Part shown: positions 1 through 64,000 of the stretch, one piece after another
Layout of the letters: every line of letters starts with the position of its first letter
Position numbering within the stretch: position 1 is the stretch's first letter
Source of the DNA: Mytilinidion resinicola
Taxonomy: Eukaryota; Ascomycota; Dothideomycetes; Mytilinidiales; Mytilinidiaceae
Assembly (NCBI RefSeq): GCF_010093595.1
Contig: NW_022985471.1
Location: 233,793-297,792, forward strand
Length of the DNA stretch: 64,000 nt
Direction of reading: 5' to 3'
Position numbers and translations under genes: made by a program
Notes under the pieces: generated by a model
Database searches by the model: none
Told to the model about the DNA's origin: nothing
The model's input: only the letters and a program-made list of their open reading frames with translations

Positions 1-1334
1 TGCGACGAACTGCACTGCACTGCGCCTTGGGGGTTGCGTGTGGTGTCCGAGGATGAAACGGGCGAGGCAGACCCTGGGGTTCTACATGAGTTGAGCCGGG
101 TGTGAGTTGAATGGAGGATTTTTCCGGGGACTGGGGTCGGGAGGCTGGTGAAGTCTTGGCTTTGAAGTTAAATTGCAGTCGGAGAGGTCCTCGGGGAACG
201 GCTTCGGCGATTGCTAGACTCCGGGCCTGCACGCAGGCTCGGGAGGATTGATCAGCGAGGTGCCGCCTTTGCATGCCATCGATTGTGGATTCTGTATTGT
301 TATCTCCTTCAGGCGATGGGGCTTTGAGCGAGGCGCGGGGTTGTCGCCAGAGACAGGTCTGGGAAGTCCGGGGACAAGGCGAGATGTGCTGCAGGAAACG
401 GGTTTCAGCACAGTCGGAGATGCTGTGCAGCGATCACGCTTTCTGCGAGCCAGTGCACGCCGTTGTGGCAGCGGCAAGGCTGGGGCGGCGTCTGCTCGGT
501 GGTGAAAAGCTGGAGAGCGGCCATGACTGCACAATTGGCGTTTTTGCGCGACCGCGGTCGGCTGACATCATGGACACGACTAAGCACTATGCCGCAACCG
601 CGAAATGAGGCCGTGGAGCGCGCGGGACAAGGAAAGGCGAGGCAGTTTATGGACGAGAGGGCGCATCGCGATGCTGACGGGTGTTGGTGATGGATGGCTG
701 GAAGCAGGCCCATGTCGCGCGCGGAGGAGCACACCTATCGCAGACGCATCTTGTGAAGCAGATGCAGAAGACGACATGGAGTTTATGCCATCACGCGACA
801 TGGCGCTGCCCGTTATCATCGCACACTGCGGCTCTGGTTGCTTCGAGTCCATCACGCCTGCCGGAGCACCACCGCACCCATCGTGCAACCCGCGGCGTGT
901 TGAATCTGCGCCTCCTTTCCACGCCTCGGCGGCTGTCAGCTGTGGTCGAGCAATCCTCTCGCACTCGGGGCGCAAACGAGATTTGCACGGCGCTGATTCG
1001 ACGGGCGCGGGCTCCAAGCGTGCCACCAGCGAGGCTGCTCTCGGGCTGGCTCTCTCGGCCGGCCTGGCAAATTGCACGCCTCAGATCCGACCCTCCCGGC
1101 CCAGCACTCCCCCAAGCTTCATAATCCGCCGCCGCCCCAAGCCCACGCTCTCCAACTCCCTCACGATCCCGAGTCGAGCTGGCACCAGACTGTCCCCGCC
1201 CTCAGCCAACTTCCGGACGCCCAGCAGTCTCGCCGTTGCCGCTCAGAGCCGGTCCCGCGCCGCCCTCCTCTCCAACCCATTGTTCGGACCGTCCGCGGAT
1301 CACTTGCCTCTGAGGAGCTTTGGAGTCGCCTGCG
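1..1334. other. Upstream region of AUR1, no gene recognised
   Basis: GC-rich sequence with many overlapping open frames on both strands, none with a recognisable domain or convincing splice structure. The long frame at 605-1573 runs into the AUR1 coding start in another phase and looks like a by-product of composition. The last few hundred bases are C/T-rich on the plus strand, as is common in fungal promoters and 5' leaders. Confidence 0.5.
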
Positions 1335-2874
1335 ATGGCCAAGTCGTCCATATTTGCCTTCCTCGACACGCCAGCGCCCCAGATGCTGTCCAGCACAAGG
1401 GTCCCGGCCCTCAGCGCCTTCATCCCCCACCGCGTGCGCAGGAAATGGAGGGCCACCAAGTCGCGGATACGAAGCCGCCAGTCGCCCACCTCCTCCATCA
1501 GCTCGCTCGAGACCTCCTTCAACCCCAAGGACACACTCCGCTCGCTGCGGTCACATCGGTGGTCCTACTATGACGCCCAGTACCTCATCCTGGCCCTCGT
1601 TGCCATCTTCGCCCTCTCCGTCATGGAGACCCCTGGCCCATTTGCAAAGACCTTCACCGCGGCTCTCCTCATGGCCGGCGCCCTGATGCCCATAACTCGC
1701 CAGTTCCTGTTGCCATTTCTGCCGGCCCTGACGTGGCTACTGCTGTTCTACTGCTGCAAGTAAGTTGGCCTCTTTTTCGTACTGCGCCACACAACTTTTT
1801 GGGGGCGAATCTGGAAGTGTCACGGATCTGCGAATACCTATACGCGGCCGCACAGCCCACGGCGAACTTCATGCCAGAAACCAATCTGGCGCAGTCGGCT
1901 AACGTTCTATAAAAAGATTCATCTCAGGCGACTACAGACCTCCGATCTGGGTCCGAGTGCTCCCAGCCCTCGAGAACATCCTCTACGGCGCCAACCTCAG
2001 CAACATACTCTCTGTCCACAAAAATGTAGTCCTGGATGTCCTAGCGTGGTTACCATACGGCATTGCGCATTATGGCTCCCCCGTGGTCGTGTGCGGTTGT
2101 CTCTTCCTCTGGGGGCCTCCCGGAACCATGCCCATATTCGCCAGAGCCTTTGGTTACATGAACATGGCTGGTGTGATGATCCAGCTCATTTTCCCCTGCT
2201 CACCGCCATGGTACGAGAACATGTACGGCTTGGCTCCTGCAAATTACTCCATGGCTGGCGATGCTGCTGGGTTGAAGGCTATTGACAAGCTTTTTGGGAT
2301 TGATCTGTACACCTCGGGTTTCCACGCGTCACCCATGGTGTTTGGAGCTTTCCCCTCGCTGCATTCTGGTTGGGCGACGCTCGAGACCTTGTTCATGGGC
2401 CATGTGTTCCCGAAGATGATGCCCATTTACATTTTCTACACCATGTGGCTGTGGTGGGCGACCATGTATCTATCCCATCACTATGCTGTCGATTTAGTGG
2501 CAGGTAGTCTACGTAAGTTTCCACACCTCAAGTTTGACTCTCACAAGCTAATGGATTTAGTCGCTGGAATCGCATTCTTCTTTGCCCGAGCCAAATTCCT
2601 TCCCCGCGTACAAATGGACAAGACATTCCGCTGGGATTATGACTACGTCGAAATCGGGGAGCTAGTAGACGATTTTTCCCACGGCATGTTCGACATCTAT
2701 GAGGAATTTCACCCTCAATCAGACAGCGATGAGTGGACGGTCGGATCTTCGTCGTCATACTCGTCTGGCGGGAGGAGTCCATCGACCGGCTCTAGGAGTC
2801 CAATCGACGAACACCAGTCTCTCTGGGAAGGAGACACGCTCGCCTCACACTCCGACCACGAGCAAATCCGGTAG
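1335..2874 (+). CDS. AUR1: Inositol phosphorylceramide synthase catalytic subunit
   Basis: Transfers phosphoinositol from phosphatidylinositol to ceramide in the Golgi, the fungus-specific step of sphingolipid synthesis and the target of aureobasidin A. Exons 1335-1759, 1917-2512 and 2561-2874 give 444 aa. The second intron (48 nt) is in frame and would otherwise be read through; removing it restores a continuous membrane segment. The PAP2-type signature is present: GAFPSLHSGWA (about residues 284-294) and SHHYAVDLVAGS (about 327-338) hold the His and Asp residues of the phosphotransfer site. Several hydrophobic membrane segments and the motif ALENILYGANLSN are typical of Aur1. The tail is acidic and Ser-rich. 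The open frame extends upstream to a TTG at 1320, but the first ATG is 1335. Intact; high certainty. Confidence 0.95.
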
Positions 2875-5800
2875 CACGCCCTATCACCTATTTGCGACAC
2901 TTTGGATATAAATCACCAACCCCTCATCAACAACCTCGCCATACATCCATCTTGATCATCCTCACACGGTCACGCTCTTAACGATTTATGCATCAACGGA
3001 GTTCATTTGAGCATTTCCCAGCGACCATTTGAGATCCCACTTCACTTCAATTACTTTTCACGACAATTACTTTGGGCCCATAGAAGGAGAGTTGTGTTCC
3101 CGCCGCTGGAACTGGCGTCGAGCATACCTAGGCTGGCACCTCCATTCAAGCTACTGAAACCGACCACCCTTGTTTACCTCCACACCTCCGCGAGCACACC
3201 TCTACCACCGTAACTAACTATTCCTTCGGCACACGCCCGGTATCCTACCACCTTCAACCCTATGGATCCTTCCGCCCGTGGCCAGCCTTACCCTACCGTT
3301 ACCCCCTTCTTCTTTGCTTCTACATCGACCCGGCCTGTCCATTTGACGGCCTCTCAGCGGTATTCGTCCACATTTTTGTAATCACCTTTTTTCAAGGGGC
3401 TCTGAGCCTAGCGGAGCTTGAGACACGCTCGCCCGCTCGTAACTCACCCCCGCAAACAAACACCCTTTGATACCCCGGATCCAGTCGCTTCCTGTACCAC
3501 TAAGTGTATATTCGCATCCACAACGTTCGCTGTCCCGACCGAACTTTAAAAAGTTTCACGCTCGCTAGATCATGGGAAGGAGTTTTTGAAGAGGAGAAAC
3601 CCGGGATGGGAGGGGGTTTCTCTGCTGCATTTTTGGGGTGGGATGGCATGGGGGTTTGGATTTGGGATGGATGGGATGGGATGGGGGAGTCGACGACTGC
3701 CTGAAAGAGGGGAAGGCAGTGGGTAATCTATTACTATAATAACTAATGCGACGGTTTGTCGATGGAAATCTCAATACTCTCACACCTTGAAGCGTGATGT
3801 CTGACGCGAATCTAATGTACGGCGCACTGCTTGTGGTAGGTTACATAGAAATCGAGGCACGTGGCGGCGCCTCGAGCGGCTTCTCCTGCGGGGTGAGCTG
3901 AAGCGGGGGTTTGCGTGATGGGAAAGACGGTGGCCGGATGTCTGCGGGATGTAAGGTTGGCGCCGTGGACGCGATGTGTGGCTTGCAGGAGGGGTTGTTG
4001 GTGGTGGGGTGTTGGTGTTGGACCGTGCGTCTTGAAGCTTTGCTTCGTATACTTTGTGGATGTATAGAATAGAGGCGGCGACTAATTCGGCTTCTAGGTT
4101 ACGTCGTGAGAGGGGAGACGAGGTGGACTTGGGATGGCGTTGGATTGATCGCGTCACGTGATCTGGATGGGATGAGGTGTTGAGAGATTTGATGGTAGAG
4201 GTGTGGTTTCAAGTATATAGAGAGCGGATATTCTAATGGAGTGGGTATCTTGCGTCAAAAGTGAGGGCTTGATAGAAATGCGGTTGAGTTGACTTTGGGT
4301 TAGTTCCCTGGGTGAATTTAGATAGGGCTGTTGGTGTACCCATGGCGTCTGTGAGCGTCTGCGATGAGTGAGCAGCATAGGTCGAAGGCTTCCTGACGCT
4401 GCTTGGGGAGAAGTTGGGCACTGTAGTATGCGATAAGTTGTGGCATGATCTGGAAGATAGAAGGTCGGCTTTGAGAACTGGAAAGAGAAAGGGGTAGATG
4501 TCAGGACCTGCGGGTAACATTAACTTGTGAGCGTGCAAGTCGCTGGCAGTTAAGAATCAAGATCGATTCTCAATCACACTCTTTTGTGGCGCTGTTGGTA
4601 CAGCCAGCTGCCCGGCCTCACAGTAGAACTCACACTCCAACCATCCATGAAAACATCCCTCAAACACTTCTCGCTTCAATCCTCCCCTTCCACCTCTTAC
4701 CCCCCTTTCTCTCCTCTATCTTCTCGAGCGCTCGTGGCACCATCATCCCCCTCTAACTCCCCCAAGCACATCCACACCCGGCACCACCAACAACAGATCC
4801 CGCGGCAACCACCCCATCCCCCATCACCACATGACTTAAGTCTCGCATTCCCTACCTCCCCCTCCCTCACCGGCCCCGCATACGCATCATATAGCCGCAT
4901 CAGCCTCCCCAGCGGATCCCACTACCCGGCCAACCACCCCCCGACTTCACCTTCTCCCACGGCCGCAATCTCATATCAGCTGGCGCGTAGTATCCCAACA
5001 CCGCCTTCGCGCTCGTCGAGCGTGAAGAGGACGTTTTTTGATCTCGATGCCGTGGTTTGAGCGGAGGCAGGAGGAGAAGGCGGGGGAGAGGAGGTGGGTT
5101 ACCGCGTCGTCGTCGACGTCGTCGATGGCGGTGGGGGAGGCGTGGCGTGGGCGTGGGCGAAGCCTTAGGTGGCTGACACGATGACGGAGGAGGTGGTCGT
5201 GCTGAGGTGGGTGCAGAAGGGGGCGGTGGCTTCGGGGAGGCTGGATACGAAGGCGCCGGGTGTAGGGAGAGACGGAGGGGATGCGGGGGGTGGCGGTGTT
5301 GTGGGAAGTGGTGGGGGGTTAAGGGAGGGAGGAAGAGGAGGGCGCGGGTGGAGCCGTGGCGGATTGGGACGGAGATGGTGTAGTAGTTGCGGGAGGGTTA
5401 GGGCTGCGGAGAGGAGGAGGATGGGTTCAGGGAGGAAGATACGCCAGCGTTAGTGGAAGGGGAGGGTGGAGAAGATGGAGTCGTATAGGGGTTGGAAGAG
5501 GGCACTAAGGAGTGACATTATGATAGTTTGCAAGAGAGAAGAGAATGAGAAAGTAGACAGAGATGAATTGAGCAGAATTTGAGATGGAATTGAGAATCAT
5601 AATGCTGTTTCCAGATTGGAGTCAGAGAATACGATATTGCGGGGTTGAAGACGGCTGCGGATGGCTTTCCTGAGTTCCGTGGAGCAGAGCCTCTTCGGAA
5701 AGTTTCAATGCGAGTGCGGCATCCAGAGTATCCAGAATGGTGATGATAACAGATTGCGTAGAGATGGTCAGGGAAGTCGGATTTGCTCAGCGTCTGCCCA

Positions 5801-6180
5801 AAAGAGCATAGCGCGTGTTGTAAGGCTTTCTTTCTTGTCCAACTCCGGGTTCTACTATAATCAATTTTATTATCTATATTAAGGACTATAACTACTTATA
5901 TTGGCCAAGCCTCTAGTAAACTATTGAAGCTTCTATAATCCAGCCCTAGAATCCATGTCAACACTAACAATCTTCCTGAAGACCACATCACCCAACAACG
6001 AGGACCTCGAGCAAGTCCACAAAATATTTCTCCTATTCTCAAATGCCTAGTGCTCTGACAGTCTAGAGCCGAACGGCTATCTGGCTTTCTCAGCGTGGAG
6101 CTTCCAAAGTAGAACCTAGAATTCCTTAGCCACCAAATACAGAGAACTAGAAGCACAAGAGAACACATACCATTTAAGCT
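2875..6180. other. Gene-poor region downstream of AUR1
   Basis: About 3.3 kb without a gene I can support. It contains the AUR1 3' flank, a run of GGATG-like repeats near 3605-3690, a Pro/Ser-rich open frame at 4584-5060 and a purine-rich plus strand at 5080-5480. On the minus strand, a frame starting with ATG near 5520 could encode a short hydrophobic N-terminus but meets a TAA after 22 codons. The stretch 5820-6180 is AT-rich and adjoins the disrupted secreted-protein gene. Confidence 0.4.
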
Positions 6181-6910
6181 CTAAGGTTGGCAGTTGAAGC
6201 CACTCCTGACAAAGGCACACCGGCGACCAAACTCTGCCTGGCAATCCCCCTGGTATCCTGCCTTCCCAATACCTACGCCCCCATACTTGTACTGCATCTT
6301 GATCTTCGAGCTGTCGGTGGACCAGGTATGCTTTGTACTCAGGTTAAATTGATGTGAACTCTGCTTGTATTGTAGTGGCCGTACGGGCCGAATATATACT
6401 AATAGGAAATGGCCCACCCCCTAGGTCTTATCAGCTCAGCTGAATAGAGGCCAACTGAAAGGAATGGACACCGCTGAGAGGACCCTGGTGTAGCTGAACA
6501 GAGGGCCTCGCCACGCTGAGTGCGCGCTAGTAGCAACCAACCAAAGGACGAGAATCAAGGAGAGAAAAAAAAGGGGGGGAGTGCCTGTACGTAGGTGACC
6601 GTGAACCGTATGAGTTGTTGATCCTAGGTTGTAGCTGTTACAACCCGAGTTTTGTGACTACAGCCGTATACGGGATTCCCCCAGCGCCAATGGCATCGCT
6701 GTTATTGGGGCTATTCTTATGCCCAACGAGGCTGCAGTTGCTGTCATAGATGCCGAATACGCAGTCAACGTAGAAGGTGTCGGCTCGCTGGTTGCATTTG
6801 TAGATGCCCTGACAGTAGCCTGCGCTTTGAGTCTGGCACAGTGGTTCGGCGTTGGTGATGCCTGCTGAGGCGAGGAGGGTGGCGAGGAGAGAGAGTGTGA
6901 TGAGCTTCAT
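6181..6910 (-). pseudogene. Small secreted cysteine-rich protein gene split by a MITE
   Basis: Reading leftward from the ATG at 6910, the frame encodes a clear signal peptide (MKLITLSLLATLLASAG..NA) followed by a mature region with five cysteines. At 6650 it enters a MITE and stops three codons later, leaving a 90-aa product. On the far side of the element (6331 down to a TAG at 6181) the frame continues with three more cysteines. The 5-bp target duplication TTTGT (6332-6336 and 6651-6655) marks the break. Taking 6910-6651 plus 6331-6181 gives 411 nt, exactly 137 codons, with no internal stop, so the ancestral product was probably 136 aa with eight cysteines. I do not recognise the family; size, signal peptide and cysteine content fit an effector-like or other small secreted protein. 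The truncated ORF may still be expressed. Confidence 0.8.
6337..6650. mobile_element. MITE copy A inserted in the secreted-protein gene
   Basis: A 314-bp element without coding capacity. It starts ACTCAGGTTAAATTG and ends CTGTTACAACCCGAGT, imperfect inverted ends of about 10 bp. It is flanked by a perfect 5-bp direct repeat TTTGT. Its first about 27 bp and last about 40 bp match copy B at 7001-7221, while the interior has diverged and is about 90 bp longer. No transposase is nearby that obviously matches it. Confidence 0.82.
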
Positions 6911-7000
6911 GTTAGTGAGATGGGATGAATGATTTGAGATGAAAATCGGTTTTGAAGAGGGACTAATGGTGGAGATTGCTGGAAGATAGATTGATGATAG

Positions 7001-7221
7001 ACTCAGGTTGAAATTGATGTGAACTCTGATTTCTATAGACGTCTAGCTAGTTGTATATATACTAGGGGAAGGAAGGGGGGCCACCCCCTGGGTGGCGCGC
7101 TAGTAAGTTCAGCTGAACACTGCACAGCTGAGTTTTCAGCTGGGCTCTCCACAGCTGATGTTCGGAGTAGCTTTCTAGCATATGAGTTGTTGATCCTAGG
7201 TTGTAGTGCTGCAACCTGAGT
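7001..7221. mobile_element. MITE copy B, upstream of the secreted-protein gene
   Basis: A 221-bp element with perfect 10-bp terminal inverted repeats (ACTCAGGTTG at the left, CAACCTGAGT at the right) and a perfect 5-bp target duplication GATAG (6996-7000 and 7222-7226). It shares both ends with copy A. It lies about 90 bp upstream of the secreted-protein ATG, so it sits in or near that gene's promoter. The interior contains several AGCTGA/TCAGCT motifs. Confidence 0.85.
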
Positions 7222-7226
7222 GATAG

Positions 7227-7910
7227 ACGAGCATCTACGGGACGTTTTTCACCATAATATACATTCTACTTCATGAATACGGCTCAAGAACAAGCACTAT
7301 TACTGGCATAGTGCAAGCAACAAATCCCCTTGGTACATAGCAATCCAGCGACTATGTCACACTCAAGACGTACCTAGAGCCACGATAATAGGCTTTTGTT
7401 GTGTTGGCAGGATGTATGCACTCACAGATGGTAGGACGGAGCGTGCGTGAGGACTGAGGGTGATAGTTAAAGAAGAGTCTTACGGACGTACCATGAATTT
7501 ATATCACTTAGGTAGTACTAGCGGGGGAGAAATTCACCCTGGCTGATCTCTGTATACCCACCGTGGACTCTAAACTCTGTGCGCGGCTGCAGGGGTTCAC
7601 GGCCTTCCTGCATCGTAATGAATGCTCACATTAGAGTTCACACAATTCTTTCAGTCGTCGGCGATTCAGATATTGCAATAGCTAAGTCGAAACAATGGCG
7701 AGGCGACGGGCCGAATCTGATGGAGGAACGTTCGTTGATGAGGTGGCCGACTCGCATGTGAAGTACGTTAAGCTTATGTCAAAACGATGTCATTACTCTT
7801 GTCCGCGCGCTCATGCAGGATCTAAAGTGGCTGTTTTAAAGTAAAGCTCTGCAAGCGGTTTCTAGGAGAAGGGAAGCTTTTTCGTGCTTTCCACTTCTAC
7901 TCGCGAAAGG
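7227..7910. other. Promoter and 5' leader region of TPS1
   Basis: About 680 bp between the MITE and the TPS1 start. No coding feature is supported; the frame at 7579-7761 has no recognisable content. Confidence 0.4.
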
Positions 7911-9544
7911 ATGTCCCGCCAACATCGTGAGCCTGTCATCTTCGTTGTATCCAACCGCCTCCCTGTAACGGTCACGCGAACCGATGATAACACATACGAC
8001 GTCTCGTCATCTAGCGGAGGCCTCGTAGGAGCGCTACAAGGCTTCGCAGGGTCGACTGAATTTCGATGGTACGGTTGGCCTGGGCTGGAGATACCTGAGC
8101 AGCATCGAGCGATGGTGGAGGAGAAATTGGCAACTCAGAAGGCTTATCCTATCTTCTTCAACAAAGCTCTTGAAGATAAGCATTATAACGGGTTTTCGAG
8201 TTCGTGTGGCCCACTTTTTTCTTCATCCGGGCTGTTCCTATCCTTGATACCGTATCTTTACAGACGGGACACTAACACTAGAGGTGTTCTGCAGACAAGA
8301 TCCTATGGCCTCTGCTGCATTATCAAGCAGATCAGATCCACATAAGCAAAGAGGACTGGACAGCATATCAAGAAGTCAATCGCGCCTTCGCCGAATCCAT
8401 AGGATCAGAGGCCGAGGACGGAGACATCATATGGATCCAAGACTACCATCTACTCTTAATGCCGCAGTATCTACGCCAAGTATTCGGCGACGGCAAAAGG
8501 ATTAGGATCGGCTTCTTTTTGCATACTGTCTTCCCTAGTAGCGACTTCTTCAGAATACTACCAGTTAGAAAGGACTTACTGGAGAGCCTTCTCCACTGCG
8601 ACCTCGTCGGCTTCCATAACCAAGACTATACGCATCATTTCCTTGATTGCTGCACAAAATTTTTGTGCGTATTTACCACAACTGTGGGCTCATAATTCAC
8701 ATACTAATTGACACGTAGGCACCTCGACACAAGCGGTTCCCAGGTCATTTTCCAAGACCGAAAAGTCAATCTCCTTACTAGCCCGGTAGGGATCGACCCC
8801 AGCGAATTCCGCAAACTACTCGACCGTTCAGATGTTAAACAACGCGTACAAGGTTTGAAAGAAAAGTACAAAGGTGTCCAGCTGATAATCTCAGTCGACC
8901 GCCTCGACTACATCAAAGGCATACCCCTTCGAATCGAAGCAATGGATGCCTTCCTAACCAAGTATCCTAACTATGCCGACAAGGTCGTCCTGCTACAGGT
9001 TGTCATTCCGAGCCGCGAAGATGTTAAGGATTACCGAGGGCTCCACAACCAAATCAACCAGGCCGTCTCTCGAGTTAACGAAAAACACGGTCCTGTCGAC
9101 ATGATGCCTATCCACTCGCTTTTTAGTTCTGTGTCTAAGGCCGAGCTGGCGGCACTCTATGCCGTGTCGGACGTATGCATCGTATCATCCATACGTGACG
9201 GCTTCAACATGGTTTCGCTAGAATACGTCGTGTGCCAAAGAGAGCACCATGGCGTTCTGCTGCTATCTGAATTCGCAGGCGCGTCCGAGGTGCTAGATGA
9301 AAGCGTTTCAATTAACCCATGGGACACGGACGAGTTTGCAGACGCGATCCAGTGCGCCCTGACTATGGGGAGGGAAGAGAAGACGGCGAGGTGGGAAAGC
9401 TTAAACAAGCGTGTAGAGCAGTTTACGAGCAAGAGGTGGGGTGAGGCGTTCTTGGAATTGTTGAAGAATTCCGACCATGGGCATACTGCGCGCCATGGCG
9501 TTGCGAATGGTGCAGTTGACTGTGCGAGTTGCATGCTCGAATAG
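7911..9544 (+). CDS. TPS1: Trehalose-6-phosphate synthase
   Basis: Glycosyltransferase family 20 enzyme that makes trehalose 6-phosphate from UDP-glucose and glucose 6-phosphate in the cytosol, the first step of trehalose synthesis. Exons 7911-8199, 8295-8664 and 8719-9544 give 494 aa, close to the usual length of yeast Tps1. Visible family motifs are VVSNRLPVT near the N-terminus, SGGLVGAL, the stretch WIQDYHLLLMP, GFFLHTVFPSSDFFR, SVDRLDYIKGIP and SIRDGFNMVSLEYV. Joining the first two exons recreates the conserved NGFSNKILWPLLHY block. The sequence near QREHHGVLLLSEFAGASEVL is somewhat divergent from typical Tps1, so this could be a paralogue instead of the main copy. The frame is intact. 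Confidence 0.93.
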
Positions 9545-10226
9545 CGAAATGAGATGCTGCATGAATGGGGATTCTCGCATTGCTTTTCGGATTTAATCTT
9601 AGTGGCGTGTCTGTAGGGCCAAGAGGAAATGCGCTACCCATATTTTGACGCTTTTGACGTTCGCGATAGAGCACTCTCACTGTCCCGTTCAGGGCTGCAG
9701 CTGGTATCAAGCAAAATTTCTCTAGAATCTATTTGCCTGCAGTAAACGAACGGTAGACATCCTCTCGCGAACAACTCGAATTTCCAACAACGAAAACAGA
9801 CTCTCAACAATTAACTGTGCGTTTCACTTCTACCTTGTTAAATGTCACAAAACGGACTTGTTGCATAGCCCTAAGGTACGTAGGCATTAGGGCACACCTA
9901 TGCGGGATGTTGATGCGATGTATCGTGGATTGATGCGATTGCTTATGGTATGCCGCTACCCCAAGAAGCTGCTCTGCCTTCTAAAACTTTTAATTTGTAA
10001 GTATCTAACTGTGAATGGTGTAAGAGGCAACTAACGTATACGCATTATATCCTATTTACAGAAGAACAAGGTAAGGAAGGGAAAGGGAGCTGAAGCAGCT
10101 CAGATAATAAGGAGCATAGTCGAGGCGGTGGTCATCGGGCTGTTATGAACGGAGTCAGCCATAGACTGGCCAAGAAGAAGATCTCTAAACTCGTCTTCGG
10201 TGTGTCCGTTCCACTGATCAACCTCA
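9545..10226. other. Intergenic region after TPS1
   Basis: AT-richer sequence with no supportable gene. A short internal repetition of TTGATGCGAT occurs near 9910-9940. It forms the left edge of the decayed island that runs to about 16.2 kb. Confidence 0.4.
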
Positions 10227-11758
10227 TTATCCACCTCCGTCGGCCATTCCACGGCGTCCTCCCATCTGCTGCCCAACCTGCATAGTCTGTTGCATCGGCA
10301 GCGTGGTCATATCGCCCTTGTGGTTATTCAGCTGTGCCTGCGGTATCTGCACCGACGGCATCTGCATCCCCATCCACCCCCTTCCTCTCACTACCGGTCC
10401 CAGCCCTTGTCCCATCTCCACTCCACTCCTCTGCGGCACCATCCGCAACGAACTAGCCGCCTGCTGGAGATAATTATTAATGCGCGGATCCTCACAGTTT
10501 GCATGCCTTAGGATTTCCAACTTTAGCCCAAGACAGAAGTTCCGCAGATGCCGATATTCAGCATCCAGATTGCACTGCTGCTTCGCAAGTCTCTCGTAAG
10601 TGTTCTGGAGCTCGGCGTACTCTTCCCTCTTCTTCATGCGGCACTTCTGCGCGGCCTTGCGGTAGGCCGCGCTGGTCGTCGCGGGATTGCGGGATTTTAG
10701 AGCGCTTGGCTTTGCCTCGGCCGGTTAGGGTGGATGAGGGGGTCTGGATGAGCGGGGTTAGCGATGCGAGCAGCTTCGGCGTATATGGGTCGGACATCGG
10801 CTGGGAGTGGTTTAAAGACCTCGTATGTGAGATGTCTTTCCTCGGCCGCTCTCTTAGCGGCCTCTTCTTTAGCGGCCCTGGCAGGTTGTTTGCGGGCTTG
10901 TCTAAGGCTGACGGATGCTAATTTTCTCTTTCTTTGCAGTTGCAGCGCGTCTGCGAGATCTCGTAGCGGGCTGGGTGGGCTGGTGGTTGTGGAGCGTTGT
11001 CGTCAAGTGTGTGGTTCTGGACATTATTGTGGATGTTGACGAGCTTTTATGATTCCTCCTGGCGATGCGCTCTAGGGCTTGACTTGTGGCATCCGTGAAT
11101 GCATCGTATCGCTTATCTGGGACGTCCCAATGGCCGCACATCTGCTTGGGCGGCAGCGAGTCGGTGTACTGCGGCGTGAACTGGCCGTTGATGAATTGAG
11201 CAGAGTACTTGTCTAGATGCATATCGAACGGGCTGACGAACTGGCCCATGGTCCACTTGTCCGAGATTAGGTAGGCCACCGCCGTGTTGCCGTAGTATGG
11301 TCTGCGGTTGCTCCGCGTGCCTAGCGGTGTAAATCTGTTGCAAAGCGGAGTATCTGAGAGTAGTGAATGTTGTTGTTGTGGTGAGGCAGCAAACGTTGAG
11401 CGGCGGAAGGGGAAAAGCTGCGAAGCAGCCGCGGGGGCGACGAGGGAAGTAGGCGGGCGGGCACAAATCGCTGTCTTGTTCAAATCTAGAAGCCAAGGCG
11501 TGAGGGTAGTTTTTAGATCTGGTGGCATTGCTCGTAGCCGTCTGGATGCAGGGTATCTCTAAGCCTTTTGATTCGATCCAACAAGAATGATTTGTCGTAA
11601 GTCAGGTAGGGGTCGAGCCCCAAAGCGTCAAAGAAGTCGAGCGGCTCGAGCAAATGGTCGTAGCCCTCGTCTCCCCACGGACCCCACTCACGGCGTTCAT
11701 CGATGCCGACCATGCCGAGTAGGTAGGGTAGTAGATGTAGAGGTGAGGCATCCGACAA
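10227..11758 (-). pseudogene. Degraded bZIP-like gene with J-like N-terminus
   Basis: Fragments of one protein lie in order on the minus strand but in changing frames. From 11758: an 81-aa piece with LGLDP and a later HPDG, faintly like a J domain. Next, 11350-11060 carries WTMGQFVSPFDMHLDKYSAQ. Near 10930-10710 is a charged Ala/Lys/Glu-rich frame. Finally 10690-10227 holds the basic region and zipper (YRKAAQKCRMKKREEY, then leucine heptads and an ILRHANCEDPRI tail typical of fungal bZIP proteins). At least three single-base shifts (near 11040, 10925 and 10660-10700) are needed to connect them, and no good introns do so. The basic region has Tyr where bZIPs have the invariant Asn (before R-K-A-A). 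I call it a pseudogene; sequencing indels are the main alternative. Confidence 0.6.
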
Positions 11759-12126
11759 AGAAAGACAAGGCTCGAGTAGAAAGTGAGTGAGAATACGAAA
11801 GGTGGAGGAGCGACAATTGAATTGGAAACAATGGTCACAGGCAAAGGGTGCTTATTGGTGGGGCAAGCTTGACGGGAGAGAGAGAGGACATAGTAATCGA
11901 GCTTTGGGAGAGAAGGACGTGGCGGGGCGCAGGAGGTGAACTTATACCAGCGTGCTGTCAGCTAGGCATAAACAGAAGCGGTGAGGCCGTCCATCAGCGA
12001 GCGACCTGACTGGCTAGATTCCGTGCAACGGGGCCGCGTCGGAACAGCGCAGCTTTGGTTGAGAAGGGCCGCTGTATGTAGAAGCGAGAGAGAAGCAGTA
12101 GTATTTCTAGATAACTCTTGCGACAC
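11759..12126. other. Flank of the bZIP-like pseudogene
   Basis: No gene seen; presumed upstream sequence of the pseudogene, AT-richer than the housekeeping regions. Confidence 0.35.
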
Positions 12127-12231
12127 TGTCCGAGATCGGGTAAAGCATTGCCATTGTGCCGTAGTATGGTTGGCGGTTGCTCCGCGTGTCCAGCGGTGTA
12201 AAGCTGTTGCAAAGCGGAGTATCTAAGAGTA
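12127..12231 (-). repeat. Duplicated 105-bp fragment of the bZIP-like pseudogene
   Basis: This segment aligns without gaps to 11258-11362 inside the pseudogene, with about 17 mismatches by eye. Both copies keep related minus-strand frames (for example LRYSALQQ..YTA.HAEQP). The similarity ends on both sides, so it is a partial duplication or the relic of a second gene copy. Confidence 0.75.
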
Positions 12232-12331
12232 ACTATTTCCTGGCTGGATGTTGTATTCATCTCTCTTGCGGCCAAGAAGCTCAAAGTAGAGGCTGTAGTA
12301 GAGGGCAGAATCAGCCCTTTTTTGTGCCTTA

Positions 12332-12685
12332 TCAATTGGAAGAAGGTAGGTTGATTTTAAGGTGTTTGGAATTCGAATGGACCCAGCGTGAAACCTAGTG
12401 GATTCCTGGCATTCTCCCAGCCAATTCCTGGGCGAGATTTCGTATCATTTGATGCATAGGAGGCAGGCCTCTTTCGGAGAGGTCGTTGATGTATTTGATG
12501 AGAGCCCTAGTATTGCCAGGAGAGAGGAGCTTTTGAGAATTGTAGCCCTCAGCCTTTGACTTCGTGATTCCTCGGTACCTCCGTGAGAGCGTAGTTCTGT
12601 CAATCCCATGCTTGTTTGCAACCTCGGTATACATCTTCTTCTCCATCAAATCAAGCTCCGCGAACGCAGCTTCCATTGCATCCAT
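12332..12685 (-). mobile_element. Pogo/Fot1-type transposase N-terminal fragment
   Basis: The frame from the ATG at 12685 encodes about 96 aa resembling the helix-turn-helix (psq/CENP-B-like) N-terminus of fungal pogo/Fot1 transposases: a Glu/Lys-rich helix, then a GIDRTTLSRRYRG recognition segment and a stretch ending in ELAGRMPG. A TAG at 12395-12397 interrupts it. The same frame continues to 12332 with VSRWVHSNSKHL, which fits the usual W-x-S/T-R-F-x-x-R segment, so the TAG probably replaced TGG. No catalytic DDE part follows, so this is a relic. Confidence 0.7.
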
Positions 12686-12801
12686 TTTTGAAGGAAATCT
12701 GTATATTTTTGGTGGAGTTGTGCGGTGTCGAAGCTTGAGAGAAAAAGCGCTGAGGGGCCTCTGAGGCCGTGCACGAGGTGGTAGCGTGCACGGCCATAAT
12801 C

Positions 12802-14428
12802 AAGTGCGCTATCATGCTGTGAAGTTGTTGTTTCCACCCTTCAATTTGCACTTATTTGCCAGGTCCAAGAAGGTGTTATTCGAGGCCCGGGAGATGATGT
12901 ATTCATTCACCTCTTTGTCCTTCCTCCATAGATCAAGCAAGAACTGCCTAGCTTCATCCTTGGCTTGCCTGCTGGCGCTATGGCAGTCGTATACCTTTAT
13001 AGGATGGTTCATCCTTCTAAAGACTCGCTCAATTGGGTGCAAATCAGGTGAGAAAGCTGGGTGGTCCACAAACTTGATCTTAGAGGAGAGATGTGAGAGC
13101 TTCCTTCAAGCAGAATGGTGAAGGGAGACGTTGTCCTCAATAAGCCAGACCTCTTTATCCGGGTTTGCTTTTATACAGCAAAATAGTAAGGATAGAGCAA
13201 TAGCTTTAGAATATTGTTGGCGTACCAAGCAGCATCCATACCCTTGCCTTTTCCTCGAGTGAATACCTCATATTTGAACTCCTGCTCGGGCCTTCGTGTA
13301 TAGCGCCTTCCCTTTTGAATTCCTTGCTGCGTGAGGCGCTCATTGTCACCTCGAATCTTATAATTCACTGATTTCATGTGGTTGTACTCCCAGGTCCCTT
13401 GGATGTTGGCATTCCTTTGAGACCTCTCAGCCCTTTCCTTCGCATCCTCATTGTCTTTGATGAGCTTCTTTTCAAGCTCATCCTTCTGCTCTTGAGACTC
13501 TGGCTCCCATACAATGCAAGGCCTTGGAATGCGGTCATCTGAGCACATGGCACCCCAAAAGGAGAAGGAGAACTTGGCAGATTTCTCGGGTATTGCATAC
13601 TCATTGGCATCTTTTCCCATAGGCCTAGAGACTCTAGCTTTGCCTCCTCCAGAATGGCCAGGCCCGAATTGCTTTCGTGATTCATCTGAACAAATAATGA
13701 TGACTTTTCCTTGGGTCCTTTTGATGAGATCTTCAAGCCAGGAGCAGTGCTCAAATCGGGCTTCTTTTTGAGAGGCATTGAGGGCTGGCTTCTTGGGTGG
13801 AATTCCACGTACAATTGGCCCATGGCAGAGAGGATCCGTATGCTGATGGGCAACGCGTTCGATTAAGGATCTGGCTGCTTTCACTCCATGCTTGTGGAGC
13901 GCCGGTGCAGCAGCTTCTTCAAACCTATAGTCCTCCCATCGCAATATATCTTGGCGGATCTCATGGGATAGCTTGCTTCCTTGCTTGACCTTTGGTACCC
14001 TTCCTGGGCGCTCTGATTTGGGTGAAAGAGATGCAAGCATATCATGAAAATCCTCATTCCCAGCATCCTGCCGTGCCCGGGAGTAGATCTTTGTAGCTGT
14101 AGACTCAGAGACACCAGTCTTGGCCTCAATATGGGTGAACGGAACTTGAAAGAAGAGGTGCATTGTAATAACAGCAGCTTTCATGGCAGTAGGGGTATCA
14201 TTGGCCCCCCTGGAGCGTCCTCCAAGGTGGTGGTGGGCCATGGTGGATGAGATTTGAGTGAATGTTTACAAGGGGGAGGCGGTGAAAAGGGGCGGCTCCT
14301 ATTGGTGAAGATTCTGCTGCGCTCGGGCCTCATATTATTGGCGATCGGAATATGCTGCGAGCCGTACCCCTGCCCAAAAATTACAATAGCGAGGCCGCGC
14401 CATCGCCCTGATTTCGCAGAGCGCACTT
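12802..14428 (-). mobile_element. Tc1/mariner-like DNA transposon (inactive copy)
   Basis: The element is defined by the transposase pseudogene it carries. Possible termini are a 9-bp inverted match, AAGTGCGCT at 12802-12810 directly after the transposase stop, and AGCGCACTT at 14420-14428 upstream of its start. The match is short and I see no clear TA target duplication, so these boundaries are tentative. Confidence 0.55.
12812..14241 (-). pseudogene. Tc1/mariner-like transposase, frameshifted and with a nonsense codon
   Basis: From the ATG at 14241 the frame encodes 356 aa with an N-terminal helix-turn-helix region and the first catalytic Asp in IICSDES. Near 13170 a one-base shift is needed to continue into IKANPDKEVWLIEDNVSLHH (second Asp). 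A TGA around 13107 then follows, and the frame resumes to SPDLHPIERVF (third catalytic acid) and the C-terminus ending at 12812. All three DDE/D motifs are therefore recognisable but cannot be translated in one product. The TGA would be CGA before a C-to-T change. Family assignment to the DDE superfamily of Tc1/mariner elements is confident; the exact subfamily is not. Confidence 0.85.
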
Positions 14429-15027
14429 TCACGGTGCGACCGAATCTCGTCGCCGCACCACCACCATTAATCTATCATCGTTTCTAAAACTTATATAAGG
14501 CTAAGCCCTAATCTCACAGTCCTACTACCATGCTAGGAAGTCATCATCAACGATGGCGCTGATGTGACGCGCAAGATCGTCACGCAGGCCGGTATATCTA
14601 ACCAAGATAATAAACGATTACGGTTAGTGCGAAACAGTTACGTATGTATTATATGGTAATTACATTGTATTCTAAACTGTGGCGCGCCGGTCTAAATTCT
14701 TCAGAGCGACGCAGAAGTTCCTGCGTGGAGAACCACTTCCGCCCTCGCCTTGAGGGAACGCCAAACCAGCGCCAGTTTTGTGAGCAGCAGCAAGAAAGGA
14801 ACAGCAATGAGCTCCGGGCGCAGAGGTTTCGTCGCGAACGTGAGAGGAATGCTTAAATACACGTGTTCACCAAGCGGATAATTACCAGGAGATAACCGTT
14901 GCGTTGAAAAGCCTCAACGCCTTGCACCCCAGCCATCATCCTCCCACATGCATGAAGCCGAGCCCGGCCCGTGACCTTCCCATCAGCTGTCACCACTCAC
15001 TCTACCACCATACTATCCTCAGATCAG
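14429..15027. other. Intergenic region between transposon and SAM-domain gene
   Basis: No gene supported. A short basic, Arg/Gln-rich frame at 14644-14856 has no recognisable content. Confidence 0.35.
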
Positions 15028-15965
15028 CTAGTAGTACAATCTAAGTACGAAAATCCTAGACTCCGCAGCCTTGACCGAGTTGATGTTGCTATAGTCTTGC
15101 ATATCCGGAAGAACATTCCAGTCCGATCGCAGCTGTATATCCTGAAACTCAGCAACCATGTCTTGACCTTCTGCTAGATCGCAAACAGCTGCGTCATCAA
15201 AGATACATTCCAGACCTAACTTGTTGACTCGTACGGTTTGTATGATTTGTGAAAGGGTGACGTCGCACTTCGTTCCAAGCTTGTATAGGAACTCCTCGCG
15301 GGTGCGGTTTTTGAGATACATAGCCCGATAGTAGGGATCCTGAGACGCGTTTGCGCCGATCCTAGGCTGAACATAGAAGCAAGCAACTAAACAGTCAGTT
15401 CCTACCATTATTGAAGTGGTCGGCGTGTCATACCGGGTCTGGTGACCTGACCTGGCTGCTCCATAATTTTATCTTCAATCAACGATTGCTTGCTCACTCT
15501 AGCATCCTCATGCATATAATCCAAGATGTGTTGAGGATGCTTTCCTATCTTCAGACGTGACAGGGCATTGGTGCAGTGTGGTAGCTGTGACATTGCGTCG
15601 TTGGCTGAGATGCTGATTATACGCTCAAGTTTTCTTCGATGACCACGTTTGACCTTGAGTTGCTCAAAGTCGTTTTCGTTGATGTTAAGCATTGATTCCC
15701 AGGAGTTAAAACCATGATCAACTAGGGTTTGCCGATACTGGCTGAGGTCTAGCGATTCAAGAACCGCACAGAGGTGAAGATAAGATTGATGTACTACCGC
15801 TGCATTTTGTACAAGGTCTGAAGCGGACGGTCGTACTGGGAGTGCGATTTGTCCTAAAGACTGATCATGATGTTAGTGCAAAAAGTGTATAAATAGAATC
15901 AGGTTACTGACCACTCTTCTCCGGTCCGATAATTTTACCGCATTAGAACTCAAGTGTTGTGGCAT
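15028..15965 (-). CDS. SAM-domain protein resembling the C-terminal half of a CP2/grainyhead factor
   Basis: Three exons (15965-15908, 15853-15434, 15386-15028; introns of 54 and 47 nt) give 278 aa. Residues about 40-100 form a SAM domain: CAVLESLDLSQYRQTLVDHGF followed by NINENDFEQLKVKRGHRRKLERI. After a linker, the second half (FYVQPR..DPYYRAMYLKNRTREEFLYKLG.., then LAEGQDMVAEF) looks like the ubiquitin-like C-terminal dimerisation region of CP2/grainyhead transcription factors, where a SAM domain also precedes it. The DNA-binding domain expected upstream is absent. The start codon is the least certain part. It may be a truncated duplicate that could act as a dimerisation partner, or simply a decaying fragment. 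The family call for the second half is from memory of the pattern only. Confidence 0.6.
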
Positions 15966-16446
15966 TTTAGGCGTGGTGAAGAGTCATGTCCTACCCAATA
16001 TATTGTGAGACATATGTGCGATAGCATTCAAGTCAATGTTATAATTACTTATCTATCAAACAAGCCCTTCGCTACACTATACGTGTTGGAGCATAAGGAG
16101 ATGAGGCGCAGGCTTGTGATAGACTTCTCGTCGATTTAAATTTATTGACGTCATCGACCCGGACCCCTCTTTTGATGATATCGGCACCGGCCTCAAGGCG
16201 ATGACGTGATGCTACGCTAGATAGGGGGCTTAGAGCCAGAGAAAGTTAGGCCATAGCCCCTCCAAATCCCAAACCAGTGCATGATCCGAGGAGGTTCGGA
16301 GGAAATCCCGCGACTACTTCGGAGTCCTATTGTACGTTAAGGTTAGGCCTCAAATTTCGCGCTTTGCTCCCACCGGATGCCGTTTCTTCTCCCTCCAATC
16401 GTTGAATACGCGACGCATGCGGCCTGCATGCACTCAGCCGCCCTGA
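15966..16446. other. Intergenic region
   Basis: No gene seen. Near 16425-16470 the phrase GCCTGCATGCACTCAGCC is repeated about 25 bp apart, just ahead of the coiled-coil ORF. Confidence 0.35.
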
Positions 16447-16485
16447 AACCGCCTGCATGCACTCAGCCTCCCTGAGACTGCCTGC

Positions 16486-17034
16486 GTGTGGCTGCCCCGC
16501 GCCATCCCCATCGTTTTACTTTTCCCCGTTGCCCGCGCAGCAACGCTTCTTTTCGTGTTCGCGGCGTGGCAAATCGTGAGCAAGTACGGCGACGGTGTTG
16601 CTGGCGTTAGCGAGGAGGCGGACCAGGCTATCCGCCGCGCGGTATCGGCTGCTGAGAGCGCGCGTGAGCACGTCCGCGAAGCAAAAGGGCTGGAGATGCA
16701 AGCCATGCAGCTAGCTGCCGCGTTAGTGGACGATGATGAGACGTGGAGAGCAACTGTCGCTGCGGCGAGGGAGGTGAAAACGGAAGTGGAAGGGATGGTG
16801 AGGCAGGTGGGGCTGTTGGGGGTGAAGGTGGACAAGGTGAGGAAGCTGGCGGAGAGGGCGAAGGTGGTGGCGGAGGAGGGGGATTTGGAATTGGCGAGGG
16901 AGGTGGTGGTGAATGTGGGGAAGTTGGAGGATATGGTGGTGCAGGTGGGGGAAAAGGTTAGGGAGAGGGTGGAGAAGGTGGAGGGGTTGAGGGGGCGGCT
17001 TTGGGGGTTGAGTTTGGGCGACGGTTCTGGCTAG
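16486..17034 (+). CDS. Hypothetical coiled-coil protein
   Basis: An open frame of 182 codons ending at TAG 17034. It starts with a hydrophobic segment (IPIVLLFPVARAATLLFVFAA), which could be a signal anchor, followed by about 140 residues of Ala/Glu/Lys/Val heptad-like sequence with strong G-ending codon use. No ATG lies in frame upstream of the hydrophobic segment (the frame opens after a TGA at 16444 and 16486 is GTG), so either an upstream exon is missing from my model or translation starts at the internal ATG at 16696. No family recognised. The G-rich composition could also produce a false frame. Confidence 0.35.
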   Translation: MWLPRAIPIVLLFPVARAATLLFVFAAWQIVSKYGDGVAGVSEEADQAIRRAVSAAESAREHVREAKGLEMQAMQLAAALVDDDETWRATVAAAREVKTEVEGMVRQVGLLGVKVDKVRKLAERAKVVAEEGDLELAREVVVNVGKLEDMVVQVGEKVRERVEKVEGLRGRLWGLSLGDGSG

Positions 17035-17256
17035 GTGGAGTTGCTCAGGCGTGTATGTAGAGAGGTTGGTGGGGACTGTGGTAGAGGTGGCTAGAATTGG
17101 ATGGGAAGTTGTAGTTTGAAATGATGGATAATGTATGCAATTTCTCAAAATCTCAGACTCTAGACTTGGTGTCGAGATTCGAGTGACAACTTGGAAGACA
17201 GGCTTTCCGCCCCAGGAATCACACCGTCAAGCCGAAGACGAAACCCAAGAGTGTGG

Positions 17257-20200
17257 CTATCCCTCCTTCTTCTTAGCCTCAGCAGCCGCTAAGGGCTTGA
17301 ACAGCGTCTCAACCAGCTGGAAGAAAGTCAGTAACCCACAAACTCCATGGAACCAACCGCCAACAGCGAACGAATACTCACCCATCGGTCTAAACTCCGC
17401 TCATCACGAAACGACTTGAACTTGTCATCCATCCTGCCTGTCTGATTGTAAGTACTGCTGGTTCCTGACATTCAACCCAAAATTGTACATACCCGCAAAG
17501 ATATGCGATACGCTGGCAATGGCCGGGTTGTCCCTGAGCGTGTCCAGAAATTCGAAGGCTGCTTTCGACGACCCGACCTGGCCGATCAAGAACTTCACGC
17601 CTGCAAACCATACTTAGAAAACCGAACACAAATAATACCGTATAAACCCAAGGGGAATGAAAACGCACAGTCCCTCGGATACCCCTTCCTCTCCAACTCA
17701 TTCCCACACTCGACAATCACACTCGCCAGCGTGCCCGGGGCCTCGGGCGTCGGGCCCCCATCGGTAAGAACGGATACAAGCAGCGGCCTCTTCAGCTTGC
17801 CCACCGCGAGCGGGTTGAACACCAGCGGCTTGAGGATACGCTCTCGCAGCGTCGTGCCGATGGGCGTGTTGCCCTTCGGATCGGCCAAGTCGAGGGCCCG
17901 CCCGATGCCCTCGAGGTCCAGGGAGGGGGACTCGTTGGTTGTCTGGTTAATGAAGCGGAGGGCGACGCCCTCGCGGTCGGGGAGGATGCGGGTCATGGTC
18001 CGCGCAATGCGCAGGGCGAGGCTCTTTTGGTTTTCCCATCTTTTTTCAGCCGTGCCTTTTGCGGTGACCATGGAGCTGCTGTCGTCTGTTGCGTTGTTAG
18101 TGACACGACACACATGAAGGTGTAATGAAATGGAAAGCTAGGCTTGGTTACCGCAGTAGATGACCTGCTGATGCATGGTCACTTTGATGGTCTTGGGGAG
18201 GACTTCTGGGCTGCCCAAGTCTGTGGTGGGGTCGTTGGCAAGGTCCACTGCCTTTTTCGCTATGTCCTGCATGAACTCCTTGTTGTCCTTGAAGAAGGCC
18301 TCCAGCGCAGGCGTGTCTTTGACGTAGGTGTCGACGTGTTTGAATTTCTGGAGAGTGTACATATGCTCAATCACAGTGTCTTCCTTAGTAGTTTGCATCG
18401 GGATCGAATAGATGCTCCAGTCAATCGGCGTTGTTGATTCCACCTCTTCATTCCGTGGTCCTTTCTCCAGAAAGTTCTCCTGCAAAATCCCATGCATGTC
18501 CGCTTCATTCACCTCGTCTCCTTGAACAAATTCGAATTCGTTGTTCAGAGTACTTCTCTTTCCAGGAGCCCTGTCGCTTGTGCTTGCTTGGGAGCTTGGG
18601 AAGGCATGCACGTCTCCAACTGCGAGTTTCTCCGTAGACAATCGCGGTGTGAGTAGGGCCAGAAATTGCAGGTGATCGGCGATGTGTTTCAGCATCATAG
18701 TCACAGTATTGGCTGTCTTTTGTGTCCCACACTCATCTGCCTTCACAACTTCCATGTTGGTTGCGGGCGGACCCGCTCCCTCGCCTGCTGGCTCGGAATC
18801 CAGCTTCGTGAAGTCAAATTGTACAGATCTTTTGTCCTTGCTACGGCTAGATGGTGTCTTGGATTCCATCTTTTTAGAATCAAGCAGCAGTGTTTCTGGC
18901 GATTCGTTGGAGGTTTGCGGTGCGGGTACCACCGTGGATTGATGAATGCCGGTACGAGCATCTCCGGATTCTTCGAGAGGTAGGCAACATAGGGGACAAA
19001 TATCTACAAGTTGACCGAGATTTGCTGTCGCTTGAGGGTCGGGAGCTGTTTCTTTATCGCGGTTTGGAATGCTTGGGCCTCGTGACCAGAAGACGCCATG
19101 ATCACGCTCCATGTGACCTGTCCACTCAGATCGGCTGGCAAAAGTTGGGGACTCCGAACAAGTGTTTGAAACGCAGGGAAACGGAAACAAGTCGCCGTTT
19201 ACATGGCGCCTGTATCATGTAAGTTAGCATCGAAAGACGGAGGTCTTCACCGGCATGCCAACATCAGAGAAGCGACTCACCTCCACCAAAATTCGTCCTC
19301 GAAATCTGCCTTAGAGAAGATCTTTCGGCAGAGATGACAGGGCTTTCGATCCTCTTCACCTTTGAACTGGGGAGGCTCAGGGAATTTCGCTCCGCTTCTG
19401 AGAACGGTTGATGCCCTAGCTCGGCTTAGTACTGGCATCTCACCTTCCGCCGGTGGTATGACGAGGTTGGATCCTGCATTCGATGGAACAGTTCCAGACA
19501 GGAACGTGGTACCTTTGGACACCTTGCTCTCTTCGGGTTTTGGCAGAGCCGAAGCGCTGTCCTCCATTGATCGCAGTCGTTGTGGCGGTTCCATAGCATG
19601 CGAAGGCGTTGATCTCGGTTGCGTATGCCGAGGCTGCCCATCGCGGCGACGGTCAGCGCGCAGTTTCTTGTCGTGAAATTTCCAGTATAAAAGCCTCGTG
19701 TATCGCTTCATCATTGATTTGCTCAAATGCTGACGAAGGCTTTCAGAGGCTTCCGGATAGAGACCATTGACTGCGAGCATCGTTTTCACCTCAAATGACG
19801 AAATCTCCGCGGGCTTCCTTGCTCCGAAAGCTTTGACTCGGGCATCGAAGGAGGACGTAGAAGACTGCCGAATATAGATTGCGAGTCGATCGAGCTCGTT
19901 TATCGACTTCTGGATACCGCTGAGTTCGACTTTTCGTCGATCCACGCCGTCATCTGAGGATTCATCCGACCCTGCGTCATCGGGGTCGACTGTGGCTAGC
20001 ATTCGGTGAGCTGGCAATCATAGAATATCAATATCTCACCCTACCTTACTTTGAATAAGATTTATGTTGAGCATGTCCAAGACCAAAAGAACGAGGTCTT
20101 GATATCGAGGATGACGCCTCAGGCGCTGGTCGAGACTTGCCTTTCCCCCAGCGAAGACGCCAAGATAAGCCGTCCAGTCGACAAACTTGGCCTGAAGCTT

Positions 20201-20365
20201 CCGTAAAATTTCTGCATATTCTTCCTCTCCATGTGATTCCATGAGTCGGACACTTTTTGAGAAGTTCGACTCGCAGTCGGTGGCCTTGGTCGAAATGGGC
20301 TCATCGTCCTCGTGCGGGGGAAGATCTTTAGCCGTGGCAATCGTTGGATTCCAGACAGTCGCCAT
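17257..20365 (-). CDS. Zinc-finger and von Willebrand factor A domain protein
   Basis: Seven exons (20365-20050, 19989-19281, 19209-18152, 18085-17669, 17600-17493, 17437-17382, 17316-17257) give 907 aa in one frame. The first about 220 residues are helical (LDRLAIYIRQSS and KRYTRLLYWKFHD are typical of a fungal N-terminal region found in zinc-finger and NLR-like proteins). Residues about 320-450 contain fungal C2H2-like finger pairs: CHLC..F..WWRRHVNGDLFPFPC, then W-x-x-H-M-x-x-D-H-G-V-F-W and CPLCC. The C-terminus is a vWA domain with a complete MIDAS: D-D-S-S-S (695-699), GNTPIG with Thr near 768, and TDGGPT. vWA domains bind ligands through a metal ion, often as adaptors. Divergent from the subtilase gene, 406 bp apart. 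Function unknown; a role with the neighbouring protease/gasdermin pair is inference from position. Confidence 0.85.
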
Positions 20366-20771
20366 TATCGGTCGCTCTGAGATGTTCAAGACGTCTGGCT
20401 ACATTAGATGCCAGATTTCACGCGTCGCGCACGTCGACTAGCTGTCGTAGTCTGCTCATCGGATGGTGTGTGAACGGGCCGTTTCATCCGCCCTTGGCGG
20501 TCGATGACGGGATGACGTGTCCACTAGGGGTAGGGCCGAGCCGTCAGACCGTGCGGAACTACTAATACGTAACTAGCCGATGACGGAAACATCAAAGCTC
20601 AGAAACACAACCCCACCCTCCAGGCCCGAACCAGCTCGCGACGATCGGATCAGGGTCACAGGGGAATCACGACGGCCTATGTTCTCGAGCCGATTGACCT
20701 TGAATAGCAAGGAAGCAACTAATAACAATTAGCCTAGCCCGCCACCTACCACGACATTGCCGTCGGGTGCC
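20366..20771. promoter_or_regulatory. Divergent intergenic region between the vWA and subtilase genes
   Basis: 406 bp separate the two start codons, so both genes must take their promoters from this interval. I see no specific binding site that I would name. The arrangement allows co-regulation but does not prove it. Confidence 0.55.
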
Positions 20772-23700
20772 ATGTTACCAGAGGTTTTGGGCCCTAGCGG
20801 AGGCATAGGGGAGACCGCCGCTTGGAGGTTGATCTATGGGCTGCACCAGAGTAGAGATCGCTTCAGCTATGATGGAGGACCTGATGAAGTCGGCGTCCGT
20901 AGCACCCGAACACACGAGCTCCGGACTGCCCTCCGCGATCTCGACATCCAGATTCGCACGACATTTACGATTCTGCAACTTGACTTGTTGCTTCAATGGG
21001 AGTCAGAACGGGAAGACGACGCGTCTCAATCAAGTTTTGAATCGGAATCAGATGACGAATCTCTTCAGGACACCGCTAGCTCAGACCGAGACGATGCATC
21101 TTCGCATTCAGGCGTGGAATCTCGCTGCATCTCTCCGACCGAGGAGCGTTTCGATATACCAAGTCATGGGCCATCTCCGTCAGACAACCAAGCATTGTCG
21201 CTTCTTCGAGACTTGTGCTCCCTTCTCGAAGTGCGGGTTAATCCCCTTCTGATCCCCATCCAGCCAGAGGATATCGACCAAGCTTCAGGCTATCCAAGAC
21301 TGGCGCGTCTCATTGGATATGTTCAATCACCACAAATTCATCCCCAACGTCTGGAATTCATTCCGATCCCGGGATCTGCAAATACACCCTTCCTCTTCAA
21401 CGTTACGGAAGACGGTGCGACCGCGACTGCCTTCGTCGCGCTCTGTGATCCGGTACAAAAGCCTCCTAGAAAAAGGGCTCGACAGCGAATGCTAGCAGAA
21501 GTCGGTTTTATGAGGGATCACTTCTTGTACTTCAACAACTTTGTCAATAGTCTACAGATTTCGATCGGATCTCTTGACAGCCTCGCTCCGCGGCCAAGTC
21601 AGAGCTCCACCTCCACCACAGGGTCGTTCGCCTCGTTCGCGCTGCTCCAAAAGTTTCGGCAGCAAACGACCGCTGCATTCCGCGCTATATTTTCACAATT
21701 CGGATCATGCGCTCATCGCGAATCGATAAAGCAGCACAAGATCCTTCTACAGTTACCTGGTTGGGAGGTCGCTTCCGACTGGAATCTGCCGGTTCAACTT
21801 TTCTTCACTAGTTGCCTACTTGAAGATTGGCAGCCCGCAAGCATGTATTTTCTTCAGTAAGTCGGGTCTTCGCATGGTGTGTATGGTATCAGACAGCTAA
21901 GTTCAGCTACTTTCGGAAACTGACATCGCAACCGACAGGTCCGAAAAGAACGATGCATACAAAAAGCAAAAGCTCTGCAAGGCCCTAAGTAGTGCCCACG
22001 ATAATGACAGGGACCTTGAGTTCTACGTCTCGGAAGATTCTGAGAGCACTAATCCTGGCGAAATACCAGTTCATATCCCTATTGGTCCAAAGAGAGGTCG
22101 GAGATATGGCGACAGCTTCCCAGTCGACAACCTCTGTACTCTGATCAAGCATGGCTACTTTGCAAGGAACCGCACAATGGAGTTGTTATATAAGGCTGGT
22201 GAGAACGCTGCTGTCATGGGAATTGACCAGCGCAAGACTCTCGCTGTCAAGCTCGTTCTCGGCATGATGCTGTCCATGGATTCCGATTACATCATTGGCA
22301 CCTGGGATCCAGCACGCATTCATTTCTTGAAGCCCATGGACACGGAACTCACACCATTTGTCTCAATCTACGGGAATGTGGACAGTTTAAGCCGTTGGGG
22401 CTGTCCGCCCCTCGCTAAATTAAACATCTCTGGCGACTTTGGGGATGATGACGACGAGCCGGATTCGTATCCCTTGCTGCCGTTCACTCTCTTGGCCAAG
22501 GCGCTATTGCAGATTGCGTGCGGAGAGCGTCTCAAGGATCTTAAAATTTCTTACGCATCGAGAAAAGCTTTTCTCGGCGGATGGAAGGAGCTTCGGAGGT
22601 TGATTGAGCTCTATCTCAAATCAAAAACCTGCGAAAATGATGTGGACCGAGAGACGTTGCCCTTTCTATATGCAGCTCTGAAATGCTTGGATTTCCATAC
22701 AAGGTATCAGGTGCGCCTTAAGTCGGCGCGGTCAAACCATCGCATAGAGATTGCGTGGCAGCTGGTGTTCGACGACGTCATCGCTCAGATTGACAGCAGC
22801 TTGAATTTGGGGGAGTTAATCCAGCCTGGCACTGATGCTCTCACCAAGGAAGAAGCCATTCCCGTCGCAGGTCAAACAGCGGCTGAAGAATCCTCTGTCC
22901 TTAGAAGCGTCGGGGGCATCACAGCTCAGCCCCAGGTCGCATTATTCGATGGGGAGAATTCCGTGAAGGACTCAACGTAAGACTTTCCCGAAAAACTATT
23001 GTGGTTCATAAAGCTAGCCTGGCAGCGCTAACTATGGGCCCAAACGTTGCAGAGAAGTCCAAAGGGCTACCTTCTTCTTCGAGACACTCGAAGAATTCCA
23101 CGCCTCCTATTCGCGCTTTGTCACTGATCGTGTCAAGGACGACTCAGGAGGAGAACCACCACGGCGGATCCGCATAGCAGTTCTCGATACTGGAATCGAC
23201 TTCCGACATTCCGGGCTAATAGAGGCGAAGAAAAAGGGACGCGTGAAGAGGGAATGGTGCCACAGCTGGGTTGGCGCCGGAACCGACGTAGAAGATGAGG
23301 ATGACGAGTTGCACGGAACGAACTGCGTTTACGTTCTCCACAAAGCAGCGCCTGAGGCAAACATATACGTCGAGAAAGTGTTTCGGAGCAACAGCTTTAG
23401 GATCTACCAAGCTGAGAATATTGCTAGGGTAAGCCTTTCCACGAGCGGTCGCGAGATTGGACTTGTGAGTGCGGGAGAAGCTGGGGTGCGAGGTTTGGGA
23501 CATTGGCAATTTGTCGCTTAGTAGGCTAACGTTTACGACATATCAGGCTATCAAACATGCAGTGGAGACATGGGACGTAGATATTATATCGATGTCATTC
23601 GGACTGAGGCCTCCGGTACCTCGGAAAGACGGAAATCACGCCGAGGAAAATCTAGCCTTACAGGACTACCAAGATCTTGTCGACGGTATCCAAACCGCAA

Positions 23701-24248
23701 TTCGAAATGCCTCGGTCCAGTCGCCTCGGATCATGTTTGCGGCCGCCTCCAACAACGGCAAGAATGAAAAGCGTGCGTTCCCGGCGAAGTACGAGCCGTG
23801 GGTTATATGCGTCCATGCTTCGGACGGGAAGGGCAGTGATGGCGGCATCAATCCGCCGACGGAGCGTGGTGCTAACTTCATGACGCTCGGTATGGGTCTG
23901 AATCTAATGGAAAGACAGTGGACGCATGAACAGAAGGGACGGACACCGATATACAAGGAGGTATATAAATCTGGTACGTCGTTCGCAACGCCGATAGCCG
24001 CTGGCATTGCAGCCACAGTCCTCGATGTCGCTTCCCGAGTGAGCGCGATCAAGGACCGGGCGAAGGAGAAGCTTAGAAGACCCGAAGAGATGCAGAAGAT
24101 GTTATGGCTCATGTCGAGTCCGAAGCACGATCTCGGCAATCAATATTGCTTTTTGGCTCCGTGGAATCATTGGGAGAAGCACTGGCAGGCAAATGAGACT
24201 AAGTCCCGAATAGCCTGGGACTTAATCAACGATCTGTTTGAGGCGTAG
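20772..24248 (+). CDS. DUF7580-like protein with C-terminal subtilisin-like S8 protease
   Basis: Exons 20772-21856, 21939-22976, 23053-23428 and 23547-24248 give 1066 aa. The frame opens at a TTG at 20757, but the first ATG is 20772. Residues about 1-700 are a fungal helical region with an acidic Ser-rich insert; the segment from RTMELLYKAGENAAV to SDYIIGTWDPARIHFLK resembles DUF7580, common at the N-terminus of fungal defence-type proteins. Residues about 745-1040 are a subtilase with an intact triad: Asp753 in AVLDTGID, His795 in ELHGTNC, Ser978 in KSGTSFATP, and the oxyanion Asn in AAASNNG. There is no signal peptide, so it should act inside the cell. Its 3' end faces the gasdermin-like gene 165 bp away. 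Known fungal gasdermins are cleaved by a neighbouring subtilase (HET-Q2 on HET-Q1), which suggests the same job here. Confidence 0.88.
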
Positions 24249-24413
24249 GGAATTAAGAAGAGGGCGATTACAGTGAGGACTAGTGAAGTACGATAAAGAA
24301 ACACACCCGAAATGGTTTGATTAAGAGCTTCCCCAAAAATTCTCGCGCTAAAGTGGTTTCCGTTTCTCAATGTGCCTCGTGTCTCGACACAGCTCGAGGC
24401 CGATCATACACGA

Positions 24414-25244
24414 TCAGGGCCAAACCCAAGTGATGGGGTTTGCTTCTCCCAATTGAGTCTCATCCGCGATGGTCTGCCCGGTCGTGTCGTCAGCCGACTG
24501 TAGGCCGTCGAGCACGTCCATATTCTTTCCTTTGGGGTCGCCTAGCGTCGCCCCGACGACGTCGTGTTCATTGTGTCTCGTGCCCTCCTTGTCCCACCAG
24601 ATCTTTCGCACGCGAATGCCGAGGATGAATGGCGTCGAGCCATCGAAACTCGAGTAGAGACTCTCTTCACTCTCGTAGGCCCCGCTCGTGCCGCCCGTAG
24701 TGCCCGTCACAGCAGCCTGGCCACTAACCTTGTTTTTCTTGGACTTGATCTTGGAGAGCTTGGCTCCCTCGGTCCACATCAGGCCGGTAACTAGGTAGAC
24801 GGGCTCTTTGAACTTGTTTTCCCTGATGTAGAAGGCGACGCCGTTGACCTCGAGGGCCTGTTTCATGTATTCGGTCGTAGGGATAAAGTATTGGACGAAC
24901 AGCTTCTCCACCGCCAGAGTCTCATCGTTTTCGCGCCTACGCAAAAAGGAAAACATAGCGCCTAGTCCGTTCCAGCCGAATATCTTGGCCCAGATGCTGC
25001 CCTCGAGGCCCCGAAGCTCCTTCAAGCTGCGGTTGAAGCCCATCTTCTCCATCGGGTTGTCGCGGGGCCAGCGCTGCGATTCGGGAACGAGGACGGTAGC
25101 ACCAATGTCGAGTGGAGTGAGGACACCATCGATATCGAGGGTGTGGAGGACGGAACCCAGCTGCAGATGGCCGTCGGGCGGCGGGGCGATGCTGAAGTCG
25201 GGACAGAGGTGGAAGGAAGGCTGTGGACTAATGGATCCAGCCAT
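24414..25244 (-). CDS. Gasdermin-like pore-forming protein (fungal RCD-1/HET-Q1 type)
   Basis: A single uninterrupted exon of 276 aa from the ATG at 25244. No signal peptide. The pattern matches what I know of fungal gasdermin homologues: an N-terminal DFSIAPPPDGHLQLGSVL block (16-33), a central SIWAKIFGWNGLG segment, an amphipathic strand PVYLVTGLMW (148-157) comparable to the VYxVTE strand of animal gasdermins, and FILGIRVRKI (206-215), followed by a polar, acidic tail of about 60 residues. Fungal gasdermins are activated by removal of a short C-terminal tail, which frees the pore-forming part to permeabilise membranes and kill the cell. The length fits the family (about 250-280 aa) and the adjacent gene encodes a subtilase, the usual partner. 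No domain search was possible, so the family call rests on motifs, size and context. Confidence 0.72.
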   Translation of the reverse strand: MAGSISPQPSFHLCPDFSIAPPPDGHLQLGSVLHTLDIDGVLTPLDIGATVLVPESQRWPRDNPMEKMGFNRSLKELRGLEGSIWAKIFGWNGLGAMFSFLRRRENDETLAVEKLFVQYFIPTTEYMKQALEVNGVAFYIRENKFKEPVYLVTGLMWTEGAKLSKIKSKKNKVSGQAAVTGTTGGTSGAYESEESLYSSFDGSTPFILGIRVRKIWWDKEGTRHNEHDVVGATLGDPKGKNMDVLDGLQSADDTTGQTIADETQLGEANPITWVWP

Positions 25245-26090
25245 TTTGACTCGAAAGATTGCGGAGATATATCACTAGCGTTCGAGATGTAAGAGATTAC
25301 GATCGTGCCACTGGTATATACGCAAGTGCATGAAAATTTGTTAGGTGTTAGGTTTACTCAACTGACAGTTGGTAGACAAAGATGAGGGACGGTCGCTTAC
25401 ATATACATACGCAGAGTTTTCCACCTAAACTACACGCTGCGCCAAATAGAGGCCCAACGTGCCTCAGTAGCGAATGATTTAGAAGCAGCGAATGATTTAG
25501 AAGCAGCGAATGATTTAGAAGCAGGGGATGGTCAGCTGGGCGGAAGAGAGCAATCAGGCTGAGGTTATGTATAACAGGCGTGCCTATAGTAGATCAATAC
25601 ATCACGTATCCTTACATCACGTGCACGGCGGCCGAATATCAACCGGACATGGAGAATTCCACAGCGAACGTATCCTGCGCCATCATCCATCAAAACCCAT
25701 CTCCAAATGATAGAATGAACGCCATATCCATCGTCGCTTCGAATGCTTCAACGATGTGTAAGAATAGGGTGACGGACGGGCCTGCTGTGTGTCGATATGA
25801 CCACTGGCGATCTAGGAGGTGTAAAGCAATTGCACAATACATTCCCGAGGACCACCCTGAGTCAAAGATGCTATCGAGCGTGAAGTCTATAATTCTATGA
25901 AAGAGAAACTTGACTATAAGTGAGTTTGAGGCGCGTTTGTTGAGTCGTCAAGCGGTGAGCTGGAAGCCTTCTTCCTCTTCACGCTGAGTCTGAGTTGGCT
26001 TTCATGTCATCAAGAGAGCATGAAGAAGCACAGTAACCAAAAATTCGCTGCTTTGGAATTGATCTCCCACTCCGTATCTTTCTGGTGAGG
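25245..26090. other. Intergenic region after the gasdermin-like gene
   Basis: Contains the presumed gasdermin-like promoter and an 18-bp triple repeat. The frame at 25580-25900 starts without a nearby ATG and shows no recognisable content. Confidence 0.4.
25469..25522. repeat. Three perfect tandem copies of an 18-bp unit
   Basis: The unit AGCGAATGATTTAGAAGC is repeated three times without change (25469-25486, 25487-25504, 25505-25522). It is about 225 bp upstream of the gasdermin-like start codon. Possibly a recent slippage product or a promoter element. Confidence 0.9.
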
Positions 26091-26718
26091 CAGCTGCCTG
26101 CTCCATAACTCATCAGGTCGACGACCTAAGTATTTATTCGACCGCAGCTCCAACTTCATCCATCACCTTTACACCACACTTTCAGCTTCTTCAACTCCTC
26201 CACTTCTTTCTGATACTGAGGTAAGACTTCGTATCTATGTGACTAGACAGCTGCCTGCTCCGTAGCTCTTCAGGTCGACGACTCAAGTATATATTCGACC
26301 GCAGCTCCGACTTCATCCATCACCTTTACACTACACTTTCGACCGCTTCAACTTCTCCACTTCTTTCTGCTATTGAATCAAGACTTGGTTCTTACCTGGC
26401 CAGGCAGCCGCCTGCTCCATAGCTTTGCCGGTCGAAGACTCAAGCATATCTTCGACCGCAGCTCCAACCTCCTCCGTCACTTTTACACCACACTTTCAAC
26501 CTCCTCAACTCTTCAACTGTTCACTGCTTTCTGGTAACAGTCCTGGCCCTGACCGGCTTGGCAGCCGCCTGACTCCAGCTTTCTTTCGCTCGACGGCTAG
26601 AGTATATCCTCTACTCTTCTTTCGACCTCTTAGGCTTCGCCTCTAACCTCTTTGACCGATTGCAACCCACGATCATCCGTTCCTGCTTCCGCTTTCCTAA
26701 AGCGGGTCCCAATCCTGT
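26091..26718. repeat. 157-bp-period tandem repeat, three clear copies and a diverged fourth
   Basis: Copies begin with CAGC(T/C)GCCTG at 26091, 26248, 26405 and 26562, always exactly 157 bp apart. The inner anchor TTCGACCGCAGCTCC recurs at 26137, 26294 and 26451. The fourth copy keeps its start but diverges internally. The period is not a multiple of three and stops are frequent, so the array is not a coding repeat. It ends just before the ATG of the F-box-like gene at 26732, so it occupies that gene's promoter or leader. Confidence 0.88.
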
Positions 26719-26731
26719 GCCACTGATATGA

Positions 26732-29136
26732 ATGGCATCCAGCGGAAGTAACAGTTCGGCTTCTCAACCGAGACTCTCCCCTTGGGCGTCATACAATAAC
26801 CAACTAGTTCCTCTTCGTACATTTGGTACGTCAGCAGAACTCGATCTTTGTACAATATCTAATACATTCATAGACCATCAAGCACGTCAACCCGCAACAC
26901 CGCGACACTCGCCATATCTAACTGCGAACATGGCACGCTCGACAAAGAAAGATGCGGCCAAACCCTCCGCAAAAAACAAGGGCGCGACATCTCGGAAGAG
27001 ATCTACGGATGACATGGATGAAGCATATGTCTTGGACATATCCAATGCCTGGAGTGAGTCCGCTGCTCCTAGATATAATCCAGATAGGAAAGTCCGACCC
27101 CGCTTTGGTGTCACGCGAGGAATGTGTGTCGACACACCTCCTACTCAGTCCAAACTTGGACCTTCGAGCTCTACCCAAGGTCGCGGTCCAGAGCAGCCAA
27201 AGATGTCTTCGACCCTCGCAGTTCTGATTCCTCTGAAGTCATTTTCCAGTTCTGTGGCTCAAGATAGCGTTCGTCAACATACTCAGGAATTCAAGGACTT
27301 ATCAGCCAGCGTGAAGGCCAAATATCCTGACTCTTTCCAGGTTTGTCTCGAAGTTCTCCTTTTCATATGAATATACACTAACAGTTTATTTTAGTTCTTA
27401 CAGAATGCTATGAGTCCAACTACTCCAGCATCCATCGTTCCAGAGGCACATGCCTCAAAGCATCCTGCTTCCAAACCTCATTCCCTAGAAGCTACTGTTT
27501 CAAAACTGACGGCCCATGCTCGACAGACTCAGAAGACTGGAATTCAAACAGCCAGCAAGAGGGTCTCGAACGCAGTCGCGAAAGCAGCTCCTCGCGAACC
27601 TTGCACCCCGGCTAAGACTCCGCGTTCTAACCAAAACAAGCGCGTAAAGGTTGAGCAGGTTCGTCCTGACATTCTCATCTCTACTGGCCTCCTGCTGATA
27701 ATTCGTTGTAGTCTCACAACTCTACTGAGCTTCCAACTACTACAACGCCTACCACTCGTTTCCCGCTAATGAGCCTACCGACTGAGATACGATTAATGAT
27801 CTACGAATACCTGGTCCCGGACAAATTGGTGCCTTCTTCTCGGACCTTGGTTGCTAGAACGTCAAGGAACTCCGACTTTAGGTCTCTACGGCATGATGGC
27901 GACAAGTGTTATCCTGCATTACTTAGAAGCTCGAAACTCGTGAATGCCGAGGCGTCATACCAGTTCTTCAAGTCAGCAGTCTTCCAGATGAAGGTCCAAT
28001 GGAATACGATCACTTTCCTTCAACATCAGCACAACGAATTCTCACTTCCATCGTCGCTGGCCCACGTAAAGCATCTCCACATTTTCTTGGAGCTGACCAT
28101 GGCTTCAGTGGGAGGATACTCAGGAGGACCAAAGCCAGCCAACGAACTTGAGAATGCGAAGCAACAGCAGTTCTTGCGAATGAGGAGTAACCTACAGTCT
28201 ATCGGCACAGTTTTGGCAAACGCCAAATCAATCCGAAGCCTTGGCATAATCATTGTTGATAAAAAATTGCGGGATGATGACGTTTTGACGAAGTCGCTTC
28301 CAGCTATTCTTGACCCCTTCAGAGGTCTCGTACGAGGCCAGAAGTTTGGCCTTTGGTTTGACGGCGACTACCGACGTTTCCAAGAGCATCTCAGGCCTGG
28401 CATGAACGTCGCATCACATACGTTGTTCACAGCAGTTGCAGAAGAGATCTGCCCTAATGTCGAACTAGAAGTTGGTTTGCAGTGGGATATGGCAAACGCA
28501 CTTCGCCTCCTCAGAAACTGGATCCAGGGACTTCATATTGAGATTCCTGAGGCTAAAAGAAGTGAGCTGCTCGAACGCGCAGAGGGAGCGGCCAACGGGA
28601 ACAACCTTGATAATTTCAAGAAGACAGTCAATGATACGCTCGACCTTTGTCACGCATGGGTTCAGGCTGAGCATGTAGGTTTTTCGAAGACATATATTAG
28701 ACAGATAAGCTAACTTTTAATGTAGAATAGGCTTAATCAACGACTACCCAACTTGTGGGCCCAATCAGGGAAAATGCTCACCATGAATCAGCAAGGCACT
28801 CCCAAATACATTGGGAAGCAAGACATAGGCTCGAAAGAGCTTAGAAAGGCCAAAGAGCACCTTTTCCTGGTCCAGAAGGCAGTCTTTGACTTGGAGGTGA
28901 GGGCATATGGTCATAAGCTTGACTACTCTACCCCGCCTAAAGAGGGCGTGGAAGTCACGAAGAAGTGCAAAGAGGTTCTAGCCGAGTCAAAAATTGTTGC
29001 AGAGAGGCTTGATTCTTCCCTAGCCCACCACGGCGGGATCTTTGCGGATCTCGTCAAGGTCGAGAAGAAAGTGAGACACGCCAGCAAGATCAAGCGCGCC
29101 CGGATTCAGACACAGGACAAACTCCAACCTCTATAG
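26732..29136 (+). CDS. F-box-like domain protein
   Basis: Five exons (26732-26825, 26874-27340, 27395-27658, 27712-28674, 28726-29136) give 732 aa. The 48-nt first intron is in frame and easily missed. The first about 270 residues are basic, Ser/Thr/Pro-rich and probably disordered. Then SLPTEIRLMIYEYLVPD begins the F-box-like module that fungi use widely, followed by LLRSSKLVNAEASYQFF, typical of this group. The C-terminal third is helical and Lys/Glu-rich. Such proteins may be substrate receptors of SCF ubiquitin ligases, but many in this large fungal group are uncharacterised. An internal ATG opens exactly at the F-box-like module (27769), so a shorter form is conceivable. Acceptor 27395 could instead be 27404, in the same frame. 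Confidence 0.75.
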
Positions 29137-30226
29137 GCCAATGGATCTGGTGTAGAGGCTGCATCCCAGTCGACCTCCAAAGAGCCCCAAAACCATTCCG
29201 GTTCCTAGTCGGATGCCGTCTCACTCGAGCCTTTCCTGGTTAGCAGCTGGCTCACATCTTCCCCCCTCTCGAAAAGTACTTTGCTGGCGTGCGTTGAGAA
29301 TACATATCTAAGGCCTATCTATATCCCCTTTCCCCATTCTGGCCATGGACTATCACCACATTGAGCACTCCTGATTTTGCACTGATTATTCCCTTGCTTT
29401 CCCATTCTACAGGTTTTCTGATTTATTGCTTTCATTCTACTTTTCACCCCGACTACATTCTCATTCCCTCAAAAGCTTTGCTTCTTCTCTCATTCCCTAC
29501 TTCCAATCACGTCTCTTTGACCTTCACACCCCGTTTCAATATCTGTAGATAGTCTATTCCAATCTCATTCCAAACCAAGTGACTTCGGATGCTATGTGAG
29601 TGGCATTGTTGCCGCTGCTTGAGATGCTTCGAGATATCCATAAACCTGGACGAGATAGAACTGTTGTGAAGGCAAATCAAGTGCAGACTCCAGCGGTGAA
29701 GAGATTGGATGAAAGGTGAGGTTGGTAGTGCTGATATTAAACATTCGAAGTACAGAGAAGGGCATGTTCAGAGTTGTAGAATTTGAAAGTGAGGTATGTA
29801 TAGCTTCAGACATATAGTAGATGACCGACTGCGCTAATGATCGCTTTGCGCACGTGTAATCGCCACCTGGTCCCGTGCGATGGCTTGGCGAAGCTCCGCG
29901 ATGGGGTTTTTTCTGGTACCTCCGGCCGAACGTCACTCCACCTTCCCCGCGGACTTTCCCGTCTATCAAGCCAAAAATATTTATACGTGTCTATTTACAT
30001 CAATTTGCCTTCAAGATGAGCAGTCGCGTATCAGCTGTCTCGATTCACCTCAATCTGCCTTCAAGACGAGCAGTCGCGTATCAGTGCCCGTTGGTCCAGT
30101 CCGATTTTTCCTCTACAACCCAAGTGGCGTCATTGACCTCACCAAATGTCTGATCGATGCCTAACTTGCTGTCACAACCCATACGCTTGAACTTCCAAAA
30201 TGGCTGAGTGAGAAGAGAGCGACGGG
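29137..30226. other. Intergenic region
   Basis: No gene supported. The interval includes C/T-rich sequence at 29240-29570 and a 50-bp-period duplication near 30001-30084. A tiny upstream frame (ATG at 30199, Met-Ala-Glu-stop) precedes the next gene's ATG at 30227. Confidence 0.4.
30001..30084. repeat. Direct duplication of a 34-bp segment, period 50 bp
   Basis: The segments 30001-30034 and 30051-30084 (CAATYTGCCTTCAAGAYGAG continuing to CAGTCGCGTATCAG) differ at two positions, both C/T. Located in the leader of the decayed gene at 30227. Confidence 0.85.
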
Positions 30227-32060
30227 ATGGCAGTGGATACTAGTCAAGAAATCAAGATGGAGGAGATGCATTACATAGACTGCTACAGTACTAAGAAAGA
30301 GCCCGCAGCGGCAGAACAAAGAGCCACGGATAATTGGGGCTACTTTGAGGCAAAGCGAGATGAGAGTGTTTTCTTCCGGACTGCACTCTCGACCGCGGAG
30401 GACACCATTGCGGATCTCAAAGCAAAGCTCGTAAATGCGGAGCACGCGATCACCAATTTGAGGACCAAATCCACAATCGTCGAGAGCAATAGCACTGATG
30501 CCGTCGTCAAAGCTTTTGTACGCAACTTACCGATCTGGCCACGAAGGCAAACGACGAGAAGAGGCGGGCAGACCGTGAGAAGGATCGGGCGGATACTGCT
30601 TCAGCTGAAGTTAGAAAGCTGCTGAACAGGATTGAAGTGCTTGAGAGCAAGACGCATCATGGATTCACCCAGCGTCCCCCCGGGGGATCGCTTCCTCAAC
30701 GCACGGGGCCAAGCTTCGAAGCGCAAAGTCACAGATCACAAAGCCAGAAAAGCGCTGAATCGGTTCCGCGTTCCTTCACAGGGTCGCCTCCTCCCTCCTA
30801 TGACGAAGAGTCAAGCCTCGAACTATTTCAGGGCGACCCTCTCTACGAAAGCGTCTCGCGTCCCCTCGTGGAATCACTTACCCAACATCGGTATGCACAG
30901 CCTGGTTGCGAAACGCGAGTTCCTCCTCGTTCATCATCTGCGCAAACTTCTACGACATGCACCTGTCCACCAACATCTGAAGGCGACTACCAACCAGTCT
31001 ACGATAGGATTGAGGAGAACGTTATAGGTGGGCTTGGCTAGCCAAAGGAAGTCTTAGACGGACTCTTGTTTGTTTGGAATAAGCTTGACAAGCGCAAGTC
31101 TGGCTGAGAAGATCTAGAATTTGATGAGGATGAGAACGAATGTGTCTACCAAAGGCTCACCGGGCAGGAGACGAGGACGAAATCTGGGGAATTGGAGGCT
31201 GCCTGTCAAGCCTGCAGCAATGGGGGTCGACCATGTATGCGCAAGCGTCGCGGTCGGCTTGTGGTGATGCCATTGGTCGAGGAATTACGTGAAGGCGTGA
31301 AGGAGGGCGAGTCAGGGTACTGGCTATGGAAGCCGGAAAAGCCGAAGGGCAGGACCAAGAATAAGATGTGGCTTAAGGTCCAAATGGAGTGAACGGCGCG
31401 TTCGATAGGTGCTCCCGTCGTGACCAAGGCTTATGGTGGGTGTAAACACCTCCTTCCATCGAGGTTGCTGCGACTGAGGAAGACTCTTCACCTATTCAGC
31501 CGGTACTGCTCCTGGTCAAGGATGCTGTGCACCACGCCATGAAAAAGAATCCCGGGTGGAAGCCAAGGATGACATCACACCGTGGCTGTTTGTTCCAAAA
31601 CTCGACTAACACCATTTGCACTTGGTCCAACATTGACGGTAACGCTGCTGCGTGCAGGATATGCACAAACTTCAGTCGCCCCTGCTTGCACGTTTTGGGA
31701 TCGGGAATAGCAGTTGACCACGACGGCTATGAAGTGAAGGAACACTACCTCTACGATCGTCCCCTTCCTGGCCCAGTACGTGTAGGCACGCAACATGATG
31801 AAAGCTTTTGGATTCGTTACGGCACCAGAACCCCAAGCAATATGTAGAAGGTCGTTCGTAAAATCGAACTCGAACAGCTTGAGAGAGCTAAACGAAACGC
31901 CGAAGAACGATATGCTGCGCTACGAGAGAGCGGTGTGCGCACGGAGGGCTTTACTTTCTCCACAGAACATAGTTCAACGCATCTGAATGAGGACATCACC
32001 GGACCAGGCGATACGGCTGGTTTCCCGCGACCTCCTTGGCTCCGATTGATTCAACATTGA
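30227..32060 (+). pseudogene. Decayed coiled-coil and cysteine-motif gene with several nonsense codons
   Basis: The ATG at 30227 opens a coiled-coil frame (about residues 45-95) that shifts by one base near 30500-30560. The continuation (LATKANDEKRRADREKDRAD.., then a Ser/Pro/Gln-rich part) stays open through in-frame TAG 31039-31041 and TGA 31105-31107 to a cysteine block CQACSNGGRPC and a stop at 31390. A third segment in another frame, opening after a TAA at 31443-31445, has a related block CRICTNFSRPC, then TAG 31845-31847, and carries on in frame to 32058. Matching text on both sides of each stop argues for one decayed gene with two paralogous cysteine modules. Alternatively, a 41-44-nt intron with donor GTACGC at about 30517 would make a shorter intact gene ending at 31041. 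Family not recognised. Confidence 0.55.
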
Positions 32061-32475
32061 CTACGGAGTGAAACCATGGTTTGTGTGGTTTGCTCCGAGA
32101 CGAAATTGAAGTTATTTGTCCTGTAGCTTTCGAGCTCTATCTTCCTTATTTTCCTCAGCCATGATTTTCCCATCAGTTGTACCTACTCCTTTATTTCACA
32201 TATCATTGCCTCAGAAAGGGCCCAACATATGTTGAGTATCCTACGGTTGAGTTGAGTCGATGGCAGCATCGTAATTGGAGTATGGGAGCCTGAATTACTT
32301 GTCTCTGGCAATCAGAAATATCTATAGTCAAAATCAAGCCTTGCGATTAGTCACATTGCGTACGCTGTTCTTCAAGAAACCATAACTCCATATCTCCTCA
32401 GTAGACGTATTAGCGAACTATAAAAAAGCCCCATACCACCCCTCTACGCGCACCCTCCAGCCCCATATCCCTTCA
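32061..32475. other. Intergenic region
   Basis: 3' flanks of the pseudogene and of the membrane-protein gene; AT-richer, no gene seen. Confidence 0.4.
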
Positions 32476-33642
32476 TTACAGACTAATCGTCCTCCGGAAA
32501 CGGGGATACATAGGCGCTTGCATCGGCGGTGCATCGCCCGAGTCCCCCTGAACTGGCTGCACCGGATCCCGCAAGCTCTCCAAAGACTGCCGCTCTACCA
32601 GCAGGTGCTGGGCCACCGGCACCCGCGCCCCAGCCGACGGAACCTGCAGAATGGGCTGATGCATGCCCGGCACAGGCGCCGCCGGCGGCGCATTCCGCTG
32701 CTGTCTCAAGCGCCATACCAACAAGCCCAGTAACGCCGCGAATACAAGCACGCCGACGACTATCCCCGCTATCGCGCCGCCTGACAGCCCTTTCCTAGAT
32801 GCCGCCGCCGTCGCCGACGGGGTCGGGGCGGGCGAGGCGACGGAGATGATGCTCGTGACTATCTTGACGACTTCGGTCGTTGGAGACGAGGAGATCGCCG
32901 CCGAGGGGCTCGTCGTCGCAGCCGCAGTGGTGCTAGGAGGACTTGTAGCGATCTACTCACATCCTATTCTTTAGCCGATGCGCAAAGTCAACGTGGATTC
33001 GAGGAAAACGCTAAACTCACAGCCTGCAGATCCGGCACCGTAATCGTCGCGTTCCAGTTGCCGTCGGTCCACGTCGGCCAGCACTGGTAGACGTACATGG
33101 GCGACGGGTCGCCGGGCGTGTGGTACAGCGTGCCGACGACGCAGGCGGTTTGGGCGCCTGTGCCTGTGCTATCCGCACCGTTTCGATGTTAGCGACCTAT
33201 ATGGTGGCGCGAGAGCGAATTGGGGGCGTGCGGGAGGGAAGCCGGGGACCCTTTACGCACCATGTCAGCCGGTAATCGCTGTTCACCATCACGCTCCCAT
33301 CGAGGCATGTTGTGGCGATCGGACAGTCGATTCGGGTGTCGGAGGTGCAGCAGCGGCCGAAGTGGCTGCCGTGGATGAAGGCGGAGGAGGTGGGGCAGTG
33401 GTAGGGGGAGACTGGGGAGTTGGTTAGTTGAGTTGGTTTGGATGTTAGGAGACTGTGTGGGGGAGGGGCGTACACCAGCCATTGTCGGATTGGTAGGTGA
33501 AACCCAAGACATCGGATTCCGTGGGGAAGAGACTCTGCGTTGGCGTAGCAGAGATTGTGGTGGATGATGCGAGGCTGGCTAATACGAGTATGGAGAGCGA
33601 AGAGAGCAAGAGGCTGATGCATGGCGATGTGTTGAAAATCAT
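32476..33642 (-). CDS. Single-pass membrane protein with cysteine-rich ectodomain
   Basis: Four exons (33642-33474, 33411-33261, 33168-33021, 32952-32476) give 314 aa. The N-terminus is a signal peptide (ISLLLSSLSILVLASLASS). The ectodomain of about 130 residues has paired cysteines (CCTSDTRIDCP, TACVVGTLYHTPGD, YQCWPTW). It is followed by a Ser/Thr/Ala/Pro-rich stalk, one transmembrane helix (GAIAGIVVGVLVFAALLGLL) with a basic stop-transfer sequence, and a Pro/Gln-rich cytoplasmic tail. This layout is common for fungal cell-surface sensors or wall-associated proteins and is widely distributed in ascomycetes without a known function. I see no WSC domain. The third exon's acceptor (TAG at 33169) was chosen because it alone keeps the frame. 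Confidence 0.78.
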
Positions 33643-34140
33643 GATGTAGAAAAAAGGAGAACAACTACCGCACCGAAGTGTTTAAAGCAAAGACGAAAGA
33701 CGAAAGACACTCAGCGCGTGGAGGCGCAACTCGATATAAAGCATATTCCTCCGCAACACCCTTTTCAGCCTGCCGCCTTCAGCTATCTTTTCCAGCACGT
33801 CCAGATACAGCCTTATCTCGCTTATATCCATCTGTAAGACCAATCCCGGGCCGAGACGCGGGCGGCAACCAAGCATGGCTTATTGAGGCGGTGGCGGTGC
33901 TAGGGAACGCGCATGCACCCTGCATGTGGCTGAATTGGGAGCTGGGACAAGGCTGAGGCACGCAGGGCAAACATGTGATGATGAAACTCTGAATGATGAG
34001 AAGAAACGGGGATGACATTGGTCGACCGTCAAAGTTAGCAAACAAGAGCTAATTTACGTACCCCTTTCCCTTAACCTCCAGAAATTATACATGTGCGCCA
34101 TTGTCCCAGACCAACGCCGACATTATGCAATCAACTTTCC
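33643..34140. other. Promoter region of the membrane-protein gene
   Basis: About 500 bp upstream of the membrane-protein ATG (minus strand) and directly after the RPA190 stop. No gene seen. Confidence 0.4.
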
Positions 34141-37100
34141 CTAAACACCTGACGATACTGGCACCATGACATCGAAGCATCCAGTCCCTACACCACTAAG
34201 CTTGCCCACCACAATTCGGGCGCTTGGATTTCGCAGATCATCCCAGTCTTGCTCGAGCACTGCGTCCCTCAAAAAGCCCAGTGTCGTCTCAAAGCTCATC
34301 TTCATGAACGGACTCATATTGCCCTTCATTCCAAGCCGGCTGAATGGCATGAACCCACCTCCCCTCGTCATGGTGTCAGCGACGAGGGTAAGATGGCGAC
34401 GATCGACGCTGATGCCGTGACCGTGGAAGACGGCGTGCATTTCACGAACGATGCTCGCGCGGCAGGCCTCGACTCCATACAGTCGCAGCATGGCGGCAAT
34501 ATCGTTGGTGAAGAGGCGGTTGGGGTCGATGATATGCTGGTAATCTCGCATGGCAACCATGTTTTCTCCCTCGGTCACAACGACTGGGATTTCTGTTGGC
34601 TTGCCCGTAGACGGGTCTATTGGGCCGTCCTCCTTTGACAGGAGACAATTGGCTATTCCAGGAATGACCTGTATAGTCGCGAAGTTGCAGGCGTCTTCGA
34701 CAAGATGAAGCATGAGGAGTTTGGCTGTCGAAGCTGAGTATTCAAAGGTGATTTCGCACCACTTTCCGTGCTTATCAAATTTGGTGTTGGAGACGTCGGT
34801 ATAAGCGTGCATGATGCGGTCGCCGCGAGCAGCAGCTGAACCGGCAGGGCGAGATTCGTCCTCGGTATCACTTTCTGATTCAGATCCTTCGGGCACCGGC
34901 GAGGTTCGCGGGCTGCCGCCATAGGTCTCATCCTCCTCTGGAGATTCCTCTCTTACAGCTTGTGCTCTGACTGCTTCTTCCTCTTCATCGGGTCCATCGA
35001 ACTCCACGCTATCTTCTCTTCTTCCACGCTGCTTGGTGCCAGTCGCATCGTCATCATCGTCGCCATCGCTCTCAGCGTCTTCGTCTCCGCCTTCTCGGAT
35101 AGGATCACCCTGCTCCACTTCCTCTTCGTCGGCCCCTGCATTCGCAGCCGCACGCGCTGAGTCGCCTACGGAGGGGAGAGCGTCGGATTTGACCCGCGAG
35201 CTGGACTTGAAAGCCTTTTCTAGACCCTTCTTCTTGAGTTCTACCCGAATCAGCTTTTGAAGACGAGGGATGAATTTCAATTCCAGCGAATCCTCCACGT
35301 CTTTCTGTTTAATGGCATATTCGCTACAATATTCCTCCGGCGGATAGAAGTCTAGCCGAATCTTGTATATTTTGGCTTCCTGGTATGCGGTGCCCGTGCC
35401 TAAGCTTTCCGTTACGGTCGCCTTGTCAACGACTGCCGATAATGGCAATCGACTAATGCTCTTGGTAAAGGTTTCCGCATGTTCCTTGGGTATCTCAGGG
35501 TGCGGGTAGAGATTCATCGAAGGGGTAGAAATATTGGCGCTGGCAGTCATAACAATTTCTCGCAGACGAGGAATGCCGAGTGTGACGTTCTTCGCCGAAT
35601 GTCCAGCTAAATGGAAAGTGTTCAGAGTCATCTGCGTCGATGGCTCCCCAATAGACTGTCCGGCCACGACGCCGACAGCCTCACCTGGCTCGACGACAGA
35701 TTTGAGGTATTTGACGTCTAGAGCAGCCTCGAAATTCTTCCGGACCACTTTGTCTCCAGGGTCTTTCCTCTTCTTCTTGAGGAGACTGTCTGGATTATCA
35801 TCGCAGTACTGATTTGACGCGTTAGCTAGTAGAAAGCAAGACATTCAGGACATATCATACCTTTTTACGGGCAGCGTAGAATTGCTCCGAGGTACTACCG
35901 CAATGCCGCGTAGGAGAAAACCTAGAAATTGCTGGATCCATGGCTGCTAGGTCGCCGGTCTTTCGATATCTCTTGTACGCTGCTTTTGTCCACTCCGTCG
36001 CCTCCTCACTCTGGATCTTGCCAAATGCCTCTTCCATGTTCAAGGTTTGAATTAAAGACCAAAAATTCTCCGCCTGGAATTTGAAATCGTTGAGATATTT
36101 CTGCTTTGTGGTGTCAAGACCATCTTCGCCGTAGAGGAACTGGACCATGCTTCCATCTGCGTCACGGACAGAGGTATCGTATTCAACTTTGAGGCCTTCC
36201 ATACCCTTCACGATACATCGCTGTAGGTAGCCGGAGCGCGAGGTTTTGACGGCAGTATCAATCAAACCTTCGCGTCCCGCCATAGCATGGAAGTAGTACT
36301 CCTGCGGTCGGACTCCGGTCAAAAATCGGTCCGTGATATAACCACCTGCCCGTACGTTTGAGTCGAAAGGCTTGAAGCAAGGCAATGACTTGCCGCTGAC
36401 CATAATCGGAACGCGCTTGCCTTCGAGAACCTGCTGTCCAAGATTACATGAGATCTGATTAGCGTTCACCAAACTACCCTTCGCACCAGAACCTGTCATG
36501 GTCTGCATCTGGTTCTTCGGGAAAGGTTTAATCAGTCGATCGGGAAGACATGCGGTCGTTACATTAGAGGAAATGTCTTTGGTTTGACCGTTGGTAAGCA
36601 CGTCGAGACCATCCTGTTTTGAAGAATCCCGAAGTACTTGCTCCAGTCTCCTTCGCAGTTCGGGGTCATTGGGGTTGATTTTGTCCGCATCTAACGACAC
36701 ATACTTGGCTGCAACCTTGAGACCGACTGAATCCACTCCCTTCAACTCTTCCCTCCGTTTTTGCTCTCCCTCGGAAGTGAGAATCAGATCTTCAACACCG
36801 CAAGAAAATGCTCGCATGTGCAGTAGCTTGGTGAGTAATCGACCAAGGACACTGAGCAATCTTCCGGCGACGGTGTGACCATATGCCTCATAGATGGCAT
36901 TGACGAAACCTCCTGGGCTCGGTCCGATCTGACTCTTGTCCAATATTCCACAGAGCAGGTCACCGTCATGGAAAATCACATCCTGCTCTTCGTGCTTTTT
37001 GTCTCCCCACAGGCTCGCCTTGGTTTGAGATTTCGATGTCAATGTCAAGCCTGGATGAGTAGTAGGCTTGATATTTCGTAGCACGGTAGTAATGACTTGC

Positions 37101-39458
37101 TTGCCGGTCCACATTGGCCGAGGCTTGATGATTGCAGGAGTGATGGTGACCAAAGAGCCAGATGTCGTGTGGCTGTCTTCTGGCCGGAGACACGCATAGA
37201 GCAGTTGCTGATAATCCTCTCGATTGAAGAACGTATCTCGATTTGTAAGCCACACTCCCATCGAAATGTGATCCTGAATTAGACCTCGCAGGGGTTTTCC
37301 AGCAGTGGCTGACAGATACTGATGATCTGTATCTGCAATCGTGGCTGCTTCTGCCCTAGCAAGCTCATTTTGGGGAAAGTGCATGTTCATTTCGTCTCCA
37401 TCGAAATCGGCATTGTAGGTGTTACAGTTGGCGTAATGCATACGGATGGTCTTCTCTCCCGGTAGTACCCTAGCTCTATGTGCCATCATTGACGGCTTGT
37501 GCAATGTCGGCTGGCGGTTCATGATCACAACATCTCCGTTATTGAGATGTCGATGTACCTTCTTGTTGATCGCACCGTTGACGCTTGTGTTCGAAGGGGC
37601 AAGAAGCTGATTGGCGAGCGCTTGACGTTCTTCGATATTCTTCTTCTTCAAATTGATGACCTGGCCAAATTCGTTCTCGATCGCGACAGCCCCAGGCCAC
37701 TTATCAGGACCATTGAGAACAGCTTCCTTCAGGTCGTAGAAGTTGTGATTTGTAACCGGCTCTGGATAAGTCAATTTCCTGGCGAACACTGGGGGTACGC
37801 CGATTTCGTTCGTCTCGATGTTTGGGTCGGGGGAAATAACACTGCGAGCAGCGAAATTGACACGCTTGCCCATCATGTTCTTTCGAAAGAGGCCCTCTTT
37901 CTTCTCAAGCGTCTGTTTAACACCATCCGCGTTCATTTTGCCGGCTGCGCCTTGAAGGGGGTTGCTGTCTTTGTCCACGATGGAGTTCACCGCCTGCTGC
38001 AAACTTACCCAGGCATCCTGTAGATCGTTGAAATCTCGTTTCCTGTAGCCTCCTTCTCTGTCCTGACCGCCCAGCTCGTTGTTTATTTGGCGCAATAGGT
38101 CAGATGCAGTGAGAACGTTCTTGTAGGTGCTATTTTTCGGGTTCTCTGCTATCGACCCGCCTGCCTTTGCTTCTGGGCGGTACTTGTTGGGAGGAACAAG
38201 GATGTTGTGCATAAAGAACATATCGGCACTGATGCTTGGGGAATATGAATGTGACTGAGGACTGTACACTAGTCCAAGAAGCTCCGCCTCTTTCTCAAAC
38301 AAAAGTCTCATGGCGGCGAGGACCTCGGAAGGATTCATATATTCCTGCTTGGCGTATTCGACCGCGCCCTTCCTTGTTGGCGCAGCTGTCATGGTCTCTT
38401 CCGCGATGAAAGTTTCGTTATCCTGTTCCAAGTCTATCATCTCCTCGTCCTCGTCTTCGTCCTCATTAGAATCTGCACTCAGATCTGCAACACCTTCGTC
38501 CGCATGAACGCGGTTGGCTTTGCTTTTTGTGACGATCTTCTGTTTCTTCTGCATTATCAGTATAGGATTCTCTACACGCTTTCCGGCATTAATCATGTTC
38601 GCACGGTCCTTGGAATTGATCGGTTTCCGGAAAATCTTTACGGATTTGTCTTTTCGGTACTGTGGATTTACTCTGAAGAGAATTTAGCAAGATGTTTTAC
38701 TTTCCTATCGCATGACACTTGCCCTTTGCAGTTTTTGCAATTCTTGCCTAGGACCATCTCCGTATAGAGGTCCTTCACAACGGCGCGACGTGCATCGCCA
38801 ACTGCTTCCGTTTTCTCCATAGACCAATCACTATTCTTCTGAATGCCAGCTTTCTTGATCGTTTTGTTCACATAGGTGTCTCGCTTTGCGATCAGCTCAT
38901 TCGCGTCTTCGTCTTCATCCTCGTCGTTTGAGCTATCCCTAGCACCAGTCGCCTTCTTCCGTTTGCTATCACCCGAGATTTTCTGATCAATATCTTCAGC
39001 TTGTTCAAGGAGACCGTGAGTGATTAAGCGGAGCTTCGATATGTACAGGTTGACTTTCGTTTGAGGTATCCTTAGGTGGTGGCAGTAAACGCATTTCGCC
39101 CTGAGGAGCCGTAGGCATTGGTCCATAAACGTGATGTGGTAGACTGGTAAGGGTAGCTCAATATGGCCGCAGTGTCCAGGACAACCAAATCCGAGTTTAC
39201 ATGTTGAGCATCTGGTCGCAAAGCTCTGATTAGACTAAACTATGCAGAAGTGGAATATGCTACTCTGCAAACTTACGGATTATCAGCAAACACCCCCAGG
39301 GCAGAATCATACAGCCCACCGGGTACTGGATGTAGAAGGGTATCGAAAGTCGTCGGGTTCGTAATTCGTTTCACGGATAACGCGCGGATGTCGTCTGGTG
39401 AGAGGAAGCCAAATTCGACGCCAGAAATTGCTGACGACACTGGCTGTGAGGTGTTCAT
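34141..39458 (-). CDS. RPA190: DNA-directed RNA polymerase I largest subunit
   Basis: Catalytic subunit of RNA polymerase I, which transcribes rRNA genes in the nucleolus. Exons 39458-39277, 39223-38723, 38672-35861 and 35808-34141 give 1720 aa, close to yeast A190 (1664). The N-terminal clamp zinc site is visible ([19 protein letters not shown]). The active-site loop [12 protein letters not shown], the LLAPSNTSV and [11 protein letters not shown] segments, and the C-terminal bridge/trigger region ([21 protein letters not shown]) are all intact. The long acidic stretch about residues 1380-1500 (EEE/DDD-rich) matches the variable insert of Pol I. The second intron is GC-AG (see separate entry). 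The frame extends upstream of the ATG at 39458 only because of read-through; MNTSQPVSS is the natural start. Confidence 0.96.
38673..38722 (-). other. GC-AG intron in RPA190
   Basis: A 50-nt intron with donor GCAAGT and acceptor TTCAG. With any GT donor nearby, the reading frame cannot reach the downstream exon. With the GC donor, the junction reads [11 protein letters not shown] and the frame is restored. AG|GCAAGT is the consensus of natural GC-AG introns. Confidence 0.85.
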
Positions 39459-40132
39459 GGTGATAGTGAACGGACCTCTGGTTCTGTGCTCCGTGCGACA
39501 GGTGCGTGAGGCTCGACGGAGCTCAAGAACTGAATTCTGCGGATTGAGATGCGGGACCAGAAATTTGCGAAGTTCTGCTGCCAAGAATTTGGCGGTGAAC
39601 AATTTCCAGATCACGTGCACTCTGAAGAATGCACTTTTCCTACGCGTCGTCATTCCTCCGCGTCGTCATTCCTCCGCCTCACTCATCTTGCCGCGATTCA
39701 AATTATAGCATCGAAATTCATCAAGCCCAAAACGTTTTACATTAGCAGAGCCCTTCCAGAAAAGGTCAAGTCACGGGATACACGTACCGCTTCAGGATGT
39801 TCCAGTTCTAGCGGAGGACTATCAATGATATGTGCTGGCGACTAAATGCTATGCACTTGGCAAGTCACTGGTTTCTACCTTCTAGTTGAAGACTTGAAAG
39901 ATGTCAGGACGAAAGGGAGTTTATTTAAGGTGATAAAGATTCATCCTAAAACTAGCCATTATGTACTAACTAGTAAGTGTTTCCCTCCCACTTTTAATCA
40001 TAAAATCAGAACTTTTCCTCCAAACCACTCCACAATACAAACACGTGAAGGGCAGAATACCGCGCGATCATAAAGCTCGCCAAGTAATACAGACATCAAG
40101 AAGCCCCATAAAACTGCCGCTGGACACTATGC
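39459..40132. other. RPA190 upstream region and 3' flank of the HAM1-like gene
   Basis: No gene. It contains a perfect 16-bp tandem duplication CGTCGTCATTCCTCCG at 39645-39676. Confidence 0.45.
39645..39676. repeat. Perfect 16-bp tandem duplication upstream of RPA190
   Basis: CGTCGTCATTCCTCCG occurs twice head to tail (39645-39660 and 39661-39676), about 190 bp before the RPA190 ATG. May be a chance slippage or part of the promoter. Confidence 0.9.
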
Positions 40133-42401
40133 TCAAGTCATGTTCATAGTATGAACGTCGAAGACTTCGTTCCTCCAGCCGCCTTGGTCGTAATCCTCAA
40201 CCCTCTCTCCGGCTCGAGTAGCCTCGTCTTCCCAAAGCTTGACGATGCTGCCTGGAGCGTACTTACCTTTGAAGACACCTTTACCGGGCTCAGCGACACC
40301 GACTCTGGTATATAAATCGGGATCGTCTTCAGGCGTCAAGCGTGTCATGACTGCTCTGAAGAAGGTGCGGATATCATCCGGGTCGGAAATCTGGGTGGCA
40401 CGAAGGCGCTCGCGAGCGAACAGCAACTCTCGGTTGGCAGCATGTATGCCATCGGCAATAGCTGATGCGAGTTGCTTCTCCATGACTTTTCGGATGATAG
40501 GCCGCAGAAGGGGCTTCAGAAGCCAGCCGAAGAATGAGAACTTGCTTTTACGCATGGAGTAAGTAAGTTTGTGGACGTGAACACGCACGGCCTTCAACGT
40601 CAAGATCTTCTCGAGCTTTTCTTTGCCGATTTCGACATCTAGGTGGATGTCGATGCCTCGCTCGTCCAGTTCGAAGGAGGCAATGCCTTCATCTGCGAGT
40701 CGGAGGATACCCGAATGGGCTCGAAGGAGGAATCCGATCTCGTCGGCTTTGAGAGAAAGGCCGTCTAGTTTGATGGTCACGAGTGAAGATACCTTGGAGG
40801 TTGTTCTGAAGCGAGCTTTTCGAATTTCCAAGTCGTTGTACGTCTCGACGCGGAGCCTATAGGGAAGGAAGGAGCTATGGTTGATCGTCCGACCTGGCTC
40901 GATGATGAGGTTCTCAAGCAGGAGATCGACGTCTGGAGTGGAAATCTCAAGACGAGGGATAGGCACGTATTGTATAGCTTGAATGAACATAGGAACAAAT
41001 ACGTTAATAGCATCTGTGACTAATTCTCCACTCGTATACGCATGGGCTGGTGAAAGGATGTTGAAAAGCTTCATCGAAGTCTTCAATAGCCGTGCGATGT
41101 CCTGGTCCTCAACAACGGAGTAGAAGGTAGTTTGAATTTGTCCAAACAGCTTGTCGACATCATCGCGGAGGGATGACTCTGTCCCAACCTTGCGAGACTT
41201 TGCCCTCAACTCCTGGAACTTTTCGTCGGCGTGGTCGAAGAACTCTGGGTCAGTCAGGAGCTTCTCTAGAGAATTGCCCATGTCAGTCATCAAGTCCTCA
41301 AACTCTGGGTCATTCTCGCGGTGGCCCATGACCTGCTTGAAGTCGGTTTCCAGTTTTTCCCACTCTTTCTTGTCTCCAAAGGAGCTTATGAGGATCCAGA
41401 AGTTTTGCATGGCCTTGTCCAAAGCCCTGTTGGTGTTGACATCCTCTTGAGTCGTGTCGACAGCTTCTTGAACAGCACGGGAATACACCATAGCGTAGCG
41501 CTTCATCAGAGTCGATATGGTGGACACTGAATCAGAGTAGTCCCTCCGCTTCCTGAGGTTCAGAACGACCTGCTTCAACCGGTAAATCAGGGTATCCTTC
41601 TCATCTCCAGTCAGTTTGTCTTCCAGACTGCTCTCTGCCTCCTTTGCAACTTTGACAGCACCATTGCCGACTACATTGGCAACATCGACGAGATCGCCGT
41701 TGAGGTCGTCAGCAGAAGGAGGAGGACCGGAGCCAGCTCCAGGTTCCTTGACTGCATCTTGTTCTGTCTTGGAGGGCTCGATTTTGTTTCCTGCTTCCTT
41801 AGCTACTGAAGATAGCTTGAAAGCGGTGTCTTTGAAGACTTCGCGTCCGATGACGTTGAGGTCTGAGAGGAAGAGGCGGAAGTCAGAATTGGTAAGGAGA
41901 AGGGAGCCAACAGTCTGCAGGCTCTGGTAGGCTAAATTTGTTAGCATTGATTCATATAAGACTCGGAGGTAGCTTACCTGCGGCTGTGTCTGCCTTAGCT
42001 TTGGCTTTGGAAGCTCTCTCAGCTAGGTCGTCCACATCAACAGACACCTTGGACTTGGACAAGAACCAGATGAAGTCTTGAATCTGATCTTCGCTGTTCT
42101 TGTGTTGTAGAAGCTCCATGAACTCTCGAAGCCATTGCTTTGTGTACTTGACCAGCAAGCGGCCAGAATCACTCAGGTCTGGGTTGTCGGGATTGAGGAT
42201 GTCGGCAGCTGTCAATGTCCGCAGGTTGATGAGGACCTGTTCGTTCGAGGGCATGAAACCTTTGGCCAGAGCTCTGTACATCTGATACGAGTGGAGCTTC
42301 TGGTGCACCTGTCTCTGGAGAGCCGTGTCATCGTGGTACTGAGGCAGCAATGGCTGGCGGTCGTCAGCTCGCGACTTGCGGAAACCGAAGCAGGAAGACA
42401 T
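40133..42401 (-). CDS. HAM1-like (DUF5923/DUF4449) protein
   Basis: Two exons (42401-41978, 41931-40133; a 46-nt intron) give 740 aa. The N-terminal two thirds are helical and soluble (KLSSVAKEAGNKIEPSK, YRLKQVVLNLRKRRDYSDSV, and DKAMQNFWILISSFGDKKEW). The C-terminal part from about residue 470 (YVPIPRLEISTPDVDLLLENL, then a SFFGWLLKPLLRPIIRKVME amphipathic stretch) resembles the DUF4449 region, which has been related to BPI/TULIP-type lipid-binding folds. No signal peptide or transmembrane segment. The family is conserved across filamentous ascomycetes with little functional work; a lipid-binding or membrane-associated role is inference from the fold. Intact. Confidence 0.82.
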
Positions 42402-44169
42402 GGTGAAAAGAGGTGTAGAGGGATGAACTCCACTGCGGGATGAATTGAAGACTCTGCTCAGGCCAACGAAGACGTTGTTGAACCAAGGTCGCGTGCCGTG
42501 TTGGTCGTCATGATTTGCGCATCACGGTCGTACTCCGCAGTCGCGACAGGAGCTAGCGATGACGCATGAGCCAAGCAACAACCTGGTGGTGATCATGTTC
42601 CAGAGTCCAGAGCGACAGTCTTTTTGCCCCGCCCATCCCGCCTAAACTGCAGATGAAGCCATGCCGTGTACGGTTGGCATAAAGCTTCATCTTCGCTCAA
42701 AAGAGGTACATCAGCGTCACTGCACGTGTGACTCTAGAACTGTGGGAAAGCGTAGGGACTGCGCCTCATACCTCTTCTCATTGGCGACAGCATGTGGATC
42801 TTCCGTGGTCCGTCATGTGCAAGCAGCGTACACACTGATCCGGCAGTAGATTCAGCCTGCCCGCAGGTCGTGCTCTCCGGGTGCTGATGATATGTAGAAG
42901 CCCGAGACTGCGATTCTCAGTCGACTCAACGGAAGCGAATCGCTGCTCTCCCGCTCAAAGTGCTATCGGATGTCCGGAGCATCAGTTCGAAACAGAGAAG
43001 AGCAGCTGCAGCAGATGGCTTCGAGCCGGCTGGAGTTCCACCAGGCTAGAAGACCGAGGCCCGTATGACTCCAGTTTTGCAGCTATTCGGAACGAACCGT
43101 AGCTTAAGTCTCCTTCCCCAAGGTGAATTCCACGCTTGCTCGAAAGCGGCAAGATGGACTGCGGGGAAACCTGGAGTCGTCTTGGACGGCAAGAATAGCT
43201 CGTGGACAGGGCGTCGCGGACTACCTGCCTTGGTTGCGCTGTCCTCACTGACTGTGGAGTCGCGCGCCCTTCCACACGCACCGGCAGCAGCTCCGGATTG
43301 ACCGCTCCACAGGCGGCGGAGATTACGAGTGTCGTGTGCAGCTCAACGAAACTAGGTGCATGATGCTCTGGTTGGACGGGCAGTGTGATATCAACAATCG
43401 GTGTGAAAGCGTCAGTGTAGTTGCAGCTGAACGGTCGACCCCGTCCATAGATACATAGACTTCCCCCAAGGTCCGCTCCGGCAGCAACAGAGGCTCCCAG
43501 AGACAGACGCCGCCCGAAGCCCGTCCGAAACCAGTGTAAGACGGGCGCACAGATACCGAATGATGTGCTTATTCGAAGAAGAGGGATTTAACGACCTGTC
43601 TCAAATCAAGACGAGCTCGGACATGGCCTGCAAATGGCCTTCGCCGGCCGGACCCGTGCTGTTCAGAGACGCTGGAAGAAGCAGACACGCAGACACGCAG
43701 GCGGACTCTGTTGCTGGGCACTGCCAGGCGCAGCTGATCGCGGTTTGCAGAGAGGGCTCGACGGGTGCTGGCACACTGGCCATGTGGGAGTGGACTCTGA
43801 CCACGTCTCTGGCCATCCCGATAGCGCCCGACCCCCACGATTCATCCTGCAATTGTTGAGCAGTGGCGGCCACTGCACGGCCTCTGCGCAGCCCTGCAGG
43901 CCGGGACGCTGCTAGCATCCCCGGCGCGGCCTCGACGCTCAGGCGGGAAATATTTTTGTGACAATGAGCGTCCCAAACGCCTCAGCGCCTCCGGCTCTCC
44001 TCAGAAGCACTCCACGCGCAGAACAACCTGACTGGCACTGACTCTGCCGCCAACTGCTGCCCCCCGATAGGCTGCTTGCCCTCCGCTCCCGTTCACCCCC
44101 CCTCGAAGCCCATCCTAACTATTTCTTTTGGCACCCTATGCCGCGCCCTGCTACACCAAATCCTCGTCC
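42402..44169. other. Divergent intergenic region between HAM1-like and malic enzyme genes
   Basis: 1.77 kb, GC-rich, with many mutually overlapping open frames in several phases between 43550 and 43920, which is a composition effect. Nothing gene-like recognised. It holds the promoters of both flanking genes; the last 150 bp are C-rich on the plus strand. Confidence 0.45.
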
Positions 44170-46402
44170 ATGCCCACCCTCAGTGCCTTAAAAGGTGCCC
44201 TGCCCCTCGCGAGCTGTCTCCAGAAAACCCTCCTCCGTCCATCATTCATCTCCAGTTCCAAACCTTTTACCCAAACTCGCGCCATGGCTTCCCTCGACTT
44301 CGCCCAAGCCAATATTAAACAGGCACAACACCATGCCTCACCGTTGGTACCCAGGCTACCCAGCACCACGTTCGTGTTCTCATTCTATTTCTGCTTTCCA
44401 ATCGCTGACCGGCTGATAGGAGTGGTGACTTTGACACCGCCAACACGCCAGAGGTCCGCAAGTACCTCCGAACCTACGGCCTGACACCTCCAGCTGTTGA
44501 GAGCTTCGAGGTGCAAGCAAAGAGATGTACGGAAAGTCGCAATTGCTGCAATGATACATCAAAGCTCACTGGACCTAGGTCTCAATCTTCTGGCGCTGAA
44601 GCCGACGCCGATTGAGAAATACCAGTATCTGACTCATCTCCGGGCCACCAACGTCCACCTCTTCTACCGATTACTCTCAGAAAATATCAAGGTAAGAAAT
44701 GCTAGGACATCTCTAGTAGTGAAAACAAGCTTACAATGCGCACAGGAATTGACCCCCCTCATCTACACCCCCACTGTTGGCGAAGCTTGCGTTCGGTGGT
44801 CAGAAATTTACACGCAGCCCGAGGGCCTCTACCTCTCATACACGGACAAGGGCAATCTTCACACGATCCTCCAAAACTGGCCTCACAATGTCGAGATTAG
44901 TGTCGTCACGGATGGGTCGAGGATTCTGGGTCTCGGAGACCTTGGTGTGAACGGTATGGGTATTCCAGTAGGAAAATTGGCCCTCTACACCGCGTGCGCA
45001 GGCATTCGGCCTACTGCGACACTGCCTCTCCAGCTGGATCTGGGCACAAATAACAAGGCTCTTTGGGAGGACCCCCTATACATGGGCAGCAGAGTGCCCA
45101 AGATCTCCCCCGAAGAGGAGCGGGACTTCCTGGACGAGCTAATGGCCGCCTTGACCGAGAAGTGGCCTGGGTAAGTTCTGATCCCACGCTCCGTCTAAGG
45201 TTACGGACTAATCGGGTGACAGAATCGTGATCCAGTTTGAGGATTTCAAGAACCCCTTCCCAGCTCTCGAACGATACCGCGATACCTACACGTGCTTCAA
45301 CGATGACGTCCAGGGAACTGGTGCCGTGATCGTTGGCGGTTTCATCAACGCTGTTAGGCATAGTGGCGTTCCTGCCAAGGGCCATCGTGCTATCTTCTTG
45401 GGGGCTGGTAGCGCTGGTGTAGGCGTCGCAAAGCAAATTGTCGAATACTTCATGAAGGAAGGCTTGACGGAAGATGAGGCCCGCAAGAAGTTCTGGTTTG
45501 TGGACTCAAACGTAAGCTTTCGGAGACCGGACATCCTAGATACCATGCTGACTGTCGACAGGGTCTCGTCACTTCAGATCGTGGTGACAAGCTGGCGGAC
45601 CACAAGGTCTATTTCGCCCGGGATGACAACGAGGGCAAGCAAATACAGAGCTTGGGCCGTCTCATCGATTATGTCAAGCCTACCATCCTGATGGGTCTCT
45701 CTACCATTGGTGGAGCCTTCAACAGGGATATCCTCCAGCGAATGGCCGCGCTAAACGATAGGCCCATCATCTTCCCCCTGTCCAACCCATCTTCCAAGTC
45801 GGAGTGCACCTTCGAGGAAGCCATCAAGTATACCGAGGGCCGAGCTCTGTTCGCCAGCGGCAGCCCCTTCCCCTCGTTGGACTTCGGTGGGAAGAATCTC
45901 ACTCCCGGCCAAGGTCAGTATCTTCCTCCGTCATTTCCCGACGTCGAGTTCCCCGAGAACGCAGGCTAATCTGATATATGCAGGTAACAACATGTACGTG
46001 TTCCCTGGCATTGGCCTCGGTGCCATCCTCAGCAAGGCCGTCAGCGTCACCCAAGACATGATCTATGCCTCCGCCGAATCGCTCTCGACTGCTCTCAACC
46101 CCCAGGAGGTCGCCGACGGGTGGTTGTACCCCGACATTCGCCGAATCCGGGAAGTCAGCGTTACCGTTACCCGTGGTGTTATCCGCGCTGCCCAGGACAA
46201 CGGCGTCGACCGCGAGCTTGCCATCCGTAACCTCACCGACGGCCAGCTCGACGAATACATCCGGGCCCGCATGTACAACCCCTTCAACGAACGTGAGAAC
46301 GTCGAAGACGAGGTTGCACAGCTCGTCGCTACAGCGAGCGGTCTTTCCCAGGAAACCAACGGCCACGCCACGAATGGTGTCCGTGCTGCTGCCCACTTGT
46401 AG
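44170..46402 (+). CDS. MAE1: NAD(P)-dependent malic enzyme, probably mitochondrial
   Basis: Oxidative decarboxylation of malate to pyruvate. Seven exons (44170-44369, 44420-44526, 44579-44691, 44746-45170, 45223-45511, 45562-45913, 45984-46402) give 634 aa. Family motifs are LIYTPTVGEACVRW, GLGDLGVNGMGIPVGKL, FEDFKNPFPALERYR, FNDDVQGTGAV, and the dinucleotide fold FLGAGSAGVGVA, followed by FPLSNPSSKSECT and NNMYVFPGIGLGA. The N-terminus (MPTLSALKGALPLASC.. then KTLLRPSFISSSK) is basic and hydroxylated without acidic residues, as expected of a mitochondrial targeting peptide. The second ATG at MASLDFAQ could give a cytosolic form. Cofactor preference (NAD or NADP) cannot be read from what I see. 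Confidence 0.93.
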
Positions 46403-48009
46403 TCCTCTCTACCTCCCCATCCCCTAAAACACCTCTCCTACCTATCTTATCTCTCTATATTTGTGCCCTGTTTTCTTCATGATGATCTCCCTATAATGTC
46501 TCCCTTTGGGCGTTTTGCTTTGCCTCTTTCCTTCTTTATCATGGTATAGACAGGGCCTTCGCGATCCGCGAACTGGGAAACTCGGGGATCACATACGAAA
46601 CGGGACGGGGCTGGGGCTGGAGCGGAACATAGATACCCTCTCTTTCCCTTCGTAGCTTGTCTACAGCGCCTGGATTCGTACAGTAGCTTAGATCTGAGAA
46701 GTGGTGTGCCAGCAGCCTGGCTTTCTCGGAGGATTGAAATGGAATGGAATGTTTGTTAGTCGCTGATTACTCTATCCCGTGTCTTTGAAAACGACGTGAC
46801 GGTGGCCATGATGTGATTCGCGCACGCACGCGCCGCATCGTGAAATCGTCTAGCCCACAAGCCTGGGCAAAAGAGTGGCGGTGCCGTTCGTTCGGTTGTG
46901 GGAGTGGTGTGATGCCCACCTACCCAACCACCCCACGTGTCCCACTCTTCACCACGTTCCCTGCCCTGGGGTCCCACTCACTCTATTTCGACTCCACGCC
47001 CTGACTTCGTCTATGAATACCTAGGTACTACAGCGGGCTTTTCCACGTGGGTCTTCCCTCTCCTAGGTCCCACTCGGTCCAGTATCCCACATGTGACAAG
47101 CTCGCAACCGTCTCCTCACCCCAATATCCCACCTAACCACCCAAAACTAACATGTGAACACGCGCACCCGGCTCCACCCGACCCCGGGAACCCTCGTTGA
47201 TGCCCTTTCCAGAAGCATTAATCACCAGAGGGCCCACTCTATTCCGCTCCTTGTTTGTATGTGTGTTATGTACATACATACTGTGGACCCGATGCTCTAT
47301 GCACGTAATCCCTAGCCTAGCCGCGCTAGCAGCACAGGCGAAAAGCAGGCGAGCGCAGGCGAGATTTGCCCAACTGGCTAAACGGCGCTGGCACGTGCAA
47401 GCGCCGGGGCCCGCTCCGCTCCGCCCCAGGGCCGGCGGAAAGGGGAAACGCGGGAGGAATAGGAGCGAGATGGTGTAGCGCGTGGGTTTGGGGGTAGATG
47501 GATGGGTACGTACCTTTGGTCCGAGCCATGTGCTTGAGCTGGACGGAAGGGGTTATGCACGGGCGCGGGTGCCTGACGTCATGGAGGAGTTTGCTTGTGT
47601 TTGAGTGGTTCTTGCTTTTGGAGATGCACGAAGGTTGCTAGAGGGGAGGGGGAGGGGGTTTCGGAAAGGGAGTGGATACGCTCGGGGGGCCGAGGCTTCC
47701 CGTGAGGGAGGGAGGGTAGAAGGGGAGTTTCCGAGTTCCGAGTTGGGCTGAGGTGAGGTGAGGTGATGCTTGGTGCGAAAGGGATGGGGGTGGGTTAGTG
47801 GTGTTGTAAAGCTGAAGGGTGAAATTTGCGACATCCTTGTGTGTTGTGGTTCTTAGATTGATGTATTATGTCTCTGCTTCTTCGATGGACCGTCGTGTCT
47901 GCAGAGAGCGGCGAGGTCTAAGATTGGGTTGTTGCGGTTCATCAGCCCAGAATCGGCGCTTTTATTGCCTCGACTACCTATAGGCCCCCTCACAGCTTCT
48001 TCTGAGTTG
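46403..48009. other. Intergenic region between malic enzyme and RFT1
   Basis: 1.6 kb containing the 3' flanks of both convergent genes. C/A-rich and G-rich tracts alternate, with a GAGGTGAGGT iteration near 47750. Open frames here lack ATG starts or recognisable content. Confidence 0.45.
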
Positions 48010-49917
48010 TTAGAAGTCCTTAAATATGAACCCCGGAGCCAGGTACGAGGGTTTCATCTCGGCAATGGTCTTCTTGCCTGTGGCGAGGAGGTAGCATGAC
48101 ATGAGGAAATTGGCCTCGTAGCCGAGTCTATTGCCAGCGTCAGTATTCATTCAGCTTAGCGAATACCTAGGCATTGGAAGGATGATACTAGAAGGACGGT
48201 GTGGAGAGAGGAAAACACTTACATAAGTGCCGAATATCCTACAGAAACTCCTCCAAGGCGGACAAGGTCACCAACGAGGCCGTGTTGTGAAAACATCCCA
48301 TCTGTACGAGAGAAAACCCAGGGCATAGTGGCAGCCATCCAGATAGCTGCGGCGTTAGGACGGGTAGAATTGAAATCGAAGGGCTAGAATTGTAACGCGT
48401 TATTAATTCGTTCCTTTCGAGGAATCCCATCTCCGCCGCCGTGTTTAGAAGAGCAAAAGACTTACAACGTCCCTCGCCGCAAACCACCTCCGAATAAACC
48501 ATACATTCCAGCATATCCTCATTGCCATGTTCACGCAATTCGCATACACCACTCCCGTCGCGCCTAGCCCTTGAACCTCCAGGAACCAATACGCGCTCCC
48601 TGCGAAGCCGCCGAAGAATACAAACATCCAGACGCTTTGCAAATGCAGCTCGCGACTCGACGCTACAGCCGCTACGAATGCCTCCGTTACTCCGTTCAAG
48701 GCTAGGAATGGGATATAGTAGGCGTAGTTGGAAAGAACCTCTCCAGCGCCGGTAGAGGACCATTTCTGCCCCGCGACGAGACTCAAGAGGAAAGGCGCCA
48801 GGGTTGGACCAAGGCCGACAGCGAGAAGAGAGATGGTGCAGTAAAAGCGCATGACAATGGTTAGGATGGCGCGGGCTTGGATTATGCCTTCTGAGGGTGC
48901 GGATTTCAACTTTGAGTCTGATGTCGATTTGGGCGATGGCTTCGATGACTTCTCGGCGGTAGCGGTCGGATCCTCAGCGCACAGTTTCGCAAATAAGTTC
49001 CGACTGCTTTCTTCAATCGGTTGGAAGAGCATGCGGGCAATGAGGCCGCCGTAGTTGGCAGCGAGAGCGTAGGCACCTTGATCTCCGAGAGTAGTGAGGG
49101 ATGCAATAAGAATTGAGTCGCCTTGTGTGAGAATATATTTGAGGCTGGATTGCACGAAAAGACTAGCGGTGAGACGAGTTAAGGGGGCGGAAAAGTAAGA
49201 CAAGTAGTACTTGGTATCTTTTCTAGGAGTTGTGAGCGAAATCATTTGGAAAGAAAACGGAGATTCCTACGTTGAGGGAAGATGCTGAGGAAGAAGAGAG
49301 AAGTTCGCAAATTTTGATACTCGCCATAACCGGACTATGTATGTCACAAGCAGTCCAAGAGCATATGCCAGCTGCCCAATGGCAAAAGGCAACACCCCAA
49401 TGTCAATGCCCGCCCAGCTAGCACAGATGGCGGATCCGCAGGTACCAACGCATCGCAGAATCGTAGCAACAGATTCCGAAGTAGCTCTGACTCTGTAGAG
49501 CATTTTTTGCTGCGCAGCTCCGAAAGGTGGTTCCGCGAGAAGCTCGATAAAAGTAGCGAAGCAGTATATGTTCAAGGCGTCGACAAAGTACGGAACATCG
49601 GGCGTCTCTGTCATAAGCCACGAAATGCCGAGAGCGTATATCAATGGTACTCCAATAAGCAAGGCCATATAGGACATGTTGACCACCGTCTGAGTGCCAT
49701 GGGCTTGGCGCTGCAAAGCCACTCGAAGGCTCTCTCGGGCAAAATAGAGGACGGAGATAGAGAAGAGATCGAACTGTGCAGACACTCCCAGGAGCTCTGG
49801 AGAAAGGAAACGAAGCAGAACTTGATTGACAGCAAAGGTGACCAGTCGCGAACCAATTTGAAGGAGGATGAGAAAGGTGGCCCCTTTAGCTGAGGCTGAG
49901 AGGATAGAAGTGGACAT
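48010..49917 (-). CDS. RFT1: Lipid-linked oligosaccharide translocation protein RFT1
   Basis: Polytopic ER membrane protein required for N-glycosylation at the Man5GlcNAc2-PP-dolichol stage; whether it is itself the flippase is debated. Exons 49917-49271, 49222-48466, 48383-48223 and 48127-48010 give 560 aa (yeast Rft1 is 574). The N-terminus [22 protein letters not shown] and the segment [15 protein letters not shown] are characteristic, as are [29 protein letters not shown] and [15 protein letters not shown]. Around a dozen hydrophobic spans are visible. The third exon ([10 protein letters not shown] to GYSAL) and the final short exon were placed by splice sites and frame. The open frame extends upstream to 49995 but begins there with TTG, so ATG 49917 is preferred. 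Confidence 0.93.
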
Positions 49918-50314
49918 TTTGCGCACAAGCCTGGAAAAGCCGAGGCTGGGAGAGAAGGATGAGAGATTCTGGTCAGGCAGGATACACTTCGACAAAGAAC
50001 TTGGTGTTTTGATGCGGAAGTGATGGAGTGAACTTGGACATGGGTTGACGTCTCAAGAGGTGTCCTCGCTTAGCCTAAAAGTAACACGTCACGTGATTAG
50101 TCTCAGATCTTCCTTTCCTCTCTGCCTTCTATGTGCATCACCACTCGCTAATCAAATGGCATTCCTTATACCATCAAATTTTGCTTCAAGTATGAAGTAT
50201 CCATTTACACAATGTGTAAGATATTTGACATCTGCAAAGTTTAGCTCTAGAACTCTCACAAGTGTCGCCAAAGCAATCAGTTACTTCTGTCTATACACAG
50301 CCTCGTAGTCGCCA
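49918..50314. other. RFT1 upstream region
   Basis: Presumed RFT1 promoter and 3' flank of the kinase-like pseudogene. No gene seen. Confidence 0.4.
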
Positions 50315-51690
50315 CTACTTCTCACCAATACCGGTCTGCTCTAGATGATCGTCAATAGCAGCGGCGATGGCATCATCCAGTGAAACTCGTTTACTCGCAA
50401 TATCTTCCTTCATCGCATTCAAAGCAGCTGGTAATATAGAGGCCCGCTGAGTGAGAGCCTCGTCATTTCACTCCTCCTTGATAGCCTCGAGGAAATTATG
50501 CTGAGGCAGTCTCTCTACCACATCTATGATATTATCAGCAGTCGCAACAACTGCCATGAAGTGCCCTAACCGACCGAGGTCCTGGTCCCACTCCCCCTGG
50601 GCTATTAGATGCCACACCGTTTTGCAAAGCCCTATAGCATCGTTGTAGTAATGATATAGTTGGTCTCCTACCTGTGAAAGTTCCTCCTTCGGAAGAACAG
50701 TACGAGGTTCGAGGGGATTTTCGTACAACAACGAAGCATGCCGAAATCGACCAGAACAGCGTTTGGCATGCCCGGAAAAGACTCGCGGGAATGATCTAGC
50801 ATGACGTTGTCGGGCGTTATATCATCATGTGCCATGCGTAGGCTGTGAATGAAGGTTATTGCGTCTCCCAGCTGAAGTAGGACATGCCACGCCATCTGCG
50901 GAGGTAAAAATACATGCTCCAATGTTGGGCCCAGGATGGCTCGGCTTGCAATCCAGCAGAATCCTCTTGGCCCATTCTTGATATCAGCTTTGATCAGCTC
51001 TGCGACGTGGACTATCATCGGGCTTTGTGATTGCCGTATCGTCTTCAAGGCCGCCATCTCGCTTGTGGCATTGGGTAAGACCTGGAGAGCCACCTTGGGG
51101 TTGGTTTTACTATCTTCACGCAACATACATGGCCTTCAAGCGATGCTAACGTCTCCTGCGGCCTACCTGATATCAGAGCTTGTGCGAAGATCTCGCGTTC
51201 AATACAGAAGAACACGCTACCATGGACACCACTGCCGGCGGACAGAACACGTATGTACTGGTCGTGGGGAGAGAACTCTGACGTGTCGGAATCTGGGTTT
51301 CGCAATCCTGAAGAGCCTGACAGGCCTGGTCGGGAAAAATCAAACCCCCTTAGAGTCCACCGAGCCATGTCCACAGACCTTTTCGCCGCCGTATGAGCGG
51401 CGAGAAGCATTATCTCATCCGATGTTGAAAATCGCTTTGTTTTGTCCACCAACTTCGCGGTTTAAGAGCGGGTTAGAACCATATTTAGCCAATCTGACTA
51501 TAAAGTGTGTTTTAGTTAATCTTTTGCCATCAGTGTTGGAGTTGTCTTCTAGACAGATGAAATTGAAGATTCCTGACTTGGAATGAAGAGAGGTTCGAGG
51601 CCTCTGTGGAGCGAATGGAAGCAACAAAGAGCCGAACAATCTTCCATGCACCTTGTTCGCTTCTTTGGCGACCGCCGACAGAATTTGCAT
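50315..51690 (-). pseudogene. Protein kinase-like pseudogene
   Basis: Kinase features appear in order but in different frames. From 51690 an N-terminal piece includes ICLEDNSN, possibly an FHA-like remnant. From 51452 come GVHGSVFFCIERE (glycine-loop region) and HVCCVKI (lysine strand). From 51126 there is LGDAITFIHSLRMAHDDITPDNVML (catalytic loop, H-D-D with Asn) and VLVDFGML (DFG). From about 50730 the C-lobe tail continues. Shifts are needed near 51460, 51125 and 50715, and a TGA at 50468-50470 interrupts a frame that otherwise runs to TAG 50315. The motifs suggest a once functional serine/threonine-type kinase, now dead. Introns cannot account for all breaks, since matching sequence continues across them. 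Confidence 0.7.
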
Positions 51691-52030
51691 AATGCAGCAG
51701 AGGCCTCAACCAGAACAAAGGACACCTATACAACTGCGCCTGAAAAACGACATCTTGTGCAGAGGGTTTGGGGGCTTGAGACAACCGATTCCCGAACGCA
51801 AGGTCAATGAATAATCGGACATGACGCCAAATGAAGAGCTCGCCCATCGGTTTCCTTGGCCGAGCGAGGAAAGATAGATGGCGTTCAGCAGTTGCGGCTG
51901 AGGTCCATGAGGCGGAAGCAAGGGTGAGGGGAAAAATAGGAAACGAGCAAAGGAATTGAAGCACCACGTGAAGACACAAGAGCAAGCTACGAAATATGGC
52001 CAAAACTCTGTCTGCGAGCTCGCCGTGCTA
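51691..52030. other. Intergenic region
   Basis: Overlapping frames on the minus strand (51530-52116) without recognisable domains; no gene supported. Confidence 0.35.
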
Positions 52031-52645
52031 ATGGCTAGTCCCGAGCGAGCGAAGTATTCGACTCGTAACATCTGGTGGCTAAATAGTTCGTCAGCCACAT
52101 CCCATACCCACCACATTCCTCATCCTCCACGACGAACATACCTCCCAGCCACCCCCAAGAATCCACCTATCCCAACTACTAAAACCCCCATACCACCATG
52201 GGTCCGCTCACTCACCATGCTGCGCATGCGAGCGCTCCTCTTCCGCACAGCAGCAGGTCTGCTGACTCGTTTCTTCCCCACAACACCAAAAGCTCGCCGT
52301 TTCTCCATTGTCTTGAAGTTTCGTCAACGACACCAATCCCGACCCCGACCCCGGCCCCATCAGATCGAGTCCACGAATCGATACCGAGCACGCAAACGCG
52401 TTATTGCTAGTAACGTTGTCAAAGGCACCCTCGTTGTTCTGGTTATTATTGCGGTGTCGGCGGTCTTGCATGCGTATCACCGGCGTGCGCGCATACGACG
52501 ATGGATGAGAGCAAATGTGGGATGGGTTTGGAAGAGGTTGGGGGAGCGAGGGCGTAAGCGGAAAAGCGACCGGTTGGGCTTGGGAAAGGACGATGCTGGA
52601 CTTGAGGGGGAGAGCACGGTGAAGGGTGTGGATTTAGGACGCTGA
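52031..52645 (+). CDS. Hypothetical small basic membrane protein
   Basis: Open frame of 204 codons from the ATG at 52031; a more conservative start is the ATG at 52219. The N-terminal part is Pro/Thr/His-rich and may not be translated. The rest is strongly basic (RARKRVIASN, RRARIRRWMRAN, RGRKRKSDR), with one hydrophobic span GTLVVLVIIAVSAVLHAY near residue 135, giving a single-pass topology with Arg/Lys clusters on both sides. No family recognised. Codon use is unremarkable. It may be a lineage-specific gene or a chance frame. Confidence 0.4.
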   Translation: MASPERAKYSTRNIWWLNSSSATSHTHHIPHPPRRTYLPATPKNPPIPTTKTPIPPWVRSLTMLRMRALLFRTAAGLLTRFFPTTPKARRFSIVLKFRQRHQSRPRPRPHQIESTNRYRARKRVIASNVVKGTLVVLVIIAVSAVLHAYHRRARIRRWMRANVGWVWKRLGERGRKRKSDRLGLGKDDAGLEGESTVKGVDLGR

Positions 52646-53125
52646 GCGTAGGACATGGTCTTGGGTAACAGGATGTGATTCATGGTTCCTGACATACGGC
52701 GCCGAGAGGATTCTAGGAGGGCTTAGTTAGTCATTTGTTTAATGAAAATTGGGAGGATTGATGCTTCACTTACGTGCCTCCAGATGATGTCTAAAACGCT
52801 GCTGCTTCCAAAACATAGTCAGGAGCTGTTAGCTACGCTCAAGTCAAACCTCATCGTCCGAGCCTTCATGTAACATGGGGTTATCCCCTTTGATTCTTGA
52901 CAAAGTTGAAGATAGGAGGAAACGATGCTGTGCACAAACACCCGACCTAGCCCAAGGATTTCCAAAACACCAAGGCAAACCGGCCTTGCTCATGAAACGC
53001 CGGGACCTATCGCCAAACAGATACCCAATATGGCCTACCATCCGAACATTTCAAATAACAACCTCTGACAGATTCGCATAATTGAGAGGCCTCACACTAG
53101 AGACAACTTTGGTCGGACATCCATC
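52646..53125. other. Intergenic region downstream of ATG7
   Basis: 3' flanks of convergent ORFs; no gene seen. Confidence 0.4.
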
Positions 53126-55491
53126 CTACAACAACTCACCATCACCCTCTTCCTCCGCGAATTCGCCCTCTTCCTCGTCCCACTCCAAGCCCGCCGACGC
53201 CTCCTCAGCCCGCCTCTGCACTTCTGCCAAGCCACTCACCTCCTCAACCCAGCCCCGCTCATTCAAAGCTCGCTTTAGAAAGCCCCATGGGTTTTCCTTG
53301 TACAGATTGATGATGCCATCGCTGCACGCTGAACAACAATCGTAGGGCTTGCCTGAGATGAGCATGTTGCTGAAGGATGACAAGAAGCCGCGAATCGTGT
53401 GTGGAAGTGCGCCAAGAGGGTGCACGAAATGAGGTGGGAGAGAGGGGTGGGATGTCGTTGGAGCTACAGAAGGCGCTCTTTGAGTGTTGTTGTTTGAGGT
53501 CGCAGGAGCACGAGCTCGAAGGGGGTGCTGGAGAATGCTCACGAGGAGCTCGACGAGGAGAGATGAGGCGAGAGGAGCAATACCGGGGCGTGTGACGGTA
53601 CATTGTTGGTCTAGTGTCGCGTCTTTGATGGACTGAGAGATGGTTAGTCCGTGTTTAATACATTTGCCTACTTCACCAAGCATCGGCAGCAAGGGCCTGG
53701 CAGCCAGTATCATGAGTGAAACCCGGTCTTACATCAGCTGGGGCAACGACATCGTTGCAGAAGTAGCATCCAAGCTCCTCTTCGCCGGGATCGCTAGACT
53801 TCAGCCCGTGTCGCATGACAACAAAGGTGTCAAAACCTAAGGCAGCGTTGAGCACAATCTTCCCGGCAGCTTTGCCCATTACTGTGGGAAGCCACCTGCT
53901 CTCGCGCGTGTCCATAAGGAGGAAAATGACATCGTGCTCATCAATGAGTTTCTGTAGAAGCTCGAATTCGGCTTTAGTTTTCTTCTCATCTGTGATCGGA
54001 TGGCCCGCCATAGGAACAGACATCACATGTCCAGCAGAATCGACGCCTGGGTAGATCTCCTCAAGTGCTTCAGCCGCGCGCTGAGCCTTCTTGGCCCCAC
54101 CTTTCAGGCAGTCTTTGAAGTCGAATAGTGGCTGCCTAACCGGGTTCGAGAAACTGACGTTCGCATTGTCGACAAATGTTATCTTGCGCACCCCCCAGCC
54201 CATGAGGTTTCGGGAGACATATGAACCTAGAGTTCCTGCGCCGAGGAGCAGACATTTGGCATTTTTGATAACTTCGAGATCGAGTGTGGGTGCAATCCGC
54301 CATTTGATGAGCTTGAGATTCAGATCCACAGCTGAGTCTGCGAGTTTGCGCTCGTCCATGTACTCCGAGAGATCTACCACTCGGCTAGCGATCTTGCCGC
54401 CGTCATTGCGTTCCCATCCAGTGACTTTAGGCAACTTGGGAGTACTAGGTCGAGCGTTCGGATCCTCAGGCGCGAGCGGTGGGAGGGGTTCACCGGACTT
54501 GAGATCTAGAATGATGCTGTTGGCCTGGTCGCGCTTCAAATGCGTGTCCCTAAAGCAAAGGATCTGGACCTCCTCAAGACGCCAACGATGCCTTATTAGA
54601 ATCAACAGGTTCCGCAACATCCACCCTGGGTTATCCGGAAACGTGGATGGGTCTGCGAATCCAACATAGCGGTCTTCCGGGGCAACATCGCTGAAGAAGC
54701 CCTGTTCATATTTCTCTAGAGAGTCCACTACCCAGGTATAGTCAATATCGTAAGCAGGTGTCTGAGGTGTCGTTGGTCGGTCCTCTGTATTTACCGCTTG
54801 GCTTGGAAAATCGTGTACTTTCTTCGCAATGAAAAAGCCCCGCTGGCGCGGGTCGACCCTATACCGCCATGTTGATACCGACTCCACCAGCGGGGTTGTT
54901 TCTTTGGTTGTGAGGCGCGTCGGTTCTCTGGTAGGCTTCCATACGGGGTCCGAGTGGATAGCCGGATATCCGAAGTGAAAGGTGAATTTGTACTTCTTCA
55001 AGTCGGCGAAGGAGATCGCGGTGAATGAGGCGAGTAGGGAGGGACAGGAGTATATGGAGCCATCGTGTACAGCTTCCCAGATCTGTCAAAGTCAGTATGA
55101 CGTCCAGCTTTCGGGGTAGTGAAAGCTCACAGTGCGACCGGCGCGCTCGATGACAGCGCTCCTGTCGAGCTTCTTGTAGTCCTCAATAGTATTGCAGTTC
55201 TTGATTATACCCTCGGCCCGAAAGTAGTTTGCAGGTGTTCTGTTAACCGAATCAGTCTATATTCTGCAGTGTTCCTTGCCATACGCACTCGTCCGTCGTC
55301 AACGCGGTTCCGTGAATCTGCATGCGGTTCGAGCGTGAGGGTGGGTCGCCGGGGCGCACCTCGTAGAGGCCCAGCACTTTGCGCGCCGAGTCGTCGAGCT
55401 TGTCATGGTTGATCTTGATATGAGCCAGAGCGGAGTAGAACTGTATGTCGATGTCGGTCGCCCAGGTCGCGTACTTGATAGAGTCTCCCAT
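53126..55491 (-). CDS. ATG7: Autophagy E1-like activating enzyme Atg7
   Basis: Activates the ubiquitin-like proteins Atg8 and Atg12 for autophagosome formation. Exons 55491-55289, 55239-55131, 55082-53733 and 53632-53126 give 722 aa. The N-terminal domain begins [19 protein letters not shown] and includes the [14 protein letters not shown] segment. The adenylation domain shows [21 protein letters not shown] (ATP site), [20 protein letters not shown], and [10 protein letters not shown]. The [12 protein letters not shown] zinc-binding pair is at the end of exon 3. The catalytic cysteine is Cys565 in [10 protein letters not shown]. The acidic tail ([16 protein letters not shown]) replaces the aromatic extreme C-terminus of yeast. 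The 100-nt last intron is read through in an alternative frame. Shares a 438-bp divergent interval with the dCMP deaminase gene. Confidence 0.95.
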
Positions 55492-55929
55492 GGTGGCGGT
55501 TGTGTCTAGAGCAATTTGTGTCGTGGGTAAGTGTGTGAGTGGAGACAGAAGAAGGTAGAAATAGAAGAGGGCAGAAATAGAAGAGGTAGAGTCATACCTC
55601 GCATTCACCTTTGCGCGTGGTGAGCTGGTCAGCGGTGCAGGGTTTCAGCTATCATCATCAGGCGTCAGTGGGAGCTCCCGAAGCACACACCTTCACCTGC
55701 CCCTCCAGCCCGCTGACATCAATGCTCAGGCACGGCGGGACGATTCGGATTTCAACCGAGATATCGCCGCGGAACCCGGACTTACTGCTCCGCGAAGATG
55801 AAGTGTTAAACTACCTGCGCGTGGATGTGGTGAATGTCCATTCGAAGCTGCTGCGCAGTATGGAGAGCAGGATACAGGCGGCGTGGGTCAAAGGTTCCTT
55901 GTCCGCGTAGATCCAGGAACGCGCCCATA
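55492..55929. promoter_or_regulatory. Divergent promoter region of ATG7 and dCMP deaminase
   Basis: 438 bp between the two start codons hold both promoters. Open frames across it (55611-55910) have no recognisable content. Confidence 0.55.
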
Positions 55930-57502
55930 ATGCTTATTGGGCTTTGTGGAGGTCAGTCAACGCAGCAAACAGTTTCTCCCCCGTATGAAGCACTTTTCTG
56001 ACTCTGTTCTATTTAGGCATATGCGCCGGAAAGAGCGCGATCGCCACCTATCTGATCGAGGAGCACCGCTTTCGACGCATCTCCCTGGCCCGCACCGCGT
56101 CCACCCCAGCCGTCAAAAAATCCGCCTCCAACGCACATGTGCCTACTCCAGAATACAATACCGACGACGGAGACGCGTCATTTCCCGACGTCGACGCGCT
56201 GCTTGACTTTGTGACGCTACGATGGCGCGAGCATTGGGTCACGACTGATATATGGGACGAGAGCGTTGTCGATGCCCTTATGAGACGCCCTTTCTTCCTC
56301 CTTGTCAGCGTAGAAGCACCAGTCAGCATTCGATGGGAGAGATTTCGATCTCGGTAGGTGGATTGCTTCCCTGAAATCACATGTGTCTTTTTCGGCCATT
56401 TGAGAAACATTTCTTCTGACACTACCCTCTTCGACAGCTGCGCATCTCACAAATTGACCCCACCACTTCTTGGAGAGTTCGTCCTTAGAAATGACGCACA
56501 TCTATACACCCCTATTACTGGCCTGGCACCCCTGCTCCACCGCGCCCATGTCAAGCTCCTAAATTCTACCACTTCTTTAGCCTCCCTGAAGACCTCCTTG
56601 GCAGCCCTTGATCTACCAAACGAGTCACGTCTACGGCCAAGCTGGGACCAGTACTTTATGCAGCTGGCAGATTTGGCAGCTCATAGAAGTAACTGCATGA
56701 AGAGACGCGTTGGATGTGTCTTGGTGCGTGAGAAAAGGGTGATTAGTACTGGGTACAATGGGACACCTCGTGGGCTAAGAAATTGCAACGAGGGAGGATG
56801 TACGTGTCTTCACTAATTATTCGGCTTTTGTACTCCGAAAACGTACATTTCTAAGCTAGTAAATTTTCAAAATGCTTACACGCTACCACAGGCACCCGAT
56901 GTAACGAAGGCTCCCACGCTGGGGCAGATCTAGGCACTTGTTTGTGCCTGCATGCGGAGGAGAATGCCCTCCTCGAAGCTGGCCGAGATCGAATCCGCGA
57001 AGACTCCATCCTGTACTGCAATACGTATGTTCAATCTGTACATAGTTCTCCTACTTGGAACTTCTTACTTACCTATTACGATAGCTGCCCTTGTCTGACT
57101 TGCACGGTCAAGATAACTCAAGTTGGCATCAGTGAAGTTGTGTACAATCAAGCTTACAGCGTCGACACTAAAGCCGCCTCAATCTTCGCTGCAGCGGGGG
57201 TCAAGCTGAGACAGTTCTCTCCTGTAAGCTCCCAAGAACTTGTCCTAGTCCGTAGCTTCCCTCATATGTGTTTACAGACGTCTAATTCTTATGGTTAGCC
57301 TCACTCGGGTCTTACGGATCTCTCACTGGCGCCCTCGAAGAACAACGAGGACCGAGATCGCTCTCCTGAAGCCCTTCATGATGCGATTCTAGAAGAAGAC
57401 TATCTGCATATGGCACACGAGCTCGGCGGGTGGTATGAGAACGATGGTCAACCGGTTGTCCTGACCCCACCGAAGGGCTACGATGTTGTCATGAAGCAGT
57501 AA
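55930..57502 (+). CDS. DCD1: Deoxycytidylate (dCMP) deaminase with N-terminal P-loop domain
   Basis: Converts dCMP to dUMP, feeding thymidylate synthesis. Six exons (55930-55951, 56017-56353, 56438-56799, 56892-57024, 57085-57223, 57299-57502) give 398 aa. The first exon is only 22 nt; the junction creates an intact P-loop, GGICAGKS, starting a domain of about 200 residues like a nucleoside or dephospho-CoA kinase. The deaminase half begins near SWDQYFMQLADLAAHRSNC and contains the zinc site: HAEENALL (His and catalytic Glu) and CPCLTC (two Cys), plus GYNGTPRGLRNC, typical of dCMP deaminases. The N-terminal extension is a known feature of fungal Dcd1 (yeast begins similarly with MLIG), but the full Walker A motif suggests it may still bind nucleotide. 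Confidence 0.92.
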
Positions 57503-58191
57503 TGCGAAGGGATTTGATACTGTAGTTGCAATATATGGCCTCCGTGTCACTGATTATCTCGTTCGCTATTCTATCCTGACTAGTGTTCTTCAGACGGCAT
57601 TTGTTTGGTACAGAATTTGCCCAACATCAGTCTCATGACTAGTAACTTGATCTCCACATAACTAGTGAAATGGCTTCATAATCAATATTATCATATCTGC
57701 CAAATGAGTGGGCCCTCATATTGGTAGAGCACGCTGCAGGCCACCACATGTGAGACCCCACATTGAATCTCCTATAACGATGCAACCATGACTTTGGGTG
57801 CCGGATTTCGAGTCTTAGAATATAGTCATCTGCACAAAGGGTTTATATTGGACCTGCATCAGAAGGATATGAGTTAAGGTGATCTTGCGCCCTCAAGACT
57901 ATAATGATCTCTTCAGGCTCTTCACTCCTGCGCGTCAAGAGTTACCATTTGAGTTTCACGGATCACTTGACTATCGGCGAAAAGAAGATCCGGCTCCCTC
58001 ACGCTGATTGGGCAAGCGCGAGTCCTCGACTTCAAGGCTCCAAACTTTCTTCTCCGCGTTACTCACCAGCTCCAACTTCGACAAAGTTCCCTCAACACTC
58101 TCCACCGACAGGGCACCGCTCGCCCGACTCTTCCGCCGTCGCCGCCTGGCACCCTATACATTTCTCATTCTGAACCGCGACAGCTCCAACC
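57503..58191. other. Intergenic region upstream of PRP6
   Basis: dCMP deaminase 3' flank and PRP6 promoter; no gene seen. Short frames at 57904-58202 overlap the PRP6 leader without recognisable content. Confidence 0.45.
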
Positions 58192-61095
58192 ATGGCGGGT
58201 AAACGCGACTTTCTGTCCATGGAGGCGCCTGAGAATTATGTCGCTGGTCTCGGGCGTGGTGCCACCGGATTCACAACCCGCAGTGACTTGGGTCCTGCAA
58301 GGGAGGGGCCTAGCGAGGAGCAAATGAAGGAGATGCTCGCAAAGCGCGCTGCACAACTCGGACAGGCAGCTCCTTCAGCATATGGAGCTACGGAAAAGAA
58401 GGAGGAAGATGACGATGACGACCGATACCAGGACCCGGATAATGAAGTGGGGCTGTTTGCGTCGGGCATGAACTTTGATCGGGATGATGATGAGGCAGAC
58501 GAGATCTTTGCACTAGTGGACGAGAAGATGGACCGCAGGAGACGCGCACGCAGGTCAGTTCCTAGTTTTCTTTCACCCTCCTATCCTTTCAAGATTGTCA
58601 ATTTATCCTTGTTCCATGATCAGATTACCGACGTAAATCGTTTCCATCCGTATAGGGAAGAACGAGAACAGCGAGAGCGGGAAGACTACGAGAGTAAGAA
58701 CCCCAAAATCCAGCAGCAATTCGCGGACCTGAAACGCGCACTCGGAACGGTTACGGAAGACGAATGGGCGGCCCTACCGGAGGTCGGCGACATGACTGGA
58801 CGAACGAAGCGAGCTCGCGAAGCACGCCAGAACAATCGGTTTTACGCGGTGCCGGACAGTGTCATCGCGGGGGCTGCATCAGCGGGACAACTGGACACTT
58901 CAATATCGGCAGATGCTGGGGATGGGACTGTGACGGATTTTGCGTCTATTGGAGCTGCACAGAAATCTGCCCTGCAAGTGCGCTTGGATTCCGCGGCTCA
59001 GTCTGCAGGCGGCGACTCTACTTCAGGAACCGCTACAAGCATCGACAACGTAAAGGGATACCTGACCTCTCTCGAAAAGTCGGCTGTCAAGGCGGGCGAA
59101 GTACCTGTAGAGGACCTCAACCGTGCTCGTCTACTACTCGAATCCGCCGTCAAGACGAATCCGAAGAACGGACCCGGGCATGTGGCGCTTTGCCGACTTG
59201 AGGAGTTTGCTGGAAAAGTGACGAGAGCTAGGAAGGTCATTGCACAGGGCGCAGAGCTCTGTCCGAGGAGTATAGATGTCTGGCTGGAGAACATCCGCAT
59301 TAATCGCGAGAATCTTCAGAATAGTCGAATCATTGCCGCCAATGCTCTGAAAATTCCGGGAAACTCCAAGAGCGTTGAGTTATGGCAGGCAGCACTGGAG
59401 CTTGAGTCAACCACACAAGCTCGTAAGAGGGTCCTGCGCCAGGCTATTGACTCGATTCCTTCATCCGTGGAGCTCTGGAAGTCATTGATCAATGAGACAG
59501 AAGACATCGAGGAGGTCAAATTGCTCTTTCACAAAGCGACACAGACCATACCACTCTCCGAGGAACTATGGATTAGTTACGCGCGTGTCTGCAATCCCAC
59601 GGACGCACAGAATGTTCTCAATCAGGCGCGCAAGGCCATCAAATCAAGCTGGGCAATCTGGGTAGCAGCTGCACGACTACAGGAGCAGCTCGGTAGTGAA
59701 GACGACCTGGTTCACAAGATTCTGGAGCGCGCGGTCAAGTCTCTAGCTAAGGAAAAGGCCATGTTGAAGCGCGAAGACTGTATAACCGAGGCCGAGAAAT
59801 GCGAGGAAGAGGGCGCTGTTCGTACTAGCGTAGCCATCATCGACGCAACACTCGGCTGGGGTCTAGACGAAGATGACGATCGCAAGGAGGTTTGGCTGAA
59901 AGATGCAAAGTCTTCCATTGGCCGAGGTCACTTTGCGACTGCTCGAGCCATGTATGGGTATGCTCTGAAGGTGTTTACTCAGAGTAAAACACTGTGGCAC
60001 GCGACTGCAGAGCTCGAGAAAAACCATGGCACTCACGCCGGTCTCGTCAGCGTTCTGGAGAGGTCTGTCAACGCAGTATCCGGAACAAAATCCGAATCGC
60101 TTTGGCTCATGCTAGCCCGGGAACAGTGGCATGCTGGCGAACTCAACCAGGCTCGAGAGACTCTTGCCAAAGCATTCGATGCAATCCCCGATAACGAGAA
60201 CATCTATCTCCGAGCTGTCGAGCTGGAAGTGGATGCGAAAAATCATGATCAGGCACGAGGGTTCCTTAAACATGCTAGAGAAAAGGCTTCGACCGCTCGC
60301 ATTTGGCTTCGTAGCATAGTGCTTGAGAGAAATCTCGGAAACGTTGATGACGCTCTAAACCTGACCAACGAAGCGCTTGATTTCTTCCCAGGTGCTTGGA
60401 AGCTCCACGCCGTGAAAGGTCAGCTATACGAGTCTATGGGGAAGCTACCACAGGCAGAACAGTCGTACGCCCAGGGTACACGTGTCTGCCCGAAGAGCGC
60501 ACCTTTGTTTCTCCTCCTCTCTCGAATTCTGGAGCGACAGGGATTCGTCACCAAGGCACGCTCGGCGCTCGACCGTGGAAAGTTGGCAAACCCGAAGAAC
60601 GACGTCCTGCTCTGCGAGAGCGTCCGGCTCGAGCGGCGCGCGGGCAATATTCCAGCCGCTAACAAAGTCATGGCGCAAGCTTTGCAAGAAACCGGTGGCC
60701 ACTCTGGTCTCCTCTGGGCTGAGCGTATCATGCACCTAGAATCCCGCACACAGCGTAAACCGCGTGCCCTCGAAGCCATCAAGAAAATCGATAACAACCC
60801 CATGCTCTTTGTCGTCGTGGGGCGCATCTTCTGGGGCGAGCGTCGGCTCGAGAAGGCAGCGACTTGGTTCGAGAAGGCTTTGGTGCTGGATAGCGATTAC
60901 GGCGATGCGTGGGCTTGGTACTACAAGTTCCTGGAGCAGCATGGGACCGATGAGAAGAAAGCGGAGGTGCTGAATAAGATCTCGCTGGCCGAGCCGAAGC
61001 ATGGAGAGGTTTGGCAGTCGGTGTCGAAGGATCCGAAGAATGTTGGAAAGGGGTTCGAGGAGCTGCTGAAGCTTGCGGTTGCGATCTTGGAGTGA
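58192..61095 (+). CDS. PRP6: Pre-mRNA splicing factor PRP6 (U4/U6.U5 tri-snRNP)
   Basis: Bridges U5 and U4/U6 snRNPs in the spliceosome. One 102-nt intron (58554-58655) is in frame; removing it gives 933 aa and restores RRARREEREQRERED. The N-terminal PRP1 domain is clear (APENYVAGLGRGATGFTTRS, then DRYQDPDNEVGLF and DEKMDRRRR). The rest is a long array of HAT/TPR-type helical repeats with the expected W/L patterns (for example VWLENIRINRE, SVELWQAALELE, IWVAAARLQE, AWKLHAVKGQLYESMG). Length fits the family (human 941). The start ATG at 58192 sits in a good CAACCATGG context. Confidence 0.95.
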   Translation: MAGKRDFLSMEAPENYVAGLGRGATGFTTRSDLGPAREGPSEEQMKEMLAKRAAQLGQAAPSAYGATEKKEEDDDDDRYQDPDNEVGLFASGMNFDRDDDEADEIFALVDEKMDRRRRARRSVPSFLSPSYPFKIVNLSLFHDQITDVNRFHPYREEREQREREDYESKNPKIQQQFADLKRALGTVTEDEWAALPEVGDMTGRTKRAREARQNNRFYAVPDSVIAGAASAGQLDTSISADAGDGTVTDFASIGAAQKSALQVRLDSAAQSAGGDSTSGTATSIDNVKGYLTSLEKSAVKAGEVPVEDLNRARLLLESAVKTNPKNGPGHVALCRLEEFAGKVTRARKVIAQGAELCPRSIDVWLENIRINRENLQNSRIIAANALKIPGNSKSVELWQAALELESTTQARKRVLRQAIDSIPSSVELWKSLINETEDIEEVKLLFHKATQTIPLSEELWISYARVCNPTDAQNVLNQARKAIKSSWAIWVAAARLQEQLGSEDDLVHKILERAVKSLAKEKAMLKREDCITEAEKCEEEGAVRTSVAIIDATLGWGLDEDDDRKEVWLKDAKSSIGRGHFATARAMYGYALKVFTQSKTLWHATAELEKNHGTHAGLVSVLERSVNAVSGTKSESLWLMLAREQWHAGELNQARETLAKAFDAIPDNENIYLRAVELEVDAKNHDQARGFLKHAREKASTARIWLRSIVLERNLGNVDDALNLTNEALDFFPGAWKLHAVKGQLYESMGKLPQAEQSYAQGTRVCPKSAPLFLLLSRILERQGFVTKARSALDRGKLANPKNDVLLCESVRLERRAGNIPAANKVMAQALQETGGHSGLLWAERIMHLESRTQRKPRALEAIKKIDNNPMLFVVVGRIFWGERRLEKAATWFEKALVLDSDYGDAWAWYYKFLEQHGTDEKKAEVLNKISLAEPKHGEVWQSVSKDPKNVGKGFEELLKLAVAILE

Positions 61096-62154
61096 GGTGG
61101 GGATAGGGTTTGGAGGGTCTTAGATGCATGAAATTGGCGTTGGAGGGGCGTTCATGAATCAGCTGGTCCGACTTCGAAGTTCTGAAGGAACTTTCAGCAC
61201 AATATGGCTGAATTAAAACACCCCGTAGGTAGGTAGTACCTAACTACTGTAACCCTTCAATCGAGAGCGGATCACACCGTAATGTAACCACTTCGAGAGC
61301 GTCCATCCATGTTCAGGGTGCAGCCACGTTATCTACTTGCGCATCTCTTCCTACTAATCCCTCAAAATTAGCATATCCTAAACGTGCTAATTGAAGGTAT
61401 GCAGAGTGTGTCTGGGATACATGACAAAGCCTTTGCTACTTGAGTCTTCTCCTACGCTCGTCCACATCTTTGCCGCTTTAATCCTTTTGCTCCTATTAGT
61501 CCCATTAGTCCCATTAGTCCCAATAACACCGATAGAGCATCTTACCCCGTTAAGCGCATGAAGGCTGGTTCAGATGTATTTTCCTAGCCCCTTGCCGTGA
61601 CCCTGCTACTCAAGCACCTAGACATATCGCCCTTGCCAAGGCTTGCGAAGATCTTGGGTTCATGGTACTAAGGGAACTTAGCGATAGCAACCGACGAAGA
61701 GTCTGGGGTCCCGTGATATGGCGGTCTGTCACGTGCGCCCAAACATCTCTTGGTGTCCGAGGGCTCGCTGACCCGCCGCTGAGCCAGCTGTCTCGCTAGT
61801 GAGCCGCCCCCGGCCAGCTGATCTGCAGGATATCCACGCCTAGCGCACGCCAACAGCCGTGGATATCTACTAATCTCCACGGGCACTGCTGAGCCTGCTG
61901 CTGAGTGCCCGTGTACCGTACTGCCTATTGGCCGAACTGTTGTGGCTGTATCAAAACGCTGTACAATCCCTGCCCTTTGCAGTATAGCTGCTGAGCGGCT
62001 GCTTGTTCTCGTGCCTGCCACCACGATAGCTACTGCAGCAGCATCTGCCACTGCACAACGGCCTAGCTAGCTAGATGATGATGGCGTATATAGAGAGAGG
62101 AGAGGCCCTTCCTGCAAGTTGCCTGCTAGGCCTACAGAACCAGGACACGAAGAT
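61096..62154. other. Intergenic region upstream of the Crypton element
   Basis: 3' flank of PRP6 and unknown sequence. From about 61700 the composition becomes rich in CTGCTGAG/CTAGCTAG-like words, resembling the element that follows, so the left boundary of the Crypton may be here. Contains a 9-bp triple repeat at 61492-61518. Confidence 0.4.
61492..61518. repeat. 9-bp tandem repeat, three copies
   Basis: CCTATTAGT followed by two perfect copies of CCCATTAGT, and then a degenerate CCCAATAAC. Confidence 0.9.
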
Positions 62155-64000
62155 ATGCCGCCAAAAAAACGCGACCAGCAGCGCCGCGAGCGCGCGGATA
62201 TTACCATTGCGAACAATGCTGAACTACGCGCCAACGCGCAAGAGAGTCTGGCCACTATACGGCAGCAACGGCCAGAGAATACGCACCAGGTGTATACTCC
62301 AAAGCAACGAGAATTCAAGGTATTTCTTGCTAGGGCCTAGCTAGCCAGCTGCCATGCACGCGTTTCCTACACGCGTATACACACGCATCTGCTAACTATA
62401 TTCCCTAGGAATTCTGTGCACGGAAGCAGTACCACGACGGCGATACTGTTACAGAGGATAAGCTACTGCTATTCCTTGTAGAAGACGTAGCCAACAGGCC
62501 CCTGAGGGCTAAGTTACGCAAGATAGCCAGCGAAATCCCTCAGGACGAAACGCGCCTTGCCTGGCGCTCAGTGCGCACCTACGTTACTGCCGTCACAGAT
62601 CTCTACCGGGAGCAGCGGGCCCTAGGCATGAATAGCCACCCATCACCACGCGAGGACACTGCACGGGAGTACCTTAGATCTCTGCAGCGAAGGGATGCCC
62701 AGCGCGATCGCGAACAGTACGCCGATAAGGGGAGGGATACGCTACTAGACGGCTACTCTGAGGAAGAATTTGAGCGCGTATGCAGCAACCTATGGGCGCA
62801 TGGCGCAAAATCCTCTACAGAATGCCACCTCCGCACGCTAGTTGATCTCCTGCTAGGCCACTATATGCTCACGCGCGGCGGCGACCGCCGCGCAGCAGAG
62901 ATCTCAGATCTATTCACGTTCGAATTCAAGGGGGAGGGCCCTACGCGCTGCATGCCCCTGATATTTACTACCCGTGCTAGCAAGCAGAACCAGCACGGCC
63001 GGCTAGAGACAATTGGGGCACTACGGCACAGGAAGCCGCTTCTCTGCATGCTTAGCGGCCTAGCCTTCTACCTTCTTTATCGCTGGGACCTAGGAGAGGA
63101 ACCATTCCCTGATTTTAGCCAACGTTCAGCCTGGTATAGCACACGGCTTATTAAGGCCAGCACTGGTGGCCCTACAGCAGCATTCTCATACAACTCACAG
63201 CGCGATTAGGTTGCAAAGGCCTTCCAGTATGCAGGCATCTCCTCAGCAAAAAAGACCCATCTACCACGCAGCGCAGGCGCGAGGCTAGCAGAGCTAAAAG
63301 GCATCAGCAAGGACCAGATCCGCCGCGCTGGCAGGTGGAATCAGGAGCAGATGGTCGGCTGTTACCTGAACTCGCTGCCGCGCAAGTTCATGAGGACTAT
63401 GGCCGGCCACCCATCGCAGATGGGCTGCTTTGAGATCCAACGCGCAGCTGTAACGCCACCAGATGCACTACTCTCCCTGATCTGGCCCCAGCTAGATGCA
63501 TGGAAGGACCGCTTTGGGCCCCAGGCCGGCCAGGTTAACGATCTTGCTGCAGCAGGCCTTATAAGCCTGCTATTCTATCTCAGGGAGGTTGTGCTGCAAG
63601 ATTCTGTAGCTCTACGGCGGCAGTTCCCTAGCCACCCAGTATGGAATCACCCAGTATTTCAGCATCAGGCGTATGCGGCCTTTGCACAGGATGTTGAGGC
63701 ATCGCTAGATGCAGAGGTAGCGCCTAGCAGGCTATCAGTGCTATATCAGGCCATTCCCATGCTAGCAGACCAGCTCCAGGCCATAGATGCACGGAACGAG
63801 CAGCGGGTTCAGGGGCTTAACGGGTCTATTGAGCGCCTGCTTGAGCTACAGCGCTCGCAGTCTCTACAGCTGCAGCTATTTACGTCTGGCAGCCTAGTGT
63901 TCCGGCTAGAGGCACCCCAGATAGCAGGCAATCTGCTACAGCCGTCGCTGTTGCTATCAGATATAGCATCTAGCAAATACGCCTCCGCTCAGGCTAGTGT
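62155..64000 (+). pseudogene. Crypton-type tyrosine recombinase, one internal stop, cut by window end
   Basis: Exon 1 (62155-62319) starts MPPKKRDQQRRERADIT and joins exon 2 (from 62409) across an 89-nt intron to give TPKQREFKEFCARKQYHDGD, the usual opening of fungal Ndc10-like/Crypton proteins. The middle domain (ECHLRTLVDLLLGHYMLTRGGDRRAAEI onward) is the Ndc10_II-like recombinase region. Likely catalytic residues are Arg in this block, H-L-P-R in THLPRSAGARLAEL, and Tyr in RWNQEQMVGCYLNSLP. A TAG at 63207-63209 interrupts it, and the same frame runs on without another stop to the window edge; TGG is the probable original codon. A C-terminal GCR1_C-like DNA-binding domain would be expected beyond 64000. 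Not a DUF3435 (Starship captain) type. Confidence 0.82.

What the first reader, a model, noticed from the sequence alone, without database searches (positions are those of the whole stretch)
20772..25244. Gasdermin-like gene next to an intracellular subtilase: a candidate regulated cell death pair
Seen: a 276-aa single-exon protein with fungal gasdermin-like blocks (PVYLVTGLMW, FILGIRVRKI, an N-terminal PPPDGHLQLGSVL region), convergent at 165 bp with a gene whose C-terminus is a complete S8 protease (Asp753, His795, Ser978) without a signal peptide. Known: in Podospora, HET-Q1 (gasdermin) is cleaved by the subtilase HET-Q2, and fungal gasdermin genes frequently neighbour protease genes. Inference: the DUF7580-like helical part senses a signal or partner and the protease frees the gasdermin by trimming its acidic tail.
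Basis: partly seen in the sequence, partly recalled or inferred. Interest (0 to 1): 0.88.

Follow-up and report, generated by a model that had tools for sequence, protein, structure and literature searches.

The report
Three-gene fungal gasdermin death cluster
A fungus carries a pore-forming death protein (a gasdermin), a protease likely to switch it on, and, newly noticed, a third neighbouring gene with a swappable end that looks like the sensor, recalling the sensor-protease-pore layout of animal pyroptosis.

Summary

The C-terminal end differs between them (ankyrin, kinase, NACHT and others). The vWA-like end here is a recent copy (97.9% DNA identity, 1.87 kb), most simply from an ankyrin gene on contig C14. 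A diverged three-gene cluster with the same layout lies on contig C18.

Best reading: modular receptor, then DUF7580-protease, then gasdermin. Cleavage, sensing and killing are inferred, not shown. A kinase-like DUF7580 fold is inconclusive.

The parts
24414..25244 (-). fungal gasdermin gene, 276 aa, single exon
24417..24584 (-). acidic C-terminal tail, residues 221-276: low-confidence linker 221-241, then a segment with mostly conserved DD (252-253) and a near-terminal Trp (273)
   Evidence: pLDDT below 50 at 221-241; conservation and charge
20772..24248 (+). protease gene, four exons (20772-21856, 21939-22976, 23053-23428, 23547-24248), 1066 aa, no prodomain among its Pfam hits
   Evidence: splice model and translation; Pfam; identical to NCBI BDZ99DRAFT_527942 except for 50 extra N-terminal aa
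21645..22806 (+). DUF7580 domain, aa 292-651 (interrupted by intron 1)
   Evidence: Pfam PF24476, E 7.5e-51
23168..24032 (+). S8 subtilase domain, aa 747-995 (interrupted by intron 3), Asp753/His795/Ser978
17259..20365 (-). third gene, seven exons, about 924 aa: zinc-finger N-terminal core (about 1-632) plus vWA-like C-terminus; NCBI BDZ99DRAFT_577208 (909 aa)
   Evidence: splice model; homologs and linkage; UniRef calls it VWFA-containing, Pfam finds no vWA or zinc finger in it
16489..18357 (.). segment 97.9% identical (1833 of 1873 columns) to contig C14, carrying the vWA-like C-terminus, its introns, its 3' flank and a shortened piece of an ORF that is longer on C14
20366..20771 (.). 406-bp shared upstream region between the third gene and the protease (head-to-head)
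   Evidence: coordinates

Best explanation
The locus is a three-gene regulated cell death module. In the resting state the gasdermin is held off by its acidic C-terminal tail (about 55 aa). The third protein is a modular intracellular receptor: a conserved zinc-finger N-terminal core joined to an exchangeable sensing end, here vWA-like. On recognition it engages the DUF7580 part of the second protein, which activates the attached S8 protease. The protease cuts the gasdermin in the flexible linker, about residues 221-246, removing the tail, and the freed N-terminal domain forms plasma-membrane pores. Shown by sequence or model: the gasdermin fold, the protease domain and triad, linkage of the genes in several species, the acidic tail, the differing C-termini and the recent vWA copy. 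Inferred: receptor function, the order of signalling, DUF7580 as coupling domain, cleavage, pores and death.
For: Gasdermin identity. Protease. Gasdermin-protease linkage: of 20 named close protease homologs, 11 lie on a contig of the same length as a listed gasdermin homolog, 9 of these with locus tags one or two apart. Distances of the two proteins correlate over 12 pairs (Mantel r 0.65, p 0.0006); shared ancestry alone can give this. C-terminal swap: the alignment to the window's protein stops at residue 568-632 in 9 of 9, followed by ankyrin, kinase, NACHT, weak esterase-like or unrecognised ends. Diverged three-gene cluster on C18 with the same topology. Zinc-finger/DUF7580 head-to-head pairs elsewhere: 3 of 4 other N-terminal loci of the genome-wide search; chance about 1.4e-7 in a rough calculation. 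Acidic tail: 77 of 77 rows.
Against: No functional data. 9 of 20 protease homologs and 1 of 9 third-gene homologs had no partner in my lists; the lists hold 90% cluster representatives, so this is weak evidence. For 4 of 9 third-gene homologs the link is a shared contig length on contigs of 0.27 to 6.8 Mb, not shown closeness; one of them (P0131) bears another strain's tag than its protease partner (P0095). The own-genome gasdermin on C20 has a DUF7580-S8 neighbour with no third-gene hit in the 1.5 kb held upstream of the DUF7580 match, but that stretch may not reach past the gene itself. The own-genome gasdermins on C2 and C10 sit near S8 genes without a DUF7580 hit, so the module is not universal. 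The third protein here has no NTPase or known ligand domain and no Pfam zinc finger or vWA hit. No profile similarity was found between the N-terminal parts of the protease and of the third protein.
Confidence: 0.57

Rival explanations
1. Ordinary two-gene cluster of the HET-Q1/HET-Q2-like kind: the DUF7580 part of the protease is itself the sensor, and the third gene is a neighbour with its own job.
For: This is the published picture: about 80% of fungal gasdermin genes lie near a protease gene, with the sensor fused to the protease (passages of PMC10197012). Closeness of the third gene is shown by tags in only 4 of 9 homologs.
Against: 8 of 9 third-gene homologs share at least a contig length with a gasdermin or protease homolog; the layout recurs on C18 in the same genome; the third protein carries the swappable end.
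Confidence: 0.29
2. Cleavage-independent gasdermin of the RCD-1 kind, activated by a variant partner from another strain; the protease is linked for another reason.
For: RCD-1 is the closest solved structure, and Trichoderma atroviride has two gasdermin homologs two tags apart (TrAtP1_012388 and _012390).
Against: An acidic tail with a mostly conserved end is kept in the family, as is the protease neighbour. HET-Q1, also matched, is cleavage-activated (PMC10989679 passages).
Confidence: 0.06
3. The three genes serve regulated release or secretion through transient gasdermin pores, not death.
For: A review names secretion as a role still to be explored (PMC12881547 passage).
Against: Both characterised fungal gasdermins drive death (passages). 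Nothing here separates the two.
Confidence: 0.07

Closest known systems
HET-Q1/HET-Q2 of Podospora anserina
   Same: Gasdermin of similar length (278 aa there, 276 here) beside an S8 protease; a short C-terminal tail (40 aa removed there) (passages of PMC10989679); profile match to the HET-Q1 pore chain
   Different: HET-Q2 is 388 aa, too short for a DUF7580 part like this one; the passages describe no third gene; the relation to HET-Q1 is remote
RCD-1 of Neurospora crassa
   Same: Best structural and profile match
   Different: Activated by two allelic variants meeting, without cleavage (passage); here a protease is linked and an acidic tail is conserved
Q2L multidomain proteases clustered with fungal gasdermins
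   Same: S8 domain fused to a further domain, beside a gasdermin gene (passages)
   Different: Domains named in those passages are ANK, TPR, WD40 and NLR types; DUF7580 is not named there. A review mentions 'kinase-like' fusions, which could be the same thing
Mammalian inflammasome pathway (NLR - caspase - gasdermin D)
   Same: Proposed three tiers with a separate sensor, protease and gasdermin
   Different: Protease is a subtilase, not a caspase; the sensor core is a fungal zinc-finger-like protein; the genes are clustered. Likeness of logic only
Fungal NLR/HeLo gene clusters such as nwd2/het-S
   Same: Receptor and executioner encoded side by side (passages)
   Different: No amyloid motif was sought here; executioner is a gasdermin

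Membership tests
gasdermin family (fungal) | sequence relation to known gasdermins | tested here: met
   profile of 80 sequences: RCD-1-2 E 4.4e-10, RCD-1-1 1.1e-8, HET-Q1 1.1e-4; the single sequence found none of them and Pfam had no hit
gasdermin family (fungal) | gasdermin N-domain fold | tested here: met
gasdermin family (fungal) | pore formation and cell death | not testable with these tools
   needs experiment
HET-Q1/HET-Q2-like gasdermin-protease cluster | adjacent S8 or CHAT protease gene with intact active site | tested here: met
   S8 with Asp, His and Ser in place
HET-Q1/HET-Q2-like gasdermin-protease cluster | linkage conserved between species | tested here: met
HET-Q1/HET-Q2-like gasdermin-protease cluster | protease removes the gasdermin tail | not testable with these tools
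   needs experiment
S8 subtilase | fold and catalytic triad | tested here: met
NLR receptor (third gene of the window) | central NB-ARC or NACHT NTPase | tested here: not met
   no such Pfam hit in the window's third protein at E <= 1 or in P0125 at E <= 10; homolog P0133 has NACHT and the C1 relative a sub-threshold NB-ARC
vWA domain (C-terminus of the third gene) | vWA profile match | tested here: inconclusive
   no Pfam hit in the window's segment or P0125; sub-threshold vWA hits in homologs P0141 (0.026) and P0143 (0.0019); UniRef names P0125 VWFA-containing
protein kinase fold (DUF7580) | kinase fold by structure or profile | tested here: inconclusive
   model topology looks kinase-like to me; PEAK3 pseudokinase is the best kinase row in Foldseek at E 0.041; hhalign probability 0.3%; no kinase catalytic-domain family among the Pfam hits of A3; PDB profile search gave no kinase
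HeLo-like domain (N-terminus of DUF7580 proteins on C1, C8, C11) | HeLo profile match | tested here: inconclusive
   PF14479 at E 0.07, below cut-off, in C1 only; none in the C8 or C11 segments scanned

The most novel reading that the evidence does not exclude
Fungi have a plug-in death-signalling system built round DUF7580. A zinc-finger receptor gene with interchangeable sensing ends stands head-to-head with a DUF7580 gene. The DUF7580 protein feeds either a HeLo-like killer in the same chain or an S8 protease that frees a gasdermin, so necroptosis-like and pyroptosis-like killing share one receptor platform. Receptors gain new specificities by copying whole C-terminal modules between loci, and the window shows one such recent copy.
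Probability: 0.38. Interest if true: 0.82.

Novelty: new variant of a known kind. Interest (0 to 1): 0.62.

Why it matters
Published fungal gasdermin systems are described, in the review passages I saw, as two-gene units with the sensor fused to the protease. A separate, modular and recombining receptor would make the fungal pathway three-tiered, closer in layout to animal pyroptosis. It would also give a concrete handle on an open question stated in PMC12881547: what the fungal sensors detect. A DUF7580 link between HeLo-like and gasdermin killing would tie together two death pathways that those passages treat separately.

Tried and rejected
Single-sequence searches for gasdermin relatives failed: PDB phmmer's only hit was a COP9 subunit at E 0.96, Pfam gave nothing, and NCBIfam only a RecU row at E 0.047, far below its cut-off. 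Only the family profile and the fold showed the relation.

DUF7580 as a pseudokinase: the predicted topology suggests it to me, but the profile search of the PDB gave only a COMMD-like protein at E 0.073, hhalign against three kinase sequences gave probability 0.3%, Pfam scanning of 10 segments gave no kinase catalytic domain, Foldseek's best kinase row had E 0.041 in the PDB and 0.087 among viral models. The whole-chain VIA list was filled by subtilases, so DUF7580 was barely tested there. Left open.

Homology between the N-terminal part of the protease and that of the third protein: none seen. The protease N-terminal profile found only itself among the held loci. No leftover of an older third-gene C-terminus was found at window 6000-19000 at E <= 0.01. 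A first splice model of the third gene gave a frame full of stops and was replaced. In the notebook I first logged a second vWA copy at 11261-12357; that was an offset error, corrected in entry 6. I did not test amyloid motifs, strain polymorphism or expression.

The primary paper on HET-Q1/HET-Q2 (Clave et al. 2022) is not held; I know it only through reviews, so it may already list three-gene cases.
Full report
What is there. The window lies in a fungal genome (G000, contig C35 of 423,135 bp). The protease is identical to a Mytilinidion resinicola protein on a contig of the same length, apart from 50 extra N-terminal residues in the NCBI model, so I take that as the organism.

Tail. Residues 221-241 have pLDDT below 50. 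77 of the 80 rows keep more than 30 residues beyond position 220 (3 dropped), and 77 of these 77 tails are net negative (mean -8.6). The column of Trp273 is Trp in 66 of 69 rows with a letter; Asp252 and Asp253 are Asp in 65 and 68 of 77. HET-Q1 (278 aa) loses 40 residues after Phe238 (passage of PMC10989679). The last HET-Q1 residue in the profile alignment (228) falls at profile position 235, near window residue 231, so the cut, if there is one, should lie near 231-246. That is inference.

Linkage of the pair. I judged linkage from the listings: equal contig length, and locus tags. Of 22 close protease homologs (42% identity or more, P0086-P0107), I set aside the window's own (P0086) and one unnamed sequence (P0096). 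Of the 20 left, 11 lie on a contig of exactly the same length as a listed gasdermin homolog: P0088, P0090, P0091, P0093, P0094, P0098, P0100, P0102, P0103, P0104, P0107. Nine of these have locus tags one or two apart (V8C40DRAFT_231593/231594, V8F33_012602/012603, MAPG_07109/07110, RB595_002191/002192, N0V84_011131/011133, FSARC_7143/7144, TrAtP1_012387/012388, SGCOL_001368/001369, NW768_004182/004183); P0090 (65-kb contig) and P0100 (2.35 Mb) match by length only. The nine without a partner may be missing only because the lists hold cluster representatives. P0107 has DUF7580 without S8 in its gene model. Distances of the two proteins correlate (12 pairs, the window's and these 11; Mantel r 0.65, p 0.0006), which linked inheritance alone would also give.

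A third gene. The gene at 17259-20365, minus strand, starts 406 bp from the protease, head-to-head. It had no convincing Pfam hit; I call the core zinc-finger-like from its CxxC...HxxxH pattern, by eye, and because Pfam sees sub-threshold C2H2 fingers in its relatives on C8, C11 and C15. Of its 19 database hits one is the window's own, 9 match its N-terminal part (query residues within 19-632) and 9 match only its C-terminal part (634 onward). Of the 9 N-terminal homologs, 4 have tags one or two from a gasdermin or protease homolog: P0129 (FQN57_002521/002522), P0130, P0134, P0138 (SLS63_010511/010513). Four more lie on a contig of the same length as a listed partner, P0127, P0131, P0132 and P0133, on contigs of 0.27 to 6.8 Mb, which does not show closeness; P0131 and its partner P0095 bear tags of different strains. 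P0126 has no match. Two species give the complete series in the window's order: FSARC_7143 (gasdermin), 7144 (protease), 7145 (third); RB595_002191, 002192, 002193. What follows the conserved core differs: ankyrin repeats (P0130, P0131), protein kinase (P0132, P0134), kinase plus ankyrin (P0138), NACHT (P0133), a sub-threshold esterase hit (P0126), nothing recognised (P0127, P0129). The 9 C-terminal-only hits carry the window's C-terminal end on other proteins; 7 of the 9 have ankyrin repeats in their precomputed Pfam domains. The end is vWA-like by UniRef's name for P0125, by a recalled DxSxS-type motif, and by sub-threshold vWA hits in two of the homologs scanned (P0141, P0143); Pfam finds no vWA in the window's own copy. 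In Trichoderma cf. simile a 453-aa model (P0069) joins a gasdermin to a zinc-finger-like segment that is 46% identical over 170 aa to the C18 third protein; this may be a real fusion or a gene-model error.

A recent swap. Window 16489-18357 is 97.9% identical (1833 of 1873 columns) to contig C14, introns and 3' flank included. On C14 this end follows an ankyrin-repeat ORF (Ank_2 E 5.4e-13), the commoner architecture, and the shared stretch there ends inside an ORF that goes on for another 225 bases but is cut short in the window. The simplest reading is a copy from C14 to the window, joining the third gene in frame near residue 633. I found no remnant of an older C-terminus.

The same genome elsewhere. 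Searches for gasdermins found, besides the window, places on C18, C2 (521 kb), C10, C20, C6 and a degraded one on C2 (1.24 Mb). S8 hits lie near the ones on C18, C2 (521 kb, about 3.5 kb away), C10 and C20; of these C18 and C20 also have DUF7580. The C6 one has part of a calpain-family gene next to it; the degraded C2 place was not examined. C18 repeats the whole layout: gasdermin-like ORF (L033 1338-2231, +; profile E 2.2e-8), convergent DUF7580-S8 gene (minus), and a divergent gene (+) whose N-terminal part matches the third-gene profile (E 1.6e-9).

Zinc-finger and DUF7580 pairs. A genome-wide search with the third protein gave four other N-terminal loci; three (C1, C8, C11 at 791 kb) are divergent from a DUF7580 gene within about 3 kb, and one (C15) is not. 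With about 26 DUF7580 places in 47.1 Mb, chance is roughly 1.4e-7 for 3 of 4, a rough figure. Looking only around DUF7580 genes added C18, C11 at 516 kb and a weak one on C4; that set is biased by the way it was found. The partners end in NB-ARC (C1, sub-threshold), Macro (C8) and kinase (C11 at 516 kb). No S8 hit lies at these C1, C8 and C11 places in the genome-wide list, whose counts are lower bounds. The DUF7580 proteins on C1, C8 and C11 (791 kb) begin with a hydrophobic MSG-type helix that I take from memory as HeLo-like; Pfam supports this only at E 0.07, for C1.

How it likely works. Receptor core plus exchangeable sensor, to DUF7580-S8, to gasdermin, as set out in Best explanation. 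The steps that rest on sequence are identity, linkage, tail and swap; the signalling order is inferred from which part is constant and which is swapped.

Known or new. That most fungal gasdermin genes lie near protease genes, often S8, is published (passages, not whole texts, of PMC12881547, PMC10197012, PMC10989679). Those passages speak of two-gene units with the sensor in the protease; PMC12881547 mentions two- or three-gene clusters for fungal death pathways in general, its explicit three-gene example being an amyloid one, and the words 'zinc finger' do not occur in it. PMC9815663 passages mention NLRs with S8 or CHAT next to gasdermins; 'zinc' and 'C2H2' do not occur in it. I found no description of a linked zinc-finger-like receptor gene in these passages or in the listings of searches, but the primary 2022 paper is not held. 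Hence a new variant of a known kind.

Noticed in passing
L070 (G000:C6, 3441 bases around 785250-785690): A gasdermin-like gene (SVYMVTGVKVAKG block, one in-frame TAG) lies next to part of a calpain-family cysteine protease gene (Pfam C2, E 1.3e-8). No held paper contains both 'fungal gasdermin' and 'calpain'..
   Followed up: partly
L031 (G000:C2:516500-526400): Another gasdermin gene (minus) diverges from an S8 protease region preceded by an ORF with TPR repeats (TPR_12, E 1.2e-8): the published architecture, in the same genome.
   Followed up: partly
16447-17034: Shortened ORF that is longer on contig C14; it came along with the copied vWA-like segment.
   Followed up: yes
25469-25524 and 26088-26577: Tandem repeats upstream of the gasdermin gene: an 18-bp unit 3.1 times (100% matches) and a 157-bp unit about 3 times.
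   Followed up: no
P0013 and P0083 (Trichoderma atroviride TrAtP1_012388 and _012390): Two diverged gasdermin homologs two locus tags apart, beside the protease homolog TrAtP1_012387; this might allow an RCD-1-like two-variant arrangement.
   Followed up: no
protease homologs P0093-P0096 (three named Magnaporthiopsis or Gaeumannomyces, one unnamed): No HGT motif was found in these four, and three of the four have CGTS instead of SGTS; activity there may differ.
   Followed up: no
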